DNA of 64,000 bases. It comes from Chloroflexota bacterium. Lineage in GTDB: Bacteria; Chloroflexota; Limnocylindria; Limnocylindrales; CSP1-4. The notes beneath the pieces are model-generated. The model saw only the letters and a list, made by a program, of their open reading frames with translations, was not told where the DNA came from and did no database searches. The stretch covers positions 124,001 through 188,000 of the forward strand of contig SCUO01000093.1 in assembly GCA_004297395.1 (NCBI GenBank). Reading direction: 5' to 3'. Positions within the stretch are counted from its first letter, which is position 1. Every line of letters begins with the position of its first letter. Shown one piece after another: positions 1 to 64,000 of the stretch. The position numbers and the translations under genes were made by a program.

Positions 1-32
1 ATCCGGCGCGGTCCTTCCAACGCCCGGCGCGC

Positions 33-38
33 TACGCT
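33..38 (+). promoter_or_regulatory. -10 box TACGCT, leaderless geometry
   Basis: TACGCT ends 6 nt before the ATG at 45. This leaves no room for an untranslated leader, so the transcript probably starts at or next to the start codon. The same spacing recurs before many genes here. Confidence 0.55.
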
Positions 39-44
39 CTGGCC

Positions 45-302
45 ATGTGCCGAAGCATCAAGACCCTCCGTCGGTCCGAGACGGCGACGACAACCGGTGA
101 GATCGAGGCCGCGGCGCGGCAATACGTCCGGAAGGTGAGTGGCTTTCGGGCGCCATCGACGCGCAACCAGGCCATCTTCGACGCCGCGATCGAGGAGGTC
201 GCCGCGGCCTCGCGGCGGATGCTCGAGGCGTTCGCGGTCGAGGTCGAGGAGGGCCCCGATCGCTGGACTCCCTCCGCCACCCGCCGGGCCGCCGCCTCCT
301 GA
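45..302 (+). CDS. DUF2277 family protein
   Basis: This 85-residue protein of unknown biochemical role matches the DUF2277 family as I recall it: it opens MCRSIKTLRR and carries the conserved stretch around YVRKVSGFRAPS. It has no signal peptide or membrane segment, so it should be cytoplasmic. The two Arg/Lys-rich blocks near the N-terminus are typical of the family. The start is fixed by the TACGCT box 6 nt upstream. The C-terminus is Ala/Arg-rich and poorly conserved. The next gene begins 5 bp downstream on the same strand, so the two may be cotranscribed. Confidence 0.85.
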   Translation: MCRSIKTLRRSETATTTGEIEAAARQYVRKVSGFRAPSTRNQAIFDAAIEEVAAASRRMLEAFAVEVEEGPDRWTPSATRRAAAS

Positions 303-307
303 ACCGC

Positions 308-730
308 ATGGAGCCCGAGGCCGGCCCGGTCGCGGCGCCGGATCACGTCCACCTCGAGGACACGACCCCTTGGGTCCGGCGATGGCTCCGGGCCGAGGGC
401 GTCGTCGCCTTCGTATGGGCGGTGGTCCTGTGGATCCTCCTGCGTCAACCCTTGCCGCTGTTCCTGGTCCTGCTGCTCGTCCCCGACCTCTCGATGCTCG
501 GTTACATCCGGGGGCCGCACGCCGGGGCGATCGCCTACAACGTCGTCCACAACTGGGCCACCGCGGGCCTCGTCCTGCTGCTCGGCCTTGTTGCCCAGTC
601 CGGGCTGATCATCCTCGCCGGCGCGGTCCTCCTCGGCCACGTGGGCATCGACCGGGCGCTCGGCTATGGGCTGAAGTACCCCACGTCGTTCCAGGACACC
701 CACCTCGGTCGAATCGGGCGGCGTCGATGA
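308..730 (+). CDS. DUF4260-like small membrane protein
   Basis: This 140-residue protein has about three or four hydrophobic helices (roughly residues 30-48, 50-64 and 80-110). Family hallmarks visible are DLSMLGYIRGPHAG, an YNxxHNW motif near residue 78, and a C-terminal HVGIDRALGYGLKY. These match DUF4260 proteins, which are small integral membrane proteins of unknown function. The stop overlaps the start of the downstream decarboxylase as ATGA (727-730), so translational coupling is likely. No catalytic role should be inferred. Confidence 0.8.
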   Translation: MEPEAGPVAAPDHVHLEDTTPWVRRWLRAEGVVAFVWAVVLWILLRQPLPLFLVLLLVPDLSMLGYIRGPHAGAIAYNVVHNWATAGLVLLLGLVAQSGLIILAGAVLLGHVGIDRALGYGLKYPTSFQDTHLGRIGRRR

Positions 731-2019
731 CGACGGTCGAACGCGGGGCGCAGGTGGACGCCGACGCCCACCCGGGCCATGGGAGGAACCCCCCGGACTG
801 GTGGGTCCGCCCGGGCCTCGACGTGCAGGGCGGCCGCCTGCGCATCGCCGGCGTCGACGCGGAGGACCTTGCCCGGCGGCACGGAACGCCGCTCTTCGTC
901 TACGACCTCGAGCGCTACCGCGAGAACGCCCGCCGGTTCCAGGCGGCGCTCGCCGGTGCCGGCATTCCGTACCGGCTCCGGTTCGCGATGAAGGCGAATC
1001 CGGATCCGGAGGTGCTCGCCGTCTTCCGGGCGCTCGGGGCTCCCGGCTCGCCGGAGAGCGTGGGCATCGATGCCTGCTCGCCGGGCGAGGTGACCCGGGC
1101 CCTCGAATGCGGCTTCCGGCCCGACGAGATCAGCTACACCGGCACGAACCTGTCCGAGCGGGACCTCGACGTCATCCTTGGCGCCGAGGGCATCCACCTC
1201 AACCTCGACGGGATCAGCCAGCTCGAGCGGGTGGGGCGGCGGGCGCCGGGCCGGACGATCGGGCTGCGGGTGAACCCGGCCCGGGGCGCGGGCTACCACG
1301 CCGGCCTGGAGTACTCGGGCGAGCGGCCGACGAAGTTCGGGATCTACGAGGACCGGTTGGAGGAGGCAGTCGAAGTCGCCGCCCGCCACGGCCTGACGAT
1401 CGACACGGTCCACTTCCACGCCGGCTCCGGCTGGCTGGCGGAGGGCCTGCCGGCGTTCGAGGCGGCCCTCGAGGCGGCGACCCGGATGACGCAGCGGCTG
1501 ATGGACAGGGGCTGCCCGATCCGCGAGGTCAACGTGGGCGGTGGGCTCGGCGGGCCTGGCCGCGGGACCGAGGTCGCGGTGGACCTCGACGCGTACGCGG
1601 CGGTCCTCGCCCGGCACCTCGGCCCGCTCGGGGTCATCGTGGCGTGCGAGCCGGGCGATCACCTGGCCAAGGACGCCGGGGTCCTCCTGGCCGAGGTCGT
1701 CAGCGTCGAGGACCGGGCCGGGGCCCGCTTCGTCGGCCTGGATGCCGGCTGGAACATCCACTGTGGCTACTTCATCTACGGCTTCCTCAACGAGGTCGTG
1801 CCGTGTCGAGCGCCGCTCGCAGTGCGGACGTGGACCGTCGGGATCGCCGGCCACATCAACGAGGGCCACGACCTGTTCGCCGAGGACTACCCGTTCCCGC
1901 CGGTCGAGGAGGGCGCGATCGTGGCGATCCTTGGGACGGGTGCCTACGCCGAGGCGATGAGCTCGACCCACTGCCTGCGCCCAGTCGCGCCGGCGATCCA
2001 CCTCGAGCGGGGTGGCTGA
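727..2019 (+). CDS. Fold-III PLP-dependent decarboxylase (diaminopimelate decarboxylase-like)
   Basis: This 430-residue protein has the alanine-racemase-like TIM barrel plus C-terminal beta domain of group IV decarboxylases. Visible motifs are the PLP lysine in FAMKANPDPEV near residue 88, DACSPGEV, the HFHAGSGW loop, the Gly-rich NVGGGLG phosphate loop, the EPGDHL substrate motif, and GTGAYAEAMSS near the C-terminus. The reaction could be meso-diaminopimelate to lysine, but related enzymes act on carboxynorspermidine, ornithine or other amino acids, and no other lysine or polyamine gene lies nearby. The ATG at 727 is chosen because it overlaps the DUF4260 stop (ATGA). The open frame continues upstream but only as a shadow of the two preceding genes. 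It converges on the PPOX gene with 3 bp between stops. Confidence 0.85.
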   Translation: MTTVERGAQVDADAHPGHGRNPPDWWVRPGLDVQGGRLRIAGVDAEDLARRHGTPLFVYDLERYRENARRFQAALAGAGIPYRLRFAMKANPDPEVLAVFRALGAPGSPESVGIDACSPGEVTRALECGFRPDEISYTGTNLSERDLDVILGAEGIHLNLDGISQLERVGRRAPGRTIGLRVNPARGAGYHAGLEYSGERPTKFGIYEDRLEEAVEVAARHGLTIDTVHFHAGSGWLAEGLPAFEAALEAATRMTQRLMDRGCPIREVNVGGGLGGPGRGTEVAVDLDAYAAVLARHLGPLGVIVACEPGDHLAKDAGVLLAEVVSVEDRAGARFVGLDAGWNIHCGYFIYGFLNEVVPCRAPLAVRTWTVGIAGHINEGHDLFAEDYPFPPVEEGAIVAILGTGAYAEAMSSTHCLRPVAPAIHLERGG

Positions 2020-2022
2020 GCC

Positions 2023-2520
2023 TCAGGCGGTTGCGCCCTCGGTGCTGCCCGGCGTCAAGTCGCCCCAGCGCTGGACCCGGTCGATCGCGATCCGGATGAT
2101 CGGCCGTCCCTCGAGGTCGTGGTCCGCGTACTGCGGGTACTTGGCCCGGAGGGCGGCGAGGGCGGCGACGTGCTCGGCTCGCTCGCGCGGCTCCGGCTCC
2201 AGCAGCACCCCGCGGCCCGTCAGGCGGATCCAGGCGAGGTGCGCCCAATCCTCCGACCAGCGGTCGACGAGGAGCGTCACGGCTGGCAGAACGAGGAGGT
2301 CCTGGACCCGCCCAAGTCGGCGCGGATCGGCCGAGGCCTTGGGCTTCTCGTCGATCGGCGTGTAGATCACCGGCCGGCCCATGTCGTCGGGCTCGTCCGT
2401 CAGGACGAAGCAGACTGGGACGAGGCGGGGCTCGCCGTCGGGGCGGAGGGTGGCGATGACCGCCCGGCGCGTCTCGGCCACGAAGGCGTGCTCCGGGCCG
2501 GTGAGGATGGGTTCGCGCAT
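2023..2520 (-). CDS. PPOX-class, F420-type pyridoxamine 5'-phosphate oxidase-fold protein
   Basis: This 165-residue split-barrel flavoprotein-fold protein resembles the TIGR03668 group of PPOX-class proteins that bind F420 or flavin. Seen in the sequence are the N-terminal VAETRRAVIATLRPDGEPRLVPVCF, a central YTPIDEKPKA, and a WAHLAWIRLTGRG segment followed by an acidic helix ending KYPQYADH. The substrate is unknown; members are often assigned to redox chemistry on small molecules. The start ATG sits 6 nt after a TAGTCT box whose last bases overlap the -10 box of the divergent fdhD gene. Confidence 0.85.
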   Translation of the reverse strand: MREPILTGPEHAFVAETRRAVIATLRPDGEPRLVPVCFVLTDEPDDMGRPVIYTPIDEKPKASADPRRLGRVQDLLVLPAVTLLVDRWSEDWAHLAWIRLTGRGVLLEPEPRERAEHVAALAALRAKYPQYADHDLEGRPIIRIAIDRVQRWGDLTPGSTEGATA

Positions 2521-2526
2521 GGCGCC

Positions 2527-2532
2527 AGACTA
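2527..2532 (-). promoter_or_regulatory. -10 box TAGTCT for the PPOX gene
   Basis: On the minus strand TAGTCT is followed by 6 nt and the ATG at 2520. It shares two base pairs with the plus-strand box at 2531-2536. Confidence 0.55.
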
Positions 2533-2536
2533 CACT
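2531..2536 (+). promoter_or_regulatory. -10 box TACACT for fdhD
   Basis: TACACT is followed by 6 nt and the GTG at 2543, which is in frame with FdhD. This supports GTG at 2543 over the ATG at 2519, which would lie upstream of the promoter and overlap the divergent gene's start. Confidence 0.6.
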
Positions 2537-2542
2537 CGACCC

Positions 2543-3436
2543 GTGACTCGACCCTTGACGCGGCCCGTGACCACGCCGCTCGATCCCGTCCTGCCCGTCC
2601 GCCACGTGACGAGCACCAAGGTGGTGGCCGTTCGGGGGCGGGACCTGGAGCTCCGCGACGACCTGGTCGTCGGCGAGGAGCCGCTCGAGATCCGGGCCGC
2701 CGGGCCGCGCCAGGCGCCGGTCAGCGTGGCGGTCACGATGCGCACGCCGGGCCACGAGAAGGAGCTCGCGATCGGCTTCCTCACGACCGAGGGGCTGCTG
2801 GTGGACAACGAGGTCCTGGGCGTCGATGTCGGTGACCCGGGCTTCATGGCCGAGCCCGATGATGCCGTGCTCGTCCGCCTTGCTCGGAAGTTCGATGTGT
2901 CTCGGGTGGCGGAGCGCCACTTCATCGCCACGGCCTCATGCGGCATCTGCGGCAAGGCCTCGATCGACGAGGTCGCCGTCCGCTGCGAGCCGCTGCCGAA
3001 GGGCCTCCCGGTCGTCGCCCGCGCCGTGATCCTCGCCCTGCCCGACCGGCTGCGCGAGGCCCAGGCCGCCTTCGAGCGGACCGGCGGGCTCCACGCGGCC
3101 GGGCTGTTCGAGACGGACGGACGGCTGGTCGCCGTGCGCGAGGACGTGGGCCGGCACAACGCCCTCGACAAGCTCATCGGCTCCCGTGTCCTGGCCCGCG
3201 AGCTGCCACTCTGGGACCGGATCCTGCTGGTCTCCGGGCGGGTGAGCTTCGAGATCGTCCAGAAGGCGGCGGTCGCCGGCATCCCGATCATCTGCGCGGT
3301 GTCGGCGCCCTCCGACCTCGCCATCCGCCTCGCCGACCGGGTCGGCGTGACGCTCGTCGGCTTCCTGCGGGGCGACGGCTTCAACGTCTACACCCACGAC
3401 GGGCGGATCGATCTTCGCGACCTGATGGCGGGCTGA
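2543..3436 (+). CDS. fdhD: Formate dehydrogenase accessory sulfurtransferase FdhD
   Basis: FdhD moves sulfur from IscS to the molybdenum cofactor and is needed for active formate dehydrogenase. The 297-residue product has the conserved cysteine motif SCGICGKAS around residue 133, the RTPGHEKELAIGFLTTEG block, EDVGRHNALDKLIG near residue 200, and the SGRVSFEIVQKAAVAGIP block. Proteins of this family are cytoplasmic dimers. The GTG start fits a leaderless transcript; an ATG 24 bp upstream would add a repetitive TRPLTRPVT leader. Its presence agrees with the FDH subunits at 6533-9504 and 17425-19347. The downstream YdeI-like gene starts 14 bp after the stop. Confidence 0.95.
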   Translation: MTRPLTRPVTTPLDPVLPVRHVTSTKVVAVRGRDLELRDDLVVGEEPLEIRAAGPRQAPVSVAVTMRTPGHEKELAIGFLTTEGLLVDNEVLGVDVGDPGFMAEPDDAVLVRLARKFDVSRVAERHFIATASCGICGKASIDEVAVRCEPLPKGLPVVARAVILALPDRLREAQAAFERTGGLHAAGLFETDGRLVAVREDVGRHNALDKLIGSRVLARELPLWDRILLVSGRVSFEIVQKAAVAGIPIICAVSAPSDLAIRLADRVGVTLVGFLRGDGFNVYTHDGRIDLRDLMAG

Positions 3437-3450
3437 GGAGCGCAGCATCG

Positions 3451-4029
3451 ATGTCGGCGCTCGACGACGCTCCGTGGGTGGAGGCCGAGGACCGCGACAC
3501 CTGGCGCGCCTGGCTGGAGGCGAACCACGCGACGACCAAGGGCGCCTGGCTGGTCACGTGGCGGGCCTCGACCGGCCGGCCACGGCTCGAGTACGAGGCG
3601 GCCGTCGAGGAGGCCCTGTGCTTCGGCTGGGTCGACAGCACCGGTGGCTGGATCGACGCCGAGCGCGGCAAGCAGTACTACGCGCCGCGCAAGCCGCGCA
3701 GCGGCTGGGCCGCCCCGAACAAGGCCCGGATCGAGCGGCTGATCGCGGCCGGCCGGATGGCGCCGGCGGGCCTGGCGGCGATCGAGCGGGCCAAGGCCAA
3801 CGGCTCGTGGGAGGTCCTCGACAGCGTCGAGCGGCTGGAGATCCCGGATGACCTCGCTGCGGCGCTCGCGGCCTTGCCGCCCGCCGCCGTCAACTTCGCC
3901 GCGTTCCCGCCGTCGGCGCGGAAGCAGATGCTCGCCTGGGTGGCCTTCGCCCAGCGCACCGAGACCCGGGCCGCGCGGATCCGCCAGATCGCCGAAGCCG
4001 CCGCCCGCAACGAGCGCGCCCGCGGCTGA
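3451..4029 (+). CDS. YdeI/OmdA family protein
   Basis: This 192-residue soluble protein belongs to the YdeI/OmpD-associated (bacteriocin-protection-like) family. Diagnostic segments are WRAWLEANHATTKGAWL, the EEALCFGWVDS motif near residue 53, YYAPRKPRSGWAAPNKARIERL, and a C-terminal FPPSARKQMLAWVAFAQRTETRAARI that is the OmdA domain. The biochemical role of the family is not established. It lies 14 bp after fdhD on the same strand, but nothing else ties it to formate metabolism. Confidence 0.9.
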   Translation: MSALDDAPWVEAEDRDTWRAWLEANHATTKGAWLVTWRASTGRPRLEYEAAVEEALCFGWVDSTGGWIDAERGKQYYAPRKPRSGWAAPNKARIERLIAAGRMAPAGLAAIERAKANGSWEVLDSVERLEIPDDLAAALAALPPAAVNFAAFPPSARKQMLAWVAFAQRTETRAARIRQIAEAAARNERARG

Positions 4030-4044
4030 CGGGCGCTCCCCACG

Positions 4045-4229
4045 GGCCGTAGCCCGATGACTCGGCGTCACATTCGCGCGCCGATCGCGCGCCCCCGCGG
4101 TTGAGTGGCGGCTGGCCGTAGCCCGATGACTCGGCGTCACGTTCGCGCGCCCATCGCGCGCCCCCGCGGTTGAGTGGCGGCTGGCCGTAGCCCGATGACT
4201 CGGCGTCACGTTCGCGCGCCCATCGCGCG
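4045..4229. repeat. 69-bp direct tandem repeat, 2.7 copies
   Basis: Copy 1 is 4045-4113, copy 2 is 4114-4182 and partial copy 3 is 4183-4229. Copies 1 and 2 differ at only two positions, so the duplication is recent or under selection. Each copy carries one TGAC-N5-GTCA palindrome and CG-rich GCGCGC tracts. There are no spacers, so it is not a CRISPR array, and no convincing gene covers it. Confidence 0.85.
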
Positions 4230-4478
4230 GCCTGCCGCTCTGCACGGGCGAACCTATGGCCGCTGCCGCCACGGGCACGGGACCGGCTGTGACTCCACGT
4301 CACCATTCGAGGGTTTCGGGAGGCTGGCGCCGCCCGGGGCAGCCGCGAAGACGCGCGAATGTGACTGGGCGTCAAGGGGTCCTGGCTGCGGCCGGCCGGA
4401 GCGCGGTGATTCCCGAACAATCACGCGGTGATCGCCCGAGAACCGAGGGCCAAGCCCTCTGGTGTTGACTGGGCGTCA
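4058..4478. promoter_or_regulatory. Array of six TGAC-N5-GTCA palindromes
   Basis: The 13-bp palindrome occurs at 4058-4070, 4127-4139, 4196-4208, 4290-4302, 4362-4374 and 4466-4478. The first three lie inside the tandem repeat and the last three are free-standing. The sites at 4058 and 4362 share a further CGCGCGAATG flank in opposite orientation. The sites are either operators, for instance for the helix-turn-helix protein that follows, or members of a dispersed REP-like family. Confidence 0.5.
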
Positions 4479-4581
4479 TGCACGACGATCGCCAGGCTGC
4501 GACTCCAATGCCGGCTCCGGCTCCCGCTCACGCTCCGGCGTCAGGAACTCCCCGCGTGGCGAGCGGCACGCACTCACCACG
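4230..4581. other. Non-coding stretch before the XRE-like gene
   Basis: Apart from the three free-standing palindromes I see no gene, no good Shine-Dalgarno site and no clear TANNNT box at leaderless spacing. A TTGACT at 4465-4470 overlaps the last palindrome and could act as a -35 element. Confidence 0.4.
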
Positions 4582-5316
4582 ATGAGGACCGGGGTCAGGG
4601 AGCTTCGGCGCCGTCAACGGTGGCTCCGGTCTGCGATCGGCCGCCAGCTGCTCGAGCTTCGGGAGGAGGCCGGCGGGACGAGGGCTGCCACTGCACGTGC
4701 GGCGAACATCGATCCCGCGCATCTCCTCCGCATCGAGGCCGGCTCCGCCCAGGCGAGCCTCGAGGCGATCGTCTCGGTCGCCGACGTCCTGGGCGCGGAC
4801 GTCAGCGTTCGCCTCTTCCCGAGCCGGCCGCCACGGATCCGCGACCGCTTCCAAGCCCCGATCGTGGAATCGCTGATCCGACTGCTCGGTCGGGAGTGGC
4901 GGGCCGAGCCCGAGGTATCGGTCCGCGAGCCGAGTCGAGGCGTCGTCGATCTCGTCATCTCGAGTCGCTCCGGGCGGCCGGCCATCGCCGTCGAGGTTCA
5001 CTCCGAGCTGCGGAGCGTAGAGGCCATCCTTCGCCGCGCCGCCGAAAAGGCGGAAGGGGTACGGGCGCTTGGCCGCTTCGGCCCGGAGATCTCGAAGCTG
5101 CTGGTCATCCGCTCGACCGTCCGAACGCGCGAGATCGCTCGTCAGTTCAGCGCGACGCTCGCGGCCGCGTATCCGGTGTCAGCGACGGCCGCCTACCGCG
5201 CGCTCGCCGGTCACGAGGCTGGTTGGCCGGGGCCTGCCATCCTGTGGTCGGACGTCAGCGGGGCATCTGCACGAATCCTCGACCGGGCGCCGCGACGCGC
5301 GAAGCCCGTGCGTTGA
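4582..5316 (+). CDS. XRE-like helix-turn-helix protein with C-terminal alpha/beta domain
   Basis: The 244-residue product has a Cro/C1-type helix-turn-helix at about residues 14-70 (IGRQLLELREEAGGTRAATA, then NIDPAHLLRIEAGSAQASLE). The C-terminal domain starts with RDRFQAPIVESLIRLLGREW and continues VVDLVISSR, IAVEVHSEL and an Arg-rich helix. That order of a buried Asp strand, a Glu strand and a helix recalls PD-(D/E)XK folds, but the expected Lys is replaced by His, so nuclease activity is doubtful. It is probably a DNA-binding regulator with a sensor or nuclease-like domain. The ATG at 4582 is the start that keeps the HTH intact; longer starts run into the palindrome region. Confidence 0.65.
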   Translation: MRTGVRELRRRQRWLRSAIGRQLLELREEAGGTRAATARAANIDPAHLLRIEAGSAQASLEAIVSVADVLGADVSVRLFPSRPPRIRDRFQAPIVESLIRLLGREWRAEPEVSVREPSRGVVDLVISSRSGRPAIAVEVHSELRSVEAILRRAAEKAEGVRALGRFGPEISKLLVIRSTVRTREIARQFSATLAAAYPVSATAAYRALAGHEAGWPGPAILWSDVSGASARILDRAPRRAKPVR

Positions 5317-5357
5317 CGGCAGGCGGGCGCTCGGATCGCGCGACGTCGACGCGCTAC

Positions 5358-6515
5358 TCAGCCCCGGATCTGGACCCAAGACTCGGTCCGTGCCGCCTCG
5401 AGGACGGCCTCGACGAAGGCCACGCAACGGGCACCTGCGGCGAGCGTCGGGTATGGAGCGGCCGCGGCGTCGGCGGCCGGGCGCGCACCCGAGGCCACCG
5501 CGGCGTAGAACGGCCGGAGGAGGTCCCGGAGGGCCTCGGCCCAGCCCTCGGGGTGGCCGGCGGGCAGCGACGGGATGCCGGGGCCAGGCCCCGGGCCGTC
5601 CTCCGGCCCGCGGGTCAGGATGCGTGTCTCGGACCGGGCACGGATCGCCAGCCGCTCGCCGTCCTCCTGGTCCCAGTCGAGGGTGCTTCGCGAGCCCGCG
5701 ATCTCGAGGCTGAGCCCGTTCTTCCGCCCGGGGCTGACCTGGCTGATCACCGCTGCGCCGCGGGCGCCGCCCTCGAACCGGACGAGGATCGTTGCGGCGT
5801 CCTCGGAGCGGACCTCGACGTCCTCGGTCGGTCCGGACGCGGCACCGAACGCGAGCGCCGCTCCACCGACCGGCCGCGATCGCCGAGGCAGGAACGTGGC
5901 GAGGTCGGCGAAGACCGCCTCGATCCGCCGGCCGGTCATGAACTCGGCGGTATCGAACCAGTGGGAGCCGATGTCCGCGACGGCCCGCGAGGCGCCGCCA
6001 GCTTCGGGCTCGAGGCGCCAGTTGTAGTCGGTCGGGTTGGCCAGCCAGTCCTGGATGTACCCGCCGTGGACGAGCCGCAGCGCACCGAGCTCGCCACCCG
6101 CGATGAGCTCGCGCGCCCGACGGACCATCGGGTACCCGCGATAGGTCAGGGCGACGGCGGCGTGGCGACCGCGTCGCGCAGCGAGCTCGACGAGCCCGCG
6201 CGCCGCGCCCGCATCCACGGCGACCGGCTTCTCGAGGACCAGGTGCTTGCCGGCCTCCAGGACCGCGGTTGCCAGCGCGACGTGGGTCGCGTTCGGGGTG
6301 CAGACGTGGACCACGTCGATCGCGGGGTCGGCAAGGAGCCCCCCGACGTCCGTGGTCGCGTGCGGAACGCCGAGCGCGGCGGCCCGCGCCCGGGTCCGCT
6401 CGCGATCCGAGCCGGCGACCGCCACGACCTCGCCGTAGCCACCCCGACGGATGGCGTCGACATGGAACGGCCCCACGAAGCCGGTCCCGATGACGGCTGC
6501 CCGGAGGAGGTTCAC
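5358..6515 (-). CDS. Gfo/Idh/MocA family oxidoreductase
   Basis: This 385-residue NAD(P)-dependent sugar or polyol dehydrogenase-type protein has an N-terminal Rossmann motif (AAVIGTGFVGPFH, residues 6-18), the VHVCTPNATH strand, and the EKPVAVD motif near residue 98 that contains the catalytic lysine. The C-terminal alpha/beta domain has ADIGSHWFDTAEF with a conserved His. Family members oxidise inositol, sugars or related compounds; the substrate cannot be read from the sequence. The start is GTG at 6515, 17 bp after the stop of the Fe-S gene on the same strand, so it may be the last gene of the FDH electron-transfer operon. Confidence 0.9.
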   Translation of the reverse strand: MNLLRAAVIGTGFVGPFHVDAIRRGGYGEVVAVAGSDRERTRARAAALGVPHATTDVGGLLADPAIDVVHVCTPNATHVALATAVLEAGKHLVLEKPVAVDAGAARGLVELAARRGRHAAVALTYRGYPMVRRARELIAGGELGALRLVHGGYIQDWLANPTDYNWRLEPEAGGASRAVADIGSHWFDTAEFMTGRRIEAVFADLATFLPRRSRPVGGAALAFGAASGPTEDVEVRSEDAATILVRFEGGARGAAVISQVSPGRKNGLSLEIAGSRSTLDWDQEDGERLAIRARSETRILTRGPEDGPGPGPGIPSLPAGHPEGWAEALRDLLRPFYAAVASGARPAADAAAAPYPTLAAGARCVAFVEAVLEAARTESWVQIRG

Positions 6516-6532
6516 GGGACGCAGCGCATCGA

Positions 6533-7606
6533 TCAGGGCCGCCGTCGCTCGTTCGTGAACTCGAAGCCGAATCGGCCCTTGATGCAGAGGTGGCCGTCGG
6601 TCACGGTGGAATCCATCGGCGAGGTGACCTTCACGATCGTGTTGTCCTGGACGTGGAGATCCAGGACGCAGCCGACGCCGCAGTACGGGCAGATCGTCTC
6701 GGTCACAGACTGGGCGCTCTCATCCCAGGTCCCGTCGGCCCGCATGTCGTGCTCCGACTTGAACATCAGCGCGCCGGTCGGGCAGACGCCGATGCAGTTG
6801 CCGCAATAGACGCAGGCCGAATCGGGGAGGGGCGTGGCCCACTCGGTGGAAATCCGGGCATCGAAGCCGCGGCCGGCGATCGCGATGGCGAAGGTGTTCT
6901 GGGCGTCCTCGCCGCAGGCCTCGACGCACTTGTAGCAGAGGATGCACTTCGAGTAGTCCCGGACGTACAGGTCGTTGTCGACCTTCACCGGCTGCGTGAC
7001 GGTCGATGCCAGGGTGGCCTCCGCACCGCTGGGCGCATGGTGATGGCCGGCAGCGCGGGCATCGCGGGCACCCGCCGGCGACGGCTCGCTCGGCGGCCCG
7101 AAGCGGGACGTATCAGCACCGTAGCGCTCGGCCCAGCGGGCGAGGTCGCCGTCGGGCTGGCGCGGACCGGCGAGCGAGAGGTCAACCGATGAGCCCAGGA
7201 ACTCGAGGACGAGCTTCCGCGAATGGCGGACCCGCTCGGATTCGGTCTGGATCTCCATGCCGGGCTCGACCTTCCGGGAGCAGGCGGGAACGAGGACCCG
7301 CGACCCGCTGACCTCGACGACGCAGACCCGGCAGACGTTCACCGGGGCGAGGTTCTCGAGGTAGCACAGGGTCGGCAGGTCCAAGCCCTGGGCCCGGGCG
7401 GCCTCGAGGATCGTCGACCCGGCCGGGACGGAGACCTCCACCCCGTCGATCGTGACCGTGACGGCCGCCGGCGCCTCAGACGGCGGCGCGAGCGGCGTCC
7501 GGGAGGCACGGGCGGGCGGCGTCGTGAAGATCGCCTCGATGGCCGGCGACATCGGCGGCGCGGGAACGCGGACCGGCGCCTCGCCGGGCCGGTGTTCGGC
7601 GGTCAC
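6533..7606 (-). CDS. FDH electron-transfer subunit: [2Fe-2S], two [4Fe-4S], plus N-terminal Mo-oxidoreductase [4Fe-4S] domain
   Basis: This 357-residue protein is built like the N-terminal half of NuoG or of NAD-linked FDH alpha. A [2Fe-2S] domain at about residues 42-140 has LPTLCYLENLAPVNVCRVC and a later Cys. It is followed by two [4Fe-4S] sites (YSKCILCYKCVEAC and SACVYCGNCIGVCPTG). The last 55 residues are the Fe4S4 domain normally found at the start of a molybdopterin subunit (CPYCGVGC, then HLCIKGRFGFEF) and the chain stops there. The catalytic remainder is encoded separately at 17425-19347. The GTG start at 7606 overlaps the NuoEF stop as GTGA. It should carry electrons between the Mo site and the NADH subunit. 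Confidence 0.88.
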   Translation of the reverse strand: MTAEHRPGEAPVRVPAPPMSPAIEAIFTTPPARASRTPLAPPSEAPAAVTVTIDGVEVSVPAGSTILEAARAQGLDLPTLCYLENLAPVNVCRVCVVEVSGSRVLVPACSRKVEPGMEIQTESERVRHSRKLVLEFLGSSVDLSLAGPRQPDGDLARWAERYGADTSRFGPPSEPSPAGARDARAAGHHHAPSGAEATLASTVTQPVKVDNDLYVRDYSKCILCYKCVEACGEDAQNTFAIAIAGRGFDARISTEWATPLPDSACVYCGNCIGVCPTGALMFKSEHDMRADGTWDESAQSVTETICPYCGVGCVLDLHVQDNTIVKVTSPMDSTVTDGHLCIKGRFGFEFTNERRRP

Positions 7607-9504
7607 AGCCCCACCAGCGCCGGCTGTCGGAACGCCGATTCGATCGCCGAGCTCGCCGTCTGGCCGAGGCCGCAGATACTCGCGTCGCGCATCGCCCGGC
7701 CGATGTCGGCGAGGAGCGCCAGCTCCTCGTCCCGTGTCCGGGCCAACGCGCCATCCGCGAGCCGCGCCAGGAGCTCTTCCTGCCGGACCGTGCCGACCCG
7801 GCACGGGACGCACTGGCCACACGATTCGTCGCGGAAGAAGGCGGCGATCCGCCGCAACGTGCCGACGAGGTCGGCGGTCTCGTCGAAGACCATGACCACG
7901 CCCGAGCCGAGGGTCGCACCGATCGCCCGAGTACCTTCGAAGGTCAGCGGCACGTCGAGCGCGTCCGGGCCGACGAAGACGCCTGCCGCGCCGCCGAGGA
8001 GGATCGCGCGGACCGGGCGACCTCCCGGCACACCGCCACCGAGCTCGAGCAGCTCGCGGAGGGTTGTCCCGAACGGGACTTCGTACACGCCCGGGCGGGC
8101 CACATGGCCGCAGAGGCAGAACAGCTTCGGGCCGGTCGAGCCGTCCGTCCCGGTGGCGGCGTAGCGGGTCCCGCCACCCACGCCGTCACCGTCGCCGAGG
8201 ACGAGGAGGACGTTGACGAGCGTCTCGACGTTGTTGATCGCGGTGGGCTTGCCAAAGAGGCCGACCTCGACCGGGAAGGGCGGCTTGTTGCGCGGCTCGC
8301 CGCGCTTGCCCTCGATGGATTCGAAGAGCGCCGTCTCCTCGCCGCAGATGTAGGCGCCGGCGCCACGCCGGAGCTCGATGTCGAAGGCCCAGCCGGAGCC
8401 GGCGACGTCGTCCCCGAGGAGCCCCGCCGCGCGGGCGACCTCGATGGCAGCGGTCAGGCGCGCCTCGGCGAGCGGGTACTCGCCCCGGAGGTAGAGGTAG
8501 CCGCGGGAGGCGCCGGTGGCGAAGCCCTCGATCGTGATCGCCTCGATGACGGCGAACGGATCGGCCTCCATGAGGACCCGGTCCTTGAACGTGCCGGGCT
8601 CGGATTCGTCGGCGTTGCAGACGACGTAGTGAGGCTGGGCGGTCTGGGCCGCGACGGCGGCCCACTTCCGACCGGTCGGGAAGGCCGCGCCGCCACGGCC
8701 GACGAGCTTCGCGTCGGACACCTCGCGGATCGTCGCCTCGGCGCCCATCGCGATCGCATTCGAAAAGGCTCGGTAGCCGCCGTGGGCCTGGTAGTCGTCG
8801 AGCGAGCCCGGGTCGACGATGCCGATCCGCCCGAGCAGCCGCAGGCCGGGTTGGCCAGCCTGCGGGACCGAAGCCGTGATCGCCGTCGCGGCAGCCGACG
8901 TGGCGCCATGCGGCGCGGTAGAGCCCGCGAGCGCCGCCTCGAGACGACCCACGATCCCGGCCGCATCAACCGGCGCCAGCTCCTCCCGTACGGGCGACTG
9001 CCCGGCGACGGTCAGGAGCGCCGCCGGCGCGAGCTCGCAGCGGCCGAGACACGGGCTCCGGAGCCAGGTCATCGTCCCGTCGCGGGCGGCCGTGCCCGCG
9101 GGACCCAGCGTCCGCTCCAGGTCGCCGCAGATCGCCTCCGCGCCGGCGAGCCGGCACGCGATGTCGTCGCAGACGTGGGCCACGGCCGGCGGCCGCGGGG
9201 TCGTCGTGAAGAGCGCATAGAACGTGGCCACGCCGTAGGCCTCGGCCGGCGGGACGGCGAGGCGCCGGCAGACATAGTTCAGGCCCGGCTGGGTGATCTG
9301 CCCGACCCGGTCCTGGAGTGCGTGCAGGGCTGGCAGCAGGAGGTCGCGCCGGCTCCGGGCCTGGTGGCCGCCGCGGGCCACGTGGCCATCGGTCCGCGAG
9401 TCGCGCTGCCCGCCCGACCAGCCGGATTCGGCCGGGCCCAGCACCGCGTCCACCGCGGCCCGCTCGACCGGGGACGCCAGCGGCCCGATGACGTGGAGGT
9501 CCAT
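7603..9504 (-). CDS. NuoE-NuoF fusion, NAD-dependent formate dehydrogenase beta/gamma subunit
   Basis: This 633-residue fusion joins a NuoE-like thioredoxin-fold [2Fe-2S] domain (about residues 50-200, Cys in CDDIAC and SPCLGRC) to a NuoF-like flavoprotein (about 210-630). The NuoF part shows the NADH/FMN loop LVGRGGAAFPTGRKW, the NADESEPGTFKDR motif, a GAYICGEETAL block and the [4Fe-4S] motif ESCGQCVPCR with its distal SICGLG cysteine. No other complex I genes are present, so it most likely passes electrons from formate to NAD+. It starts at ATG 9504 after a TACACT box and its stop overlaps the next gene as GTGA. Confidence 0.93.
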   Translation of the reverse strand: MDLHVIGPLASPVERAAVDAVLGPAESGWSGGQRDSRTDGHVARGGHQARSRRDLLLPALHALQDRVGQITQPGLNYVCRRLAVPPAEAYGVATFYALFTTTPRPPAVAHVCDDIACRLAGAEAICGDLERTLGPAGTAARDGTMTWLRSPCLGRCELAPAALLTVAGQSPVREELAPVDAAGIVGRLEAALAGSTAPHGATSAAATAITASVPQAGQPGLRLLGRIGIVDPGSLDDYQAHGGYRAFSNAIAMGAEATIREVSDAKLVGRGGAAFPTGRKWAAVAAQTAQPHYVVCNADESEPGTFKDRVLMEADPFAVIEAITIEGFATGASRGYLYLRGEYPLAEARLTAAIEVARAAGLLGDDVAGSGWAFDIELRRGAGAYICGEETALFESIEGKRGEPRNKPPFPVEVGLFGKPTAINNVETLVNVLLVLGDGDGVGGGTRYAATGTDGSTGPKLFCLCGHVARPGVYEVPFGTTLRELLELGGGVPGGRPVRAILLGGAAGVFVGPDALDVPLTFEGTRAIGATLGSGVVMVFDETADLVGTLRRIAAFFRDESCGQCVPCRVGTVRQEELLARLADGALARTRDEELALLADIGRAMRDASICGLGQTASSAIESAFRQPALVGL

Positions 9505-9511
9505 CGCCCCG

Positions 9512-9517
9512 AGTGTA
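9512..9517 (-). promoter_or_regulatory. -10 box TACACT for the NuoEF-Fe-S operon
   Basis: The minus-strand TACACT is followed by 7 nt and the ATG at 9504, indicating a leaderless transcript covering 9504 to about 5358. Confidence 0.55.
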
Positions 9518-9617
9518 GCCGCCGACCGGCGCCGTGGCCGCGCCCGTCATCCCTCAGCCCAGGGCCTGGACCAGGAAGCGCTGATGAGAAACAAGCCCGA
9601 TGGGTCGGGTCACGGTG

Positions 9618-9644
9618 CGGCGGGCGACGGGGCGACGCCCGCCG
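9618..9644 (-). terminator. Hairpin downstream of the DUF2339 gene
   Basis: Perfect 9-bp arms (CGGCGGGCG and CGCCCGCCG) with a 9-nt loop lie just past the DUF2339 stop at 9650. There is no U-tract, as is common in high-G+C genomes, so the terminator role is inferred from position. Confidence 0.45.
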
Positions 9645-9649
9645 CCCGG

Positions 9650-12600
9650 TCAGGCGGCTCTCGGGCTCGTCGGCGGGTGCGGGTGCTGCATCCGTGCGTA
9701 CACAAGGGCGCTCACCAGGAGGAGCACGCCGAGGGCCACGAGCGACAGGACCCGGTAGGCGACGTCGAGGGCAGCCAGGTCCACCAGGAAGACCTTGATC
9801 GTCGCCAGCCCCAGGAGACCCAGGCCGGACAGCCGGACCTCCGGCCGGTGGAGTCGGAGGCCGCCGGCGAAGCCGACGAGTCCGAGGGCCGACCACAGCA
9901 CGCTGAGGCCAACCTGGGCCTCCTTCTGGAGCTCCTCGAGCGGCCGCGACCCGACCTGCCGCTGGAAGGTGTCCACGAGTCCGACCGACAGGAGGTACAG
10001 ACCGATGATCCCGGCCCCCAGGAACGCCCAGCGGCGAAGGGGCTCGCCGCGGAGCAGGATTGCCGCGACGACGAGTCCGATCGCCATCGCCCCGAGGGCG
10101 ACGGTGGCGTCGGTGAGGATGGGCAGGCCCTGGACGAAGGTCGATGGATCCACCACCAGCCGGCTCGGCGGGGCCACCACGGCGATGCTCGCGAGGGCGC
10201 CGCAGGCCGCCAGGACGAGGCTCGGGATGCCGGCGACCGTACGTCCGGCCGGGGCGAGGCTGATGAGCCCGGCACCGCCGAGGGCGAGCGCCGACCAGCC
10301 GGCCACGGCGTACCCGAGGCGGACCTCGAACGGCAGCAGCCAGGCGACGATGAGCGCGGCAAGGACGGCGCCGGTGAGCCGAGCGATCGTCCCGCCCCAC
10401 GTCCAACCTGCGGCGAGGGCGGTCGCCGCGACGATGGCCAGGGCGTACGACCGGACGTCAATGAAGGGCGTCCCGACCACCGCCACCTGGAGGTCGCCGG
10501 TCACATGCCGCACGAACGGCACCACGCCGGCATACCAGAAACCCTGGACGCCGAGGAAGAAGGCGGCCAGGAGGGCCGCCCCGTGCGGGGCCCGCTCGCC
10601 GGCGATCGCCAGGAGCGACGAGCCCGGGGCCGGAAGCAGGTCGATCCGGGCGATGCGTCGCACGACCGCGAGGGCCACCAGAACCAGCCCGCCCCAGGCC
10701 AGCATGACGTGCGGCCGATCGACCTCGAAGGTCACGCTGTAGGCAAGCAGGGCGATGCCGATGCCGGCCGCGCCGAGGCGCGCCCAGGTGGCACCGCCGA
10801 TCCAGCCGCTGGCGGCGAGCGCCGCCAGGACCGCGAGAAGCGCTGCGCCCTCGGGCCCGGCGTAGGGCACCGCGAAGGCACCTTGGCTGCCCAGGGCATC
10901 GATCGGGAAGTCGTGGAGCACCAGGTGGCCGATCGTGGCGATCAGGGCGAGCCCTCCGAGCCACGAGAGGGACGGCCTGGCAACCCGGCTGAGCCCTCGG
11001 ATGGCCAGCTCGACCGGCGGCTGGATGGCGGTCGGGAGGGCCAGGACAGCGAGCCGATTCTCGACGAAGGCCGGCGGGATCCGCATGGACACGACCCGGA
11101 CGTAGGTGGCGAGCGCGGCGACCGCGAGGACGGCCCAGGCGGCCACGAGCGCCGGGCCCGACAGCTCGAACGGGAAGACATACAGGGTCAGCGCGCCGGC
11201 CACGACGGTGAGCGAGGCTCGAACCCAGGCGATCGGGACGCCCAATCCGGCGACGACGAGGGCGCCGAGCAGGAACGCGAAGGTCATGCCCTCGGGGCCG
11301 AGGAACGGCCACGACCGGTCGAACCCCGACAGGATCGCGCCGGGTGGGTACTCGATGGCCACGAGGTGGCCGATGGCCAGGGCGCCGAGCGCGATCGCGA
11401 CGGCGCCGCTATAGGGATGGCGGCGCAGCGAGGCCACCCACGCCAGGGCGACGGCCTCGGCGGCCCAGGCGATCGGGACGGGTGGCCCACCGAACTGGAC
11501 CGGCACCGCCATCGAGAGGGCGGCCACCCCGGTCGCCGCCACGATCAGGCCGAACGGGTGGCGGTCGCCGTTGCGGGCGAAGAAGAACAGGCCCAGTGCT
11601 AGGTGGGCGACGGCCAGGGCGGCCAGGAACGAGCCGCGCCAAACCGCATCGGGGTCGCTCAGGACCGTGAAGCCGGCCCAGACCGTAAACGCCGCCGTGG
11701 CGAGCAGGAGCGTGACGGTGGTCGTCCGGAGCCGATCGGTCGCGTGGCGGGTCTCCTCGCCGCCCGCCGCCACGACATTGACGAGCCAGAAGGCCGCGAT
11801 GGCGGCTAGGGCCTGACCGATCGGGGCGTCGCCGGCCAGGTACGAGGCAAGCTGCGGCGCGGCCAGGGCGAACGCCAGCGGCGGCAGCCAGACCCATGTC
11901 CGGAAGAGCGCGACGCCCGTCGTCCCGACGAGGGTGACCGCGACGAACAGGAGGGTGATCAGGGTCGGAGAGGCCCCCAGGGCCGGTGGCGCGGCGAGGA
12001 CGGCGACGAGTCCGAAGCCGGCGACGAGCTGGGAGTCGTGCCGGATGGCGATGGCCGCCGCGGCGACGGCCGCGATGAACGCGCCGGCAAGCCCCCACTC
12101 GACCGGGACGAGGCCGTACAGGCGCGTGGCGGCGAGCAGGGCGAGGGACACGATGGCCAGGCCGACGGCGACGAGGACGTGGCCGAGGATGCCGCGGAGC
12201 TTCGTGAAGGCGAGCTCGCCGAGCACGAGGAGCCCCAGGCCGGCCCCGAGCCCGATGAGGACGCGCATCGGCTCGGTGATCCAGCCGCGGCTGAAGGCGA
12301 GGCTCAGGAAGAAGACGGCGCCGAGGAGCAGGGCGATCCCGCCGACGACGGCGAGCAGGCGTCCCTCGAGCCAGGCCTCGATGGCCCCGCGCGACAGGAC
12401 CTCGCCCTCCGCGGGCGGCGTCAGGCCGAGCTTCAGGAGGGCTCGGTGGAGAAGGCCGGGACCGGCCGGTTCGACCTCGACCAGCTCGCGGGCGAGCGGC
12501 GCCTCCTCGGCGGCCTCCATGCGATCGATTGGGAGGGTCGTGGTCCGCCTCGCGCGTGGCGCGACGGCGACAGGCTGCTCTGCCCGCGCTGCGATGGCCG

Positions 12601-12847
12601 GGGACGCCTCGGCCCGAGCGGGAGCCGCGGCTCGCTCCGCTCGGCGCCCTTCGCTGACCTTGACGACCAGCGGCAGGGACGATCGGCCTGATTTGAGGTC
12701 CTCCACCGCATCGAGGAGGTCGTCGACCTGCAGCTCGAGCAGGTGCGCGTTTTCTACCGCCTCGTCCAGGCGCCGCGTCAGGTCGCCCGTCCGTGACCAC
12801 AGCGTCGCGAAGACCACGACCAGGATGAGCAGCAGCAGGAGCTCCAT
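9650..12847 (-). CDS. DUF2339 family polytopic membrane protein
   Basis: This 1065-residue protein starts with a transmembrane anchor (MELLLLLILVVVF). A short coiled coil follows (residues 20-55, a heptad-rich DEAVENAHLLELQVDDLLDAVEDL), then an Ala/Arg-rich linker to about residue 150. The remainder is more than 20 hydrophobic segments, starting near WLEGRLLAVVGGIALLLGAVFFL. That architecture and the conserved WxExRLLxxVGGIALLLG motif are those of DUF2339, a predicted membrane family of unknown function. The ATG at 12847 follows a Shine-Dalgarno GGGAGGG; a longer start would add only six residues. It ends in a short Pro/His tail. Confidence 0.88.
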   Translation of the reverse strand: MELLLLLILVVVFATLWSRTGDLTRRLDEAVENAHLLELQVDDLLDAVEDLKSGRSSLPLVVKVSEGRRAERAAAPARAEASPAIAARAEQPVAVAPRARRTTTLPIDRMEAAEEAPLARELVEVEPAGPGLLHRALLKLGLTPPAEGEVLSRGAIEAWLEGRLLAVVGGIALLLGAVFFLSLAFSRGWITEPMRVLIGLGAGLGLLVLGELAFTKLRGILGHVLVAVGLAIVSLALLAATRLYGLVPVEWGLAGAFIAAVAAAAIAIRHDSQLVAGFGLVAVLAAPPALGASPTLITLLFVAVTLVGTTGVALFRTWVWLPPLAFALAAPQLASYLAGDAPIGQALAAIAAFWLVNVVAAGGEETRHATDRLRTTTVTLLLATAAFTVWAGFTVLSDPDAVWRGSFLAALAVAHLALGLFFFARNGDRHPFGLIVAATGVAALSMAVPVQFGGPPVPIAWAAEAVALAWVASLRRHPYSGAVAIALGALAIGHLVAIEYPPGAILSGFDRSWPFLGPEGMTFAFLLGALVVAGLGVPIAWVRASLTVVAGALTLYVFPFELSGPALVAAWAVLAVAALATYVRVVSMRIPPAFVENRLAVLALPTAIQPPVELAIRGLSRVARPSLSWLGGLALIATIGHLVLHDFPIDALGSQGAFAVPYAGPEGAALLAVLAALAASGWIGGATWARLGAAGIGIALLAYSVTFEVDRPHVMLAWGGLVLVALAVVRRIARIDLLPAPGSSLLAIAGERAPHGAALLAAFFLGVQGFWYAGVVPFVRHVTGDLQVAVVGTPFIDVRSYALAIVAATALAAGWTWGGTIARLTGAVLAALIVAWLLPFEVRLGYAVAGWSALALGGAGLISLAPAGRTVAGIPSLVLAACGALASIAVVAPPSRLVVDPSTFVQGLPILTDATVALGAMAIGLVVAAILLRGEPLRRWAFLGAGIIGLYLLSVGLVDTFQRQVGSRPLEELQKEAQVGLSVLWSALGLVGFAGGLRLHRPEVRLSGLGLLGLATIKVFLVDLAALDVAYRVLSLVALGVLLLVSALVYARMQHPHPPTSPRAA

Positions 12848-12986
12848 CTCCGTCCCTCCCAGCACCGGGATCGCACCCAGCCACTGATGGGACGCGGGGC
12901 GCCTGGATTCGTCACGTTGCCAGGCGATCCGACCGCCGGCATCGCCGGGCCGCCCTGTACGGATGCGGATGGAACCCGCCGTGAAT

Positions 12987-13019
12987 CGAATGGCCCCCGG
13001 TCGAACCGGGGGCCATTCG
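12987..13019 (-). terminator. Strong hairpin terminator after the cold-shock gene
   Basis: A 15-bp perfect stem (12987-13001 with 13005-13019) closes a CGA loop about 20 bp past the stop of the cold-shock gene. The symmetric hairpin could terminate transcription from either side, but its position fits the minus-strand gene. Confidence 0.75.
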
Positions 13020-13039
13020 TGCGGTGGCAGGGGGAGCGA

Positions 13040-13252
13040 TTACGCTCCTTCGGCCTCGCGAACATTCGCCGCCCGCGGGCCCTTCGGCCCGGACTGGACG
13101 TCGAAGCTCACCGCCTCGCCGCCGTTGAGGCGGTCGAAGCTGAGCGGTGCCTGGAGCGAGTCGCGGTGGAAGAAGTAATCCTTCCCGTCCTCGCCGGTGA
13201 TGAAGCCGAAGCCGCGATCGGCGACGACCTTCTTGACAGTGCCGGTGGTCAC
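13040..13252 (-). CDS. Cold-shock domain protein
   Basis: This 70-residue single cold-shock domain binds single-stranded RNA or DNA. RNP1 is GFGFITG near residue 15 and RNP2 is the variant DYFFHRDSL near residue 25, where E. coli CspA has VFVHFS. The start is taken as GTG at 13252 because AAAGGGG lies 7 nt upstream and the protein then begins with the usual (M)TTGTVK. A GTG five codons earlier would overlap the leader hairpin. The long leader upstream is probably regulatory. Confidence 0.9.
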   Translation of the reverse strand: MTTGTVKKVVADRGFGFITGEDGKDYFFHRDSLQAPLSFDRLNGGEAVSFDVQSGPKGPRAANVREAEGA

Positions 13253-13266
13253 AGTGACCCCTTTCA

Positions 13267-13307
13267 CTTCTCGAACGGATTAGCAGGCGCACGGCCTGTT
13301 CGAGAAG
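13267..13307 (-). promoter_or_regulatory. Leader hairpin of the cold-shock mRNA
   Basis: Perfect 10-bp arms (CTTCTCGAAC at 13267-13276 and its complement at 13298-13307) with a 21-nt loop end directly before the Shine-Dalgarno sequence and 14 nt before the GTG. The hairpin sits in a leader of about 95 nt. This resembles cspA-type leaders whose folding controls translation. Confidence 0.55.
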
Positions 13308-13354
13308 CAGGTCGACCGACGCGAAGCACCGTCGCACAGCACGACGACTCCGAC

Positions 13355-13360
13355 AGAGTA
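13355..13360 (-). promoter_or_regulatory. -10 box TACTCT for the cold-shock gene
   Basis: On the minus strand TACTCT lies about 102 nt before the GTG at 13252. A start 6-7 nt downstream gives a leader of about 95 nt containing the hairpin. Assignment rests on the TANNNT pattern alone. Confidence 0.35.
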
Positions 13361-13431
13361 CCCGCGATTCGCGATCGGTGGGCCCGCCTTCCTCGCCGTG
13401 GCGCGTTTCCAGGGGCGGATCGGCGCGCGAT

Positions 13432-13752
13432 TCAGGCCCCGGGCGGTCGGTACGTGACGCCGACGCCGCGGGCCTCGTCCACATCCGCCGCCGTGAGGAG
13501 CACGGTCGTCGTCACGCCGCCGACCCCGCTCGCCGACACCCTGGTCGCGGCCGCCGCGGCCGCAGCGTTCCCGGGCAGCTCGGCGATCATGATGAAGTCG
13601 TCATCGCCGAACGCCCAGTACGCCGCCTCGACTTGTCCGCCGACGCTCGCCACGAGGTCGTTGATGGCCTTGAGTCGGCTCGCCGCGCCCTCCTTGAGGA
13701 CGCCCTGGATCCCCTGCTGGCTATAGCGGGCGCGGAACAGGTAGTGCGCCAT
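13432..13752 (-). CDS. GYD domain protein
   Basis: This 106-residue protein is a GYD-domain (dimeric alpha/beta-barrel-like) protein. Seen are the N-terminal YLFRARYSQQGIQGVLKEGAASR, the central GGQVEAAYWAFGDDDFIMIAELPG and a C-terminal strand TTVLLTAADVDEA. Function is not established for the family; several members sit near oxidoreductases. The ATG at 13752 follows GGAGG at normal spacing. The open frame extends upstream without support. Confidence 0.85.
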   Translation of the reverse strand: MAHYLFRARYSQQGIQGVLKEGAASRLKAINDLVASVGGQVEAAYWAFGDDDFIMIAELPGNAAAAAAATRVSASGVGGVTTTVLLTAADVDEARGVGVTYRPPGA

Positions 13753-13832
13753 GTCGATCCTCCTCGGACGCGCGGGCGAGGCCATCCCGTCCGATCGCGA
13801 GGCGACATCGTGCGTCGGCCTCTCCCCCAGCG

Positions 13833-14906
13833 TCAACGGCCCAGGAGGACGTCTCCCAGGAGGCGCTGTCCGACGAACAGGACGAGGGGCAGCAGGATCG
13901 CGGTGACGAAGCCGCGCAGGGTGCCGGCCGACCATGGCCACGTTGGGAGCTTCGCCAGGATCTCGCGCTCCTGGAGGACGCTGCCGAGGGTCTTCTGGAG
14001 CCCGTCCGCGCGCCGGAGATCCAGCGCGTCGACGTCCTCGTGGACGGCCGCGAGCACGGCCTTGAGGCGCTCCTCGGCCGCGCCCTGGAGGCCGGCCTTG
14101 GCGGCCACGAGGCGTCGATGCATGCCGAGCAGCGGCACGACGAAGATCGCAACCGCCACGGCCGGAACGCCGACCACCCAGGGAGCCCAAAGCAGGGCTG
14201 CGCTCTCGCTGCCGACGGCAACCGGGTTCAGCGCGAGTCCGAAGGCAATCATGAGGACGAGCGCCATCCCCGTCTGCGACGTGAGCCGGGAGAACGCATG
14301 GAGCGGCTCCGGGTTGAACGGGTCGATCCGGTCCGCGAGGGCGTGGAGCCGGCTGACGAGCCGTAGCTGGCGGACGCCATGGACGATGATGGTCAGGGCA
14401 ATCGCGGAGAAGAGCGACTCGAAGACGGTCCTCCCGACCAGCGCCGCGGGGCTCAGCCCGGCCACCTTCGAGCCGACCGGGTCCGAGACGTAGAACGCGA
14501 TGGTGAGCGGGAACGACACGACGAGCAGGACAATCGACGTCCGGCGCGACGCCGTCGTCAGCTCATAGCGGACCCGAACCTCGTCGATGCGTCCTGGAGT
14601 CAACGCGACGCGGAAGGTGTCGAAGGCCTCGCCGGCGACACGGTTCACGTGGTCGACCGCGACCAGGAAGGCGATGGTCAGGACGCCCCATGCCGTCTGT
14701 GTAGCGGTGAGCGATCCAAACCGCGCGCCCGACAGCCAGTCCTGGGAATTGGAAACAATGATGGAGGCGACCATCAGGACGGCGTATGTCAGCCAGGCCG
14801 GCCATGACCGAGAGTGGATCCAGGCAAACAGGTTGTCGAGCCAGCCCGGCGAATACGGAGGCGAAGTCTGGCTCGCTACGCCGGCCGCGCGTGCATCAGT
14901 AGCCAA
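13833..14906 (-). CDS. Membrane protein of unknown family, paralogue of 16305-17384
   Basis: This 357-residue protein has an N-terminal PYSPGWLDNLF motif, about six membrane segments (around residues 35, 70, 125, 170, 230 and 265) and a cytoplasmic coiled-coil-like stretch (residues 280-330, EERLKAVLAAVHEDVDALDL). It ends in LPTWPWSAGTLRGFVTAILLPL followed by a last helix. No known domain is recognised. The start is TTG at 14906, preceded by GGGGAGGGG. The same architecture and end motif occur in the protein at 16305-17384, so the two are paralogues flanking a flavoprotein gene. Confidence 0.75.
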   Translation of the reverse strand: MATDARAAGVASQTSPPYSPGWLDNLFAWIHSRSWPAWLTYAVLMVASIIVSNSQDWLSGARFGSLTATQTAWGVLTIAFLVAVDHVNRVAGEAFDTFRVALTPGRIDEVRVRYELTTASRRTSIVLLVVSFPLTIAFYVSDPVGSKVAGLSPAALVGRTVFESLFSAIALTIIVHGVRQLRLVSRLHALADRIDPFNPEPLHAFSRLTSQTGMALVLMIAFGLALNPVAVGSESAALLWAPWVVGVPAVAVAIFVVPLLGMHRRLVAAKAGLQGAAEERLKAVLAAVHEDVDALDLRRADGLQKTLGSVLQEREILAKLPTWPWSAGTLRGFVTAILLPLVLFVGQRLLGDVLLGR

Positions 14907-14979
14907 AGTAAGCTCCCCTCCCCGTGGACGCCGCGAAATCGTACCGGTGGGTGCAAGTTCCCCGGCCGTGTCGTCGCCC

Positions 14980-16251
14980 TCAGGCCCGGGCTGCCTCGAG
15001 GCGATCGGCCACGATCGCGGCGTCCCGCCCGACTCCGAAGAGGGTCGCGGAGGCCATGTCGCGCATCCACGGCAGTCCGACGAAGGCGAGGCCGGGAATC
15101 TCGGTCAGGCCGTCGACCTGGCGCGGGACGCCGTTCGGCTCGAAGATCGGCAGGTCGATCCAGCCGTAGTCCAGGCGGAAGCCGCTCGTCCAGAGGATCG
15201 TCGAGATGCCCTCGGCGGCAAGGTCCAGCTCGGTCACCTCCGGGACGTCACGAATGAGCGCCGGCGGCCGATCGTCCGGCCCGGCCTCCGCACCGGACCG
15301 CTCGATGTACGTGTCGAAGATTGGCTTGAGTCGCGCGTCGAAGAAGCGATCGGCGAAGTCGAGGTTGGCGTTCAGATCGGCCGCCAGCCGGATCCGCTCC
15401 CCGTCGGCGGCCTCGAAGCGGCCGACGAGGGTCATGCCCTCCGCCGCGAACTGTCGGAGGTTGGTGTCGTGGCCGCCGCGGTGGCCTGACAGGTGCGGGT
15501 TGCAGGCGAAGCGCAGCCGCGGATCGGGCAGCGTCTCGACCGTCGGCAGGCTCGTGCCGTACTGGTGGCCGCGAACCTTGACGCCGGCCAGCCAGTGGAA
15601 GGTGTCACGACCGCGGTAGCGCCGCGGTGCCCGGCCACAGCGGCCGACGGACAGGAACACCCGGCGGCCGGCCCGGTGGAGCTCCTCGGCCAGCTGCACG
15701 CCGGTCTGTCCGGTGCCGACGAGGAGGACCGCACCTGGCGGCAGCGCGGCCTCGCTCCGGTACTCGTGGGCGTGGACCTGCCACACACGCTCGCTCAGGC
15801 CCGCGGCCGCAGGGGAGATCCTCGGGACCTGGAAGCCGCCCGTCGCCACGATCACCCGGTCGGCAAGCACGTGGCCGCGCGAGGTCGTCAGGCGGAAGCG
15901 GCGTCCGCCGTCCCGATGCGCCTCCAGCCGCTCGACGCGGGTGTCGAGGGCGACTGGGGCATCGATGACATCGGCGTAGCGGGCCACCCGCTCGATGATC
16001 TCGTCCCGGGGCATGAAGCCGTCGGCATCGTCGCCGTCGTAGGTGTAGCCGGGAAACGAGGCCGTCCAGTTGGGGCTGACCAGGCGGAACTCGTCCCAGC
16101 GGTCCTGCCAGCCGCCGCCGAGGGTGCTCCGCCGCTCGACGACGAGGTGCTCCCGTCCCGCCGTCCGAAGGAGCGAGCTCATCGACAGGCCGGCGTGGCC
16201 GGCGCCGACGACGACGGTCTCCACGCTCTCGGGCAGGACGCTCACCCTCAC
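14980..16251 (-). CDS. Flavin-dependent monooxygenase-like NAD(P)/FAD oxidoreductase
   Basis: The 423-residue product has an FAD-binding Rossmann motif (VVVGAGHAGLSMS, residues 13-25), the WDEFRLVSPNW substrate-side motif, a central ATGGFQVP motif and a second nucleotide motif (LLVGTGQTGVQLAEEL) for NAD(P)H. It ends with PGLAFVGLPWMRDMASATLFGVG. The pattern fits flavin-containing or N-hydroxylating monooxygenases acting on small molecules. The substrate is unknown. It starts at GTG 16251, 6 nt after a TAGGCT box, and is transcribed apart from the flanking paralogous membrane proteins. Confidence 0.88.
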   Translation of the reverse strand: MRVSVLPESVETVVVGAGHAGLSMSSLLRTAGREHLVVERRSTLGGGWQDRWDEFRLVSPNWTASFPGYTYDGDDADGFMPRDEIIERVARYADVIDAPVALDTRVERLEAHRDGGRRFRLTTSRGHVLADRVIVATGGFQVPRISPAAAGLSERVWQVHAHEYRSEAALPPGAVLLVGTGQTGVQLAEELHRAGRRVFLSVGRCGRAPRRYRGRDTFHWLAGVKVRGHQYGTSLPTVETLPDPRLRFACNPHLSGHRGGHDTNLRQFAAEGMTLVGRFEAADGERIRLAADLNANLDFADRFFDARLKPIFDTYIERSGAEAGPDDRPPALIRDVPEVTELDLAAEGISTILWTSGFRLDYGWIDLPIFEPNGVPRQVDGLTEIPGLAFVGLPWMRDMASATLFGVGRDAAIVADRLEAARA

Positions 16252-16257
16252 GTCCGG

Positions 16258-16263
16258 AGCCTA
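16258..16263 (-). promoter_or_regulatory. -10 box TAGGCT for the flavoprotein gene
   Basis: Minus-strand TAGGCT, 6 nt, then GTG at 16251: leaderless spacing. Confidence 0.55.
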
Positions 16264-16304
16264 CCCGACGACCCCAGGCATGGGGCAGCCCGATCGCCGA
16301 GGTT

Positions 16305-17384
16305 TCACAGGATTCGGGCCAGCGAAAGCTGGACGACGAACAGGAAGATCGGCAGGAGGATCGCGGTGATGATCGCGCGGAGGGTGCCGGTCGACCACGG
16401 CCACGTCGGGAGCCTGGCGATGACCTCGCGCTGCTGGAGCATCGAGGCCAGCGTCTTGTTGAGGTCGTCGGCCCGCTGCAGGTCGCGGGCGTCGACGTCC
16501 CGGTTCAGCTCCGTGAGCAGGCCCTTGAGGCGGACCTCGACCTCGGCCTGCAGGCGGTCCTTCTCGACCTCGAGGCGGCCGTGCAAGCCATAGAGAGGCA
16601 CGACGAAGGCGAGCGTCGCGATGATCGGCGAAATGACGAGGTAGGGCGCCGAGGTCACGAGGAACTTCGCGAGGTCCGGTGACTGCGGTGTGATGACGAT
16701 GCCCGACGTCACGATCACCACGAGGGCGATTCCGGCGCGGGCGGTCAGCCGCGAGAAGGCACTCAGCGGTCCGGGGAGGAACGGATCGATGATCGCCGAG
16801 CGATCGAGCGTCACCCGGATGAGGCGCATCTGGCGGACGAGCCGGGTCAGGAGGACGAGCAGGATCGCGACGTTCACGAACTGGCCGACGAACGCGGCGA
16901 CCACGAGCGGGGCGGCCAGCCCGACGAGGTTGGAGCCGACGGGATCGACGACGAACTGCAGGATCGTCAGGACGGCCGACCCGACGAGGGCGGCGGCGGA
17001 CCAGGAGGCGGGATCGACGGTGAGCTCGTAGCGGAGCCGCGCCACTTCCGCATCCGCCAACGACAGCGCCGGTCGTGACGCCTCGAGCGACGAGCCGGCG
17101 ACGCGGTCGAGGTGCGCCGCGACCCAGAGCATCATCGTCAGGATCACGCCCCAGTACACGTTCGTCGTATCCAGGGTGCCGAACGCCGACCGCCCGAGCG
17201 TCCATGGCTGGAGATGGAACAGCAGGCTCTGGATCACGCCGAGTGCGATGTAGGCGACCCAGGCGGGCCCCGGCAGCGCGTCCAACCGGCGGAGGAGCCA
17301 GTGGAGCCAGCCCGGTGGGTACGGGCGGCGCTCGATGTCGTCGACCGCCCCGACCGCCACCTTCCCCACCGTGTCCGTCGTCAC
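16305..17384 (-). CDS. Membrane protein of unknown family, paralogue of 13833-14906
   Basis: This 359-residue protein shares with its neighbour the N-terminal PYPPGWLHWLL, the RVAG and LRYELT motifs, DPVGSNLVGL, PLSAFSRLTARAGIALV, the coiled-coil-like EVRLKGLLTELNRDVDARDLQ and the end motif LPTWPWSTGTLRAIITAILLP. Six or seven hydrophobic segments are visible. The function is unknown. The GTG at 17384 is preferred because GGGAGG lies just upstream, although an ATG at 17411 would lengthen the N-terminus. It begins 40 bp after the FDH catalytic gene on the same strand, so it may be cotranscribed with it. Confidence 0.75.
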   Translation of the reverse strand: MTTDTVGKVAVGAVDDIERRPYPPGWLHWLLRRLDALPGPAWVAYIALGVIQSLLFHLQPWTLGRSAFGTLDTTNVYWGVILTMMLWVAAHLDRVAGSSLEASRPALSLADAEVARLRYELTVDPASWSAAALVGSAVLTILQFVVDPVGSNLVGLAAPLVVAAFVGQFVNVAILLVLLTRLVRQMRLIRVTLDRSAIIDPFLPGPLSAFSRLTARAGIALVVIVTSGIVITPQSPDLAKFLVTSAPYLVISPIIATLAFVVPLYGLHGRLEVEKDRLQAEVEVRLKGLLTELNRDVDARDLQRADDLNKTLASMLQQREVIARLPTWPWSTGTLRAIITAILLPIFLFVVQLSLARIL

Positions 17385-17424
17385 CGCTGCCTCCCGCTGT
17401 GCGGCCCTCATGCTAGTCGGGCGC

Positions 17425-19347
17425 TCAGGCGGGGATCGGCGCCCCAAGCTTCTCGATCCGGATGGCGGTGGCCTTGAACTCCGCCGTGCCCGACTTTGGA
17501 TCGATGGCGTCGATCGTGAGGAGGTTCACGGCGACGTCGTCCTGGAAGTGGAAGGTCATGAACGTCAGGCCGGGCCGGAGGCTCGGGTCGATCCGGATCG
17601 GCACCTCGACCTGGCCGCGGCGCGACACGATGCGGACCCGCTCGCCCTCGGCCCAGCCATACGTGGCCGCGTCCTCGGGCGAGACGTCGAGGGTCTCGCC
17701 GCGGCGCAGCGGCGACCGGAACGAGCCGGTCTGGACGCCGGTGTTGTAGCTGTCGAGGCGGCGGCCCGTCGTGAGGCGGATCGGGAAGTCGTCGTCCAGG
17801 CGATCCACGGGCGGGTCGTGGTCGACCGGCACGAACGGGATGCGACTCCCCGGGACCGGGTCCTCCCACAGCCGCGAATGGAGGAACAGCTCGCCGGGAT
17901 GGGTCTCGTCCCAGCACGGCCACTGGATCCCGCCGAGCTCCTCGAGCCGGGCGTAGGTCATGCCGCGGTGGACCGGCGAGAGGCTCCGGAGCTCGTCCCA
18001 GACGCGCTCGGCCGAGGCCTCGCCCCAGTCGTGGCCCATCCGCCGGGCGAGCTCGAAGATGATCCACAGGTCGTCTCGTGCCTCGCCCGGCGGGTCGAGG
18101 GCCTTGCGAACCCGCTGGACGCGCCGCTCGGAGTTGGTGACCGTGCCCTCGGATTCGGCCCACGCAGCGGCGGCCGGCAGGACGACGTCGGCAAGCTCCG
18201 CGGTGGCGGTCAGGAAGAGGTCCTGGACCACCATGAAGTCGAGGCTGCCGAGGAGGTGCTTCGCCCGCTTCTGGTCGGCCTCCGACTGGACGGGGTTCTC
18301 GCCGATGACATAGGCCGCACGGAGCTCGCCGCGCTCGATGGCGTCGAACATGGCCGACAGGTGCCAGCCCTTCTTCGGCGGCACCTTCACGCCCCAGGCG
18401 GCATCGAATGGCGCCCGGAGCTCGTCCCGCTCGACGAACTGGAAGCCCGGCAGCCGGTCGGGCAGGGCGCCCATGTCGCCGCCGCCCTGGACGTTGTTCT
18501 GGCCACGCAGCGGGTTGAGGCCGCTGCCGTACCTCCCGACATGACCGGTCAGCGTGGCGAGGTTGATGAGGGCGAGGACGTTGTCGACCGCGTTGTGGTG
18601 CTCGGTGATGCCGAGGGTCCAGCAGATCATCGCCTTGTCGGCCGTGGCGTAGGCGTGGGCGAGCTCGCGGATGGCGGCGGCCGGGACACCCGTCTCACGC
18701 TCGGCGTACTCGAGGGTGTACGTCTCGACCTTCGACCGGTAGGCATCGAAGTCGAAGGTCGCCCGCGTGATGAACTCGGCGTTGTGGAGGCCAGCGTGAA
18801 TGATCTCCCGGCCGACGGCGTTGGCCAGGGCGATGTCGCTGCCGACGTCGAGGCCCAACCACGCGTCGGCCCACTCGGCTGACGAGGTCCGCCGGGGGTC
18901 GACCGCGTACAGCCGCGCGCCGTTGCGGACGCCGCGCAGGAGGTGGTGGAAGAAGATCGGGTGCGTCTCCCGGGCGTTGCTGCCCCAGAGGACGACCAGG
19001 TCCGTCTCCTCGACCTCACGATATGAGCTGGTTCCGCCACCAGCGCCGAACACGGTCGCCAGACCGGCGACAGATGGGGCGTGTCAGGTGCGGTTGCAGC
19101 TGTCGATGTTGTTGCTGCCCAGGACCGTCCTCGAGAGCTTCTGGGCCGCGAAATTGACCTCGTTGGTCGCCTTCGAGCAGCTGAAGATCCCGAACGGCGC
19201 CGGCGCGTCGGCGCGGCGATGCGCCTCGGCGGCCCGGAAGCCTGCGACGGTCCGATCGAGCGCCTCATCCCAGGTCGCGGGACGGAGCTCGGCGCCCTTC
19301 GTGTCGCGGACGAGGGGCTGGGTCAGGCGAACGTACGACTTCGGCAA
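17425..19347 (-). CDS. fdhA: Selenocysteine-containing formate dehydrogenase catalytic (molybdopterin) subunit
   Basis: This gene oxidises formate to CO2 at a Mo or W bis-pterin site. It must be read through TGA at 19084-19086 as selenocysteine (residue 88 of 640): upstream codons end NNIDSCNRT and the reading resumes HAPSVAGLATVFGAGGG, which is the known FDH active-site context with Sec then His. The C-terminal part shows WGSNARETHPIFFHH, the long GRYGSGLNPLRGQNNVQGGG cofactor motif and a molybdopterin dinucleotide domain (RLTTGRRLDSYNTG). The N-terminal CxxCxxxC cluster domain is missing and is encoded at 6533-7606. No ATG or GTG lies before RLTQPLVR; the start is probably TTG at 19347 with GGAGG 11 nt upstream, downstream of a TACACT box. 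Confidence 0.9.
19055..19071 (-). promoter_or_regulatory. SECIS-like hairpin in fdhA
   Basis: On the minus strand GTCGCC, loop GGTCT, GGCGAC form a perfect 6-bp stem. The loop begins 18 nt after the TGA, exactly as in E. coli fdhF as I recall it, and the GGUCU loop is the same. It is therefore the likely SelB binding site directing Sec insertion. Confidence 0.8.
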
Positions 19348-19397
19348 GGGGTTCCGTGCCTCCGCGTGCTCGTCACGGCCGGTCGGCCGATGCGGCG

Positions 19398-19403
19398 AGT
19401 GTA
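19398..19403 (-). promoter_or_regulatory. -10 box TACACT for fdhA
   Basis: Minus-strand TACACT lies about 50 nt before the TTG start at 19347, giving a leader of about 44 nt with GGAGG near its end. No leaderless start is in frame here. Confidence 0.4.
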
Positions 19404-19557
19404 GCGCCGGCCGTGGACCGCCAGCCGCTCGCGGGCGCTCCCGGTGGCGGCGGCGCGTCCCGATCGGCGCGCCGGCCTGCGCGGGAACCCGCCGTGGTCG
19501 CGAGCCGTCCATGGACCAGCCTGGCGTCCCGGATCTGAGATCTTCGGAGGTCCGAAC

Positions 19558-20304
19558 ATGACGCCAACTCGGCGGCTGGTCCGCCTTCTCGCCGTCCTCG
19601 CCCTGGTCGGCTGCACGGCCGACGCCGGCGGGAACCCCTCGCCGACACCGTCGGCGTCCGACTTCACCCTCGTCGTCAGTCCGTCCGAGGAACCGGCGGC
19701 GATCCGGATGGCGATCCCCGGTTCGCGCTACTGCTTCCTGGTCCGCGTCGACGATGCCAGCGGCAGCCTGCAGCCGGTCGCGATCGATGCGACCGCCGCC
19801 AAGGCCGAGGTGGTCGACATCTCGCCGGCCGAGCTCGTCCCCGGCGTGGTCGGCGAGGTCTGCGTCGTGGCCGACCCGACGACGGCCGAGACCAGCGGCT
19901 CGGTCACGATCACGGCGTCGCGCGATGGCGTGACGAAAACCGTCGATCGCTCGCTGCCGGTCTTCCCGTTGGACGGTGATCGCGCCGCGGACGCCCAGCC
20001 GTACTTCGAGCGGTGGGTCGCCTGGCTGGCTGCCGAGCACCCGGAGCTCGGGATCACGGCCGATCAGGACTGGGAGCCGGTCTTCGTCTCGACGCTGCTC
20101 ATCGTCTCCCACTATTCCTACTGGTCCGAGGACTGGGAGATCACGGTCGCCTGGCACGTGATGATCGCCCCGGACGACTGGTCGGAGGTCCATCTGCGGC
20201 GGCGCGGGGTCGACCTGGCACCGTCGCTGGCCTTCCGCATCGAGTCGGTCTCCGGTGGCACGGACCCGATCGAGGTCGCCCCGCCCGCAGAGGTCGTCCG
20301 GTAG
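19558..20304 (+). CDS. Putative secreted lipoprotein of unknown family
   Basis: The 248-residue product has a lipoprotein signal (RLLAVLALVGC, lipobox cysteine at about residue 19), then a Thr/Pro/Ser linker. An all-beta-looking region follows (SRYCFLVRVDD, EVVDISPAELVPG, EVCVVAD, GSVTITASRDG) that suggests an immunoglobulin-like domain. The C-terminal part has YWSEDWEITVAWHVMIAPDDW. I do not recognise a named family. The ATG at 19558 has GGAGG 7 nt upstream. It converges on the PhoX-like gene with about 80 bp between, which contains a GC-rich imperfect inverted repeat. Confidence 0.75.
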   Translation: MTPTRRLVRLLAVLALVGCTADAGGNPSPTPSASDFTLVVSPSEEPAAIRMAIPGSRYCFLVRVDDASGSLQPVAIDATAAKAEVVDISPAELVPGVVGEVCVVADPTTAETSGSVTITASRDGVTKTVDRSLPVFPLDGDRAADAQPYFERWVAWLAAEHPELGITADQDWEPVFVSTLLIVSHYSYWSEDWEITVAWHVMIAPDDWSEVHLRRRGVDLAPSLAFRIESVSGGTDPIEVAPPAEVVR

Positions 20305-20385
20305 CCGGACTCGGTCAGGTTGAATCGAGCGGGCCGCCCGGCGCGATGCGCCGCGCGGCCCTGGAGCTGCCCTGGAACCGGGAGC

Positions 20386-21972
20386 TCAGCTGCCCGGGAC
20401 GTACATGAGGAGGAGCTGGCCGTCCTCGCGCCGGGCCGTGTAGGTGGTCTCGGCACCGGTCACCGGGTGGGTGTAGACCTGACCCGGCGTCGTCTTGAGG
20501 TTGACGTGCGACTGGACGTCGAGCGCCCACCAGCCGTCCCCGAACCAGCGCGAGACATCGACGATGCCGCTCGTCTCGGCCTTCTCCTGCGTGGCGGTGG
20601 CGACGTGGGTCCACGTCTCCGCCTCCAGGTCGTACATCCAGACCTTGCTGAAGAAGTTCGTGTCCTCCTGGACCATCAGGCTGTTGTGCCCGACTTCGAG
20701 GTTGTCGGGGTTGCGCATGCCGAGGTCACTGGCCTCGGCGAGGATGCTGAACTCGTCCACGATCGTCGGATCGTCCTCGTTGAGCACGATCTTGAAGATG
20801 CGGCCACCTGCGGCGGCGCCGGGCGACTTGCGGTAGAGCCGGCCGTCGCCGTTGTCGATGAGGTTGGTGTTGCCGGTGTCGGCAAAGTAGACGACCCGCG
20901 GGTCGTCCGGATCGTAGGCGACGTCCTCGACCCGGATGAACTGGAAGATGTTGTTGTCGTTCGACCAATCCTCGAGGGCGTCCTGCGGCGCGTCGGCCGT
21001 GTCGCCCCGCGCGACCGCCGGGTCGACCTCGATGAACTCGCCGGTCCAGACGTTGCCGGGCGCCATGTCGAGGTAGTCGTTCGCGCCGTTGAAGGAATCC
21101 TCGGGATCCACGGCGCCGTCCTGGGTCCCGGTCACCCGGAAGGCCCACATCGTGCCCTGGTCCTTCTGGAACGACTTCCAGTTCTGGCTGCTGAAGGCGT
21201 ACAGCTGGCTCAGGTTGGGTCGTGCCGGCGTCGACGGGAAGGTGAACGTGTCGTCACCCGAGACCGAGAAGATCCCGCCCCAGCCGCCCGGCACGATGAC
21301 GGTGTTCTCATGATTGTGGCGGCCGGCACCGGCGATGACGCCGACCTTGCCGTTGGCCGTGTCGACGTAGGCGGTGTAGCCGGCCTGGCGCACGTTCAGG
21401 CCACCGTAGGCCGGATCGGCACCATAGAGCGCGCCGTCCGGCACGGCGAGGGCGTCATTCGACTCCTCGTTGACGATGAACGTGTAGTGCGGGAAGCCGT
21501 GCTCCGGTCCGGCCATGAAGGCCGAGCAGAACCGGATCAGGCCCTCGTCGGACGAGAGCGGCACGTCCAGCCCGACGATCTCCCAGGTCGACAGGTCGAC
21601 ACGGACGCGACTGACCGATGAGTTCTGGTAGTCGGCGAAGCCGCCGAACGGGACCGGCGACTGCTCGTGGGTCACGTACAGGTCCACGAAACCGAGGGGG
21701 GCGGCGCTGGGGACGACCCCGATCCCGTCGGGAATGCCTTCGAACAGCGTCCCGAATGCCGCTTCGCCCGAGTTGATGAGGGCATGGAAGTCGGTCCCAG
21801 GAACGGCGCCGCTCGTGACGACGTACGGGTCGCTGTCGGTCAGGTACGAACCCTGGTCCGGGCCGACACCCCCGAACCCTGCGGCTCCCAGGGCGGGCCC
21901 AGGAACTGCGATGGCGAGCACGCCGATCGCCGCGACCATGCGAGCGCGGCGCGGGACTGCGCGGATACTCAC
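20386..21972 (-). CDS. Secreted PhoX-like (DUF839) protein
   Basis: This 528-residue protein carries a Sec or Tat-like signal (RAVPRRARMVAAIGVLAIAVPGPALGA). The mature part resembles DUF839/PhoX-type beta-propellers: VDLYVTHEQSPVPF, the SRVRVDLSTWEI strand, HYTFIVNEESND, an AGRHNHENTVIVPGGWG motif, MWAFRVTGTQ, YFADTGNTN and RNPDNLEVGHNSLMVQEDTN. PhoX proteins are Ca/Fe alkaline phosphatases, but the active-site residues cannot be confirmed, and some members have no known enzyme activity. The start is GTG at 21972, preceded by GGAGGA. Its long leader holds repeats and hairpins. Confidence 0.75.
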   Translation of the reverse strand: MSIRAVPRRARMVAAIGVLAIAVPGPALGAAGFGGVGPDQGSYLTDSDPYVVTSGAVPGTDFHALINSGEAAFGTLFEGIPDGIGVVPSAAPLGFVDLYVTHEQSPVPFGGFADYQNSSVSRVRVDLSTWEIVGLDVPLSSDEGLIRFCSAFMAGPEHGFPHYTFIVNEESNDALAVPDGALYGADPAYGGLNVRQAGYTAYVDTANGKVGVIAGAGRHNHENTVIVPGGWGGIFSVSGDDTFTFPSTPARPNLSQLYAFSSQNWKSFQKDQGTMWAFRVTGTQDGAVDPEDSFNGANDYLDMAPGNVWTGEFIEVDPAVARGDTADAPQDALEDWSNDNNIFQFIRVEDVAYDPDDPRVVYFADTGNTNLIDNGDGRLYRKSPGAAAGGRIFKIVLNEDDPTIVDEFSILAEASDLGMRNPDNLEVGHNSLMVQEDTNFFSKVWMYDLEAETWTHVATATQEKAETSGIVDVSRWFGDGWWALDVQSHVNLKTTPGQVYTHPVTGAETTYTARREDGQLLLMYVPGS

Positions 21973-22033
21973 GATGCGTCCTCCACTAGCGGGCCCGCCC
22001 TTCAGCGAGCCGACGCCACAGTTGTCACGGCCC

Positions 22034-22108
22034 ATGGTGCCCCGCCGCAACGAGGCGCGCCACGTGGCCCGCGTGCATTGCCGTTTGGCAATGGTGCCCC
22101 GACGCACC
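22034..22108 (-). promoter_or_regulatory. Direct repeat and two hairpins upstream of the PhoX-like gene
   Basis: A 16-bp direct repeat (TGCGNCGGGGCACCAT on the minus strand) occurs at 22034-22049 and 22091-22106, 57 bp apart. Two adjacent hairpins lie at 22077-22092 (ATTGCC, loop, GGCAAT) and 22093-22108. They could be operator sites or a structured leader. Neither matches a riboswitch class that I know. Confidence 0.3.
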
Positions 22109-22254
22109 GGAATCGTGTGCGGTCCGGTTCGGCGTGGTCGCCTTACACGGCGCTGACAATCCGCCCGATCCCGGCCGTGGCTCGTCGCGGGTTCCTCCGG
22201 CAGGCTGCGAGCACGGCGTCCGAGGTGGGCGCCACGGATCGGGGACATCGATAC

Positions 22255-22632
22255 ATGCCAAACCGCTCAAGCCGGGCAGCCCTCGCCGTCGCCGGGACGG
22301 TCCTGCTCCTCGCCCTGGTGACCGCCGGCTGCGGGCGGCGCGATTCCGTCGCCGGGGCCGACGGGGTCGCCGCCGACTCGACCGCCGGGGCCACGGCCAC
22401 GGCCAAGGCCCCGCCGACGGCGACGGCGCCAATCGAGACGACTGACGCGAGCCAGACGCCCGACACCTCCCAGCCTCCGGCCCCAACCGGGACCGCCGGA
22501 GCGGGCGCCAAGCCAACCGCGGCGCCGTTCGCGACGCCCGACCTGACCGCCATCGAGCAGCTCCTCGCCGACCTCGACGCCGCCCTCGGCGCCGATGCCA
22601 CCGCCGATACCGATGAAGGGAGTCCCAGGTGA
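22255..22632 (+). CDS. Small lipoprotein with Ala/Thr/Pro-rich spacer
   Basis: This 125-residue protein has a lipobox (LLALVTAGC, Cys at residue 26) followed by a low-complexity Ala/Thr/Pro region to about residue 95. It ends with an acidic helix, LTAIEQLLADLDAALGADA. It looks like a membrane-anchored spacer protein of no known family. Its stop overlaps the GTG start of the next gene as GTGA, so the two secreted proteins are translated together and may interact at the cell surface. Confidence 0.7.
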   Translation: MPNRSSRAALAVAGTVLLLALVTAGCGRRDSVAGADGVAADSTAGATATAKAPPTATAPIETTDASQTPDTSQPPAPTGTAGAGAKPTAAPFATPDLTAIEQLLADLDAALGADATADTDEGSPR

Positions 22633-23444
22633 ACCGTCACGCCGCCAGCACCAGCCGTCTTCGTCGCTTCGCCGGACCGATGACCGGCATCCTCCTCGCC
22701 CTCGCCGTCGTCGCGACACCTGCCCTGGCCGCCTCGGCGCCGGACGCCCACGCGGGGACCGTCCGGGTCGGCGAGCCCAACCAGCTGACCGATCGGGCAC
22801 GCTGCTCGGCGGCCTGGCTGGCCGCCGCCGCGGACCCGACGGTCGAGAACTACCAGAAGGTCGGGCTGTGCGAGATCGATCGCCGGCTGGCCACCATCGA
22901 CCGGCTCGGCAATGCGATCGAGACGTCGCGGGCCCTGACCGACGACCACCAGGCCGCCCTCCAGGCCATCCTCGACGGCTCCGCCGAGGGCCTGCGCGCG
23001 CTGCGCGCCGAGATCGAGGCCGACACGACCATCCCCGAGCTGCGCCAGGACATCAACAGCATCTTCGAGGACTACCGGATCTACGTCCTCGTCGTCCGCC
23101 AGGTCTGGTTGGTCACGGCCGCGGACACGGTCGACATGGCCGGCGCCAGGCTCGATGAGACGGCTGCCGACCTCGCCGTCCTCATCGAGCGGGCCGAAGC
23201 CGCCGGCCAGGACGTGACCGAGGCCAAGGCCCATCTCGAGGCCATGGAGGCAGCGGTCGCGGAGGCCCTGGCGGGGGTCGACGGGGTCGCCGATGACGTC
23301 CTCCCGCTGACCCCGGCCGACTGGAACGCCGGCACCGCCGGGCCGGTCCTGCGGGAAGCCCGCCAGGCGGTCGTCGACGCCAAGGCCGATCTCCGGACGG
23401 CGATGGCCGAGGCCCGCCAGGTCATCGCGGCCCTGGCCGGCTAG
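22629..23444 (+). CDS. Secreted all-helical protein of unknown family
   Basis: This 271-residue protein has a signal peptide (TGILLALAVVATPALAASA). The mature part is predicted nearly all alpha-helical with heptad-like repeats: LTDDHQAALQAILDGSAEGL, DINSIFEDYRIYVLVVRQ, LDETAADLAVLIERAEAAG and ADLRTAMAEARQVIAAL. Two cysteines near residues 59 and 78 could form a disulfide. No family is recognised. It pairs with the preceding lipoprotein by a GTGA overlap and is followed by a strong hairpin, so these two genes form a closed unit. Confidence 0.75.
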   Translation: MNRHAASTSRLRRFAGPMTGILLALAVVATPALAASAPDAHAGTVRVGEPNQLTDRARCSAAWLAAAADPTVENYQKVGLCEIDRRLATIDRLGNAIETSRALTDDHQAALQAILDGSAEGLRALRAEIEADTTIPELRQDINSIFEDYRIYVLVVRQVWLVTAADTVDMAGARLDETAADLAVLIERAEAAGQDVTEAKAHLEAMEAAVAEALAGVDGVADDVLPLTPADWNAGTAGPVLREARQAVVDAKADLRTAMAEARQVIAALAG

Positions 23445-23465
23445 CACCCGACCCGACGCACCCAG

Positions 23466-23498
23466 GCCGCCGGGTCCTCACCCGAGGACTCCGGCGGC
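23466..23498 (+). terminator. Terminator hairpin
   Basis: A long stem (GCCGCCGG plus GTCCTC pairing with GAGGAC plus CCGGCGGC, one bulged T, ACCC loop) lies 21 bp past the stop of the secreted helical protein. Confidence 0.7.
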
Positions 23499-23513
23499 CG
23501 ATTCATGCGAGCG

Positions 23514-23519
23514 TAGACT
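23514..23519 (+). promoter_or_regulatory. -10 box TAGACT for the two-component operon
   Basis: TAGACT is followed by 8 nt and the ATG at 23528, the first of three tandem ATGs. A transcript from here would start at or very near the first mini-ORF. Confidence 0.5.
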
Positions 23520-23527
23520 CCCGACCG

Positions 23528-23565
23528 ATGAAGACGAACCTGCGATGAAGTCGAACCTGCGATGA
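23528..23565 (+). CDS. Two overlapping six-codon mini-ORFs ahead of the response regulator
   Basis: A 17-bp unit starting ATGAAG is repeated. The first ORF (23528-23548) encodes MKTNLR and its TGA overlaps the next ATG. The second (23545-23565) encodes MKSNLR and its TGA overlaps the response regulator's ATG at 23562. Each junction is ATGA. The unit copies the first codons of the response regulator, so it arose by slipped duplication of the gene's 5' end. Whether it is translated is unknown. Confidence 0.5.
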
Positions 23566-24236
23566 AGACGATCCTCGTCGTCGACGACGCGCCGAACATC
23601 GTCGAGCTCCTCCGGATGTACCTCGAGGGTGCCGGCTACGCCACCGTCGTGGCGACCGACGGGGCCTCAGCCGTGGAGCTCCACCGGAAGCATCGGCCGG
23701 ACCTGGTGATCCTCGATGTGATGCTGCCGGGGATGGACGGCTTCGAGGTCTGCCGGGCCATCCGGCGCGAGGCCGACACGCCGGTGGTGATGCTGACTGC
23801 GCGAACCGACGACGTCGATGCCATCGTCGGCCTGGAGCTCGGCGCCGACGACTACGTCACCAAGCCGTTCAACCCCCGGGCCCTCGTGGCCCGGGTCAAG
23901 GCCATCCTCCGCCGGACCGACGGGACGGTCCGGCTGGGCCGCCCGATCGAGGTCGGGACGCTCCGCATCGAGCCCCGCCGGCGCGAGGTCTTCGTGGGTG
24001 ATCGCGGGGTGGAGCTGCGGGCCCGGGAGTTCGATCTCCTCGCGGCGCTGGCCCGCGACCCCGGCGTCGTCCTCAGCCGCGAGGCCCTCCTCGAGGACGT
24101 CTGGGGCACCGATTTCGCGGGCGAGACCCGGACGGTCGACGTCCACGTTTCGGAGCTTCGCAAGAAGCTCGGTGACGACGGCCCCACGATCGAATCCGTC
24201 CGCGGCGTCGGCTATCGCCTGATCGCCGATGCCTGA
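23562..24236 (+). CDS. OmpR/PhoB-family response regulator
   Basis: This 224-residue regulator has a receiver domain (residues 1-118; phosphoacceptor Asp in LVILDVMLPGMDG near residue 51, acidic DD at 7-8, Lys in YVTKPFNPRAL). A winged-helix DNA-binding domain follows (residues 128-222; LRAREFDLLAALARDPGVVLS, then RTVDVHVSELRKKLG and VRGVGYRL). It probably controls transcription in response to the kinase encoded immediately downstream, with which it overlaps by 8 bp. Its own targets are unknown. Confidence 0.95.
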   Translation: MKTILVVDDAPNIVELLRMYLEGAGYATVVATDGASAVELHRKHRPDLVILDVMLPGMDGFEVCRAIRREADTPVVMLTARTDDVDAIVGLELGADDYVTKPFNPRALVARVKAILRRTDGTVRLGRPIEVGTLRIEPRRREVFVGDRGVELRAREFDLLAALARDPGVVLSREALLEDVWGTDFAGETRTVDVHVSELRKKLGDDGPTIESVRGVGYRLIADA

Positions 24237-25641
24237 CCGCGTTTCGTCGCGGATCGCGATCGCCTTCGCCGTCGTCGGCCTCGTCGCCGCGCTGGCGGTG
24301 GGCGCCGGCCTCTTCGTGGGCCTCAGGGCGCTCCACCAGGAGGCGACGATCAGCGCCCTCGGCGACGTAGCCCAACCGGTCCTCGCCCGGATCCGGGCGA
24401 TCGGCGCGCTGACCGACCTCCGACCGGCGCTGGCCGCGCTCAAGGCCGAGCTCCGACCGGAGATCGGGCTTTACGCGATCGCCGGCGACCGCGTCGTGAC
24501 GGCCGACGTCGGGGAGGCCGCGGTGGACGTGGCCGCGATCGAGCTCGGGCGCGACCTTACGGCCGGGGCGTTGGTCGGCGGGGGCCTGACGGCCAAGGAC
24601 GGCTCGCGGGTGCTCTACTCGGCGACCGTCGTCCGACGCGAGGGCGTGGTGATCGGGCCGCTCGCAATCGTGCTGACCGCGCCGGACGCCTCCGGAGCGC
24701 AGGCGCTCCGCGACCTGCTGCGGGTCCTGCCGGGCGTCGCCCTCGTCACCGCCATCATCGCGATCCCGATCGCCTGGCTCCTTGCGCGCTCGATCACACG
24801 GCCGCTCCGGCGCCTGACCGAGGCGACCCTGGTCGTGCCGGCTGCCGGCTCCGCCCCTTCGCCACCGCTCGTTCCCGAGGGGCCGCGCGAGATCCGCGAG
24901 CTGACCCATCGCTTCAACGCGATGACGGCCGAGCTCGACCGGATTCGGGTGGAGGAGCGCGATCTCCTGGCGAACATCCGGCACGATCTGCGCACGCCGC
25001 TCACCGTCGTCTCCGGCTTCGCCGAGGCGCTCCGGGACGGGACGGCGGCAGCGGCCGGTCCCGAGGGCGCAGGACGGGCCGGCGAGGCCATCGCCCAGGA
25101 GGCCGAGCGCATGGGCCGCCTCATCGAGGACCTCCGCTCGATCGACGAGCTGGGCACGGGTGGCGTGGCCCTCCGGCCCGAGGCGCTCGATCCCGGGGCG
25201 CTCGCCGCCGAGGCCGTTGCCCGGTTCGCGCCGCGTGCCGCTGCGGGCGGGGTCGAGCTGCGGGCCGAGGCCGACGCCGGGCTGTCGCTGGCCGCCGACC
25301 ACGCGGCCGTGGAGCGGATCCTCGGCAACCTCATCGACAACGCCCTCTCGGTCGCCCGCGACGGGGGGCGGGTGCTCGTCGAGGCCAGGCTCGCCGCCGA
25401 AGGCGCGGTGGCATTCCGGGTCAGCGACGACGGCCCCGGCTTCCCGGCCGGCTCGCTCGACCGTGCCTTCGACCGCTTCTACCGGGCCGATCCGGCCCGG
25501 ACTGGGCCGGGCACGGGCCTGGGGCTGTCGATCGTCCGGGCCCTGGCGCGGGCGCACGGCGGCGACGCGGTCGCCGAGAACCTCGCGCCATCGGGGGCCC
25601 GGATCACCGTCACGTTGCCGGCGGTGGCGCGGGCCACCTGA
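24229..25641 (+). CDS. Sensor histidine kinase (HAMP, HisKA, HATPase)
   Basis: This 470-residue membrane kinase has a first transmembrane helix at about 9-33 and an extracytoplasmic sensor of about 130 residues. A second helix lies at about 163-187, then a HAMP linker (RSITRPLRRLTEAT), HisKA with the phosphoacceptor His in LLANIRHDLRTPLT near residue 250, and a HATPase domain (N-box NLIDNALSVARDG, SDDGPGFPAG, GTGLGLSIV). It is the partner of the upstream response regulator. The sensor has no recognised ligand domain. Confidence 0.93.
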   Translation: MPDRVSSRIAIAFAVVGLVAALAVGAGLFVGLRALHQEATISALGDVAQPVLARIRAIGALTDLRPALAALKAELRPEIGLYAIAGDRVVTADVGEAAVDVAAIELGRDLTAGALVGGGLTAKDGSRVLYSATVVRREGVVIGPLAIVLTAPDASGAQALRDLLRVLPGVALVTAIIAIPIAWLLARSITRPLRRLTEATLVVPAAGSAPSPPLVPEGPREIRELTHRFNAMTAELDRIRVEERDLLANIRHDLRTPLTVVSGFAEALRDGTAAAAGPEGAGRAGEAIAQEAERMGRLIEDLRSIDELGTGGVALRPEALDPGALAAEAVARFAPRAAAGGVELRAEADAGLSLAADHAAVERILGNLIDNALSVARDGGRVLVEARLAAEGAVAFRVSDDGPGFPAGSLDRAFDRFYRADPARTGPGTGLGLSIVRALARAHGGDAVAENLAPSGARITVTLPAVARAT

Positions 25642-26145
25642 ACCGGGCTCCGCCGCCGCCGCTTCGCTGCGGCTTCCGCCGCCCACGCCTCGCCGCCCCC
25701 GCCGGGTCGCAACCACCCGCGCCTCGCCACCCGCGCCTCGCCGCCGTCTCGCCGCCGTCGCCGCGTCGCAACCGCCGCCCTCCCGCCGCCGCCGCGGCCG
25801 CTCGTCTCGCCGCCGCCGCTCGTCTCGCCGCCGCCGCGACCTGTTCCCGCCGCCCACGCCTCGCCGTCGCCGTCTTGCCCACGCCGCTCTGCCCTTCCGC
25901 CGCCCACGCCTCGCCGCCCCCGCCGCTCGGGCCGCCCCGGATCCGATCCGGTCCCACAGACCGAAGATCGTGCGCCAAGTGTTGTGATCCGGCCTGTCCG
26001 TCCGATGCCCGACGTTCTGTACGTCGAATACCCGGCCAATTCGGCCTCGAATCGGACGGCCAGACCGAATGTCGACTGTCTGGCCACCAATTCCGGTCTG
26101 TCAGGCCGATCTGCCCATCGAGCGGGCCGGGATTCGCGACCGCGA
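25642..26145. other. Non-coding region with C-rich repeats and a hairpin
   Basis: From about 25650 to 25930 the plus strand is almost free of A and built from imperfect CGCCGCC and CGCCTCGCC units. A longer unit, CCGCCGCCCACGCCTCGCCG, recurs with few changes near 25678, 25850 and 25900. The G-rich minus strand could form quadruplexes. From 25980 to 26145 the composition returns to normal and contains a hairpin. I see no gene here. Confidence 0.6.
26058..26085 (-). terminator. Hairpin downstream of selD
   Basis: GGCCAGAC (26058-26065) pairs perfectly with GTCTGGCC (26078-26085) around a 12-nt loop, about 60 bp past the selD stop. No T-rich tail follows, so the terminator role is inferred from position. 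Confidence 0.4.
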
Positions 26146-27225
26146 TCAGACGAGGGCGACTGACCCCGCGCCGTCGGGACTCGTCTCGACCCGCCCGACC
26201 CGCCAGTGCGACACGCCGCGGGCGTCGAGGCCGGCCTCGAGCTGGGCAACCTCGGTCGGCGCCACCGCGGCGAGGAGGCCGCCCGAGGTCTGCGGGTCGT
26301 GGGCCAGGACGACGAGCGCCTCCGGGACGTCGTCGCGGACGGTCAGGGCCGGCGCCACGAAGCGGCGATTGTGGCCCGCGCCGCCGGTCTCGACGCCGGC
26401 CCGGGCCAGATCGAGGGCCCCGGCCATGGCCGGCAGGTCCGCCGCCTCGAAGGCGAACCGGACGCCCGCGGCGTGGGCCATCTCGAGACCATGGCCCAGG
26501 AGGCCGAAGCCGGTGACATCGGTGGCCGCGGCCACGCCGGCCTGGGTCAGGGCCTCCGAGGCGTCGCGGTTGAGTCGCCGCATCGAATCGACAGCGGCAG
26601 CCAGGTCGGCGTCCGAGGTCCGGCCCTGGCGCCGGCCGCTGACGAGGAGGCCCGTGCCCAGCGCCTTCGTCAGGACGAGGACGTCGCCGGGCCGGGCGCC
26701 GCCCTTGCGCAGGAGCCGGTCGGGGTGGGCGACGCCCACAACCGCGAGGCCGTACTTCGGCTCGGGATCGCGGATGGTGTGGCCGCCGGCGAGGATCCCG
26801 CCGGCCTCGCGGACTACGCTCGCGGCCCCGTCGAGGATCGCCCGGAACGCGTCCCGCGGCAGGTCCTCGGGCATCGCCGCGACCGACAGCGCGAACAGCA
26901 CCCTGCCGCCCATCGCGAAGACATCCGACAGGGCGTTGGCTGCGGCGATCTCGCCGTACGTCCGCGGGTCATCGACGATCGGCGGGAAGAAGTCGACCGT
27001 CCCGATGACCGCGAGATCCGGGGCGACGAGGTGGACCGCGGCGTCGTCGGGCGGCTCGAGGCCGGCGATGAGTCCTTCGGGCGACGCCACGCCCTCGATC
27101 ACGCCGAGCCCGGCGAGGACCTCGCCCAATGCGTCCGCCCCGAGCTTCGCCGCACAACCGCCGCACTCGGTCAGCTCGGTCAGGCGGATGGGACGCGTGC
27201 TCTCCACGGTCGGGAAGTTGGCCAT
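26146..27225 (-). CDS. selD: Selenide, water dikinase (selenophosphate synthase)
   Basis: SelD makes selenophosphate from selenide and ATP and feeds SelA. The 359-residue protein has the N-terminal catalytic loop ECGGCAAKLG (residues 20-29, Cys rather than Sec), the metal-binding Asp residues in EPPDDAAV and IGTVDFFPPIVDDP, the ALSDVFAMGG motif, ILAGGHTIRDPEPKYG and the C-terminal ATDVTGFGLLGHGLEMA and LAHDPQTSGGLL motifs. It is monocistronic on the minus strand, with a TATGAT box 6 nt before the ATG. It completes the Sec pathway with tRNA-Sec, selA and selB 2-6 kb away. Confidence 0.96.
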   Translation of the reverse strand: MANFPTVESTRPIRLTELTECGGCAAKLGADALGEVLAGLGVIEGVASPEGLIAGLEPPDDAAVHLVAPDLAVIGTVDFFPPIVDDPRTYGEIAAANALSDVFAMGGRVLFALSVAAMPEDLPRDAFRAILDGAASVVREAGGILAGGHTIRDPEPKYGLAVVGVAHPDRLLRKGGARPGDVLVLTKALGTGLLVSGRRQGRTSDADLAAAVDSMRRLNRDASEALTQAGVAAATDVTGFGLLGHGLEMAHAAGVRFAFEAADLPAMAGALDLARAGVETGGAGHNRRFVAPALTVRDDVPEALVVLAHDPQTSGGLLAAVAPTEVAQLEAGLDARGVSHWRVGRVETSPDGAGSVALV

Positions 27226-27231
27226 CTCGAG

Positions 27232-27237
27232 ATCATA
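27232..27237 (-). promoter_or_regulatory. -10 box TATGAT for selD
   Basis: Minus-strand TATGAT, 6 nt, then ATG at 27225: leaderless spacing and close to the TATAAT consensus. Confidence 0.6.
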
Positions 27238-27243
27238 GGCGGG

Positions 27244-27690
27244 CTATGGATAGCAGCCACCGAGGAATAGGCCGTGGGCGAGGTATGGATCGCCCTGGGT
27301 CCCGGGGGCGTGGCTCAGCGACACCTGCGCGAGCGTGATTTCGTCCATCGTCCCGGCGACGGCTCGGCCCTCCGCGTCGAGCAACTGGAGCTCCGGTTCG
27401 AACCGCGCTGACCATCGATACGGCCAGCGGACATACGCGATCTCGCCGCCCGGGCGAGACAGCCAGACCGGCCAGGCCTCCTGGGTCTTGTCGCCACGAA
27501 GCAGCCCCCGGACCGGGTCCACCGCCGCCTCGAGCGTGCAGAGCGTGCTCTCGGACACGGCATCCCGCGTCGGGATCGCGACGGCGCCCTCCGGCAGTGA
27601 TAGAAGCGGCCGGAACCGAAGCTGCAGGATGGCGGCCAGTGCGAGCACTCCCACGACTGCCGCGACCATCACCCAGTGGATGCGGCTCAC
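27244..27690 (-). CDS. Small membrane-anchored extracytoplasmic protein with C-terminal GCYP motif
   Basis: The 148-residue product has one N-terminal membrane helix (HWVMVAAVVGVLALAAIL) and an extracytoplasmic domain. Segments include STLCTLEAAVDPVRGLLRG, RWPYRWSARFEPELQLLDAEGR and a C-terminal GDPYLAHGLFLGGCYP. Two cysteines (near residues 51 and 146) may bond. The last half resembles the end of the lipoprotein at 54346-54975 (WP-x-GF-x-A-x-FDP-x-L, DPYHASGL, FAGCYP), so they form a small family unknown to me. GTG is the start; TAGATT at 27718-27723 may be its promoter. Confidence 0.7.
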   Translation of the reverse strand: MSRIHWVMVAAVVGVLALAAILQLRFRPLLSLPEGAVAIPTRDAVSESTLCTLEAAVDPVRGLLRGDKTQEAWPVWLSRPGGEIAYVRWPYRWSARFEPELQLLDAEGRAVAGTMDEITLAQVSLSHAPGTQGDPYLAHGLFLGGCYP

Positions 27691-27717
27691 CTCGACGTTC
27701 CCCCTTCTGCCTCGGCG

Positions 27718-27738
27718 AATCTACCGCGTCGGTACGAT
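27718..27738. promoter_or_regulatory. Divergent -10 boxes TAGATT (minus) and TACGAT (plus)
   Basis: TAGATT on the minus strand (27718-27723) precedes the GCYP protein by about 28 nt. TACGAT on the plus strand (27733-27738) precedes the deaminase ATG by 62 nt. Both would give short leaders with purine-rich ribosome sites. Confidence 0.4.
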
Positions 27739-27800
27739 GGCTACGGACCGGCCCCGGGGACTGTCTATCGAGGTCCAGGCGAGAGGAGGACGGCAGCTCC

Positions 27801-28814
27801 ATGGCCGATCGCGCCAGCGACGCCGACATCGTCTCGATCCCCAAGGTCGAGCTGCACATCCACCTGAACGGATCGATCACCGAGGCAACGGCATTGACCC
27901 TCGCCCGCCGCCACGGCGTCGATCCGGCGGAGGGCCTCAAGCTCGTCGATGGCCGATATCCGGGCAGATACCCGAACTTCGAGGGCTTCCTCGACGCCTA
28001 TCTCGCGGCCAACCAGTTCGTCCGGACGCCGGACGACCTCGAGCTCGTCGCGGCCGAGTTCGCCCGAGGCCAGGCGGCCCAGTCGATCGCCTACTCCGAG
28101 ATCATCTTCACGGCCATGATCTTCGTTCGGAACGGGATGGAGCCGGCGTCGATGTGGGCGGCCCTGCGGCGTGGCCTGGCGGTGGGCGGCCCGGACACGC
28201 GGATCAGCATCGTCGTCGACGCAATCCGCGATCTCGGGGCGGAGGAGGCGGCGGCCACGGTCAGGCTCGTCGAGGCCGCCGACGCCCCGATCGTCGGGCT
28301 GTGCCTGACCGGCATCGAGGGGACGATGCCGGTCGAGACGTTCCTGCCGTTCCGGGCCGACGCCCGGCGACTCGGTCTCGGCTTCACGGTCCACGCCGGC
28401 GAGATGGGGCCGCCGGAGAGCGTCGAGGCCTCGCTGGACGTCCTCGGGGCCGAACGGATCGGCCACGGTGTCGCGGCGATCCGCGATCCGGCGCTCCTCG
28501 AGCGCCTCATCCGCGATCAGGTCGTCCTCGACGTCTGCCCTTCCTCGAACGTCGGGATCGGCGAGTACCCGTCGCTCGAAGCGCACCCGATGACCGAGTT
28601 CTGGCGACGCGGCGTCCGGATGACGATCTCGAGCGACGATCCGCCGTTCTTCGGAACAACCCTGACCGACGAGCTCCGCCATCTCGTCCGGATCGCGGGG
28701 CTGACGCGCGGCGACCTCATCACGCTCCAGCGCCGCGCGATCGACGCCTCGTTCGCGGATGCCGCGACGCGGGCAGCGGTCCGGGCCCGGATCGACGCCT
28801 GGGCCGACGCGTAA
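27801..28814 (+). CDS. Adenosine deaminase-family protein, ADAL-like
   Basis: This 337-residue metal-dependent hydrolase deaminates a purine nucleoside or nucleotide. It shows the zinc motif VELHIHLNGS (residues 16-25), HAGEMGPPES near residue 201 with the catalytic Glu, ERIGHGVAA, and the SSDDPPFFGTTL zinc Asp motif near residue 277. HLNGS instead of the classical HLDGA is the signature I associate with the ADAL/MAPDA branch, which hydrolyses N6-modified AMP. Adenosine, aminodeoxyfutalosine or another N6-modified purine remain possible. GAGGAGGA lies 10 nt before the ATG. Confidence 0.85.
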   Translation: MADRASDADIVSIPKVELHIHLNGSITEATALTLARRHGVDPAEGLKLVDGRYPGRYPNFEGFLDAYLAANQFVRTPDDLELVAAEFARGQAAQSIAYSEIIFTAMIFVRNGMEPASMWAALRRGLAVGGPDTRISIVVDAIRDLGAEEAAATVRLVEAADAPIVGLCLTGIEGTMPVETFLPFRADARRLGLGFTVHAGEMGPPESVEASLDVLGAERIGHGVAAIRDPALLERLIRDQVVLDVCPSSNVGIGEYPSLEAHPMTEFWRRGVRMTISSDDPPFFGTTLTDELRHLVRIAGLTRGDLITLQRRAIDASFADAATRAAVRARIDAWADA

Positions 28815-28844
28815 TGGGTTGACGCGCAACGGCTCGATCGTCGG

Positions 28845-28850
28845 TACGCT
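28845..28850 (+). promoter_or_regulatory. -10 box TACGCT for tRNA-Sec and the sec operon
   Basis: TACGCT is followed by 6 nt and the first G of tRNA-Sec at 28857, so transcription would start at the mature 5' end. A TTGACG at 28819-28824 is a possible -35, though the 20-nt spacing is long. Confidence 0.55.
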
Positions 28851-28856
28851 GCGCTC

Positions 28857-28953
28857 GGGAGTGGGTTCGGGCCGGTGCCCGGCCCGGTCTTCAAAACCGG
28901 TGGCGCGGCGCCCGGCGTCGCGCGGTGGGTTCGACTCCCATGCGCTCCCGCCA
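28857..28953 (+). tRNA. selC: tRNA-Sec (anticodon UCA), CCA encoded
   Basis: The 97-nt sequence folds as a bacterial tRNA-Sec. GGGAGTG pairs with CGCTCCC in a long acceptor stem. The D arm CGGGC-CGGT-GCCCG has a 4-nt loop as in E. coli SelC. The anticodon stem CCGGT/ACCGG carries loop CTTCAAA with UCA at 28891-28893. A long variable arm (about 28901-28924) and T arm GTGGG-TTCGACT-CCCAT follow, then discriminator G and CCA. It reads the TGA in fdhA. The eighth acceptor pair is a G-G mismatch by this fold. Confidence 0.95.
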
Positions 28954-28973
28954 CGCTCTGCGAGGTCGATCGC

Positions 28974-29615
28974 ATGCCCGATGAGCTCCATCAGCCCGAC
29001 ATCGAAGACCGTCCTGACTGGGCCGCCTACTACCGGCACACGCTGGGGCGCGAGCCCCGACCGCTGTTCGTGAAGGGGATGGCCGCGCTCGAGGCCGCGG
29101 GCATTGCACCGGGCCAGGCGGTCGAGATCGGGTACGGCGACGGGACGGAGACGTTGGCGCTCCTCGCAGCCGGCTGGACGGTGGTCGCGGTCGATGCCGC
29201 GCCACAGGCGGCGCAGGTCCTCCGTGGTCGCGCCGAGGGCGCGGCGCATGCCGACCGTCTCGAGATCCGCACCGAATCCGCCGACGTGGCAAGCCTGCCG
29301 CCGTTCGACCTCCTGTACGCCGGGTACGCCCTCTCGTTCATCCGGCCCGCTGCCTTCCGTCGCTTCTGGCGTCGCGTCCGATCGCAGCTCCGCCCGGGCG
29401 GATTCCTCGTCGTCAACGTCTTCGGCGTCCGCGACACGTGGGCCGGCGATCCGGACATGACGTTCGTCGCCCGGGACGAGGTCTTCCGGATGGTCCAGGG
29501 ACTCGAGGTCGTAGCCCTCGACGAGGAGGACCAGGACGGGGACTCGTTCAGCGGACCGAAGCACTGGCACCTCTTCGACGTCATCGCCCGGCGCCCGGAC
29601 GCGATGTCCGCATGA
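28974..29615 (+). CDS. Class I SAM-dependent methyltransferase embedded in the sec operon
   Basis: The 213-residue protein has a Rossmann-like SAM fold. Motif I is VEIGYGDGTETLALLAAG (around residue 48), followed by VVAVDAAPQAAQVLRG, the LLYAGYALSFIRPAAF motif IV region and LRPGGFLVVNVFG. A C-terminal KHWHLFDVIARR strand ends it. It looks like the TehB/thiopurine-type small-molecule methyltransferases, but the substrate is not readable. It lies 20 nt after tRNA-Sec and overlaps selA as ATGA. Its position suggests selenium methylation, tRNA modification or simple hitch-hiking; none is shown. Confidence 0.8.
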   Translation: MPDELHQPDIEDRPDWAAYYRHTLGREPRPLFVKGMAALEAAGIAPGQAVEIGYGDGTETLALLAAGWTVVAVDAAPQAAQVLRGRAEGAAHADRLEIRTESADVASLPPFDLLYAGYALSFIRPAAFRRFWRRVRSQLRPGGFLVVNVFGVRDTWAGDPDMTFVARDEVFRMVQGLEVVALDEEDQDGDSFSGPKHWHLFDVIARRPDAMSA

Positions 29616-31009
29616 CCCGGCCACCGAGTGTCGAGCGGGTGCTCGTGGCGGCTCGCCCGGCTGCAGGCGATCGCGACCCGGAGGCCGTCCTGGCTGTCGC
29701 CCGCGAGGTCGTCGAAGAGGAGCGGGCGCGGCTGGCGGCCGGGGAACCGGAGCGGGACGTCGGCGCGCTCGGGGCGGCGGTCGTGGCGGCGCTCGAGGCC
29801 TTCGACGGGGCGCGGGATACGGGAGATCAGGTCCGCGGCGGCCCCGTCCGGGTCATCAACGCCACGGGCGTCGTCGTCCACACGAACCTCGGCCGCGCCG
29901 CCTGGCCGCAAGCGGCGATCGAGGCCGCGCGGCTGGCGGCGGGCCAGATCCTCCTCGAGATGGATCGCGCCACCGGTCGTCGCGGCTCGCGATTCCGGGC
30001 CGCGGAGGAGTACCTCATCGCCCTGACCGGGGCGGAGGATGCCCTCGTCGTCACGAACAACGCCGCGGCCATCGCCCTCGGCGTCGGGCTGGCGGGGCGC
30101 GGCGGCGGCGTGGCCGTCTCGCGCGGGGAGCTCGTCGAGATCGGGGGCGGCGTCCGGATCCCGGAGATCCTGCGGCGGGCCGGCGTCCGCCTGGTCGAGG
30201 TCGGGACGACGAACCGGACACGGGTCGCGGACTTCGAGGCGGCGCTCGAGGACCCCCGGGCACGGGTCAGGCTCGTCCTCCGCGTCCATCCCTCGAACTT
30301 CGTCCAATCCGGCTTCGTCGAGGCCCCCGATCCGGCGGCCCTCGCCGCGGTCGCGCATCGCCACGGCGCGATCGTCGTCGACGACCTGGGCAGCGGCGCG
30401 CTCCTGCCGACCGAGCGGGTCGGGCTGGCCCACGAGCCAACGCCGCGCGAGCGGCTGGCGGCTGGCGCCGACCTCGTGACCTTTTCCGGCGACAAGCTCG
30501 TCGGCGGCCCCCAGGCCGGCCTGATCGTGGGCCGGTGGGACCTCATCGCGAAGCTGCGGCGGGATCCACTGGCCCGGGCGATGCGCCCCGACAAGACGAT
30601 CCTCGCGGCGGTCGCGGCCACGCTCTCGCTCTACCGGGCGGGGCGGGCGACGGCCGAGATCCCCGTCTGGCGGATGCTCGCGACGCCGCTAGGCGAGCTG
30701 CGGGCCCGGGCCGATGCCCTCGTGGCGACGCTCCCCGACGGGTCGGCCCAGGTCGTGGAGCTCGAATCGACCGTCGGCGGCGGCTCGCTGCCGGGCGAGG
30801 TCCTGCCCTCGATCGGGGTCGCCCTGGCCGCCGCCAGCGGTCGGGATGCGCGGGACCTCGCGGCCGAGCTCCGGACCGCCCAACCCTGTGTCATTCCCCG
30901 GATCGAGCGCGAGCTCGTGATCCTCGACCTGCGCACGGTCGAGCCGCAGGACGATCAGGCGCTCGCCGCGGCCGTCGGCAGGGCGCTCGACGCGGCATCG
31001 GGCAGCTGA
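29612..31009 (+). CDS. selA: L-seryl-tRNA(Sec) selenium transferase
   Basis: SelA converts Ser-tRNA(Sec) to Sec-tRNA(Sec) with selenophosphate and PLP. The 465-residue protein has the usual bacterial length. Motifs are [16 protein letters not shown] near residue 80, the [25 protein letters not shown]-type block, [23 protein letters not shown] and the PLP lysine in [13 protein letters not shown] at residue 295, the same number as in E. coli. The ATG overlaps the methyltransferase stop (ATGA), and selB follows after 7 bp. The protein should form a decamer that binds tRNA-Sec. Confidence 0.97.
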
Positions 31010-31016
31010 GTCGGCG

Positions 31017-32933
31017 ATGACCGTCGTCGTCGGCACGGCCGGGCACATCGACCACGGCAAGACGGCGCTGCTCCGGGCGCTCACCGGCATCGACGCCGAC
31101 CGCCTGCCCGAGGAGCAACGCCGGGGCATGACGATCGATGTCGGGTATGCCTGGCTCGACCTCCCGGACGGGACCACCATCGACTTCGTCGACGTGCCCG
31201 GCCACGACGCACTCATCGGCAACATGCTCGTCGGCGCCGGCGAGATCGATGCGGTGCTCCTGGTCGTCGCGGCCGACGACGGCATCCGGGCCCAGACCCT
31301 GGAGCACGTCGGCCTCCTCGACGCGCTCGGGCTCCTAGACGGCGTCGCGGTCGTGACGAAGGCCGATGTCGCCGGCGAGGCGAGGGCGGCCGAGGTCGCC
31401 CGTTCCGTGGCCGAGCTCCTGGCCCGGACGTCGCTCGCCGGGGCGCCCGTGCACGTCGCGTCGTCGACGACCGGCGAGGGGATCGAGCCGGTTCGCGAGG
31501 TCCTCGTCCGGCTCCGGGATCGGGTGGTCGCTCGCCGGGCGGGGCTGCCGTCCGGGCCTGCGCGGCTGGCGATCGACCGGGCGTTCTCGGTGAAGGGCCG
31601 CGGCGCGGTGGTGACCGGCACGCTCCGTGGCGGCGAGCTCCGGGTCGGCGATCGCCTGGTGCTCGAGCCGGCCGGCATCGATGTCCGCATTCGCGGCCTC
31701 CAGGTCCACCACGCGGCGGTCGATGTCGCGGCCGGCGGCCGAACGGCGGTGAATCTCGTCGGTGCCGATGTCGAGGTGCTCGACCGCGGCGGCGTCCTCG
31801 TGGCGGGGCGGAGCGTGGCGGCCACGGAGCGACTGCTTGTGGCCCTCGCCGCCCCGATGGCTGCCGGCCAGACGGCCGCTCCGGCCTGGCCGCCGACCGA
31901 CGGCCAGCGACTGCGTCTGCACATCGGCACGGCGGCGGCCGAGGCGAGGGTCGGCCGCCGCGGTCGCGAAGCCGTGTCGCTCCCCGACGGCCGCGTCACC
32001 GCGATCCTCCGGCTCACGGCGCCGATCGCCACGTTCGCGGGCTCGAGAGCGGTGCTTCGGCGGCCATCGCCGGGCGACCTCGTCGCCGGGGCGACGATCC
32101 TCGATGCCCTCCCCGCCCGCGGCGTGTCACGGCGGCGGGCGACCCCGGAGCGACTCGCCTCCCTCGCCGTGGCGATCGATGACCTCGACATCGACGCGAT
32201 CGCGGATACCCGGCTGGCCCTTCATGGGGCCCTGGCCGTCTCGGGTGGGCTGCTCCTGGCGGCTGACGTCGGGGACGCCCTCGAGGCCGCGGCGCTTGCC
32301 GCCGTCGCCGACCACCACGACGCCGAGCCGGCGTCGTCGGGCCTTTCGGCCGCGGTCCTTCGCGGCACCCTGCGATCGGCGCTCCGACGGCTGGCCACGG
32401 TCCGCGCCGCCGACGCGGCGGCCCTGGACGCCGGGATTGCCAGCATCCTCGATGATCTCGTCGACCGGCACCGTCTCGCCCGCGACGGCGACCACTTCCG
32501 CGACCCGGCGCGCGCCGCCGGCCCACCGCCGGCCCTCGCCGCGGCGATGGACCGACTCGTCGCCATCCTCGACGTCCCCGCGCCGCCGGACCTGTCCGAC
32601 GCCGCGCGCGCCGCCGGCTGCCCGCCCGAGGGGATCCGGACCCTCGAGGCGGCAGGGCGGATCGTTCGGGTCGAGGCCGATCTCGCATGGGCCGCGCCGG
32701 CCTTCCAGCGCCTCGTGGCGACGGCCCTGGCCCTGGCCCGCCGGGGTCCCCTCAGCCCCGCCGCCCTCCGTGACGCGACCGGGACGAGCCGGCGGGTCGT
32801 GATGCCGCTGCTCGAGGACCTCGGCCGGCGCGGCATCCTGGCGCGGACGCCGGGCGGCCACGTGCCCGGTCCCCGGGCGCCCCGCGACCCGACGCCGCGC
32901 GAGCCGGCGCCGGCCGGGTCGGGGGACCCATGA
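31017..32933 (+). CDS. selB: Selenocysteine-specific elongation factor SelB
   Basis: SelB delivers Sec-tRNA to the ribosome at UGA next to a SECIS hairpin. The 638-residue protein has a GTPase domain with G1 GHIDHGKT (residues 8-15), the switch region [16 protein letters not shown]3 DVPGHDALI, and G4 as TKAD. Beta domains follow (GVVTGT-type [14 protein letters not shown]). Winged-helix repeats over about residues 380-625 end in [17 protein letters not shown] and bind the mRNA hairpin. Its stop overlaps mobA as ATGA. Confidence 0.97.
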
Positions 32934-33550
32934 CGGGCCCGCCGCCGCTCGACGACGTCGTCGGGATCGTCCTCGCTGGCGGGCGCTCGACCCGCTTCGG
33001 GGCGGACAAGCTGGCCGTCGAGGTCGATGGCCGGCCGCTCCTCCACCACGCGATCGAGGCCGTCGCTGCCGTGGTGAGCCAGGTCATCGTGGTGGCCTCG
33101 CCCGGCACGGATCCGGCCCTCCCCGCTGACCTCGAGGCCCGAGTCCGGGTCGTCCACGACCCGCAGTCCTTCGGTGGCCCCCTCGTCGGCCTCGTTGCCG
33201 CTCTGGGGGAGGCCGACGCGCCCATCGCCCTCGTCGTCGGCGGCGATATGCCGCGGATGGTGCCGCTGGTGCTCCGCCGGCTCGTCGCGACGATCGGCCC
33301 GGGACGCCCGGCCGTGAGCCTCGAGATCCCCGGCCGGATCCACCCCTTGCCGATGGCGCTCGACGTCCTCGTCGCGGGACGGGCCGCGGCGACGGTCCTG
33401 GAGCGCGGTGGCCGCGCCCTGCGCGAGCTCCTCGCCGAAGTCGGGGCGATCTCGATCCCGGCACCCGTCTGGCTGGCCCTCGACCCGGCCGGCGCGACGA
33501 TCGTCGACATCGACCGCCCGACCGACCTTGGGTCGGCCGAGCCGACCTAG
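32930..33550 (+). CDS. mobA: Molybdenum cofactor guanylyltransferase MobA
   Basis: MobA adds GMP to molybdopterin to form the bis-MGD cofactor used by formate dehydrogenases. The 206-residue protein has the nucleotidyltransferase signature GIVLAGGRSTRFGADKLAVEV (residues 11-31), a VVHDP strand, GGPLVGLVAAL and the Mg-binding VGGDMPR motif near residue 102. It is the last gene of the tRNA-Sec run and overlaps selB (ATGA), so cofactor and Sec synthesis are coexpressed. No other Moco biosynthesis gene is in the window. Confidence 0.93.
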   Translation: MTGPPPLDDVVGIVLAGGRSTRFGADKLAVEVDGRPLLHHAIEAVAAVVSQVIVVASPGTDPALPADLEARVRVVHDPQSFGGPLVGLVAALGEADAPIALVVGGDMPRMVPLVLRRLVATIGPGRPAVSLEIPGRIHPLPMALDVLVAGRAAATVLERGGRALRELLAEVGAISIPAPVWLALDPAGATIVDIDRPTDLGSAEPT

Positions 33551-33570
33551 GGTCGGCCGAGCCGACCTAG
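33531..33570. repeat. Two tandem copies of a 20-bp palindromic unit
   Basis: The unit at 33531-33550 is repeated exactly at 33551-33570. Each copy folds as GGTCGGC, CGA loop, GCCGACC. The first copy is the end of mobA with its TAG; the second lies before the next promoter. The pair could act as a terminator for the sec operon. Confidence 0.7.
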
Positions 33571-33574
33571 CCCG

Positions 33575-33580
33575 TAGACT
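33575..33580 (+). promoter_or_regulatory. -10 box TAGACT for the desulfurase-like gene
   Basis: TAGACT, 6 nt, then GTG at 33587: leaderless spacing directly after the tandem hairpins. Confidence 0.55.
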
Positions 33581-33586
33581 CCCGTC

Positions 33587-34684
33587 GTGGACCCCGCGAT
33601 CCGCGCCCTCTTCGCCCCCGAGCCGGGCATGACCTACCTCGACAGCGCGACGTACGGCCTGCCGCCGGCGCCGACGCTCGCGGTCATGCGCGGAGCGCTC
33701 GACGCGTGGGCCGCGGGAACGGCCAACTGGACCGAGGACTGGGACCGGGCCGGCGAGCGGGCCCGGGCCGCCTTCGCCGCGCTCATCGGCGTCGACCCCG
33801 GGCGCGTCGCGCTGATCCCCGCGGTCTCGGCCGGCGTCGGGGTCATCTCGGCCGGGCTCACGCCGAGCGACGACGTCGTGGTCCCGGCCGACGAGTTCAC
33901 CTCGGTCCTCTTCCCGCTGCTCGTCGCCCGCGAACGGGGCGTGCCGGTCCGCGAGGTCGAGCACGACCGCCTCGTCGACGCGATCACCCCGGGCACGACC
34001 CTCGTCGCCTGCTCGCTCGTCCAGATGCAGACCGGCCGGACGGCACCCGTCCGGGCGATCGTGGATCGGGCGGTCGAGGTCGGCGCGCGGGTCCTCCTCG
34101 ATGCCACCCAGGGGACGCCGTTCGTGCCGCTCGGCGATCTCGTCGACCGGATCGACTACCTCGTCCTGGCGGCGTACAAGCACGTCCTCTGCCCGCGCGG
34201 CGTCGCGTTCCTGGCGCTGCGGCCGGACCACGTCGGGCGGCTGGCGCCGATCCTCGCCAACTGGCGCGCCGCCGACCAGCCGTACGGGCGCTACTTCGGT
34301 GGCCCGCTGACACTCGCACCTGACGCGGCACAGTACGACGTTTCGCTCGCCTGGCTGCCATGGCTGGGCGCGGCGACGTCGCTCGAGCTCATGGTCCACT
34401 GGGGGGCGGCGGGGGCCCTGGCGGAGCCGATGCAGCTCGCCCGACGGCTGGCCGAGGGCCTCGGCCTGGCGTGGGGCGGCAGCACCCTGGTGTCCGTCCC
34501 GATCGACGACGCCGACGCAGCCCGGGCGGCCCTCGCCGGCGCCCGGATCCGGGCCGCTTTCCGGGGCACCGGCATCCGCCTCTCGCCGCACGTCTACAAC
34601 GACGCGGCCGACATCGATCGGGCGATCGAGGCGCTCGCCGGCGTTGTCGGGCCGGTTCAGCCCCCGAGGGCCGGCGCCTCGTAG
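33587..34684 (+). CDS. Class V aminotransferase-fold enzyme, cysteine desulfurase/selenocysteine lyase-like
   Basis: This 365-residue PLP enzyme resembles the Csd/SufS/selenocysteine lyase group. It has the N-terminal TYLDSATYGLPP, the TGTT-like SAGVGVISAGL strand, the QMQTGRT motif, the PLP Asp in VLLDATQGT and the PLP lysine in LAAYKHVLCPRG at residue 198. I see no clear SufS-type catalytic cysteine loop near residue 320, where RIRAAFRGTGIRLSPH appears, so the reaction is uncertain; related proteins include kynureninase-like and isopenicillin epimerase-like enzymes. It directly follows the sec operon but has its own promoter. It overlaps the convergent amidohydrolase by 28 bp. Confidence 0.8.
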   Translation: MDPAIRALFAPEPGMTYLDSATYGLPPAPTLAVMRGALDAWAAGTANWTEDWDRAGERARAAFAALIGVDPGRVALIPAVSAGVGVISAGLTPSDDVVVPADEFTSVLFPLLVARERGVPVREVEHDRLVDAITPGTTLVACSLVQMQTGRTAPVRAIVDRAVEVGARVLLDATQGTPFVPLGDLVDRIDYLVLAAYKHVLCPRGVAFLALRPDHVGRLAPILANWRAADQPYGRYFGGPLTLAPDAAQYDVSLAWLPWLGAATSLELMVHWGAAGALAEPMQLARRLAEGLGLAWGGSTLVSVPIDDADAARAALAGARIRAAFRGTGIRLSPHVYNDAADIDRAIEALAGVVGPVQPPRAGAS

Positions 34685-36336
34685 ACGATCTCGCCACCGA
34701 CGATCGTCGCGACGACCGTGGTGTCGCCGATGGGGGGTGCGTCGGGGGCATCGATGTCGTGGTCGAGCACGGCGAGGTCGGCCAGCCGGCCCACGCCGAG
34801 CCAGCCGGCCTCGTCCTGGCGGTTGACGAAGGCCGAGCCGACGGTCGCGGCCCGGAGGGCCTCGTCGAGCGTCAGCCGCTCCGCGGGCAGGAACGGCTCC
34901 GCATCGCGGTGCTCGGGCCAGACGCGCCGGACGGCGACCTCGATCTGGGGGAACGGGTCGGCCGTGCTGACCGTCCAGTCCGACCCGAAGGCCATGCGCG
35001 CCCCGGCCCGGAGGAGCGAGCCGAACGGGTACTGCCAGGCCGTCCGCTCCGGTCCCAGGATCGGGATCGTCAGCTCGTCCATCTGCGGCTCATGGACGGC
35101 CCAGAGGGGCTGGGCGTTGGCGACGGCGTCGAGGGCGGCGAAGCGGGGCAGGTCGTCGGGATGGATGACCTGGATGTGGGCGATGTGGGGCCGCCGGTCG
35201 CGCGAGCCGTTCGCCAGCCGGACGGCCTCGATGGCGTCGAGCGCCTCGCGGACCGCCCGGTCGCCGATCGCGTGGTAGTGGAGGTCGAGGCCCCGGATGT
35301 CAAGCTCGATCGAGAGGCGCCGGAGCTCGGCCGGCTCGAAGTTCAGGAAGCCGACGTTGTCGGTCGGGCGGCCGTCGGGCTCGAGGTACGGCTCGAGCAT
35401 CGCCCCGGTCCGGCTCTCGAGGATGCCGTCGACGAAGAACTTCACGCTCCCAGCCGACAGCCGTGCCGCGCCCGGGGCCGCGGGATCAGCGGCGGCTGCG
35501 TCGGCGGCGACCGAATCACGGATCGCGGCGATGCCATCGGGTCCGCCGAAGCCCTCGAGGTCGGCGGACCGCAGCGACAGCACGACGCGGGCCGTCAGCC
35601 CGCCGCGCCCGGCGACGGCGCGGTATGCCGCCAGGAACGGAGCGTCGACCATCGCGTCGTTCCAGCCGGTGATGCCCCAGGCGTGGTACTGGGCCTGGGC
35701 ATCGACGACCGCCCGCTCCAGCGTCGCGGCGTCGTGGGGCGGGATGTGATCGGCGACGAGGTTCATCGCCGCTTCCTGGAGCATTCCGAGGGGCGTGCCG
35801 TCCGGATCGCGCTCGATCCGGCCGTGCGGCGGGTCCGGGGTCGCCGCCGTGACCCCGGCGAGCTCGAGGGCCCGGGTGTTGACCCACGCCCCATGGCCGT
35901 CGCGGTTCGAGAGGAAGACCGGTCGGTCTGGTACCACGGCGTCGAGGAGCTCACGCCTCGGGATCCCACCCGGGAACGTGTCGAGCGACCAGCCATCGCC
36001 GGAGATCCACAGCCGGTCGGGATTCGCCGCGGCGAAGGCGGCGACCGCCGCGAGATGGTCCTCGACGGTGCTGAAACGGTCGAGGCTGCACTCGACCCGG
36101 CGGAGGCCGCCGAAGACCGGGTGGCAGTGCGCGTCGGTGAAGCCCGGGGTCACCGTCCGGCCCCGGAGGTCGATGACCCGGGTGTGAGGCCCACGTGCGG
36201 CAAGGATCGCCCGGTCCGGGCCGAGTCCGATGATCCGATCGCCGCTGATGGCCGCGGCGCTGGCCACCGCTCCATCCCGGTCCATCGTCCGGATCCGGCC
36301 GCCGTGGAGGATCAGCTGGGGCGTGATGTCGCTCAT
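34657..36336 (-). CDS. YtcJ-type amidohydrolase
   Basis: This 559-residue amidohydrolase-superfamily protein matches the YtcJ/exoenzyme-regulatory AepA-like branch. It has an N-terminal composite beta domain (LILHGGRIRTMDRDG), the metal motif TPGFTDAHCHPVFGG around residue 68, SNRDGHGAWVNTRAL, GWNDAMVDAPFL, SVKFFVDGILESRTG, LDLHYHAIGDRAVREAL with metal histidines, a second HIAHIQVIHPDD and FGSDWTVSTADPF with the catalytic Asp. The substrate is an amide or related bond but not identifiable. It starts 6 nt after a TAGGAT box. Confidence 0.9.
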   Translation of the reverse strand: MSDITPQLILHGGRIRTMDRDGAVASAAAISGDRIIGLGPDRAILAARGPHTRVIDLRGRTVTPGFTDAHCHPVFGGLRRVECSLDRFSTVEDHLAAVAAFAAANPDRLWISGDGWSLDTFPGGIPRRELLDAVVPDRPVFLSNRDGHGAWVNTRALELAGVTAATPDPPHGRIERDPDGTPLGMLQEAAMNLVADHIPPHDAATLERAVVDAQAQYHAWGITGWNDAMVDAPFLAAYRAVAGRGGLTARVVLSLRSADLEGFGGPDGIAAIRDSVAADAAAADPAAPGAARLSAGSVKFFVDGILESRTGAMLEPYLEPDGRPTDNVGFLNFEPAELRRLSIELDIRGLDLHYHAIGDRAVREALDAIEAVRLANGSRDRRPHIAHIQVIHPDDLPRFAALDAVANAQPLWAVHEPQMDELTIPILGPERTAWQYPFGSLLRAGARMAFGSDWTVSTADPFPQIEVAVRRVWPEHRDAEPFLPAERLTLDEALRAATVGSAFVNRQDEAGWLGVGRLADLAVLDHDIDAPDAPPIGDTTVVATIVGGEIVYEAPALGG

Positions 36337-36342
36337 GGCGAG

Positions 36343-36348
36343 ATCCTA
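36343..36348 (-). promoter_or_regulatory. -10 box TAGGAT for the amidohydrolase
   Basis: Minus-strand TAGGAT, 6 nt, then ATG at 36336. The divergent MBL promoter lies 24 bp away. Confidence 0.55.
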
Positions 36349-36371
36349 GGTCGCCCGCCACGCGCGGCGGG

Positions 36372-36377
36372 TACAGT
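36372..36377 (+). promoter_or_regulatory. -10 box TACAGT for the MBL-fold gene
   Basis: TACAGT, 6 nt, then ATG at 36384: leaderless spacing. Confidence 0.55.
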
Positions 36378-36383
36378 CCCGCC

Positions 36384-36941
36384 ATGAGCACCACCGTCCA
36401 CCTCCTCCATGCTGGCTACGCCCGCGACGGCGGTCGCGTCGGCGGGTCCGTGACCCTCGTCCGCGATGGCGACGCCCTGATCGTGGCCGATCCCGGGATG
36501 GTCGCCCGGCGCGGGTTGATCCTCGAGCCGCTGGCCGCCCTTGGCGTCGCCCCGGAAGCCGTGACCCACGTCTTCCTGAGCCACCACCACCCCGACCACA
36601 CCGTCAACATCGCCCTCTTCCCGAACGCCGAGGTCGTCGACTTCTGGGCCCGCTACCGGGATGACCTGTGGCTCGACCACGACGGTGACGGTCACGAGCT
36701 CGCGCCGCACTCGCGACTGTGGCTCACCCCCGGGCACACCGAGGAGGACGCCACGCTCGTGGTCGAGGCCGACGACGCGACCTATGCCCTGACCCATCTG
36801 TGGTGGTTCGGCGACCGGACGCCGGTCATCGATCCGCTGGCGTTCGACCAGGCGGGCATCGAACACGGGCGCGAGCGCGTCCTCGCCGCGGCCGACATCG
36901 TCATCCCGGGCCACGGCGAGCCGTTCCGGGTCCGCGGCTAG
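36384..36941 (+). CDS. MBL-fold metallo-hydrolase
   Basis: This 185-residue metallo-beta-lactamase-fold hydrolase carries the zinc motif HVFLSHHHPDHTVN near residue 68 and a second histidine in WLTPGHTEEDATLVV near residue 117. An IVIPGHGEPF motif ends the protein. The short length and the motif order resemble the MBLAC1/glyoxalase-II-like group. The substrate is unknown. It is transcribed divergently from the amidohydrolase and ends before a symmetric hairpin. Confidence 0.9.
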   Translation: MSTTVHLLHAGYARDGGRVGGSVTLVRDGDALIVADPGMVARRGLILEPLAALGVAPEAVTHVFLSHHHPDHTVNIALFPNAEVVDFWARYRDDLWLDHDGDGHELAPHSRLWLTPGHTEEDATLVVEADDATYALTHLWWFGDRTPVIDPLAFDQAGIEHGRERVLAAADIVIPGHGEPFRVRG

Positions 36942-36988
36942 GCCCGGATTCCAAGCCGGCCCATCGACATCGAGGGGCGGAAACCGAA

Positions 36989-37012
36989 CGGCCCGCCGTC
37001 ACCGGCGGGCCG
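36989..37012. terminator. Bidirectional hairpin terminator
   Basis: A 10-bp perfect stem (CGGCCCGCCG/CGGCGGGCCG) with loop TCAC sits between the convergent MBL and membrane-protein genes. Confidence 0.7.
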
Positions 37013-37037
37013 TCTGGTGTCGGAGGCAGGTCCCGGA

Positions 37038-37844
37038 TCAGGCGACCGGTGCCGCCGCTGGTGCAGCAGCCGGCGCAGGATCTGCAGTGACCTTCCGGTA
37101 GATCGTGACGCCCGAGCCATAGCCGAAGGCCGAGCCGATCGCCGTGGCCAGGGCCGTCCCGATCACCGGGATGATCCCGAGGATCGCGCCGATGACCGCG
37201 CCAACGATCCCGAACACGATCCCGGCCGCGATGCCCCAGCCGATGATCATCAGGACCTTGGAGGCCGTGATCTCCCAGGACGCCCGAACCGCGTCCATGG
37301 CCGCCGCGCCGTCAACCGCAAGCCAGCCGGAGAGGCTCAGCCGCGCTCCGACGTAGATCGAAGCCACGATCGCGACGAGGAACAGGATGAACCCGACCCC
37401 GCCGAGCGCGGCCACGAGGACCCCGCCGACGATGAAGAAGCCAAGGCCGACCGCGGCCACGATGATGCCGGCCCCCAGGATGGCCACCCAGCGCTGGGCC
37501 ACGCGGGCGAATGCTTCCTGGATCGTCGGAGCGGTGCCGACGCTGGCCATCGCCGCCCAGACCTGCCCGTAGAGGTTGAGCAGGACCCCGCCGATCAGGC
37601 CCGCGACCAGTGCACCCACGATGCCGGTGACCATCGCACCGCCGATGACATCCGTGGAGGAATCCGTGTCGATGACCAGGCCGACAAGGAGCGGCACGAA
37701 CGCTGCGTAGACGATGACATTCACGACGGCCCCGATCACCAGGATCGGGATCACGAAGTTCGGCTGAATCGCCATCCGGAAGCCGGTCATGATCGCGTCG
37801 GTCAGCGTCAGGTCCCGGGCCGGACGCCCGCCATACAGTGCCAT
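37038..37844 (-). CDS. Glycine/alanine-rich polytopic membrane protein
   Basis: The 268-residue protein has about six hydrophobic segments (residues 30-50, 66-90, 112-135, 140-160, 190-215 and 220-240), rich in Gly, Ala, Val and Ile. Between them lie WKITASKVLM-like (SWEITASKVLMIIGWG) and YRKVTADP motifs. It resembles DUF-type glycerophosphodiester-phosphodiesterase membrane-domain proteins but cannot be named with confidence. It ends in an Ala/Pro tail. The ATG at 37844 follows GGAGGAGGG at good spacing. Confidence 0.7.
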   Translation of the reverse strand: MALYGGRPARDLTLTDAIMTGFRMAIQPNFVIPILVIGAVVNVIVYAAFVPLLVGLVIDTDSSTDVIGGAMVTGIVGALVAGLIGGVLLNLYGQVWAAMASVGTAPTIQEAFARVAQRWVAILGAGIIVAAVGLGFFIVGGVLVAALGGVGFILFLVAIVASIYVGARLSLSGWLAVDGAAAMDAVRASWEITASKVLMIIGWGIAAGIVFGIVGAVIGAILGIIPVIGTALATAIGSAFGYGSGVTIYRKVTADPAPAAAPAAAPVA

Positions 37845-37981
37845 CCCCACCCTCCTCCGTGGGACCGCGTGGTCCCGGAGATTCGATCATCGTCGCGGCG
37901 ACCCGCCGGGTCAATCGGGAAATCGATCACGACATTGCCCAGGAGACCGGGCATCGAGGGCCCGCGGGGCGGCGATCGAGA

Positions 37982-38725
37982 TCAGGACCGGCGGGTGGCG
38001 AGGATGTTCAGCCGGACGTAGTCGAGGACGGGCTCGGGCATTCGACCGGCGACCTCGGCGACGTAGGCGGCCCGCTCCTCGGCGGGGAGGCGGGCGATGT
38101 GCTCGCGGAGGCAGACCGTCGCGAGGTACGTCTCGAGCGGCTCGCCACGCTCGAGGCGGGTCGGTTCGTCGGTCAGCCAGACCTCCACCATGCCGAACCC
38201 GGCCGCCTCGAGACGGGCGGCGGTCGCCAGCGGCGTCGCGAAGTTGCGCTCGGCATCGAAGCCGTCGCCGACCGTTCGGGCGATCTGCCGGACGGATTCG
38301 ATGTTGCCGACGCCGCCGCACTGGGCAACCAGCCGGCCACCCGGCCGGATGACCGCGGCGAGGTTGCGGAACAGGGCGTCGTGGTCGAGAACCCAATGGA
38401 AGGTGGCGGTCGAGAGGATGGCGTCGACGGGCCGCTCGATCGGGAGCGGCCGGCCCAGGTCCGCCTGGAGGTAGGTCACACGCTCGCCGAAACGGGCCAG
38501 CCGGCGCCGAGCCTCGTCGAGCATGGCCGGTGACGCGTCAAGGGCCACGACGTGGCCGGTCGGGAGTCGCTCGGCAAGGGCCTCGGTCACCCGGCCGCTG
38601 CCGCAGCCGGCGTCGAGGACGCGCTCGTCACCCGACAGCGGCAACCGGTCGAGGACCTCGAGGCCCCAGGCGTGCATCGGGTCCGCGACCCGGTCATAGG
38701 TCCTGGCGTCCCACTCGGCGGTCAT
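37982..38725 (-). CDS. SAM-dependent methyltransferase, trans-aconitate methyltransferase-like
   Basis: This 247-residue class I methyltransferase has motif I VLDAGCGSGRVTEAL (near residue 41), VVALDASPAMLDEAR (motif II), ILSTATFHWVLDHDALF (motif IV) and LRPGGRLV-type IRPGGRLVAQCGGVG. The STATFHW motif and the later YLATVCLREHIARLP are typical of the trans-aconitate 2-methyltransferase/malonyl-ACP O-methyltransferase-like group. The substrate is uncertain. Its ATG overlaps the stop of the MFS gene (ATGA), so it is coexpressed with an exporter and could modify the exported compound. Confidence 0.88.
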   Translation of the reverse strand: MTAEWDARTYDRVADPMHAWGLEVLDRLPLSGDERVLDAGCGSGRVTEALAERLPTGHVVALDASPAMLDEARRRLARFGERVTYLQADLGRPLPIERPVDAILSTATFHWVLDHDALFRNLAAVIRPGGRLVAQCGGVGNIESVRQIARTVGDGFDAERNFATPLATAARLEAAGFGMVEVWLTDEPTRLERGEPLETYLATVCLREHIARLPAEERAAYVAEVAGRMPEPVLDYVRLNILATRRS

Positions 38726-40341
38726 GTGGCGGCCTCGGTGTCGGGGCTCGCGCCGCCGCCGGGGCTCGCGCCGCCGCCGGGGCTCGCGCCGCCGCCGGGG
38801 CTCGCGCCGCCGGGTCGGAGCCCCAGCCAGTTGACGATCGCCCCGGCCAGGAGGAGGGCGGCGACGACAAGGATCGTGGCCGCGAACGCCTCGCCCGAGG
38901 CTAGCCGGGCCGCCTCCGCGATCGCTGGATCGACGCCCATGCCGGGGGCGTTGAGGGGCTGGACGTCGGCTCGCAGCTCCGGTGACGATGGATCGAGGCC
39001 CGGCATGCGACTCGCGAGCGAGGCGTAGAACCGATCGGTGATGACGATGAAGATCCCGGCCGACACGAGCGGCTGACCCACCCGCGAGAGGGCGTTGTTA
39101 AGGGCTGATGCGAGCCCCGCCCGCTCGACCGGCACGGAGCCCATGAGGGTCGAGGTCAGGGGCGCGACGACGAGCGAGATGCCGATGCCGAACAGGAGGG
39201 TCGCGGGCAGCGGGTCGATGAGCGCGGCGAGGGGTGGAACGAGCGAGCCGAGGTCGTCGGCGCGAGCCAGCCACGGGGTCGAGGATGTCGGCACCCGGAG
39301 CCACCACAGGACACCGACCAGCATCAGCAGCGGCCCGCCGACGAGGAACGGGCGGGCGCCGTGGCGGCCGGCGAGGGTGCCGGCATGGGCGGACAGCAGG
39401 ACCAGCGCCAGGCCCATGGGCAGGCCGGTGATCGCAGCCGCCAGGGGCGTGTAGTCGAGGACGCCCTGGAGGAACAGGCTCTGGACGTAGAGGAGGACGT
39501 AGAGCGCCGCGTAGATGAGGAGGGTCGAGAGGTTGATCGCGCTGAAGGCCCGGTTCCGGAACAGGGCCGGCGGAACCAGCGGATCGCGGCGTCGGAGCAT
39601 GAGGATCGGGAACGCGACGAGGGCGGCCGCCCCCACGGCCAGGGTGATGAGCGGCTCAGGCTCCGACCAGGTGACCTGCTGGCCCCGGATCGCCCCGAAG
39701 GCCAGCCCGCCGACGGCGACGACCGCGACCACGGACCCGAGCCAGTCGAAGCGCGACCGCTCCCCGGCAGCTCGGCCCTCCGGGATGTAGCGGATGGCGA
39801 GGACGAGGCCGATCGCGACGAGGGGACCGTTGACGAGGAAGATGCTCCGCCAGCCGAAGGCCTCCACGAGGGCACCCCCGATCGGCGGGCCCACGATCGC
39901 GAGGGCCGACGTCGCCGAGGCCCAGATCCCGAACGCCCGGCCGCGCTCCGCGCCCGCGAACAGCGCGGTGATGATCGCCAGCGAGCCGGGCACGAGGAGG
40001 GCGCCGGTGATGCCCTGGAGGAGGCGGGCAAGGGCCAGGACATCGAGGCTGGGCGCAAAGCCGCAGGCGAGCGACGTGGCGCCGAAGCCGGCCAGGCCGA
40101 TGACGAAGACGCGCCGACGGCCGTAGCGGTCGGCGAGTGCGCCCGCGAGGAGCAGGAACGCGGCCAGCGTCGCCATGTACCCGGCGACGATGTAGACCTG
40201 GCCCTCGAGGACGCCGATGTTGACCGCCGCCAGGGTGGCCCCGATCCGGGGCAGGGCGATGTTCACGATCGTCCCGTCGAGGAAGACGACCGCCGAGCCG
40301 ATGATCGCAGCGGCAAGGGCGCCCCGCTGGGTCGAGGTCAT
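38722..40341 (-). CDS. MFS transporter, DHA2 drug-exporter type (14 TM)
   Basis: This 539-residue transporter has about 14 hydrophobic segments. It shows the DHA2 motifs LDGTIVNIALPRIG near the N-terminus, loop motif GALADRYGRRRVFVIGLAGFG, and motif C-like GPPIGGALVEAFGWRSIFLVNGP. It should export small hydrophobic compounds with protons. The ATG at 40341 sits 6 nt after TACACT. The C-terminus ends in an unusual GGGASP hexapeptide repeated four times, encoded by 18-bp DNA repeats. Confidence 0.92.
   Translation of the reverse strand: MTSTQRGALAAAIIGSAVVFLDGTIVNIALPRIGATLAAVNIGVLEGQVYIVAGYMATLAAFLLLAGALADRYGRRRVFVIGLAGFGATSLACGFAPSLDVLALARLLQGITGALLVPGSLAIITALFAGAERGRAFGIWASATSALAIVGPPIGGALVEAFGWRSIFLVNGPLVAIGLVLAIRYIPEGRAAGERSRFDWLGSVVAVVAVGGLAFGAIRGQQVTWSEPEPLITLAVGAAALVAFPILMLRRRDPLVPPALFRNRAFSAINLSTLLIYAALYVLLYVQSLFLQGVLDYTPLAAAITGLPMGLALVLLSAHAGTLAGRHGARPFLVGGPLLMLVGVLWWLRVPTSSTPWLARADDLGSLVPPLAALIDPLPATLLFGIGISLVVAPLTSTLMGSVPVERAGLASALNNALSRVGQPLVSAGIFIVITDRFYASLASRMPGLDPSSPELRADVQPLNAPGMGVDPAIAEAARLASGEAFAATILVVAALLLAGAIVNWLGLRPGGASPGGGASPGGGASPGGGASPDTEAAT
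38743..38811. repeat. 18-bp tandem repeat encoding GGGASP
   Basis: Three full copies and one shorter copy of an 18-bp unit (38743, 38761, 38779, 38797) encode the C-terminal tail of the MFS transporter. The copies are identical, pointing to recent slippage and probable length variation. Confidence 0.85.
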
Positions 40342-40347
40342 CACCGG

Positions 40348-40353
40348 AGTGTA
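40348..40353 (-). promoter_or_regulatory. -10 box TACACT for the MFS-methyltransferase operon
   Basis: Minus-strand TACACT, 6 nt, then ATG at 40341. Confidence 0.55.
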
Positions 40354-40428
40354 GTGGCGGCCCGGATCAGCGCTGAGCGAGCACCGGGGCAATCAGGGTG
40401 CGCGCCGGGCGGACCTCCGGGCAGGCGC

Positions 40429-40434
40429 TAGACT
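40429..40434 (+). promoter_or_regulatory. -10 box TAGACT for the S51-like peptidase
   Basis: TAGACT, 7 nt, then GTG at 40442. Confidence 0.5.
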
Positions 40435-40441
40435 CACCGCC

Positions 40442-41149
40442 GTGCCCGGGCCCGTGGCGCTGGTAGGCGCCGGTGAGTTCCTGCCGGGGATGGCGGCCTT
40501 CGACCGTGATCTCCTTGCCTCGATCGACCGCGCCCGGCCGCGTGTCGTCATCCTGCCGACAGCGTCGGCGCCCGACGGCGAGGCCGTCTTCCGGCGCTGG
40601 GCCGATCTCGGCGCCGAGCACTTCGCCGGCCTCGGGGCGGAGGTCGAGCCGCTCCTGATCCGGAACCGCGAGGAGGCTGGCGACGAGGCCGCCGCACAGG
40701 CCATCGGCGAGGCCGATCTCATCTACCTGTCAGGCGGCAAGCCGGCCCACCTCCGGCGGGTCCTCGACGGGACGCGCGTCGGCGGGGCGCTGTGGGCCGC
40801 CCACCAGCGCGGTGCCGTGCTTGCCGGCTGCTCGGCCGGGGCGATGGTCCTCGCGGCTCGCCAGCCGGAGTTCCGCCGCGGCCTGCTGCCCTGGCCACTC
40901 CGCTGGGGCGACGGCCTCGGGCTGGTCGACGCCGTCGCGGTGCTCCCGCATTACGACGCCTGGCCCGAGGTCGTGGTCGCCCTCATGGCCCTCCAGGCGC
41001 CCCGCCACGTGACCGTCCTCGGCATCGATGAGGACACCGCGGTCGTCGGACGGGACGGGACGTGGCAGGTCCACGGCCGGGCGCGGGTCACCGTCTGGCG
41101 AGGTCGCCACCGCGAGCGCTTTCGCCGCGGCGACGCCTTCCGGCTCTAG
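40442..41149 (+). CDS. S51-family (cyanophycinase/dipeptidase E-like) serine hydrolase
   Basis: This 235-residue enzyme is of the class-I glutamine-amidotransferase-like S51 peptidase group. It has an N-terminal ALVGAGEFLPGM, the VVILPTASAP strand, the DLIYLSGGKPAHL motif and the nucleophile elbow AGCSAGAMVLAA (Ser near residue 136). A likely catalytic His lies in VAVLPHYDAWPE. Relatives cleave cyanophycin or Asp-X dipeptides; without a cyanophycin synthetase nearby the substrate stays open. The start is GTG by the promoter spacing. Confidence 0.88.
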   Translation: MPGPVALVGAGEFLPGMAAFDRDLLASIDRARPRVVILPTASAPDGEAVFRRWADLGAEHFAGLGAEVEPLLIRNREEAGDEAAAQAIGEADLIYLSGGKPAHLRRVLDGTRVGGALWAAHQRGAVLAGCSAGAMVLAARQPEFRRGLLPWPLRWGDGLGLVDAVAVLPHYDAWPEVVVALMALQAPRHVTVLGIDEDTAVVGRDGTWQVHGRARVTVWRGRHRERFRRGDAFRL

Positions 41150-41471
41150 GCCGACGACCGCGGCTCTGGTGCTCGCCGGCTCCCAGCGCTCGCCGGCTCC
41201 GGCAGTCGCCGGCTCCCGGGTCTCGGCGCGGGCCCGCCGCGCGCTCTGGACCCGATCCTGCCAGATACCACCTTGGGGAGTGGTAGGCACCGACCGGCGC
41301 CCCTCGAACCTCGAACTCGTCCCGAGCCGAACGTGGGCCGAGCACGAATCGCCCACGGAACCCGCGGTCGGAGCGCCCCGAATGGTCCTACCACTACCGG
41401 GGGGAGTAGATGCCAGGGTCGGAGGGCAGAGCGAGGCGGGGCCGCGGCGCAGGAAAGGTGCGGGCGCGCGC
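41150..41471. other. Non-coding stretch with short repeats
   Basis: Three near copies of GCTCGCCGGCTCC lie between about 41168 and 41220. A weak inverted repeat (TACCAC at 41266-41271 with GTGGTA at 41280-41285) has a diverged second copy around 41388-41410. No gene, RNA or convincing promoter is visible. Confidence 0.4.
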
Positions 41472-41804
41472 CTACTCCGGGCGGATCTTGCGGAAGCAGT
41501 CGGAGCAGTAGACCGGCCGGTCCATCCGCGGCTTGAACGGCACCTGCGCCTGGTTGCCACATTCCGAGCACAGGACCGCGAAGTACTCGCGGCCGCTGCC
41601 GCCGGTCTCGTAGCCGCGCGGACCACCCAGGTCGCGGGCGTCGTAGCCGCCGTCTCGCGCCGCCCGCCGGCTGGCCCGGCAGCTCACGCAGCGCTTCGGT
41701 TCCGAGGAGAAGCCCTTCTCGGCGTAGTACTTCTGATCGTCGGCGGAATGGATGAATTCGACGCCACAGTCGACGCAGGCGAGCGTTCGATCGACGTAGG
41801 TCAC
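41472..41804 (-). CDS. Zinc-ribbon domain protein
   Basis: This 110-residue protein has three CxxC zinc knuckles: LACVDCGVEF near residue 8, KRCVSCRAS near residue 35 and VLCSECGNQ plus VYCSDCFRK at the C-terminus. It is the CxxC-x17-CxxC type common in Chloroflexota and other environmental bacteria. The role is unknown, perhaps RNA or protein binding. The GTG at 41804 follows GGGAGG at 7 nt; an ATG nine codons upstream is less likely. The middle is Gly/Arg-rich and probably disordered. Confidence 0.85.
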   Translation of the reverse strand: MTYVDRTLACVDCGVEFIHSADDQKYYAEKGFSSEPKRCVSCRASRRAARDGGYDARDLGGPRGYETGGSGREYFAVLCSECGNQAQVPFKPRMDRPVYCSDCFRKIRPE

Positions 41805-42287
41805 AGGGCTGCCTCCCGAGCGCGATGTCATGCGTGGCACGCCCCGCGGGATCGGCGTCGGGACGGCCGGGAAGGCATGAAGCCGGGGCCGCGACCCGTG
41901 GTGCCGATGTGGAGTCCCTTGGGCGGGGCGCACCGGAGTTCGTTCGGGCGAGAATACACCGGATCGCCGGGACGGCCGATTCGGCACCTCCTGACGACCG
42001 CCTCCGGGCCCGCCTCCGGCCAGCCGCGCCAGGATCCCGGCCGGCCTCGGGCATCCCCGCGCGATTCGCAAGAAATCCAGCGCGCGGACGACCCTCGGTT
42101 GTGACAGGCGACCTGTCACAATGCGGAGCGACGGTTCCGGGCGACGGGCGAAGAGCAATGGGGGCGCTTCGTTCGTCGGGACCCGTGGGGCCGCGGGGGT
42201 CGCCGATCCGGCGGCAACCGCCGGCCCGGACGGGTCGGGCACCCGGGACGTCCTCGCGGCGGACCTACCTGGAGGCCGGCAGACCGA
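41805..42287. other. Non-coding region between the zinc-ribbon and SbcD-like genes
   Basis: Besides the palindrome at 42099-42121 I see no gene. A GGAGG lies 14 nt before the SbcD-like ATG. No TANNNT box is at leaderless spacing. Confidence 0.4.
42099..42121. promoter_or_regulatory. Perfect 10-bp palindrome TTGTGACAGG-CGA-CCTGTCACAA
   Basis: Both arms match exactly around a 3-nt centre, 166 bp before the SbcD-like ATG. It is A/T-richer than its surroundings. It could be a dimeric repressor operator or a hairpin. Confidence 0.5.
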
Positions 42288-43448
42288 ATGCTTCGAGTGC
42301 TCCACACAGCCGATGTCCACCTGGGCGCGCGCCATGCGGACCTCGGGGAGCAGGCCGCCGCGCAGCGCGAGCGCCAATTCGCGGCCTTCCGGGCGACGGT
42401 CGACCTCGCCCTGGCGGAGCCGGTGGACCTCGTCCTCATCGCCGGGGACCTGTTCGACTCCAACGTCCAGCCCCGCCGCTCCGTCGAGCGGGTGGCTGCC
42501 GAGCTCCGGCGCCTCGTCGAGGGCCGCATCCGGACCGTCCTCATCCCGGGCACCCACGACGTCTACGACCGCGCGTCGATCTACCGCTCGTACGACCTGC
42601 CGGCCCTCGCCGGCGCGGTCGGCTCGGACCTCCTCACGGTCCTGACGCCGGACCGGGCGTCAGTCGCCCTGGAGCCGCTCGACCTCGTCGTCCACGGGCA
42701 GGTCTTCGCCACCAAGCGGGCGCCTCACTCGCCCCTCCGTGACCTCGACACCGCCGCGCCGGCCGCGACCTGGCACATCGGCATGGTCCACGGCTCGATC
42801 TCGATCCCCGGCCAGACCGAGGGCGACGAGGTCGTCATCACGACGGACGAGATCGCCGCATCCAAGCTGGACTACCTCGCCCTGGGTCACTGGCACTCCA
42901 CGAGCAAGGGCAGGGCCGGGACGACGACATACGCCTACTCGGGCGCCCCGGAGCCGGTGGCGCTCGACCAGGACCGGGCCGGCAAGGTCCTACTCATTGC
43001 CCTCGACCAGCGCGACGGCAAGAAGTCCATCACGGTGACCGAGCGCCAGGTGGGCCAGACCCGCTTCGAGCGCCTCGAGCTGGACGCGCCGACGATCCCG
43101 TCGCAGCCGGCCCTCATCCAGCTCCTCGCCGGGCGAGCGGATCCGGACCTCGTGCTCGATGTGCGGCTCATCGGCGTTCGTCCGGACGCCCTCGACCTCA
43201 GCGCCGACGAGGTCGAGGCGGCCGTCGCCGGGCAGTTCCTGAAGATCCGCGTCCGAGACCGCTCCGTGCCGGCCCTGTCCGAGGGGACGATCCCGCCCCA
43301 GGACACGATCCTCGGCGCCTTCATCCGCGACGTCGAGGCCCGCGTCGCCGAGCTGGAGGCCGCCGGCGACGATCTCGCCGCGGCCGAGGTCCGGGACGCC
43401 CTGCGCCTCGGCCGGCTGCTGCTCTCGGGCGAGGAGGTGACCCTGTGA
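42288..43448 (+). CDS. SbcD/YhaO-like DNA repair exonuclease, metallophosphoesterase subunit
   Basis: This 386-residue calcineurin-like nuclease shows the metal motifs HTADVHLGA (residues 6-14), LIAGDLFDSN (near 52), an Asn/His replaced segment IPGTHDVYD (near 87), HGSI and LGHWHS (near 202). The second GNHD motif is GTHD here, as in many MRE11-type proteins. It probably forms a complex with the ATPase encoded by the next gene, with which it overlaps by GTGA, to process DNA ends or hairpins. The C-terminal half carries the capping and ATPase-binding regions. Confidence 0.9.
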   Translation: MLRVLHTADVHLGARHADLGEQAAAQRERQFAAFRATVDLALAEPVDLVLIAGDLFDSNVQPRRSVERVAAELRRLVEGRIRTVLIPGTHDVYDRASIYRSYDLPALAGAVGSDLLTVLTPDRASVALEPLDLVVHGQVFATKRAPHSPLRDLDTAAPAATWHIGMVHGSISIPGQTEGDEVVITTDEIAASKLDYLALGHWHSTSKGRAGTTTYAYSGAPEPVALDQDRAGKVLLIALDQRDGKKSITVTERQVGQTRFERLELDAPTIPSQPALIQLLAGRADPDLVLDVRLIGVRPDALDLSADEVEAAVAGQFLKIRVRDRSVPALSEGTIPPQDTILGAFIRDVEARVAELEAAGDDLAAAEVRDALRLGRLLLSGEEVTL

Positions 43449-45616
43449 GGATCACTCGCCTCAGCGTCGAGCAGTTCCGGCGCCACGGCAAGCTGGAGGT
43501 CGAGCTGGCGCGCGGCCTCACGGTCGTGCGTGGCCCGAACGAATCCGGCAAGACGACCCTGCAACGGGCGATCGAGCTGGGGCTGACCCGCCGGGTCACC
43601 TCGGCCTCGGCCGACATCGACGGCATCCGGACCTGGGGCGCCGCCGAGGAGTCGCGGCCGATTGTCCGGATCGACTTCGAGCAGGAGGAGGACGATAGCG
43701 TCCACGCCGGCTTCGTCGAGAAGGCCTTCCGCGGCGCCAAGGGCACCGTCCGGATGGAGTACGAGGGCCAGTCGATCAGCGATCCCGCCCTTGCCGACCA
43801 GGTCCTGGGCGAGCTCACCGGGATCCCGACCGAGGCGTTCTTCCGCTCGACTGCGTCGGTCCGCCACCACGAGGTGGCCGACCTCGCCCGCGACGAGAGC
43901 GCCCTCCGGGACCGCCTCCAGGCCTCGATCTCGGGGGCGGATCGGGGGACCAGCCGGGCTCGCAAGAAGCTCGACAAGGCCCTCTACGAGCTCAACACGA
44001 AGGGCGAGAAGAACCCCGGCCGCCTCAAGGTCGCCGAGGCCGAGGTCGCCCGGTCCGGGGCTGCCGTCGAGGAGGGCGAGGCCCAGCTTGCCCAGCTCGA
44101 ACGGGACCGGGACCGCCTGGCCCTGGCCCGGGAGCGGCGAGCCGAGGCCGACGCCGCGCTGACAGAGCGCCGCTCGCTGCTCGAGAAGGCCCGCCAGGCA
44201 GAGCGGCTCACGGCCGAGCGCGACGTCGCCCAGGAGCGATTCGAACGCTACCGCAGCGCGGTCCAGGTGTCCGAGGAGATCGCCACGCTCCACGACAGCC
44301 ACCCGGCCCGCGATCCGCTGCCGATCCTGCGAACGACCGTGGGCCGGATGCGCAACGTGGACATGCGGGTCCGGGAGCTGCGAGCGATCCTGTCCGGCGA
44401 GGTCGAGGTCAAGTTCGAGGTCGAGACCCCCACCCCGCGCTCGTGGCGCCCGACAGCGATCGTTGCCTTCGTCCTGATCTTTGCCGGGATCGCGGCCGCG
44501 GCCGCCCAGCAGTTCGAGCTCGTGACCCTGCCCTATGGCTTCGCCATCCCCCTCGCCCTCGTCCTCGGCGGCTTCGCCCTTGCGATCGTCGGCCGGAGCC
44601 AGCGGATCCGGGCCCTCGGCTTCCGCCAGCAGAAGCAGCTCCGGGACGTCGAGATCGACCGCCGCCTCCGCGGTCGTTCCCAGCTCGAGCAGGAGCTCCA
44701 GGAGGCGGAGCTGGACATGGCCAACCAGCTGTCCGGGCTCGAGCTCCCGGACATGGTCGCCGCGGAGGCGCTCCTCGAGGCCGAGGAGGCCCACGTCGGG
44801 AAGATCGATGTCCTGTCCGCCCAGCTGGAGGGCCTCGTCGGCCGCGAGCCGCCGGATGCCCTGCCCTCGATCCGGGACGCAGCGGCCCTGGAGATCGACC
44901 AGAAGACCGGCGCCCTCGATGCCCTCGGCCCGATCGCCAAGGAGCCGCGGGCCCGCGAGCGTCTGGAGGTCGAGGTCAAGGACGCGGAGCGGGACCTCGA
45001 GGGGGCCCGCGACGAGGAAGCCAACGCCCGGGCCAAGGTCGAGCAGAACACCGTCGACGCCGAGGAGGTCGCCGCCCACATCGAGAAGCTCGCCACCTGG
45101 CAGGAGCAGCTCGCGACCCTCCAGCGGCGGGCCCGCGTCTACGACCTGACCCTCAAGGCGATCGACACCGCCGAGCGGGCCACGATGCGGACGGCCACCC
45201 GCTACCTCGAGAAGCACATGGTCGGCGACCTCGCCAAGGTCACCGACGGGCGCTACCGGCGCGTACGGGTCGACGACGCCACCCTCGGCATCGAGGTCTT
45301 CGCCCCGGAGCGGAACGACTGGGTCGATGTCAGCGCCCTCAGCCAGGGCACGCTCGATCTCGTCTACCTCGCGGCCCGGATCGGGCTGGTCCGGCTCGTG
45401 ACCGGGGACCGCCGGCCGCCGCTCGTCCTCGACGACCCGTTCGTGACGCTCGACGACGACCGGGCCCGTCGCGCACTGGACCTCCTCAAGGCGATCAGCG
45501 CCGACTTCCAGGTCATCTACCTGACCACCTCCGAGCGCTACGACGCGGCGGCCGACGCCGTCCGGATCCTGGACGGCCCCACGCTGGCGGATCGGGAGGC
45601 CGCCGGGGCCGCCTGA
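43445..45616 (+). CDS. SbcC/YhaN-like AAA ATPase with coiled coil and two membrane helices
   Basis: The 723-residue protein has an N-terminal ATPase half (Walker A GPNESGKTTLQRA near residue 31, Q-loop region TASVRHHEV). A long coiled coil (about 180-300) follows, then two hydrophobic helices at about 340-380 (AIVAFVLIFAGIAAAAAQQF, PLALVLGGFALAIVG). A second coiled coil and the C-terminal half complete it (signature SALSQGTLDLVYLAARIG, Walker B PPLVLDDPFVTLDD). The membrane pair and the partner make YhaN the nearest relative, rather than classical SbcC. It should power DNA-end processing at the membrane. Confidence 0.88.
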   Translation: MRITRLSVEQFRRHGKLEVELARGLTVVRGPNESGKTTLQRAIELGLTRRVTSASADIDGIRTWGAAEESRPIVRIDFEQEEDDSVHAGFVEKAFRGAKGTVRMEYEGQSISDPALADQVLGELTGIPTEAFFRSTASVRHHEVADLARDESALRDRLQASISGADRGTSRARKKLDKALYELNTKGEKNPGRLKVAEAEVARSGAAVEEGEAQLAQLERDRDRLALARERRAEADAALTERRSLLEKARQAERLTAERDVAQERFERYRSAVQVSEEIATLHDSHPARDPLPILRTTVGRMRNVDMRVRELRAILSGEVEVKFEVETPTPRSWRPTAIVAFVLIFAGIAAAAAQQFELVTLPYGFAIPLALVLGGFALAIVGRSQRIRALGFRQQKQLRDVEIDRRLRGRSQLEQELQEAELDMANQLSGLELPDMVAAEALLEAEEAHVGKIDVLSAQLEGLVGREPPDALPSIRDAAALEIDQKTGALDALGPIAKEPRARERLEVEVKDAERDLEGARDEEANARAKVEQNTVDAEEVAAHIEKLATWQEQLATLQRRARVYDLTLKAIDTAERATMRTATRYLEKHMVGDLAKVTDGRYRRVRVDDATLGIEVFAPERNDWVDVSALSQGTLDLVYLAARIGLVRLVTGDRRPPLVLDDPFVTLDDDRARRALDLLKAISADFQVIYLTTSERYDAAADAVRILDGPTLADREAAGAA

Positions 45617-45642
45617 CCGGCGTCTCCGCCCCGGCGCGTCCC

Positions 45643-46518
45643 GTGTTCGACGTCGTCCTGCCCGCCTCGGGCGCGGTCGTCGTCCTCTCGCTCGTCGCGG
45701 CCGCTGCCTGGGGGACGTCGGACTTCGGGGGCGGACTGCTCGGCCGGCGGGCGCCGATCCTGGGCGTCCTCATCTTCACCCAAGGCACGGGCTTCGTCCT
45801 CGCGGTCACGATCATGGTCGCCCGAGGCGAGCCCCCGCTCGCCGGCGACGACCTCGCGCTCGGCCTCCTTGGCGGCTTCCTCGCGGTCTTCGGGGTCGGC
45901 GGCCTCTACGGCGGACTGGCGATCGGGCGGATGGCGATCGTGGCTCCGGTTGCTGCGGTCCTCACGGCCCTCACCCCGGCCATCCTCGGGATCGCCCTGG
46001 AGGGCGTGCCGAAGCCGATCGCCATCGTCGGCATGGTCCTTGCCATCGGTGCCGTCGTCGTCGTCTCGCGGGTGGCCGATCACGCCGGCTCGAACCGGCC
46101 GTCGGGGCTCCCGTACGGGCTCGTGGCCGGGATATCGCTGGGGCTCCTGAGCTTCGTCATGTCGCGGGTCGACGACGCCTGGCTGCTGGCGCCGATGGCG
46201 GCGTTGCGAGGTGTCCAGGTAGTCGTCTTCGGGGCGGTCGTCCTCCTTGGGCGCCGGGCTTGGCGGATGCCGCGGCCCAGCTGGCCGCTCGCCCTGGGCG
46301 TCGGGGTCATCGATCTCGCCGGCAACGTTGCCTTCCTCAGCGCCGCCCGCATCGAGCTCGCCCCGACGGCCGTGATCTCGTCGCTCTACACGGTGGTCAC
46401 CGTGCTCCTGGCCGCGACCATCCTTCACGAGCGGCTGACCCGTGTGCACGCGGCCGCGATCGTGCTGGCCGTCACGGGCGTCGCGATGATCGCGGCGGGT
46501 GGGGCGGCCACGTCCTGA
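45643..46518 (+). CDS. EamA/DMT family transporter
   Basis: This 291-residue transporter has ten hydrophobic segments in two EamA repeats (about residues 8-140 and 150-285). It shows AAWGTSDFGGG at the first helix and PTAVISSLYTVVTVLLAATILHERL in the second repeat, a hallmark of the drug/metabolite transporter superfamily. The substrate is unknown. GTG at 45643 is the first plausible start, 26 bp after the SbcC-like gene. The open frame extends far upstream only as a shadow of that gene. Confidence 0.85.
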   Translation: MFDVVLPASGAVVVLSLVAAAAWGTSDFGGGLLGRRAPILGVLIFTQGTGFVLAVTIMVARGEPPLAGDDLALGLLGGFLAVFGVGGLYGGLAIGRMAIVAPVAAVLTALTPAILGIALEGVPKPIAIVGMVLAIGAVVVVSRVADHAGSNRPSGLPYGLVAGISLGLLSFVMSRVDDAWLLAPMAALRGVQVVVFGAVVLLGRRAWRMPRPSWPLALGVGVIDLAGNVAFLSAARIELAPTAVISSLYTVVTVLLAATILHERLTRVHAAAIVLAVTGVAMIAAGGAATS

Positions 46519-46870
46519 CCCGGCTGGGCCTGACGCGGGCCCGCCAGTGCTTCAGCTGCGGCGGTCGCAGTCCCATGACCATGCCTCGCGCTCACCCGGC
46601 CGGAGTTCTTCGGCAATGCCCCGGCCCCGCCGCCGCACCGCCGGGAGGCCTGCCCTTCGGCCTCGCAATGACAGCGCCAGCATCAAATCCAGGGCTTGGA
46701 GTGGGATAAGCCCGACCGGGGCCCAGTTTCTCTCGACGGCCACGCACGACGCCGCTGACCACGAGGTCGGATTCGGCCGGCTGGGCACCCGTATCCGGAC
46801 CGCTACCGCCGATTTGACGGTGCCATCGGAATCGGGGGCGACATCGCGGGCTGGGGCAGACGGCCGGCAA
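46519..46870. other. Non-coding stretch between convergent genes
   Basis: No gene is supported. A weak hairpin (GGGCTT at 46692-46697 with AAGCCC at 46708-46713) is present. A/T content is slightly higher than nearby. Confidence 0.4.
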
Positions 46871-47449
46871 TCAGGTGCCGGGGTCGTGGTGCCTGCCGGA
46901 CCGCCAGACCGCACCGCTGACCCGCGGGCCCGGCACGAGCCGGATCCTGAGCGCGTCGAGCTCGAGGTCGCTGTGAACGAGTTCGATGCGCGCGTATCCC
47001 TCCGCGGCCAGCTCGTCGGTGTCGACGATCGCGCGCAGTTGCGCGAGGTGGCGGTCGACGACCGCGGTGGGCACCTGCCGTCCCCGCCGGGCCGCATTCC
47101 GGGCGTGGACCTCGCGAGGCGGCAGGTCGAGGACGATCGCCACGATCGGGATCCCGTGTCGGTTCGCGATCGCCCGGATCGCCCGCCGCGCCGCGTGGGT
47201 CAGATTCGTGGCATCGACCACTGCGAATTGGCCGGCGGCGAGGCGCCGATCGAGCGCCCGGTGGAGCGCTGCGAACGCCGCGCGGCTGGCCGCCTGGTCA
47301 GCCTCACCCGTCCCGAACGCGGCCCGGAGCGCATCAGACGAGAGGATCGAGCTGGCCGGAAAGTGGCGCGCCGCGAAGGTGGACTTGCCCGCGCCTGCCG
47401 GGCCGATGAGCACGACGCACGCGGGATCGGGGATCGCGAGCTCGGCCAT
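46871..47449 (-). CDS. P-loop kinase, polynucleotide-kinase-like AAA protein
   Basis: This 192-residue P-loop protein has Walker A (VVLIGPAGAGKSTFAA near residue 12), a SSDALRAAFG motif, the catalytic-region DATNLTHAARRAI and a lid RRGRQVPTAVVDRH. These match small kinases of the PNKP/Bsp6-like AAA_33 family that phosphorylate nucleic-acid 5' ends or small molecules. The ATG at 47449 is preferred by comparison with family N-termini; ATG at 47467 would add six residues. The target is not readable. Confidence 0.8.
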   Translation of the reverse strand: MAELAIPDPACVVLIGPAGAGKSTFAARHFPASSILSSDALRAAFGTGEADQAASRAAFAALHRALDRRLAAGQFAVVDATNLTHAARRAIRAIANRHGIPIVAIVLDLPPREVHARNAARRGRQVPTAVVDRHLAQLRAIVDTDELAAEGYARIELVHSDLELDALRIRLVPGPRVSGAVWRSGRHHDPGT

Positions 47450-47497
47450 CGCGCCCGATGATCGCATCGCGACCCTGCTCGCGACCGGAGCACACGG

Positions 47498-48373
47498 TCA
47501 GCTCGGCCGGCGGCGGGCCTCCCAGCCGCCGGCCTCGGTGCGCCGGACCTCGTAGGCCGGCTGGTCATAGACGGTCGGACCGCGCCGGGCGCGGCCGTCC
47601 GTCAGCCGGTACTTCGAGGCGTGCCACGGGCAGACGAGGCAGCCGTCCTCGATCGTCCCCTCGGACAGCGGCCCGCCGGCATGGGCGCAGGTGTCGTGGA
47701 GCGCCAGGACCGTGTCACCCTCGCGGACGAGCGCCAGCGTGTTGATGCCGAGCTTCGCCTTGACCGGCCGGCCCTCGGGGATGTCGCCGGCCTCGTCGCG
47801 CTCGGCGGGCTCCAACGCGATCCACTTCGTGCCAGCACCCCGGAAGGCGTGGCGGCTGACCATGTTGCCGAGGGCGTAGACGACATCGCCGCCGACGTAC
47901 GCGCCCGCGGCGAGGATCAGGAATGCCACCACGGACGTCCAGACCGCCACGGCTCGGTCGTCGCCGGCGGCGCTCGAACCGCGAAGGGCCAGCGAGGCCA
48001 CGTACACGACGAGCGCCACGACCATGAGGGTGCTGTGGACCGTGGCCCGGACCCGGGCCGTCCCGTCCGTGTCGGAGTAGTCGGCGGCGCCGGTGACCGC
48101 GGCGGCGAGCATCGTCAGGATCCCGACGACCAGCGCCACGTCGGCCGCCGATCGAAGGTCGAGGACGTCGAGGACGATGACGAGGAACAGGATCCCGATC
48201 GGGGCATCGGTCAGGACGCCGTGGAGCGGGTGACCCAGCCAGCGGCCGTTGAGCAGGTCGCGGATCGCCGGCATCGGTCGGAAGAGGGCGCGCAGCCAGC
48301 GATGGTTGAAGTCGCCGAGGGGCCGAGCCCAGCGGTCCTGGGCGACGATGATTCGGGCGAGCCAGCGATCCAT
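47498..48373 (-). CDS. DUF2231 membrane domain fused to a Rieske [2Fe-2S] domain
   Basis: This 291-residue protein has four hydrophobic segments in its N-terminal DUF2231 half (residues 48-165, starting at GHPLHGVLTDAPIGI). A C-terminal Rieske domain (residues 180-285) carries the cluster ligands in CAHAGGPLSEG and CPWHASKY. It may pass electrons between a membrane redox partner and a soluble acceptor. The ATG at 48373 has GGGAGG 5 nt upstream; a TACGCT box at 48392-48397 would give a leader of about 16 nt. Confidence 0.9.
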   Translation of the reverse strand: MDRWLARIIVAQDRWARPLGDFNHRWLRALFRPMPAIRDLLNGRWLGHPLHGVLTDAPIGILFLVIVLDVLDLRSAADVALVVGILTMLAAAVTGAADYSDTDGTARVRATVHSTLMVVALVVYVASLALRGSSAAGDDRAVAVWTSVVAFLILAAGAYVGGDVVYALGNMVSRHAFRGAGTKWIALEPAERDEAGDIPEGRPVKAKLGINTLALVREGDTVLALHDTCAHAGGPLSEGTIEDGCLVCPWHASKYRLTDGRARRGPTVYDQPAYEVRRTEAGGWEARRRPS

Positions 48374-48426
48374 GGACACCTCCCGCCGGCGAGCGTAGCG
48401 CGAACTCGGTCACGCGCCCGTTCCAG

Positions 48427-48432
48427 TAGGCT
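48427..48432 (+). promoter_or_regulatory. -10 box TAGGCT for the MFS gene
   Basis: TAGGCT, 7 nt, then ATG at 48440. Confidence 0.5.
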
Positions 48433-48439
48433 CGCCGGC

Positions 48440-49708
48440 ATGTCAACGACAGCGCGGTTGCGGACCGGTCGACAGGGGTGGCCTACGCTCGTCGCGGTCT
48501 TCTGGATCACCTCGATGGTCGAGGGCCTCGGCGTCAGCCAGGTCTTCGCCCTGCTGCCGGCCCAGCTGACATCGATGGGCGTCCCCGACGCCGACCGCCT
48601 CCAGTTCATCGGCCTCTTCAGCGCGCTGTTGTTCGTCCTCGGCATGCCCCTGGTCCCGCTGTGGGGCGTGTGGGCCGACAAGTACAGCCGCAAGGCGGTC
48701 ATCGTCCGCAGCGCGATCGTCGAGGCCGTCGTGTTCAGCGGGATGGCCCTCGCCCGGGAGCCGTGGCATGTCGCCCTGAGCGTCCTCCTCATCGGCTTCC
48801 AGCTCGGCAACACCGGGGTGATGCTGGCCGGCATCCGCGACGCGACCCCGCGGCCGCGCCTCGGGACGGTGATCGCGATCTTCGGCGCGTCGGGGCCGGT
48901 GGGGTTCGCAGTCGGGCCGACGCTCGCAGGCATCCTGATCGACGGGCTGGGCTGGTCGATCGGCGGCGTGTTCGCTCTCTCGGCGGCCCTGTCGCTGGGG
49001 ACCGCGGCGCTCGTGACGTTCGGCTCGCGCGAGGTCCGTCCGGAGGTGGTGCCGGAAGGGCGCGTGCTGCCGCTCGCATTTGGCGCGATCCGGGGCGTCT
49101 TCGCCGATCCGGCCGTCCGCGGGATCTTCCTGATCTTCGGCACGGCCTTCCTCGCCAACCAGATGTCGCGGCCGTACCTGCCGGTGGTCGTCGAGGAGAT
49201 CGTCGGGCGGGGGCCCGGGCTGGCCAGCGGGATCGCCCTCGTCGCCGGCACGGCAGCACTCGCCGGTGCGCTCCTCTCGCCTGCCGCGGGCGCGCTCGGC
49301 GACCGGATCGGCTTCCGGCCGGTGCTCGTGGCGGCATTGGGCGGCGGGGCGGTCACCCTGGCCCTCATGCCCCTCGCGCCGCAGATCGGCGGACTACCGC
49401 TCCTGGCGCTCGTCGCGGTCGCCTTCGCCGCGGCCAGCTCGTCGGTCAGCGCGATGGTCTTCGGCCTGCTGGCCACCGAGGTCCCCGCCGCGCGCCGGTC
49501 CCAGACGCTCAATCTCGTGTACCTGCCGCTCTACGCCGCCGGGATCCTCGGCCCGGCCCTCGGCAGCCTCGTGGTGCGGGCCGGATTGCCGGCACCGTTC
49601 TTCCTCGGCGCGGTGGTCTTCGTCATTGGTGCCGTGATCGTGGTCCGACACCACGTCCGCCCAGCCGCGGAGACCACCGAGGCCCGCGCCGGCACGCCGT
49701 TCGTCTAG
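48440..49708 (+). CDS. MFS transporter (12 TM)
   Basis: This 422-residue transporter has twelve hydrophobic segments and the MFS loop motif GVWADKYSRKAVIVRSA near residue 78. A central GASGPVGFAVGPTLAGIL and a C-terminal half with ALGDRIGFRPVLVAALGG complete it. It resembles multidrug or sugar efflux carriers; the substrate is unknown. Its stop overlaps by 4 bp the stop end of the convergent ABC permease gene. Confidence 0.88.
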   Translation: MSTTARLRTGRQGWPTLVAVFWITSMVEGLGVSQVFALLPAQLTSMGVPDADRLQFIGLFSALLFVLGMPLVPLWGVWADKYSRKAVIVRSAIVEAVVFSGMALAREPWHVALSVLLIGFQLGNTGVMLAGIRDATPRPRLGTVIAIFGASGPVGFAVGPTLAGILIDGLGWSIGGVFALSAALSLGTAALVTFGSREVRPEVVPEGRVLPLAFGAIRGVFADPAVRGIFLIFGTAFLANQMSRPYLPVVVEEIVGRGPGLASGIALVAGTAALAGALLSPAAGALGDRIGFRPVLVAALGGGAVTLALMPLAPQIGGLPLLALVAVAFAAASSSVSAMVFGLLATEVPAARRSQTLNLVYLPLYAAGILGPALGSLVVRAGLPAPFFLGAVVFVIGAVIVVRHHVRPAAETTEARAGTPFV

Positions 49709-50691
49709 GTCGGCCGGCGGCGCTCCACGATCGCCAAGGCGAGGACGATCCCTCCAAGCCCGATCGCGCCGAGGACGACGGCCATTCGCCACTCCGCTAT
49801 CGGGTAGAGCTGGCCGGGTGTCACGAGGTAGGCCGTTCCGAAACCGGCCGTCGGGTCGTAACCCGGACCTCCGGGCTCGATGACCTCCCAGAACATGGGG
49901 CCGTAGCGGACCTCCGCCTCGAGCCATGAGATCAGCTCGCCCTCGGGCGTACGGATGAGGGAGTCGAAGACCCGGCCGGCGGCGAAGGCTCGGACCTCCA
50001 TCATCCTCGACTCGTCGATCGCGATCGCCTCGCTCCGGAGCATCGCGTCGACGATCGTGGTTGTCCCCAGGACGGTACCGAGCGTGAGCGACCCCGCGAC
50101 GAGCAGTGCCGGCAGGACCCGACCGAGGCGCGCGCCGACGGCCAGGGCGATGCCGAACGACGCGAGCGCGTACGCGGGGAGCACGACGCCTCGCAGGCCG
50201 AGGTGGTGGAGCGACATCGCGGGGTCGATCGCCGGGTCGCGGGCGAGCTCGAGACGATCGGCAAGGAGGCCGGCCGCGAGGCTCACCCCGACGGCCGCTG
50301 CCAGGGCCGGCACGACGACCCCGAGCAGCCAGCGCCGCCGCGACGGCCCGACGGACCAGGCCAGCGCGACCGTGCCTCGTTCGATCTCCTTGGCGACGAC
50401 CGCCACGCCGAGGACGAGCCCGACGAAGAACGGCAGGAGCGCCAGGGCCAGCACGGCGAACATGCCGATGTCGCTCGCCAGCGACCAGTACTCGGCCCAG
50501 TCGCTCCGAGCGGCGCAGCCCGAGTCCATGCCGTCGCCGGAGTGCACCTCGAGGAAGCACGACAGCGGGATGCCCATCGACGCGAGCCGGATGATCAGCC
50601 CGCCGGCGAAGGCGAGGGCCGCAGCGGCCAGGAGCCCGAGCGCGAGGCCCTCGAATCGATGGATCCGGAAGGCGAGGAGCGCGCGCGTCAT
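49705..50691 (-). CDS. ABC transporter permease (ABC-2-like)
   Basis: The 328-residue protein has about six hydrophobic segments. The first is at residues 15-37, and an extracytoplasmic loop with two cysteines follows (SCFLEV, GCAARSDW). Further segments lie at 72-98, 115-140, 165-190 and 205-225, and one ends the chain (MAVVLGAIGLGGIVLALAIV). VVAKEIERGTVALAWSVGPSRRRW is the cytoplasmic coupling loop typical of ABC-2 permeases. It overlaps the upstream ATPase gene as ATGA, so the pair is an exporter. Confidence 0.85.
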   Translation of the reverse strand: MTRALLAFRIHRFEGLALGLLAAAALAFAGGLIIRLASMGIPLSCFLEVHSGDGMDSGCAARSDWAEYWSLASDIGMFAVLALALLPFFVGLVLGVAVVAKEIERGTVALAWSVGPSRRRWLLGVVVPALAAAVGVSLAAGLLADRLELARDPAIDPAMSLHHLGLRGVVLPAYALASFGIALAVGARLGRVLPALLVAGSLTLGTVLGTTTIVDAMLRSEAIAIDESRMMEVRAFAAGRVFDSLIRTPEGELISWLEAEVRYGPMFWEVIEPGGPGYDPTAGFGTAYLVTPGQLYPIAEWRMAVVLGAIGLGGIVLALAIVERRRPT

Positions 50692-51572
50692 GACGCCACC
50701 GCCACGGCCGCAGCGGCCTCGCCCGGCGCGCCTGGCGTTGGCACGGCACGGCCCGCCGAGAGGTAGCCCATGACGATCTCCTCCATCGTGGCGGGGCGAG
50801 TCGCGGGGGCGTCGGCGCTGGCTCGGACCAACGCGTGGAAGGCCCCGGCACGATCCGGGAACAGGGCAACGAGGCCGGGCGCGTCCACGGCTCCCTCCGG
50901 AGCGACGCGGTGATGGGCGAGCGACTGGCCTACCGTCTCGTGGAGCAGCACGCGACCCTGTCCGAGCACGAGCAGCCGATCGCAAACCGGCTCGACCTCG
51001 GCGACGACATGCGAGGCGAGGACCGCGGTCACGCCGTCTACCCGGACGGCCTCACCGAGAACTGTGAGGAACTCCCGGCGGGCGAGCGGGTCGAGGTTCG
51101 CGAGCGGCTCGTCGAGGAGCAGGACCGGCGCCCGCGTCCCGAGCGCGATGGCAAGCGACACCTGGGCCTGCTGGCCCCCGGACAGGTCCGTCGCCGGGGC
51201 GGACAGCGGGATCTGGAGCCGGCGGAGACGGCTCCGGGCGTGCTCGGCGTCGAAGCGCGGTCGCAGCGAGGCCGCGAACCCGAGGTGCTCCTCGACCGTC
51301 AGCTCCCGATAGAGCGACGGGTCCTGGGGCACATAGCCGACCGACGCCACGGCGCCGGCGCGATCGCGCGTGGGGTCGAGGCCCCAGACCCGGAGGCTGC
51401 CGGCGGTCGGGCGCTCGAACCCGACGCACAGCTTCAGGAGCGTCGACTTCCCGGCCCCGTTTGGCCCGACGAGGGCGGTGATTCCGCCGGCGTGGACGGT
51501 GAGGTCCACCTCCGACAAGGCCCATGTCCGCCGGTACCGCTTCGACAGCCCGCTCGTTTCGATCGCGGCCAC
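50688..51572 (-). CDS. ABC transporter ATP-binding protein
   Basis: This 294-residue ATPase has Walker A (LVGPNGAGKSTLLKL near residue 37), Q-loop YVPQDPSLYRELT, signature LSGGQQAQVSLAIAL, Walker B APVLLLDEPLANLD and the switch His in LASHVVAEV. It powers the neighbouring permease; the cargo is unknown. The GTG at 51572 lies after GGAGGGAGG; ATGs further upstream would add a basic tail with no homology. It is divergent from the histidine kinase, so export and sensing may be linked. Confidence 0.92.
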   Translation of the reverse strand: MAAIETSGLSKRYRRTWALSEVDLTVHAGGITALVGPNGAGKSTLLKLCVGFERPTAGSLRVWGLDPTRDRAGAVASVGYVPQDPSLYRELTVEEHLGFAASLRPRFDAEHARSRLRRLQIPLSAPATDLSGGQQAQVSLAIALGTRAPVLLLDEPLANLDPLARREFLTVLGEAVRVDGVTAVLASHVVAEVEPVCDRLLVLGQGRVLLHETVGQSLAHHRVAPEGAVDAPGLVALFPDRAGAFHALVRASADAPATRPATMEEIVMGYLSAGRAVPTPGAPGEAAAAVAVAS

Positions 51573-51706
51573 GATGCCTCCCTCCAGCGAGGGCATCGGA
51601 GCCGCTCGCCAGGTCATCGTCGGGGCGCTGCGGCGCCGCCGGCAGCGGCGGGGTCCCGGGCCGCCGTTCCGGGATTCCCCGGACATGCGCGCGCCCGATC
51701 ACCTGC

Positions 51707-51712
51707 TACCGT
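51707..51712 (+). promoter_or_regulatory. -10 box TACCGT for the kinase-regulator operon
   Basis: TACCGT, 7 nt, then GTG at 51720. Confidence 0.45.
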
Positions 51713-51719
51713 CCGGCTC

Positions 51720-53408
51720 GTGGACCGTCTCCGGGCTCTGAACCGCGCCGACCTGCCCGACCGGGCGGCAGCCCTCGTCGGGGTCCTCGCCTTTGGCCTC
51801 GGGCTCGTCGCTGTCGTGGGTCCGAACCTGGACCTCGGCGTCACCCTCTACCACGACGGCGCGTACGTCCGCGTCCTGCACGTTGAGCCGTACAGTCCGG
51901 CTCGCCGCGACGGGTTCGAAGAGGGGATGATCGTCGTGCGGCTCGGTGGGTACGATCTCGTGCGCCTGCCGGGGTACGAGTACCCCGAGCTCGACGAGTT
52001 CGGCTACGAGGTGGGGTCGGGCCCGGTAACGGTGGACCAGCCCACGCCGGTGGCGCTCGATCCGGGTCTGCTGTCGCAGCTCCTCTCGCAACGCGTCGAC
52101 TACGCCGAGGCCATTCGCGAGACCGATCTCGCCGGCGAGTCATACACGTCGGTCGGGATCAGCAGCTCCTACGACTTCGAGCGCGAGCAGACGTCGATGT
52201 GGCTCCTCATCGGGGCCGCCGTAGCGCTCGTCGGCGCCTGGTTCGTGGCCGGCGGTCGGGCCGGCTCGTCGCTCCAGCCGCTGGCGGTGCCGCTGGCCGT
52301 CGCCACGGCGACGCCGTTCCTCGCTCGACCGCTCGCGGCGACGTGGTCCGGCCCGTTCCTCATCGCCGCCGGGATCCTGCTGCCGGCCGCGATGGTGCCC
52401 CTGGGCCTCCGGCTCACCGAGCGGATCGCGGACGAGGGCGTCCGGCGGGTCGCTCGAGCCACGTCGCTCGGGGCAGCCGTGGCGGCGATCTCGATCGGGC
52501 TGGTCCAGCCGGTCAGTGACGCCGGCACCGGCCTGGACCCATGGGTCTGGGGGGCGCTCGCGGCTGCGGTGCCGCTCATCCCCGGGATCGCCGCGGCAGT
52601 CCCCATGCGGCGAACCCCCCAGGCGGCGTCGAGTCGCGGACTCGTCGCGTCCGCCGAGCTCGGCGCGGCCGGGATCACGCCGCTGATGGCGATCGCGACC
52701 GTCCCGCAGGCGCCGTACGCGATCCCGTTCTCGCTGTGGCTCCTCGTCCTCGTCGTCGCTGCCCGCTTCACCGTCCGTCCCCTGGCTCGGCTGGCGACCC
52801 GGGCGACCCTCCAGCGCGACCTGGTCGTCGCGGCCACGGAGGCGGAGCGGGCCCGAGTGGCGGCCGACATCCACGATGACGCGCTCCAGGAGCTGACGCT
52901 CCTCGTCCGGCGGCTGGAGACGGCCGGCGACGCCGAGGGCGCCGACATGGCCCGGACCGTCTCGGACCGGCTCCGGGCGATCTGCGGCGACCTCCGCCTG
53001 CCGATCCTCGACGACCTCGGTGTGGGGCCGGCGCTCGACTGGCTCGTCCTCCGGATCGAACGCCTCGCCGGCGGCGAGGTCCGGCTCGAGAAGGCCGATG
53101 GGACGCGGCCGCCGCCCGACGTCGAGCTGGCCTTCTTCCGGGTGGCCCAGGAGGCGCTTGGCAACGCCGTCAAGCACGGCAAGCCGCCGATCGTCGTCCG
53201 CTACCACTCGACCGAGGCCGGCGCCTCGCTCTCGGTCGACGACGCCGGACCGGGCATCGAGCCCGACGCCCCGCAGCGGGCCGAGGAGGCCGGCCGCTTC
53301 GGGCTGCTCAACATGCAGCAGCGGGCCGAGGGCATCGGGGCGATCCTCGACGTCCGCCGCTGGCCCGGCGGCGGGACCCACGTCGCCCTGGAATGGCGAC
53401 CGCATTGA
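51720..53408 (+). CDS. LiaS/DegS-type sensor histidine kinase with PDZ-like sensor
   Basis: The 562-residue kinase has a first membrane helix (about 15-38) and an extracytoplasmic domain that includes a PDZ-like core (HVEPYSPARRDGFEEGMIVVRLGGYDL). About seven more hydrophobic segments follow (160-360), then a HisKA_3 domain with the phosphoacceptor His in RVAADIHDDALQELTLL near residue 385. The HATPase domain has FFRVAQEALGNAVKHG, DDAGPGIEP and GRFGLLNMQQRAEGIG. The ATP-lid wording GLLNMQQRA is typical of the NarX/LiaS group. It pairs with the regulator downstream, overlapping at its TGA. Confidence 0.92.
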   Translation: MDRLRALNRADLPDRAAALVGVLAFGLGLVAVVGPNLDLGVTLYHDGAYVRVLHVEPYSPARRDGFEEGMIVVRLGGYDLVRLPGYEYPELDEFGYEVGSGPVTVDQPTPVALDPGLLSQLLSQRVDYAEAIRETDLAGESYTSVGISSSYDFEREQTSMWLLIGAAVALVGAWFVAGGRAGSSLQPLAVPLAVATATPFLARPLAATWSGPFLIAAGILLPAAMVPLGLRLTERIADEGVRRVARATSLGAAVAAISIGLVQPVSDAGTGLDPWVWGALAAAVPLIPGIAAAVPMRRTPQAASSRGLVASAELGAAGITPLMAIATVPQAPYAIPFSLWLLVLVVAARFTVRPLARLATRATLQRDLVVAATEAERARVAADIHDDALQELTLLVRRLETAGDAEGADMARTVSDRLRAICGDLRLPILDDLGVGPALDWLVLRIERLAGGEVRLEKADGTRPPPDVELAFFRVAQEALGNAVKHGKPPIVVRYHSTEAGASLSVDDAGPGIEPDAPQRAEEAGRFGLLNMQQRAEGIGAILDVRRWPGGGTHVALEWRPH

Positions 53409-53424
53409 CCGCTGGGCCGGCCCG

Positions 53425-54075
53425 CTGATCCGCGTCGCGATCGTCGACGACCACCCGATCGTGCGCGACGGCACGGCCGCGATCCTCGGCGCCCAGCCGG
53501 GCCTCGAGGTCGTCGGGACGGCCTCGAGCGTCGACGAGGCGGTCGAGCTCATCCGTCGCGAGCCGATCGACGTCGTCCTGCTCGATATCCGGCTCGGCAC
53601 CGATAGCGGCCTGCGACTGCTCCGGGAGGATCTCGGCGGGTCCGCCGCAGCCGGCGCGACCGCCGGCGCGACCACCGCGGCCACGCCCACCCCCGCGGTC
53701 GTCGTCCTCTCGGCCTACGACTACCCCCAGTACGCCGAGGCGGCGATCCGGCTGGGCGCGGCCGGCTACGTCATCAAGACGGCGCCGCTCCCCGAGCTCC
53801 TCGCCGCGATCGAGCGGGCCGCCGCGGGCGGGATGGCCTTCAGCGTCCGGCCACGGGCCGGCACCAGCGCCCACCTGACGGCCCGCGAGCTCGAGGTGGT
53901 CCGCCTCGTCATCGACGGCCGGAGCAACGACGAGATCGGGGCCTCGCTCCAGATCGGCGCGAAGACCGTCGAGACGCACCTGCGTCGCCTCTTCGAGCGC
54001 TTCGATGTCGCGTCAAGGACGGAGCTCGCGGCCCGCGCCCTGCGCGAGGGCTGGCTGGACATTCCGCCCGACTAG
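53425..54075 (+). CDS. NarL-family response regulator
   Basis: This 216-residue regulator has a receiver domain (acidic VDDHP at residues 7-11, phosphoacceptor Asp in VVLLDIRLGTDSG near residue 54) and a LuxR-type helix-turn-helix (LTARELEVVRLVIDGRSN, then VETHLRRLFERFDVASRTELA). No ATG, GTG or TTG begins it in frame. CTG at 53425 gives the standard M-IRVAIVDDHP start, and ATT at 53404 overlaps the kinase stop. A low-complexity AAAGATAGATTAATPTP insert of about 18 residues sits before the fourth beta strand. Confidence 0.88.
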   Translation: MIRVAIVDDHPIVRDGTAAILGAQPGLEVVGTASSVDEAVELIRREPIDVVLLDIRLGTDSGLRLLREDLGGSAAAGATAGATTAATPTPAVVVLSAYDYPQYAEAAIRLGAAGYVIKTAPLPELLAAIERAAAGGMAFSVRPRAGTSAHLTARELEVVRLVIDGRSNDEIGASLQIGAKTVETHLRRLFERFDVASRTELAARALREGWLDIPPD

Positions 54076-54315
54076 CTGTGATGAGCGGACACGCTGTTGA
54101 CAGCCCCGGCGTCCGGGAGCCACATCGGTCGCGGCTCCTCGCTCCGCCGCCGTGATGCGGCTGGCTCATCAGATACGCGACAGACGAGCGTGGCCGGGCA
54201 CGATTCCTGTCGAATCGGAGGGTTGGCTGAGCGTGGACGGGCGCCGATCGATGAACCAGACGCATCAGCCGGACCGATTCGCTCGGTCAACGACGTCTTC
54301 GTGAATCACAGCTAG
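54072..54315. mobile_element. Candidate 244-bp MITE-like element
   Basis: The ends carry an 11-bp perfect inverted repeat (CTAGCTGTGAT at 54072-54082 and its complement at 54305-54315). A further match of ACG-N2-GTTGAC lies at the same distance inside both ends, making about 28-bp imperfect terminal repeats. The left end overlaps the TAG stop of the response regulator. There is no transposase; two 72-codon frames inside (one per strand) have no recognised domain. Confidence 0.45.
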
Positions 54316-54345
54316 CGGGTGCGCCAAGGCGCCGCGATGGCGGGT

Positions 54346-54975
54346 TCATTGCACGCCCTGCCCGGGCAGGACCGGATAGCACCCCGCGAATGCCGGTTCC
54401 GTCGGCCAGCCACCCGTTGGAAACTCGCCCGCGACGAGCAACCCGGATGCGTGGTACGGGTCGTCGAACGTCCCCGCCGCGTCATGGCGGCTGACCTGGA
54501 ACATCACCGCGTCGCGCTGCCGCGCGACCAGCTCGCCGCCATCGGTTCGGAGGCTGAGGTCCGGGTCGAACTCGGCGATGAATCCGGTCGGCCAGATGAT
54601 CGACATCCGGGTCCCGTCGTCGGCGACGAGCCAGACCGGATCCTCCGGCGCGTCGACGGACCCGTCGAGGCGTCCATACACCGGCTCGTCGACACCGATT
54701 GAATCGCACGAGCCGGGACCCACGAGGAAGGTCCGGATCGTCACCGCGGCAGCAGCCGGCGTGGAGGCGGCGGGGGTGTCAGGACTCGGCGTCGGCGCCT
54801 CGCCTGGGCCCGTTGGCGACGGACCGACGGCCCCGCCACAGCCCCCGACGACGACCGCCAGGGCGACGAGCGCGCGCCACCTGCCGAGCGGGCGGAACGT
54901 CGCCGCTCCGGTACTCAGGGCGTTGACTCGCTCGAGCGACCTCGTGGCGCCGGGCGCCGCCTCTGCTGTGTCCAT
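54346..54975 (-). CDS. Lipoprotein with GCYP C-terminal motif
   Basis: This 209-residue protein has a lipobox (ALVALAVVVGGC, Cys near residue 46) after an unusually long N-terminal stretch; a later start is possible. A Thr/Pro/Ala linker follows. The C-terminal domain contains SIGVDEPVYGRLDGSV, SIIWPTGFIAEFDPDLSLRT, DPYHASGLLVAGEF and FAGCYP. It is related to the small protein at 27244-27690, sharing DPY-x-A-x-GL and GCYP. The ATG lies 2 bp after the stop of the trypsin-like protease gene on the same strand, so it is probably coexpressed with it. Confidence 0.75.
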   Translation of the reverse strand: MDTAEAAPGATRSLERVNALSTGAATFRPLGRWRALVALAVVVGGCGGAVGPSPTGPGEAPTPSPDTPAASTPAAAAVTIRTFLVGPGSCDSIGVDEPVYGRLDGSVDAPEDPVWLVADDGTRMSIIWPTGFIAEFDPDLSLRTDGGELVARQRDAVMFQVSRHDAAGTFDDPYHASGLLVAGEFPTGGWPTEPAFAGCYPVLPGQGVQ

Positions 54976-54977
54976 CC

Positions 54978-57047
54978 CTACCACCCGGTTCCGATGATCG
55001 AGGAGACGCCCCATCCGGCGGCCGGGTGGCGATACAGGTACAGGTTGCCGTTCTCGTGTCGGGCAACGATGTCGTCGCTGCCGTCACCATCGAAGTCCGA
55101 GCCAAGGATGATCGTCATGTTCTGCCACCCTTTCCCGATCTCGACCGGATTCGAGAACCCGGCCGCCGTATGGCCGTAGAGGAGCATCGCCCCGTCGTTG
55201 CGGACCGCGATGAGGTCGTCGGCGCCGTCCGCGCTGAAGTCGGCGGCGGCCAGGACGGCCATGTTCTGCCAGCCCCGGGTGCCGATCTTGATCCGCGTGC
55301 CGAACCCGGCCGGGGTGTGCGGGTAGAGCCACAGCGCGCCGGTCGCCTCCTGGGCCACCAGGTCGGCGTTGCCGTCCCCGGTGAAGTCCGTCGCGACGAT
55401 GGCCCCGAAGGCATTCCAGCCGCCGTTGCCGATGGTCTGACGAGCGAGCCAGCCGGCCGGCTGGTGGGGATGGAGGTAGAGCCTGCCGTCGCCGCCACGA
55501 GCGATGACATCGGCATGCCCATCACCGGTGAAGTCGGCCGCGGTGAAGGCCGTGTAGAGCTGCCAGCCGGTCGTGGTCGGCGAGAGCGTGCCGAACCCGG
55601 CCGGCGTGTGCGGATACAGCCGGGCCTGGCCGTCGTTCTCGGCGGTGACGAGATCGGGCGCGCCGTCACCCGTGAAGTCGCCCTCGACGATGCCCGGCTT
55701 GTTCCCCGGACCTCCCGGGTACGGGTAGCAGGCGTTGCCGAGCCGCTCGTAGCAGCTGTCGATGAGGGTGACGTTGCCCAGGCTGTTGTTGAGGATCCCG
55801 ACGGCCGTCCGGGTTGTGGCGGTCTGTGCCCAGACGGGCGAGCCGCTGTCGCCCGGCAGGGAGCTGAGGGTCGTGTCCAGCCCGAAGACCGTCACGTTGC
55901 CGCCCTTGTCGCTGACCCACGAATCGTCCGCATCCGTGACGATGCCCTGCTGGACGACGTCGCTGTGACCGCGTGACGTCCACACGATCGTGTTCTCGAA
56001 ACCGTACTCGTCGTCCTTGAAGCCGAACATCCGGCGGCCGTCGGTCGGGCTGTAGACGAGCGTCGTGGCCTCGTTGTCCTCCATCGAGACGACCATGATG
56101 TCGAACCCACCGGCGAGCAGGGATCCCCCGACGATCTCGGTCCCGACCTTGCGACCGCCGGATCCGTGATAACCCTCGTGGTACCAGCTGTTGCCGCCGG
56201 AATAGCCGCAGTGCCCGGCCGTCACGAACGAGACGTCATCCGTGACGTCGCTGTACACGTGCATCCCGATCGTGCAGTCGTCGACGCTGGTATCCCCCTT
56301 GGCGATCCTGATCCCGGGCACCAGGGGGAACTCACAGTGGTCCCGGTCCTGGCAGGTGGTGTCGCGTGGGGCGACGCGCGGGACGAGGGTCACGGACATG
56401 CCCAGTCCGGCCTCGAGGGCGGCCAGCGCATCCCCGGCCGCGTGGAGGTCGACCGGATCCACTCGCACCTCGAGGCGATTCGCGCGGGTGTCGATGCCGA
56501 CGCCGGTGAGCGGCGGCGCGCCGGGAACGCCGGCCCACAGCCCCCAGGCCTCGTGCATCGCCGTCCGCAGCGATGCGTGGCTGCGGGCCGCCGGGACGAT
56601 CCGAACGCCCTTGCCGCCTTCTGGGACGAGGCGTTCGATCTCGGCCGTCACGTCGTCGTCCAGCTCGGTCAGCATGACCACGAGTCGACCGCCGTCGCGC
56701 TGGTCGTACCAGGCCCCGCCGAACGTCGGCAGCCGGGTGATGAACGGGGCGAGCTCCTCGTCGACCCGGGACTGGAAGACCTCGCGGCCCGGAAGGTCGA
56801 GGGCCAGTCGTTCCGCCGGGGTGACCTGCTGGCGTTGCAGCAGGAGCTCCGAGATTCGCGCGGACGATGCGTGAAGCCCGAACGCGGCCCGGAACTCGGC
56901 CAAGTCCTCGCGCTCCCGCTCGGGTGGAAGGTCGCGCTGGCTGCCACGCCCGCCAGGATCCTCCGCGCGCACTGGGCTCAGGGCTCCGCCCGTGAGGACG
57001 GCCATCGCTGCCACCAGGCCGGCAGCCCCCAACCGCCGTGTCGCCAT
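54978..57047 (-). CDS. Secreted trypsin-like serine protease with FG-GAP/VCBS repeats
   Basis: This 689-residue secreted protein has a signal peptide (LGAAGLVAAMAVLTGGALSPVRA), a propeptide-like helical region (35-210) and an S1 domain. The S1 domain shows SFVTAGHCGYSGG with the catalytic His, an Asp in FDIMVVSMED, and LPGDSGSPVWAQ with the catalytic Ser. Cys pairs in the S1 region suggest disulfides. The C-terminal 240 residues are five FG-GAP-type repeats (DFTGDGxPDLV, LYPHTPAGFGT), which form beta-propeller or calcium-binding blades. It is a likely extracellular protease with a polysaccharide- or cell-binding propeller. The start could also be GTG at 57050. Confidence 0.9.
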   Translation of the reverse strand: MATRRLGAAGLVAAMAVLTGGALSPVRAEDPGGRGSQRDLPPEREREDLAEFRAAFGLHASSARISELLLQRQQVTPAERLALDLPGREVFQSRVDEELAPFITRLPTFGGAWYDQRDGGRLVVMLTELDDDVTAEIERLVPEGGKGVRIVPAARSHASLRTAMHEAWGLWAGVPGAPPLTGVGIDTRANRLEVRVDPVDLHAAGDALAALEAGLGMSVTLVPRVAPRDTTCQDRDHCEFPLVPGIRIAKGDTSVDDCTIGMHVYSDVTDDVSFVTAGHCGYSGGNSWYHEGYHGSGGRKVGTEIVGGSLLAGGFDIMVVSMEDNEATTLVYSPTDGRRMFGFKDDEYGFENTIVWTSRGHSDVVQQGIVTDADDSWVSDKGGNVTVFGLDTTLSSLPGDSGSPVWAQTATTRTAVGILNNSLGNVTLIDSCYERLGNACYPYPGGPGNKPGIVEGDFTGDGAPDLVTAENDGQARLYPHTPAGFGTLSPTTTGWQLYTAFTAADFTGDGHADVIARGGDGRLYLHPHQPAGWLARQTIGNGGWNAFGAIVATDFTGDGNADLVAQEATGALWLYPHTPAGFGTRIKIGTRGWQNMAVLAAADFSADGADDLIAVRNDGAMLLYGHTAAGFSNPVEIGKGWQNMTIILGSDFDGDGSDDIVARHENGNLYLYRHPAAGWGVSSIIGTGW

Positions 57048-57193
57048 CACAAGCCCTCCGGGTGCTTGTTGCGGCGGGACGGCCAGTCTGAAGGTCGGCG
57101 CTTACCTGCGGCTTATCGCGACGGCCCGCGCGGCGGGGCTCATCGCTGTGCGTCGCTTGCCATGCGCGCGCTGGACGCGAGTTCAGCCAGGGC

Positions 57194-58333
57194 TCAGGCC
57201 GGCAGGTCGCGCTCCGCGGGGCCGGTGTAGTTGGCGTCGGGCCGGATGATCCGGTTCGAGGCGGCCTGCTCGAGGACGTGGGCGGTCCAGCCGGCGTGGC
57301 GGGCGAGGGCAAAGGTCGCGGGGAAAAGATCGGGCGTCAGGCCGACACCCTGGAGGACCGGCGCGGCGTAGAACTCGACGTTCGTCTTCAGCGGGCGATC
57401 CGGATGCAGCTCCGCGAGGACCCGCAGGGCGACGTCCTCGACGGCGATCGCGAGGGCCAGCCAGTCGGGCTTGTGGTCCATCGATTCAGCGACCTGGCGG
57501 AGCGCCTTCGCCCGCGGGTCGTAGGCCCGATAGACGCGATGACCGAAGCCCATCAGTCGCTCACCGCGGGCGATCGTCTCGCGGACCCAGGCCTCGGCCC
57601 GCTCGGGCGAGCCGACGGTATGGATCTGCTCGACGACCTCGGTCGGGGCGCCGCCGTGGAGCGGGCCCTTGAGGGCGCCGATCGCCCCGGCCACGGCCGA
57701 GGCGATGTCGCTCCGGGTCGAGGTGATCACCCGGGCGGTGAAGGTCGAGGCGTTCAGGCCATGCTCGGCACCGACGACGAAGTAGGCATCGAGGGCCCTG
57801 GCCGTGCCGGCATCGGCGGGCGTGCCGTTCAGCTGGTAGAGGAAGCCCGGGACGAGGTCGAGGTCGGGGTCCGGCTCGATGGGCTCGAGGCCCTGCCGGA
57901 TCCGGGCGAACGCGGCCAGGGCAGACGGCGAGAAGGCGGTCAGCGCGCGTGCCTGCTCAGGGGTTGGTGGCCACTCGAGCTTCTGGGTCGCGCCCCACAC
58001 CGAGACGGCGGTACGGAGCGCGTCCATCGGCTTCGCGGTCGACGGGAGGGCCCGGAGGGTCGTCAGGACGGCGTCCGGTACCGCTGCGGTCGGGAGGTGG
58101 TGGTGGGGCTCCCACTCGCCGGTCCAGAGGAGGTTCGCGACGGCCGGGTACGTGCCGCGCTCGACGAGATCGCCGATCCGGTAGCCGCGGTAGAGCAGCC
58201 GCCCGGCGGCGCCGTCAACGTAGCCGAGCGCGGTCTCGGCCGCGACGACCCCCTCGAGGCCTGGGGAGTAGGGGCGCGGAGCGGGAGTCGCCGCCTCGGG
58301 CGGCGCAGCGTCGGGCGGCATGCTGTCGGTCAT
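57194..58333 (-). CDS. gltA: Citrate synthase
   Basis: Citrate synthase condenses acetyl-CoA and oxaloacetate at the start of the TCA cycle. The 379-residue protein is of the short type II/I archaeal-bacterial length. Motifs are LLYRGYRIGDL near residue 47, VVGAEHGLNASTFTARV with catalytic His, GALKGPLHGGAP, and LMGFGHRVYRAYDPRA with the second His. The expected Asp motif appears as KTNVEFYAAPVL. 2-Methylcitrate synthase cannot be excluded by sequence alone. Start ATG is 6 nt after TACCAT. Confidence 0.92.
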   Translation of the reverse strand: MTDSMPPDAAPPEAATPAPRPYSPGLEGVVAAETALGYVDGAAGRLLYRGYRIGDLVERGTYPAVANLLWTGEWEPHHHLPTAAVPDAVLTTLRALPSTAKPMDALRTAVSVWGATQKLEWPPTPEQARALTAFSPSALAAFARIRQGLEPIEPDPDLDLVPGFLYQLNGTPADAGTARALDAYFVVGAEHGLNASTFTARVITSTRSDIASAVAGAIGALKGPLHGGAPTEVVEQIHTVGSPERAEAWVRETIARGERLMGFGHRVYRAYDPRAKALRQVAESMDHKPDWLALAIAVEDVALRVLAELHPDRPLKTNVEFYAAPVLQGVGLTPDLFPATFALARHAGWTAHVLEQAASNRIIRPDANYTGPAERDLPA

Positions 58334-58339
58334 GGGTCG

Positions 58340-58345
58340 ATGGTA
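58340..58345 (-). promoter_or_regulatory. -10 box TACCAT for citrate synthase
   Basis: Minus-strand TACCAT, 6 nt, then ATG at 58333. Confidence 0.55.
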
Positions 58346-58518
58346 GCCGGGCCTCTCGAAAGGCGGAGTGCCGAAGGTCCCGAGCCGGTCCGAGAGGTTG
58401 GCGCAGCTCAGCCATCGGCGGCGGGCATGCCCGCCGCGATGCGCAAGCTCGGCGCGCGGCCGCCGGTGGGTTCTCGCCGTGCCGCAGAATGCAGCGAACC
58501 CTGGATCGAGGAGGTTGG

Positions 58519-59688
58519 ATGGACCGTCTGGGTGCGCTGGCAGCCGGCATCGTTGTGCTGGCGGTCGCCGGGTGCGCGCCCGTCACCGAGCGGGCCACCC
58601 GTGGGCCCGAGGCCACCGCAACACCATGCGTCGACCCGTTCCAGTGCACGGCACCGCCGCCGCCGCTCCGGACCCTGCCGCCGATCCCGACCGCCACCCC
58701 CGACCCGGAGGCGACGCCCGTCCGCACGGCCACGACCGGCCAGTCGACCCGGTTCGCGATTGGCTCCTGCCTCCTCTACACGCCGGGCGGGACGGCGCTC
58801 GGCGACATCGTCGAACGCGACCCGGACGTGATGCTCTGGCTCGGCGACAACATCTACGCGGACTCCGAGGACATGACCGTGATGCGGGGGCTGTATGACG
58901 CCCTCGCGGCGAACCCCCGCTTCCAGGCCCTCGACGCGGCCGCGGAGACGATGGCCGTTTGGGACGACCACGACATGGGCTGGAACAACGCGAACGCCAC
59001 CTGGCCCCATCGAGACGCGGCGAAAGCCGAGTTCCTGCGCTTCTGGGGAGCGCCCGACGACCCGCGGGCCGGCCAGCCCGGTGTCTACTCGGCCCGGACC
59101 TTCGGCACGGGCGACCGGACGGTCCAGGTCATCCTCCTCGACGTCCGCTACAACCTGGATCCGTGGGATTACGCCGGGACCGACCCCGCCCGCCAGATCC
59201 TCGGCGACGTCCAGTGGGCCTGGCTCCGCGAGCGCCTCTCCGAGCCGGCGAGGATCCGGATCATCGGCAGCGGGATCCAGGTCGTGAACGACTACGACAT
59301 CGACCGCGAGTGGGAGGGCTGGGGCGACTCGCCACTCGAGCGCGACCGGCTCTTCCGGCTCCTCCGCGAGCTCCGGGTCCCAGGCGTGGTCTTCGTTTCG
59401 GGTGACATGCACTTCGCCGAGCTGACGAGGCACCCGGACGACGCCGCCGCCCTCGGGTACCCGACCTACGACCTCACGCCGTCGGGCCTCGACCGGATCG
59501 AGACCGAGGCTGCCGGGCAGTGGATCAACCCGAACCGCGTCGGCGAGCTCCTGAATACCAACCGAAAGCACGGGCTAGTCGAGATCGACTGGGGCCTCGC
59601 CGATCCCGAGATCCACCTCCAGGTCTGGGACGGCTCGCGCCTCCACCTCGACCATGTGGTGCCGCTCTCGGAGCTCCAGCCGGGCTAG
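58519..59688 (+). CDS. PhoD-like alkaline phosphatase, lipoprotein
   Basis: The 389-residue protein has a lipobox (GIVVLAVAGC, Cys at about 19), a Thr/Pro linker, then a PhoD-like metallophosphatase domain. The visible metal motifs are FAIGSCLLYTPGG, DVMLWLGDNIYADS, WDDHDMGWNN near residue 155 and VFVSGDMHFAEL near residue 298. The final part has NRKHGLVEIDW. It should hydrolyse phosphate esters or phosphodiesters outside the cytoplasmic membrane. GAGGAGG lies 5 nt before the ATG. Confidence 0.9.
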   Translation: MDRLGALAAGIVVLAVAGCAPVTERATRGPEATATPCVDPFQCTAPPPPLRTLPPIPTATPDPEATPVRTATTGQSTRFAIGSCLLYTPGGTALGDIVERDPDVMLWLGDNIYADSEDMTVMRGLYDALAANPRFQALDAAAETMAVWDDHDMGWNNANATWPHRDAAKAEFLRFWGAPDDPRAGQPGVYSARTFGTGDRTVQVILLDVRYNLDPWDYAGTDPARQILGDVQWAWLRERLSEPARIRIIGSGIQVVNDYDIDREWEGWGDSPLERDRLFRLLRELRVPGVVFVSGDMHFAELTRHPDDAAALGYPTYDLTPSGLDRIETEAAGQWINPNRVGELLNTNRKHGLVEIDWGLADPEIHLQVWDGSRLHLDHVVPLSELQPG

Positions 59689-60521
59689 GCGCGCCCGAGG
59701 AAGGCCTCGACGGCGAGGACGAAGGCGTCCGGGTGGGTATGGTGGGCGGCGTGGGCGGCGCCCTCGATGTGGGCGACCGAGCCGAGGACGAGCCGGGCGT
59801 CGAGGGCGGCGGTCGCTTCGTGGAACGCCGGCTTGCTCGCCGTGCCGAGGACCTGCAGTACGGGCACGGTCACGCCGCCGAGGGCGTCGAGCGAGGCCGC
59901 GGGCGAGCGCTCGGCGTCGAGTTCGCGGGGGATGGTGTGGGCCGCGGCCACTCGGAGCGGCCAGACGGGGGACGCGCGGAAGTCGGCCATGGCGGCGTCG
60001 TCGAATCCCACGACCTCGCGAAAGAACGTCTCGAGCGCGGTCGCCGGGTCACCCTGATCGAGGTGCGCACCGAGTCGGGCCGCAAGGTCGTCGGGCTGGT
60101 ACGGCCAGCCCGCCGGCGCGGGTGCGCCCTCGTAGCACACGACCCGGCGGATGGACGGCGTCACGAGTGACGCACCGAGGGCGCAGCGCCCGCCGTACGA
60201 GTGACCGACGACATCGACCGGTCCGCCGTGCTCGGCGGCGAGCGCCTCGGCGACCGCGGCGACGTCCTTGAACTCGCACTCGATCGCGTAGCCGACGCCG
60301 GTGCCCACGCCGTCACCGGAGGCTCCGCGGCCGCGTCGATCGATCGAGAACAGGCGCCGCCGGCGGCCGAGGAGCGGCCCAACCACGCGGAACGTCAGGT
60401 GGTCGGCGGTCGTGCCGTGGACGAGGACCAGCGGCCGCGTCCCGGGCTCGGCGACTCCCGATTCGAAGACCGCGATCGGTGTCCCGTCGGTCGAGCGGAC
60501 CAGCCGGTCGGGCCCGCTCAC
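59685..60521 (-). CDS. Alpha/beta hydrolase
   Basis: This 278-residue alpha/beta-hydrolase has the oxyanion region PLVLVHGTTADHL near residue 30, the nucleophile elbow VDVVGHSYGGRCALG (Ser near residue 105) and a likely catalytic His in SVAHIEGAAHAAHHT. The substrate is unknown; esterase or haloperoxidase-like activity is possible. The GTG at 60521 overlaps the pgl stop (GTGA), so it is the last gene of the zwf operon and could act on lactones or esters, though no evidence decides this. Confidence 0.85.
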   Translation of the reverse strand: MSGPDRLVRSTDGTPIAVFESGVAEPGTRPLVLVHGTTADHLTFRVVGPLLGRRRRLFSIDRRGRGASGDGVGTGVGYAIECEFKDVAAVAEALAAEHGGPVDVVGHSYGGRCALGASLVTPSIRRVVCYEGAPAPAGWPYQPDDLAARLGAHLDQGDPATALETFFREVVGFDDAAMADFRASPVWPLRVAAAHTIPRELDAERSPAASLDALGGVTVPVLQVLGTASKPAFHEATAALDARLVLGSVAHIEGAAHAAHHTHPDAFVLAVEAFLGRA

Positions 60522-61384
60522 GCCTCGCCCGAGGCCGGCGGCGATGGCGATGCCGTCTCTCCCGCCCGAACCCGTGGCGGGACCTGCGCGGCAGCCGCCT
60601 CGTCGAGGATCCAGGCCGCGCCACGCCGGCGGGCCAGCAGCGCCGGCAGCTCGCGCAGATCCTCGCGCGGCCCAAAGATCCGGCCCAGGATCGCCGCCTT
60701 CACCGGCCCGTGGGCGACGACCAGCGGCAGGCGCGCGGCGTCGAGGATCCGTGGGTGCAGGGTGATCCGCTCGACCCGCGGCGCGATGTGGGTCGGGGCG
60801 GGCACGGCCTGGACCCACGCCGGGTCGTCCCAGGTTGCGGAGCCCGGGAAGACCGAGAAGAGGTGTCCGTCCGTGCCGATCCCGACGAGGACGATGTCGA
60901 GGACCGGGAACCCCGCCGCACCGATCGGGAGGCCCGCGGCGTGGAGGGTTTCGGCGTAGCGAGTGGCCGCCCAGGCCGGCGACTGGCCGCCGGCGATGGC
61001 CTCGCCGGTCGGGACGACGTGGACCTGGGCCGTCGGCATCGGGACCTCGCGGAGGAGGAGATCCCAGCACGCCAGGGCGTTCGAGAGGGGGTCGTCCGGC
61101 GGGGCCCAGCGGTCGTCGCCCCACCACAGGTGGACACGCTCCCAGGGCACCCTGCCGTGGAGCGGCTCTCGGGCGAGGTGGCGGTAGATCGCGCCGGGAG
61201 TGGTGCCACCCGTCGTCGCCCAGTGGGCCACGCCGCGAGCCTCGACGGCGCTCGAGAGCGCGGCCGCGATCCGGCGAGCCGCCTCGGCCGACGCCGCGTC
61301 GCCGTCGGGCAGGACGACGACCTCCGGCTCGCCGGGTCCACCCGGCCCGGTGCGATCGTGGCGGGCGCCGCCGGGCGCGCTCAC
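60518..61384 (-). CDS. pgl: 6-phosphogluconolactonase
   Basis: Pgl hydrolyses 6-phosphogluconolactone in the oxidative pentose phosphate pathway. The 288-residue protein has the NagB-like fold with HWATTGGTTPGAIYRHLA near residue 54, VHLWWGDDRWAPPDDPLSN near residue 83 and the family signature IVLVGIGTDGHLFSVFPG near residue 164. It follows opcA on the same strand with 21 bp between, consistent with a zwf-opcA-pgl operon. The start is GTG at 61384; a longer form has no support. Confidence 0.92.
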   Translation of the reverse strand: MSAPGGARHDRTGPGGPGEPEVVVLPDGDAASAEAARRIAAALSSAVEARGVAHWATTGGTTPGAIYRHLAREPLHGRVPWERVHLWWGDDRWAPPDDPLSNALACWDLLLREVPMPTAQVHVVPTGEAIAGGQSPAWAATRYAETLHAAGLPIGAAGFPVLDIVLVGIGTDGHLFSVFPGSATWDDPAWVQAVPAPTHIAPRVERITLHPRILDAARLPLVVAHGPVKAAILGRIFGPREDLRELPALLARRRGAAWILDEAAAAQVPPRVRAGETASPSPPASGEA

Positions 61385-61405
61385 CTCAGCGCCCCGCCGG
61401 CGGGG

Positions 61406-62656
61406 TCATCCGCGCCCGCCCAGGTCGGCGGCCGCGACGAGCGCCGCCGTGGCGACCGGGTCGCGCCCGACCGATTCGATCGTCTCGGCCAGGAGCTCGA
61501 CCTCCGTCCGGCGCGGGGCATGGAACCGTCGGGCCGGCAGCTCCGCCCCATCGAGCGTGGCCCGGACAATGACCGCCTCGGCCTCGGCCGTGACGCGGAT
61601 CTCGAGGTCGACCGAGCGTCGCCGAGCCGTGAGCTCGACGGCCAGGGTGGTCCCGGACGGGGTCGGCGATTCCATCGGCACGAGTGCGACGGGGATCCGT
61701 CGCCTGCCCGCCCGGAGGGTGGCGGCCATCGGCGGGCCGAGCTCGGCCGGGTCGTCCGGGCCGGGCCGCGGATGGAGCGGCTCTGCGACCGTCATCCCGA
61801 GGCGGGTCGCCAGCCAGGCGACGTGGTAGAGCGGCTTGATGACGTTCGTGTCGCCGGCCCCGGCCCCGCGGTGGGCGGCGTACCGCACGGTGATGGTGCG
61901 GATGTCGCCGAGGAACGGCCGCAGCTCGGGCCGGTCGAAGCTCGAGGCAAGGGCCTCGCGCCACCGCGACTGACGGAGCAGGGCGAAGTCGGAGACCGCG
62001 ACGTGGCCCTCGCCCAGGTTGCGGTCGGCCACGATCCGCGCCAGCGCCCCGAGCCGGTCCAGCCCGTCGCCCGACCACGCCGACCCGTCCACCACCAGGC
62101 GATCCGACATCTCGAGGAGCTCCAGCGCCGCCGGGGCGGCCAGGGGCGGGTCGCCTGGCCACCACAGCGTCACCGGCAGGTCGTGGATGAGGAGCGGCGC
62201 GACGATCGCCGAGAGGTGTCGTCCGCACTCACCGCCGGCCGACAGGGCGATGAGCTCGGCGCAGGTCTCGGCCGCGTCGGCCCGGGGCAGGACGCAATGG
62301 GCCTGGATCCGGGCATCCACCCACGACGGGCCGTCGGGATCGACGCTCGAGACGATCAGGGTCCGCGACGGGTGCCGCCCGGCGAGCATCTGGATCACGG
62401 CCGCGGCGTGCTCGCCGATCTCGGGCCGCCGGGCGATGACCACCAGGTTCATCACGCTCGTCCGGGCGGCGACGTGGCGCTCCGGCTCGCCGTGCTCGCC
62501 CTCGGTCGTGAGGGGCGCCTGGGCCCAGATCCTGGCCAGCTCGGCCTCGATCCCGTCGATCGTGCTGGTCCGCGACGACCAGCGCAGGATCGGCTGGCCC
62601 ACCATCGGCGTGGTGGCGAGCGCGCCATTCGAAGCCGTCGGGGCCGGGCCGGTCAT
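61406..62656 (-). CDS. opcA: Glucose-6-phosphate dehydrogenase assembly protein OpcA
   Basis: OpcA promotes oligomerisation and redox activation of G6PDH in cyanobacteria and actinobacteria; family identity here rests on sequence and neighbourhood. The 416-residue protein has RTSVMNLVVIARRPE near residue 67, RTLIVSSVDPDGP near residue 98, an acidic AETCAELIALSAGG, LLIHDLPVTLWWPGDPP near residue 158 and SDRLVVDGSAW. The ATG at 62656 follows the zwf stop by 2 bp. The frame is open further upstream only as a shadow of zwf. Confidence 0.92.
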   Translation of the reverse strand: MTGPAPTASNGALATTPMVGQPILRWSSRTSTIDGIEAELARIWAQAPLTTEGEHGEPERHVAARTSVMNLVVIARRPEIGEHAAAVIQMLAGRHPSRTLIVSSVDPDGPSWVDARIQAHCVLPRADAAETCAELIALSAGGECGRHLSAIVAPLLIHDLPVTLWWPGDPPLAAPAALELLEMSDRLVVDGSAWSGDGLDRLGALARIVADRNLGEGHVAVSDFALLRQSRWREALASSFDRPELRPFLGDIRTITVRYAAHRGAGAGDTNVIKPLYHVAWLATRLGMTVAEPLHPRPGPDDPAELGPPMAATLRAGRRRIPVALVPMESPTPSGTTLAVELTARRRSVDLEIRVTAEAEAVIVRATLDGAELPARRFHAPRRTEVELLAETIESVGRDPVATAALVAAADLGGRG

Positions 62657-62658
62657 CG

Positions 62659-64000
62659 TCAGATCCGTCGCCAGCGACGCCCGTCGCGCTCGATGAGCGC
62701 CTCGGCAGCGTCCGGCCCCCACGTCCCGGCGGCGTAGTTCGGGAACTCCGGGGCCGGCGCGTCGAGCCACGACTCGACGATCGGGGTCGCTATGGACCAG
62801 GCGGCCTCGACCTCGTCTGCCCGGGTGAAGAGCGAGGCGTCGCCGAGCATGACGTCGAGGATCAGGGTCTCGTAGGCATCGGGCGAATCGACGCTGAAGG
62901 CCGAGCCGTAGGTGAAGTCCATCGTCACCGTCCGGATGTCGAGGCCCAGGCCCGGGACCTTCGAGCCGAAGCGCAGCAGGATCCCCTCGTCGGGCTGGAC
63001 CCGGATCGCGAGGAGGTTCGGCTCCGGATCCACGGCGGCGTCCCGGAACAGCCGATGCGGGACCTCCCGGAACTGGATCGCGATCTCGGTGGCTCGCTTC
63101 GGCAGGCGCTTGCCGGCCCGGAGGTAGAAGGGCACGCCGGACCAGCGCCAGTCGTCGATCTGGAAGCGGGCGGCCAGGAACGTCTCGGTCTCCGACAGCG
63201 GATCGACCTCGTGCTCCTCCCGGTAGCCCGCGACCGGCTGGGCCGAGACCCAGCCTGGCCCGTACTGGCCGCGGGCCACGTTGTGGGCGGCATCGGCCCG
63301 GGTCGGGACGGGGATGGCCCGCAGGACCTTGACCTTCTCGTCCCGCAGCGCGTCGGCCTCGAACGTCGCTGGCGGCTCCATGGCGACGAGCGTGAGGAGC
63401 TGGAGGAGGTGGTTCTGGACGACGTCGCGGGTCGCGCCGGTCTCCTCGTAGAACGAGCCCCGCTCCTCGACCCCGATCGATTCGGCCATCGTGATCTGCA
63501 CGTGGTCGACATAGCGGCGGTTCCAGAGCGGCTCGAAGATCCCGTTGCCGAACCGGAAGACCATCAGGTTGCGGACCGTCTCCTTGCCCAGGTAATGGTC
63601 GATTCGGTAGACCTGCGATTCGCGGAAGACCTTGCCGACCTCGCGATTGAGCCGCCGGGCCGAGTCGTAGTCGCGGCCGAACGGCTTCTCGATGACGATC
63701 CGGCGCCAGCCGCCGCCATGGACCTCGTGGTCCAGGCCGCAGCGGCCCAGCTGGCCCACGATGAGCGGGAAGGCGGACGGCTGGGTGGCGAGGTAGAAGA
63801 GCCGGTTGCCATGCGTCCCGTGCTCGCGGTCCATCTCGTCGAGTCGGGCCGTCAGGCGGTCGAAGGCCGCGTCGTCGGTGAAGTCGCCCTGGTGGTAGGC
63901 GATCCGGGCCAGGAACTGGCGGGCCTCCTCGGTCTCCAGCTTGACCCGACACCATTGCTCCAGCGACGCTCCGATCTCGGCCCGGAACGTCTCGTCGTCG
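62659..64000 (-). CDS. zwf: Glucose-6-phosphate 1-dehydrogenase, 5' end beyond the window
   Basis: G6PDH oxidises glucose-6-phosphate to 6-phosphogluconolactone with NADP+. The part in the window runs from near residue 50 to the stop and is open to the edge. The active-site motif RIDHYLGKETVRNLM with the catalytic His is present, as are WRWSGVPFYLRAGKRLPKRATEI and the EKPFGRD block (IEKPFGRDYDSARRL). It heads the zwf-opcA-pgl-hydrolase operon on the minus strand. The start codon and promoter lie beyond 64000. Confidence 0.95.
   Translation of the reverse strand, partial: DDETFRAEIGASLEQWCRVKLETEEARQFLARIAYHQGDFTDDAAFDRLTARLDEMDREHGTHGNRLFYLATQPSAFPLIVGQLGRCGLDHEVHGGGWRRIVIEKPFGRDYDSARRLNREVGKVFRESQVYRIDHYLGKETVRNLMVFRFGNGIFEPLWNRRYVDHVQITMAESIGVEERGSFYEETGATRDVVQNHLLQLLTLVAMEPPATFEADALRDEKVKVLRAIPVPTRADAAHNVARGQYGPGWVSAQPVAGYREEHEVDPLSETETFLAARFQIDDWRWSGVPFYLRAGKRLPKRATEIAIQFREVPHRLFRDAAVDPEPNLLAIRVQPDEGILLRFGSKVPGLGLDIRTVTMDFTYGSAFSVDSPDAYETLILDVMLGDASLFTRADEVEAAWSIATPIVESWLDAPAPEFPNYAAGTWGPDAAEALIERDGRRWRRI

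What the first reader, a model, noticed from the sequence alone, without database searches (positions are those of the whole stretch)
6533..6700. FDH alpha split: Mo-proximal [4Fe-4S] domain on the electron-transfer subunit, 10 kb from the catalytic gene
The 6533-7606 protein ends with the CPYCGVGC...HLCIKGRFGFEF domain that normally opens an FDH alpha chain. The 17425-19347 protein begins at the next expected segment (RLTQPLVRDTKG...). Neither contains the other's part. So the cluster nearest the Mo site would be held by a different polypeptide from the active site, and the two genes are separated by unrelated genes on the same strand.
Basis: partly seen in the sequence, partly recalled or inferred. 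Interest (0 to 1): 0.7.

Follow-up and report, generated by a model that had tools for sequence, protein, structure and literature searches.

The report
Formate enzyme split at its wire
In at least eight bacterial phyla the selenium-containing core of a formate-oxidising enzyme and the iron-sulfur 'wire' that normally begins the same protein are made from two separate genes in swapped order, so the metal cluster next to the active site has to be supplied by a partner protein.

Summary
The catalytic formate dehydrogenase (FDH) gene at 17425-19347(-) has no Mo-proximal [4Fe-4S] domain. That domain closes a separate 2Fe-2S/4Fe-4S protein at 6533-7606(-), which overlaps a NuoE-NuoF fusion gene. 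The two pieces match TIGR01591 positions 53-672 and 1-53, an exact partition, and no other copy of either domain was found in the genome. The catalytic gene is also a selenoprotein: an in-frame TGA, a conserved SECIS hairpin, and tRNA-Sec, selA, selB, selD and fdhD all lie in the window.

It is not an artefact. In 39/39 same-contig pairs from this family and 67/67 resolvable loci from at least eight phyla, the order is core, then nuoEF, then Fe-S half, on one strand. The split cores form one clade (99/99). Fused relatives mostly keep nuoF before an intact fdhA, so the operon looks cyclically permuted with fdhA cut at its domain boundary. The compact operon is usual; the 10-kb distance here is a local insertion.

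Best explanation: a heterotrimeric, NAD-linked, Sec-dependent FDH whose proximal cluster is supplied in trans. Complex formation is inferred, not shown. I found no description of it in the library searched.

The parts
17425..19347 (-). FDH catalytic core (FdhA without its N-terminal Fe-S part): bis-MGD molybdopterin domain and C-terminal MGD-binding domain, Sec at residue 88
   Evidence: PF00384 and PF01568, TIGR01591 positions 53-672; TTG start with GGAGG upstream; in G097 an in-frame TAG lies one codon before the start codon context
19084..19086 (-). In-frame TGA read as selenocysteine (SCNRT-U-HAPSV)
   Evidence: Position of the Mo-ligand Sec/Cys of FDHs; TGA in 80 of 80 loci where it could be read
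19055..19071 (-). Bacterial SECIS-like hairpin GTCGCC-GGTCT-GGCGAC, 15 nt from the first base of UGA
   Evidence: All six pairs kept in 79-80 of 80 sequences, with two-sided changes; loop GGTCT in 78/80
7603..9504 (-). NuoE-NuoF fusion: diaphorase subunit (2Fe-2S, FMN/NADH site, 4Fe-4S)
   Evidence: PF01257, PF01512, PF10531, PF10589 in one chain
6533..7606 (-). Fe-S 'wire' subunit: FdsA/NuoG-type 2Fe-2S and two 4Fe-4S motifs, ending in the Mo-proximal [4Fe-4S] domain
   Evidence: PF13510, PF12838/PF00037, PF04879; GTGA overlap with the nuoEF stop codon
6551..6709 (-). Mo-proximal [4Fe-4S] domain itself (CPYCGVGC...HLCIKGRFGF)
   Evidence: PF04879, E 5.5e-19 in whole-genome search
2381..3436 (+). 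fdhD, FDH accessory sulfurtransferase (longest ORF; true start probably further in)
   Evidence: TIGR00129 167 bits, above its cut-off
26146..27225 (-). selD, selenophosphate synthase
   Evidence: TIGR00476 341 bits, above cut-off
28857..28953 (+). tRNA-Sec (anticodon TCA)
   Evidence: ARAGORN and Rfam RF01852 69.5 bits
29438..31009 (+). selA, Sec synthase (longest ORF)
   Evidence: TIGR00474 436 bits, above cut-off
31017..32933 (+). selB, Sec-specific elongation factor
   Evidence: TIGR00475 301 bits, above cut-off
9650..17447 (-). Intervening genes of this lineage: DUF2339 membrane protein (9650-12865), unnamed proteins (13833-14906, 16305-17447), MSMEG_0569-family flavin oxidoreductase (14980-16251)
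   Evidence: Families; gene content here differs in most relatives with a gap

Best explanation
The three genes encode one enzyme, an NAD-reducing, selenocysteine-dependent formate dehydrogenase built from three chains: (i) a catalytic core with bis-MGD and Sec but no Fe-S cluster, (ii) an Fe-S wire subunit that carries all clusters of a normal FdsA except the off-path A4, including the Mo-proximal [4Fe-4S], and (iii) a NuoE-NuoF diaphorase. Electrons would run formate -> Mo(W)-Sec -> proximal [4Fe-4S] (other chain) -> two [4Fe-4S] -> [2Fe-2S] -> [4Fe-4S] of NuoF -> FMN -> NAD+. The form arose once, when an ancestral operon nuoEF-[N-core] became core-nuoEF-N and fdhA was cut at the linker between its Fe-S and molybdopterin domains; tandem duplication with complementary loss is the simplest route. 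Shown: the cut, the order, the conservation, the Sec codon and hairpin, single origin of the core clade. Inferred: complex formation, electron path, direction of catalysis, NAD as acceptor, the duplication route. Speculative: because UGA decoding often fails, separating the wire avoids wasting Fe-S domains on truncated chains.
For: Exact complementarity: TIGR01591 1-53 and 53-672, FdsA 15-305 and 308-936. Core and Fe-S half co-occur in 51 of 107 family genomes, neither in 49, one alone in 7, mostly fragmented assemblies. Same order and strand in 39/39 same-contig pairs and 67/67 resolvable loci of other phyla. Active-site Sec88, His89 and Arg281 and the proximal-cluster Cys306, 309, 313, 341 and Lys343 are invariant among 17 aligned members of each half. 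nuoEF and the Fe-S half overlap by GTGA. Pairwise distances of core and Fe-S half correlate, r 0.395 against at most 0.185 in 1000 permutations. Split cores are one clade, 99/99. SECIS-like hairpin kept with compensatory changes; the loop glycine codon is GGT in 78/80 but about 9% elsewhere in the same genes. The lost cluster A4 lies outside the direct path in R. capsulatus FDH (PMC7171172).
Against: No complex, activity or expression data. The AlphaFold model of the Fe-S half was poor (pLDDT 54) and of the core moderate (71), so the interface was not examined. The correlation of distances is moderate and expected for any co-inherited operon. In this genome the operon is interrupted by about 7.9 kb, so stoichiometry would need separate regulation.
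Confidence: 0.86

Rival explanations
1. The Fe-S half and NuoEF form a separate NAD(P)H-linked module that serves another enzyme, and the catalytic core works without a proximal cluster, as DMSO or TMAO reductases do, or with another carrier.
For: Some DMSO-reductase-family enzymes lack the N-terminal cluster (PMC10100899). In Pelobacter carbinolicus an Fe-S protein resembling a non-catalytic part of FDH sits beside a fused NADPH-oxidoreductase set without an FDH core (PMC3543383). The two parts are about 10 kb apart here.
Against: Core and Fe-S half co-occur almost perfectly and sit in one compact operon in most lineages. The proximal-cluster ligands and the cluster-to-pterin lysine stay invariant, which has no use without a molybdopterin partner, and no other molybdopterin protein of this superfamily was found in the genome.
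Confidence: 0.07
2. The two halves are joined into one chain after transcription or translation, for example by a split intein or RNA trans-splicing.
For: The cut is at a single conserved site between GRFG and RLT, as expected for joinable halves.
Against: The Fe-S half ends 6-29 residues after GRFG in 63 of 65 loci, with no conserved extension, and the core has a start codon within 9 residues of RLT in all 68 loci measured, so there is no room for intein halves. Both genes have ordinary stops and starts.
Confidence: 0.02
3. Assembly, binning or sequencing artefact, or a decayed gene.
For: The genome is a draft MAG of 143 contigs.
Against: The same order appears in many independent assemblies, including the isolate Aquisphaera insulae JC669, with 63% or more identity among cores and intact ligands.
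Confidence: 0.01
4. The enzyme is not a formate dehydrogenase but another MopB-family oxidoreductase using the same parts.
For: The core scores 639 bits against TIGR01591, below its cut-off of 666, and no activity is known.
Against: The shortfall is explained by the missing first 53 positions; the next family (NasC) reaches 392 bits. Sec-His and Arg of FDHs are invariant, and fdhD is nearby.
Confidence: 0.04

Closest known systems
Cytoplasmic NAD-dependent FDH of Rhodobacter capsulatus (FdsABGD; PDB 6TG9) and Cupriavidus necator
   Same: Same domains in total: NuoG-like Fe-S part, proximal [4Fe-4S], molybdopterin core, NuoE- and NuoF-like diaphorase
   Different: FdsA is one chain there. Here it is cut between residues matching 305 and 308, the gene order is permuted, the A4 cluster ligands are absent, and the active site uses Sec rather than Cys
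Methylorubrum extorquens FDH1 (MeFDH1)
   Same: NuoE- and NuoF-like parts fused in one beta subunit
   Different: Alpha chain continuous, tungsten with Cys
E. coli FdhH (FdhF) and HDCR FdhF
   Same: Core closest in fold and sequence; Sec in FdhH
   Different: Proximal [4Fe-4S] domain is in the same chain
Formylmethanofuran dehydrogenase (FwdB/FwdD); Methanothermobacter FDH-like enzyme with separate C-terminal subunit
   Same: A molybdopterin catalytic subunit divided between genes
   Different: There the C-terminal MGD-binding domain is separate and the catalytic chain keeps its cluster; here the N-terminal cluster domain is the part that is separate
DMSO/TMAO reductases without N-terminal cluster (DorA, TorA)
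   Same: Catalytic chain without any Fe-S cluster
   Different: Those lost the cluster; here it is kept on a partner chain

Membership tests
Mo/W-bisMGD formate dehydrogenase | Molybdopterin and MGD-binding domains with FDH as best family | tested here: met
   PF00384, PF01568; TIGR01591 639 bits against 392 for the next family, but under the full-length cut-off of 666
Mo/W-bisMGD formate dehydrogenase | Sec/Cys metal ligand followed by His, and the active-site Arg | tested here: met
   U88, H89, R281 invariant in the alignment; assignment of the Arg by position from knowledge of FdhH
Mo/W-bisMGD formate dehydrogenase | Proximal [4Fe-4S] domain at the N-terminus of the same chain | tested here: not met
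   Absent from the core chain, present on another gene
NAD-dependent FDH of FdsABG type | NuoG-like 2Fe-2S and 4Fe-4S domains plus NuoE/NuoF diaphorase | tested here: met
   Met as a set of genes, not in the usual chains
NAD-dependent FDH of FdsABG type | His-ligated A4 cluster (HxxxCxxCx5C) | tested here: not met
   0 of 68 Fe-S halves; the alignment shows SSVDLS in its place
NAD-dependent FDH of FdsABG type | FdsD subunit | not tested
   -
NAD-dependent FDH of FdsABG type | Formate:NAD oxidoreductase activity | not testable with these tools
   -
Bacterial selenoprotein | In-frame UGA at the catalytic position, SECIS hairpin, Sec machinery in the genome | tested here: met
   TGA 80/80 and hairpin; selA, selB, selD, tRNA-Sec in the window
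MopB enzymes that lost the N-terminal cluster (DorA/TorA type) | No proximal cluster domain in the system | tested here: not met
   The domain is kept, with all ligands, on the partner gene

The most novel reading that the evidence does not exclude
A large, old lineage of NAD-linked selenocysteine FDHs in soil and groundwater bacteria in which the Mo-proximal cluster is supplied in trans. It arose by one cyclic permutation of the operon that cut the catalytic gene, and is kept because a separate wire subunit suits inefficient UGA decoding (truncated cores carry no Fe-S clusters and do not block the diaphorase).
Probability: 0.35. Interest if true: 0.85.

Novelty: new variant of a known kind. 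Interest (0 to 1): 0.68.

Why it matters
In every FDH of this family with a solved structure that I compared, the cluster next to the metal is in the catalytic chain. Here electron transfer out of the active site must cross a subunit boundary at the first step. That gives a catalytic core without clusters that can be made and loaded alone, useful for testing how the proximal cluster tunes formate/CO2 chemistry and for engineering. It also explains why these enzymes can be missed: survey filters that ask for near full-length matches or an N-terminal cluster motif reject them (for example PMC10100899), and the UGA breaks automatic gene calls.

Tried and rejected
Assembly artefact: rejected by comparison across genomes. 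Second complete fdhA elsewhere in the genome: not found. Split inteins: no room at the cut ends. AlphaFold of the Fe-S half from 17 sequences gave pLDDT 54 and was not used; the core model (71) only confirmed the FDH fold. A first attempt at the distance correlation failed on empty overlaps and was redone. The selA query used for relatives was in the wrong frame (noticed), so selA hits in relatives are not used; selA in the window was re-tested. One of the 12 extra regions fetched as comparison (L239) was a placeholder stretch and was not used. Literature: nine searches gave no description of this split; a 2026 review of prokaryotic selenoproteins does not mention it in the passages searched. 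The library lacks most subscription papers, so absence is weak evidence.

Full report
What is in the window. On the minus strand, 9504-7603 encodes a NuoE-NuoF fusion (PF01257, PF01512, SLBB, PF10589). Its stop overlaps the GTG start of the next gene, 7606-6533 (GTGA). That second protein has a 2Fe-2S domain, two 4Fe-4S motifs and, at its very end, the Molybdop_Fe4S4 domain PF04879. Further upstream on the same strand, 19347-17425 encodes the molybdopterin core of an FDH (PF00384, PF01568) without PF04879. NCBIfam TIGR01591 is divided between them at position 53, and Rhodobacter capsulatus FdsA between residues 305 and 308. The genome holds one match each to PF04879 and PF00384, both in these genes. 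It is a MAG of 3.08 Mb, 143 contigs, 85% complete.

The catalytic gene is a selenoprotein. It is open only through TGA at 19084-19086, in the motif SCNRT-U-HAPS where FDHs have their metal-binding Sec or Cys. The codon is TGA in 80 of 80 loci where it could be read. Right after it lies a hairpin GTCGCC-GGTCT-GGCGAC. Over 80 sequences its six pairs are kept in 79-80 cases each, with changes on both sides at two pairs, and the loop is GGTCT in 78. The loop glycine codon GGT is about 9% of glycine codons elsewhere in these genes. From memory, GGUCU is also the core of the E. coli fdhF SECIS loop. The window carries tRNA-Sec, selB and fdhD, and selA and selD.

The split is conserved. In the taxonomic family, cores of 75-93% identity begin at the same residue, and the Fe-S half occurs in the same genomes: both in 51 of 107, neither in 49, one alone in 7. 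In all 39 cases with both on one contig, the core is upstream, the Fe-S half downstream, same strand, with 1.9 to 12.4 kb between. In the shortest cases nuoEF just fills the gap. Wider searches of the phylum found cores of 62-75% identity, also without an upstream Fe-S domain, in several other families, again with core-nuoEF-FeS half order.

The split crosses phyla. Their records name Chloroflexota, Acidobacteriota, Actinomycetota, Planctomycetota (including the isolate Aquisphaera insulae JC669), Dormibacterota, Eremiobacterota, Gemmatimonadota and Rokubacteria. In 67 the Fe-S half lies downstream with nuoEF between, most often 1.8-2.0 kb from the core; 13 loci do not contain it, nearly all because contig or fetched stretch ends first; none has it fused or upstream. 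MAG phylum labels are as recorded by the depositors.

Origin. A maximum-likelihood tree of 42 split and 19 fused cores (plus two divergent rows) puts all split cores on one side of a branch with support 99/99. Fused relatives of the same phylum mostly have nuoF followed by an intact N-core gene, and one has the diaphorase after it. Because the proximal-cluster domain is in cis across the relatives compared, the fused state is taken as ancestral. The change nuoEF-N-core to core-nuoEF-N is a cyclic permutation; tandem duplication followed by complementary loss would give it in two steps. That route is inferred, not shown. In this lineage the operon was later opened by about 7.9 kb of other genes. 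Most relatives with large gaps do not share the inserted genes (two genomes have homologues of 16305-17447 and 13833-14906), so insertion probably happened more than once.

How it most likely works. R. capsulatus FDH passes electrons through A1, A2, A3, A5 and B6 to FMN, with A4 off the path at the dimer interface (PMC7171172). The split system keeps the ligands for A1, A2, A3 and A5 on the Fe-S half and B6 on NuoEF, and lacks A4 in 68 of 68. So the direct path is complete, but its first step, from metal/pterin to A1, would cross a subunit boundary. The lysine after the last ligand of the proximal cluster (Lys343, CIKG), which from knowledge of FdhH lies between cluster and pterin, is invariant. 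NAD as acceptor follows from the NuoF domain and is inferred. The genome has a haem-copper oxidase and no match to the CODH/hybrid-cluster family, which fits formate oxidation feeding respiration rather than acetogenesis, with the limit that 15% of the genome is missing.

Why it might be kept. In E. coli only 30-40% of ribosomes decode the fdhF UGA (PMC4513850). In a fused enzyme each failure wastes an Fe-S polypeptide that could still bind the diaphorase; in the split form it yields an 87-residue fragment. All split cores seen have Sec. Fused Sec enzymes exist too, so this is at most a partial reason and is speculative.

Prior knowledge. Nine literature searches found no description of an FDH with its proximal cluster on another gene. 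Known neighbours are C-terminal splits (FwdD, and the Methanothermobacter case noted in PMC7171172), families that lost the cluster (PMC10100899), and an Fe-S protein resembling a non-catalytic part of FDH in Pelobacter (PMC3543383). The library is incomplete.

Limits. No complex or activity is shown. Structure models were too weak to study the interface. The tree and locus set come from the best 80 of a capped scan. The heterotrimer is a strong inference from complementarity, co-occurrence, order and conserved ligands.

Noticed in passing
window 4045-4229: Tandem array of a 69-bp unit, 2.7 copies, 98% match, between fdhD and the next genes.
   Followed up: no
L114 (G020:C6:20000-39739): One genome carries the split Sec-FDH operon and, on the opposite strand a few kb away, a separate fused Sec-FDH of 46% identity with its own nuoEF.
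   Followed up: partly
window 6533-7606 and relatives: The Fe-S halves lack the ligands of FdsA cluster A4, which forms the dimer interface in R. capsulatus FDH, so the quaternary structure is probably different.
   Followed up: partly
G000 whole genome: A genome with cytochrome oxidase and without CODH-type proteins uses a Sec-dependent FDH, unusual since Sec FDHs are described as oxygen sensitive (PMC7171172).
   Followed up: partly
L140 and L146 (G005, G004): A second NuoF-like gene lies between nuoEF and the Fe-S half.
   Followed up: no
window 14980-16251: MSMEG_0569-family flavin oxidoreductase, a family of unknown function, among the genes inserted in the operon.
   Followed up: no
L235 (G014:C34): A divergent MopB protein whose Fe4S4-like domain has lost its last cysteine (GRLGPKGMYG), nitrate-reductase or FDH-like; long branch in the tree.
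   Followed up: no

Follow-up and report, generated by a model that had tools for sequence, protein, structure and literature searches.

The element at the end of a response-regulator gene

The window analysed is a stretch of 64,000 nucleotides from contig SCUO01000093.1 of a Chloroflexota draft genome (GCA_004297395.1, here G000). Within it, a histidine kinase gene is followed by a response-regulator/LuxR-type ORF with Response_reg and GerE domains, the best named relatives of which were uncultured Chloroflexi MAGs, RBG_16_70_13 being the closest. As shown in Table 1, an element with inverted ends adjoins the regulator gene. A repeat search of the window gave terminal arms of 30 nt each, complementary at 23 of 30 positions (77%), with 184 nt in between. 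A sequence-only reading had described this element as MITE-like, and its length of 244 bp was right; the pattern CTAGCTGTGAT, 8 nt, ACG, 2 nt, GTTGAC was present at either end as described, but it sums to 30 nt and not to the 28 bp given for the repeats. That the left repeat supplies the TAG stop of the regulator was also confirmed, since TAG at 54073–54075 ends the response-regulator/LuxR-type ORF. The single listed ORF of at least 80 aa crossing the element was a mechanical minus-strand frame and not a transposase, in agreement with the claim that no transposase lies inside. The flanking hexamers of this copy, ACTAGC and GCTAGC, differ at one base, so that the duplication comprises CTAG and one further base.

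Table 1. Coordinates of the features at the regulator locus (positions in the window)
Feature	Position	Strand	Remarks
Response-regulator gene (Response_reg + GerE), host gene	53428–54075	+	stop TAG 54073–54075; start codon provisional
Left target-site copy ACTAGC (NCTAGN)	54071–54076	.	contains TAG, the stop codon of the regulator
Probable IS481-type MITE	54072–54315	+	244 bp, both CTAG tetramers counted in
Left terminal inverted repeat (CTAG + CTGTGATGAGCGGACACGCTGTTGAC)	54072–54101	+	24.3 bits, matrix made from IS481-type ends of relatives only
125-bp polar palindromic core, family-wide repeat (model R1)	54147–54271	-	142.2 bits, E 7.4e-36 in own genome
3′ arm of core palindrome (model strand)	54153–54170	-	
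Second CCACGCTC motif	54186–54193	-	43 bp from first
First CCACGCTC motif	54229–54236	-	
5′ arm of core palindrome (model strand)	54250–54268	-	
Right terminal inverted repeat	54286–54315	-	30.5 bits, same matrix of IS481-type ends of relatives
Right target-site copy GCTAGC (NCTAGN)	54311–54316	.	

Copies in the source genome and the locus in relatives

The source genome is a draft (3.08 Mb in 143 contigs, 85% complete), the contigs of which break inside copies of the element. Twenty-one matches were found in it at E ≤ 0.001, the window copy counted, which is far beyond chance. Ten of these were close matches on ten contigs (L001–L010, window counted), six of them whole and four contig-end halves, and the nine other than the window copy were 87–96% identical to it; the multiple insertion sites that the sequence-only reading had expected of a MITE were thus found. 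The four halves were identical wherever overlaps were compared and may represent two elements split by the assembly, so that the close copies number 8 to 10. Between L004 and L005 there were 3 differences in 227 positions, none of them in the part shared with the other halves. The eleven further matches shared the interior only, at 73–79% identity. No copy of the MITE was detected by blastn in plasmids and phages.

The kinase–regulator pair was present in relatives G008 and G004 (87% and 78% DNA identity), extending to window position 54068. The element was absent at the orthologous regulator locus of both, and a single copy conserved there in all relatives, which had been named as evidence against a MITE, was therefore not seen. 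The DNA downstream of the regulator was not orthologous in either genome, so that neither offered a clean empty site.

IS481-type ends and target site

The IS481 transposase model NF033577 matched in 16 of the 37 genomes searched, and over its curated cut-off in four of them (G001, G014, G015 and G016); matches below the cut-off are unspecific, the model also ringing in 9 of 14 control genomes. MITE-like ends lay beside CTAG at five of the six loci with a transposase over the cut-off, the IS481 ends of the relatives reading TGTGATTC.C....ACGTTGTTGAC or nearly so. Exact 6-bp NCTAGN flanks (GCTAGC, CCTAGC, GCTAGC and GCTAGA) were found at all four IS481 loci with both flanks readable, two in G014 (same genus) and two in G015 (same family).

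An end matrix was built from ten IS481-type ends of relatives, three of them from loci below the NF033577 cut-off. With it, the 12 ends of the six MITE copies that have both ends all scored 15.9–30.5 bits, and only 3 of about 800,000 positions scanned in G000 reached 15.9 bits (25.9, 20.3 and 17.4). The matrix ends had been located by their likeness to the MITE ends, so that the matrix alone is partly circular, whereas the exact flanking repeats are not. Independent support is given by the ends at five of the six loci over the cut-off and by the exact NCTAGN repeats at four of four.

CTAG was kept at 9 of the 12 ends of the six two-ended copies and lost at 3. The base after CTAG was equal on both sides in five of these copies and the base before it in three, so that the 6-bp duplication is imperfect. 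The short target duplications that the sequence-only reading had looked for were accordingly borne out in part, by the CTAG at the ends and by the exact repeats around IS481 elements of relatives, and not by the full hexamers flanking the MITE.

No IS481 transposase (NF033577) was detected in the 85%-complete draft of G000, and a search of this genome with the end pattern returned only ends of the present MITE family; an autonomous partner may have died out or may lie in the part that the draft lacks. Other members of the genus did have full IS481 elements in their genomes. MITEs usually have a partner in the same genome but do not need one, and its lack in G000 therefore does not exclude membership. 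Nineteen IS481 loci were searched for the 125-bp core and none had it, which speaks against the core as an IS481 interior; nothing thus shows the MITE to be an internal deletion of one of these elements.

Two observations concern other IS481-type ends. A lone end, CCAGGTGTGATTCCCGGACAGGTTGGTAACC, scoring 25.9 bits and unrelated to the MITE copies, was located at L193 (G000:C19:1-20000) and is probably a relic of another old IS481-type element. Three contig ends of G029 (L026, L038 and L041) carried IS481-type ends followed by subterminal GGTGAGAGCC...GGCTCTCAC, probably from a multi-copy IS481 element collapsed in the assembly.

Placement at stop codons

An in-frame TAG stop abutted all six two-ended copies and 8 of 10 copies when halves were counted apart (7/8 or 8/8 if the halves pair); at L004 and L010, halves with one end visible each, no stop codon was seen. 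As a baseline, 39 of 101 CTAG sites of G000 (38.6%; sites far enough from stretch ends, with genes called by codon-position G+C and not by a gene finder) were in-frame TAG stops of gene-like ORFs. Binomial P values against this baseline were 0.003 (6/6), 0.0096 (8/10) and 0.007 (7/8). In 464 kb of G000, window included, CTAG was about tenfold rarer than base composition predicts (about 1195 expected), and the stops of gene-like ORFs were TGA in 306, TAG in 178 and TAA in 11 of 495.

Since CTAG is rare, more than a third of its sites are stops and disruptive insertions were presumably lost, the surviving copies would be those at stop codons. The position is thus explained by the choice of CTAG as target, probably combined with the loss of insertions that did harm. 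By duplicating CTAG, the insertion would have preserved the stop, and the regulator gene is intact. This is likely to be a general rule, by which CTAG-targeting transposons spare genes where CTAG is rare and often a stop.

A palindromic core more widespread than the element

Eleven old copies in G000 led to the model R1, which has 125 positions and was built from 25 copies, the window copy among them. In G000 the 32 matches of R1 fall at 28 distinct places, two of which are partial, since four matches are the opposite strand of a place already counted; the core being nearly palindromic, per-genome match counts include such opposite-strand matches. Matches were found in 8 of 15 genomes of the genus, the other 7 having none. 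A family sample and a phylum sample, searched with stricter filters than the genus, gave matches in 22 of 101 and 6 of 301 genomes, respectively, and the six all belong to that family. The core thus has a patchy distribution and, at the sensitivity of these searches, was found in a single Chloroflexota family; it is more widespread than the MITE, occurring in more places and more species. The exact core pattern was found neither in viral contigs nor in named genomes.

Copies of different age were distinguished in G000. In five young ones, core and flanks were alike (0.84–0.98 identical to the window copy); in the eleven old ones the core was 0.65–0.80 identical, and the left and right flanks were 0.45–0.65 identical against null levels of about 0.52 and 0.55. 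Three of the old copies still adjoin a TAG stop, at 43 (L014), 43 (L021) and 50 nt (L015), the distance in the young ones being 41; the other old copies had no TAG stop near the place where the left end, now lost, would have lain. It is therefore probable that some of the old copies, at least, arrived as the same MITE, of which the core was then kept. On the left, at the distance expected, IS481-type ends were recognised in G008, G013 and a single G007 copy; the scanned copies of G002, G029, G076 and G086 showed none clearly.

Some copies were grouped or had other surroundings. Arrays of three cores (L153, G002:C199:2533-2978) and of two (L134, G007:C22:33464-33781) were seen, with the cores about 150–190 bp apart; near clustered cores no neighbouring gene was consistently in common (10 proteins, three loci). 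In G007 (L137–L149), core copies had other common flanks, GCATCCCA.. to the left of some and ..GGGATGCCTCC to the right of some, and an alignment of ten G007 copies showed left and right sequences in common that differ from the MITE ends. These flanks are possibly a second MITE type, or decayed IS481 ends. A target duplication belonging to the core itself, at the edges of the palindrome, was also sought and rejected, nothing being clearly above shuffled controls.

Conservation, covariation and orientation of the core

An alternative account holds that the 125-bp core is a chromosomal site used by the host, for a DNA-organising or replication/segregation protein, and that the IS481-type ends are one of its vehicles. 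We consider this unlikely, although several properties of the core are in its favour. Its persistence in the eleven old copies, at 65–80% identity beside flanks near the null level, is one, and its recurrence through the family and phylum samples, always within one family, is another.

The spacing of the two CCACGCTC motifs is a third. Among 97 full-length copies (from 103 places kept; 150 of 155 matches aligned, with positions taken from the model alignment) it was 42–44 bp in 77, 53–54 bp in 15 and other in 5. The longer form, one helical turn more than about 43 bp, occurred in G008 (6 copies) and in G076 and G086 (9 copies), the latter two in another genus; since copies from one genome cannot be taken as independent, it represents at least two events, not fifteen.

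Covariation of the arms also speaks for a maintained site. In the 97 copies, a count fitted to the model and including L020, L045 and L168 (the same copy as L037), the arms paired at 73% of tested cells when in register and at 14–32% when the register was shifted. In a 25-row alignment, 43 cells were changed on both sides against 24.6 in shuffles, and none of 500 shuffles reached 43; this count excluded five badly aligned rows (L020, L031, L033, L037 and L045), which favours structure, and covariation scores are inflated by the relatedness of the copies. Two further measures over the 25 rows did not stand above the shuffles and count against a host site: 17 pairs showed a both-sided change (15.2 in shuffles), and further pair types numbered 42 (39.2 in shuffles). 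From an initial alignment of 30 rows, RNAalifold predicted hardly any structure (5 pairs).

Finally, the orientation of the core agreed with the sign of the local GC skew at 20 of 27 cores in G000, an exploratory count, and at 36 of 53 in five other genomes fetched afterwards (P 0.013; per stretch 27/40, P 0.038), and it did not follow the gene strand (39 against 41). The bias is small, however. It was carried by G007 (17/20) and G029 (12/16), with G002 at 3/5, but failed in G013 (4/10) and G076 (0/2), and after correction for gene strand it was 49/77 (P 0.022), with 15/26 in G000. We treat this weak bias, seen in some genomes only, as a lead. A competing reading is a transposase preferring one orientation at the replication fork; an interaction of transposases with the clamp is reported for many IS families (PMC4549789).

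Against a host site stand also the patchiness of the core within the genus, where 7 of 15 genomes are without a match, arms that are species-specific and so resemble repeat amplification rather than a fixed site, and the lack of a known partner protein. A fuller version, which we rate as distinctly improbable, would make the core a hitherto undescribed DNA element of the chromosome, directional and specific to the family, in which two direct CCACGCTC motifs share a helical face within a co-evolving palindrome; a dedicated protein would bind it, its polarity would be related to replication, and stop-codon-homing IS481-type MITE ends would be its dispersal vehicle.

RNA, REP-type and terminator explanations

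The core might instead be a structured non-coding RNA or a 3′-UTR RNA element, which we judge very unlikely. The compensatory changes in the stem fit an RNA, and one strand of the window copy folded into a hairpin with z of -2.65, but folding of four other sequences or strands gave z of only -0.4 to -2.0. Over 23 column pairs of the 97 copies there were 161 G–T and 160 A–C mismatches, and the 19-pair stem by itself had 81 and 100 (P 0.18). Neither strand is clearly favoured as an RNA, and the palindrome is therefore read as kept at the DNA level. Among 86 core entries, 31 lay between convergent, 26 between tandem and 5 between divergent genes, with 24 unclassed (116 convergent and 117 divergent gene pairs in G000 at large), and between tandem genes the two orientations were equally frequent (13 each) although the CCACGCTC motifs are asymmetric, which counts against an RNA. 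For the 27 cores of G000 the numbers were 10 convergent, 13 tandem, 1 divergent and 3 at contig ends, the window copy being misread as tandem by the rough gene caller. Rfam at E ≤ 1 gave no match in window positions 53500–55000 and none at the core across 14 loci. A sub-threshold match to the Pseudomonas sRNA P10 (26.4 bits, gathering threshold 37) was noted at L012:3062-3130, outside the core.

Taken together, arms that covary without significant strand bias and a core that outlives its flanks suggest a putative protein-bound module conserved at the level of DNA.

The element could also be seen as a REP/BIME-type repeat mobilised by RAYT, a Y1 tyrosine transposase, in that it is palindromic, multi-copy and mostly downstream of genes. 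REPs are 20–40 bp with GTAG or CGTC tags (PMC3733652), whereas the element here is 244 bp with DDE-type terminal repeats and a target duplication. Y1_Tnp (PF01797) was found in 0 of 101 family-sample genomes, G000 included, and rang in 5 of 14 controls. To the extent that such mobilisation depends on a Y1 transposase encoded in the same genome, this rules it out for the family, and the explanation has hardly any probability. A bidirectional terminator, or another single-locus regulatory palindrome of the regulator operon, would suit a long stem placed after the regulator and before a minus-strand ORF, but dispersed copies on ten contigs and absence at the orthologous locus of two relatives make it just as implausible.

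Proposed origin of the element

The sequence at 54072–54315 is in all likelihood a non-autonomous IS481-type MITE, presumably mobilised in trans, with a wider-spread palindromic core. The MITE interpretation of the sequence-only reading is thereby backed by copy number, by CTAG at the ends and by a matching transposon family with NCTAGN repeats in relatives; its other suggestion, a palindromic regulatory unit, would be a possibility for the inner core only. An IS481-family transposase acting in trans would have recognised the TGTGAT...ACGTTGTTGACA-like ends, and insertion at CTAG would have duplicated the target (NCTAGN). At the regulator this CTAG would have been the last base of the final sense codon followed by the TAG stop. 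Disruptive insertions elsewhere were presumably lost while copies at stop codons survived, and the core was conserved at the DNA level, most likely through binding by a protein.

The new part is the core of a repeat family in uncultured Chloroflexota, which has a fixed or one-turn-longer motif spacing and outlasts the transposon ends, and it is this conserved core that most deserves the attention of specialists. It provides a concrete sequence with which to seek a binding protein, and raises the question whether mobile repeats can seed directional chromosome signals.

Comparison with known systems

Bacterial MITEs (e.g. MITEAba12) are short, lack a transposase, carry the terminal inverted repeats of a known IS family and are multi-copy. 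The present MITE is an ordinary element of this kind in a little-known lineage; it is unlike bacterial MITEs generally in that its core also occurs well outside the MITE and persists where the ends are lost. The papers found in literature searches describe, judging by titles and abstract openings, neither an IS481-type MITE in Chloroflexota nor this core.

NCTAGN is the reported target of IS481 (PMC3053399, PMC2516522, PMC6794481), one insertion at CCTAAC being reported as well (PMC3053399). IS481 of Bordetella pertussis and ISLxc2 of Leifsonia xyli share this target with the MITE, and the ISLxc2 ends, TGTGTTTCTCAGGGACGTTGGT, have the same TGTG..ACGTTG build (PMC3053399, PMC2516522). ISLxc2 is 1,105 bp against 244 bp for the MITE, which differs from IS481-family insertion sequences in having no transposase and in its core, detected at none of the IS481 loci that were examined. 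The stop-codon effect is already described for a related transposon, TnRErm46 of Rhodococcus equi (IS481 family), which is flanked by NCTAGN repeats and at some target genes has TAG as the stop, leaving the gene uninterrupted (PMC6794481). Unlike the MITE, TnRErm46 is 6.9 kb long and carries its own transposase and cargo genes (PMC6794481).

REP/RPE repeats are, like the core, palindromes with family-specific stems between genes (PMC3733652). The core differs from them in the lack of a Y1 transposase in the family sample, and it is much longer, polar, and furnished with two direct CCACGCTC motifs at a fixed helical spacing.
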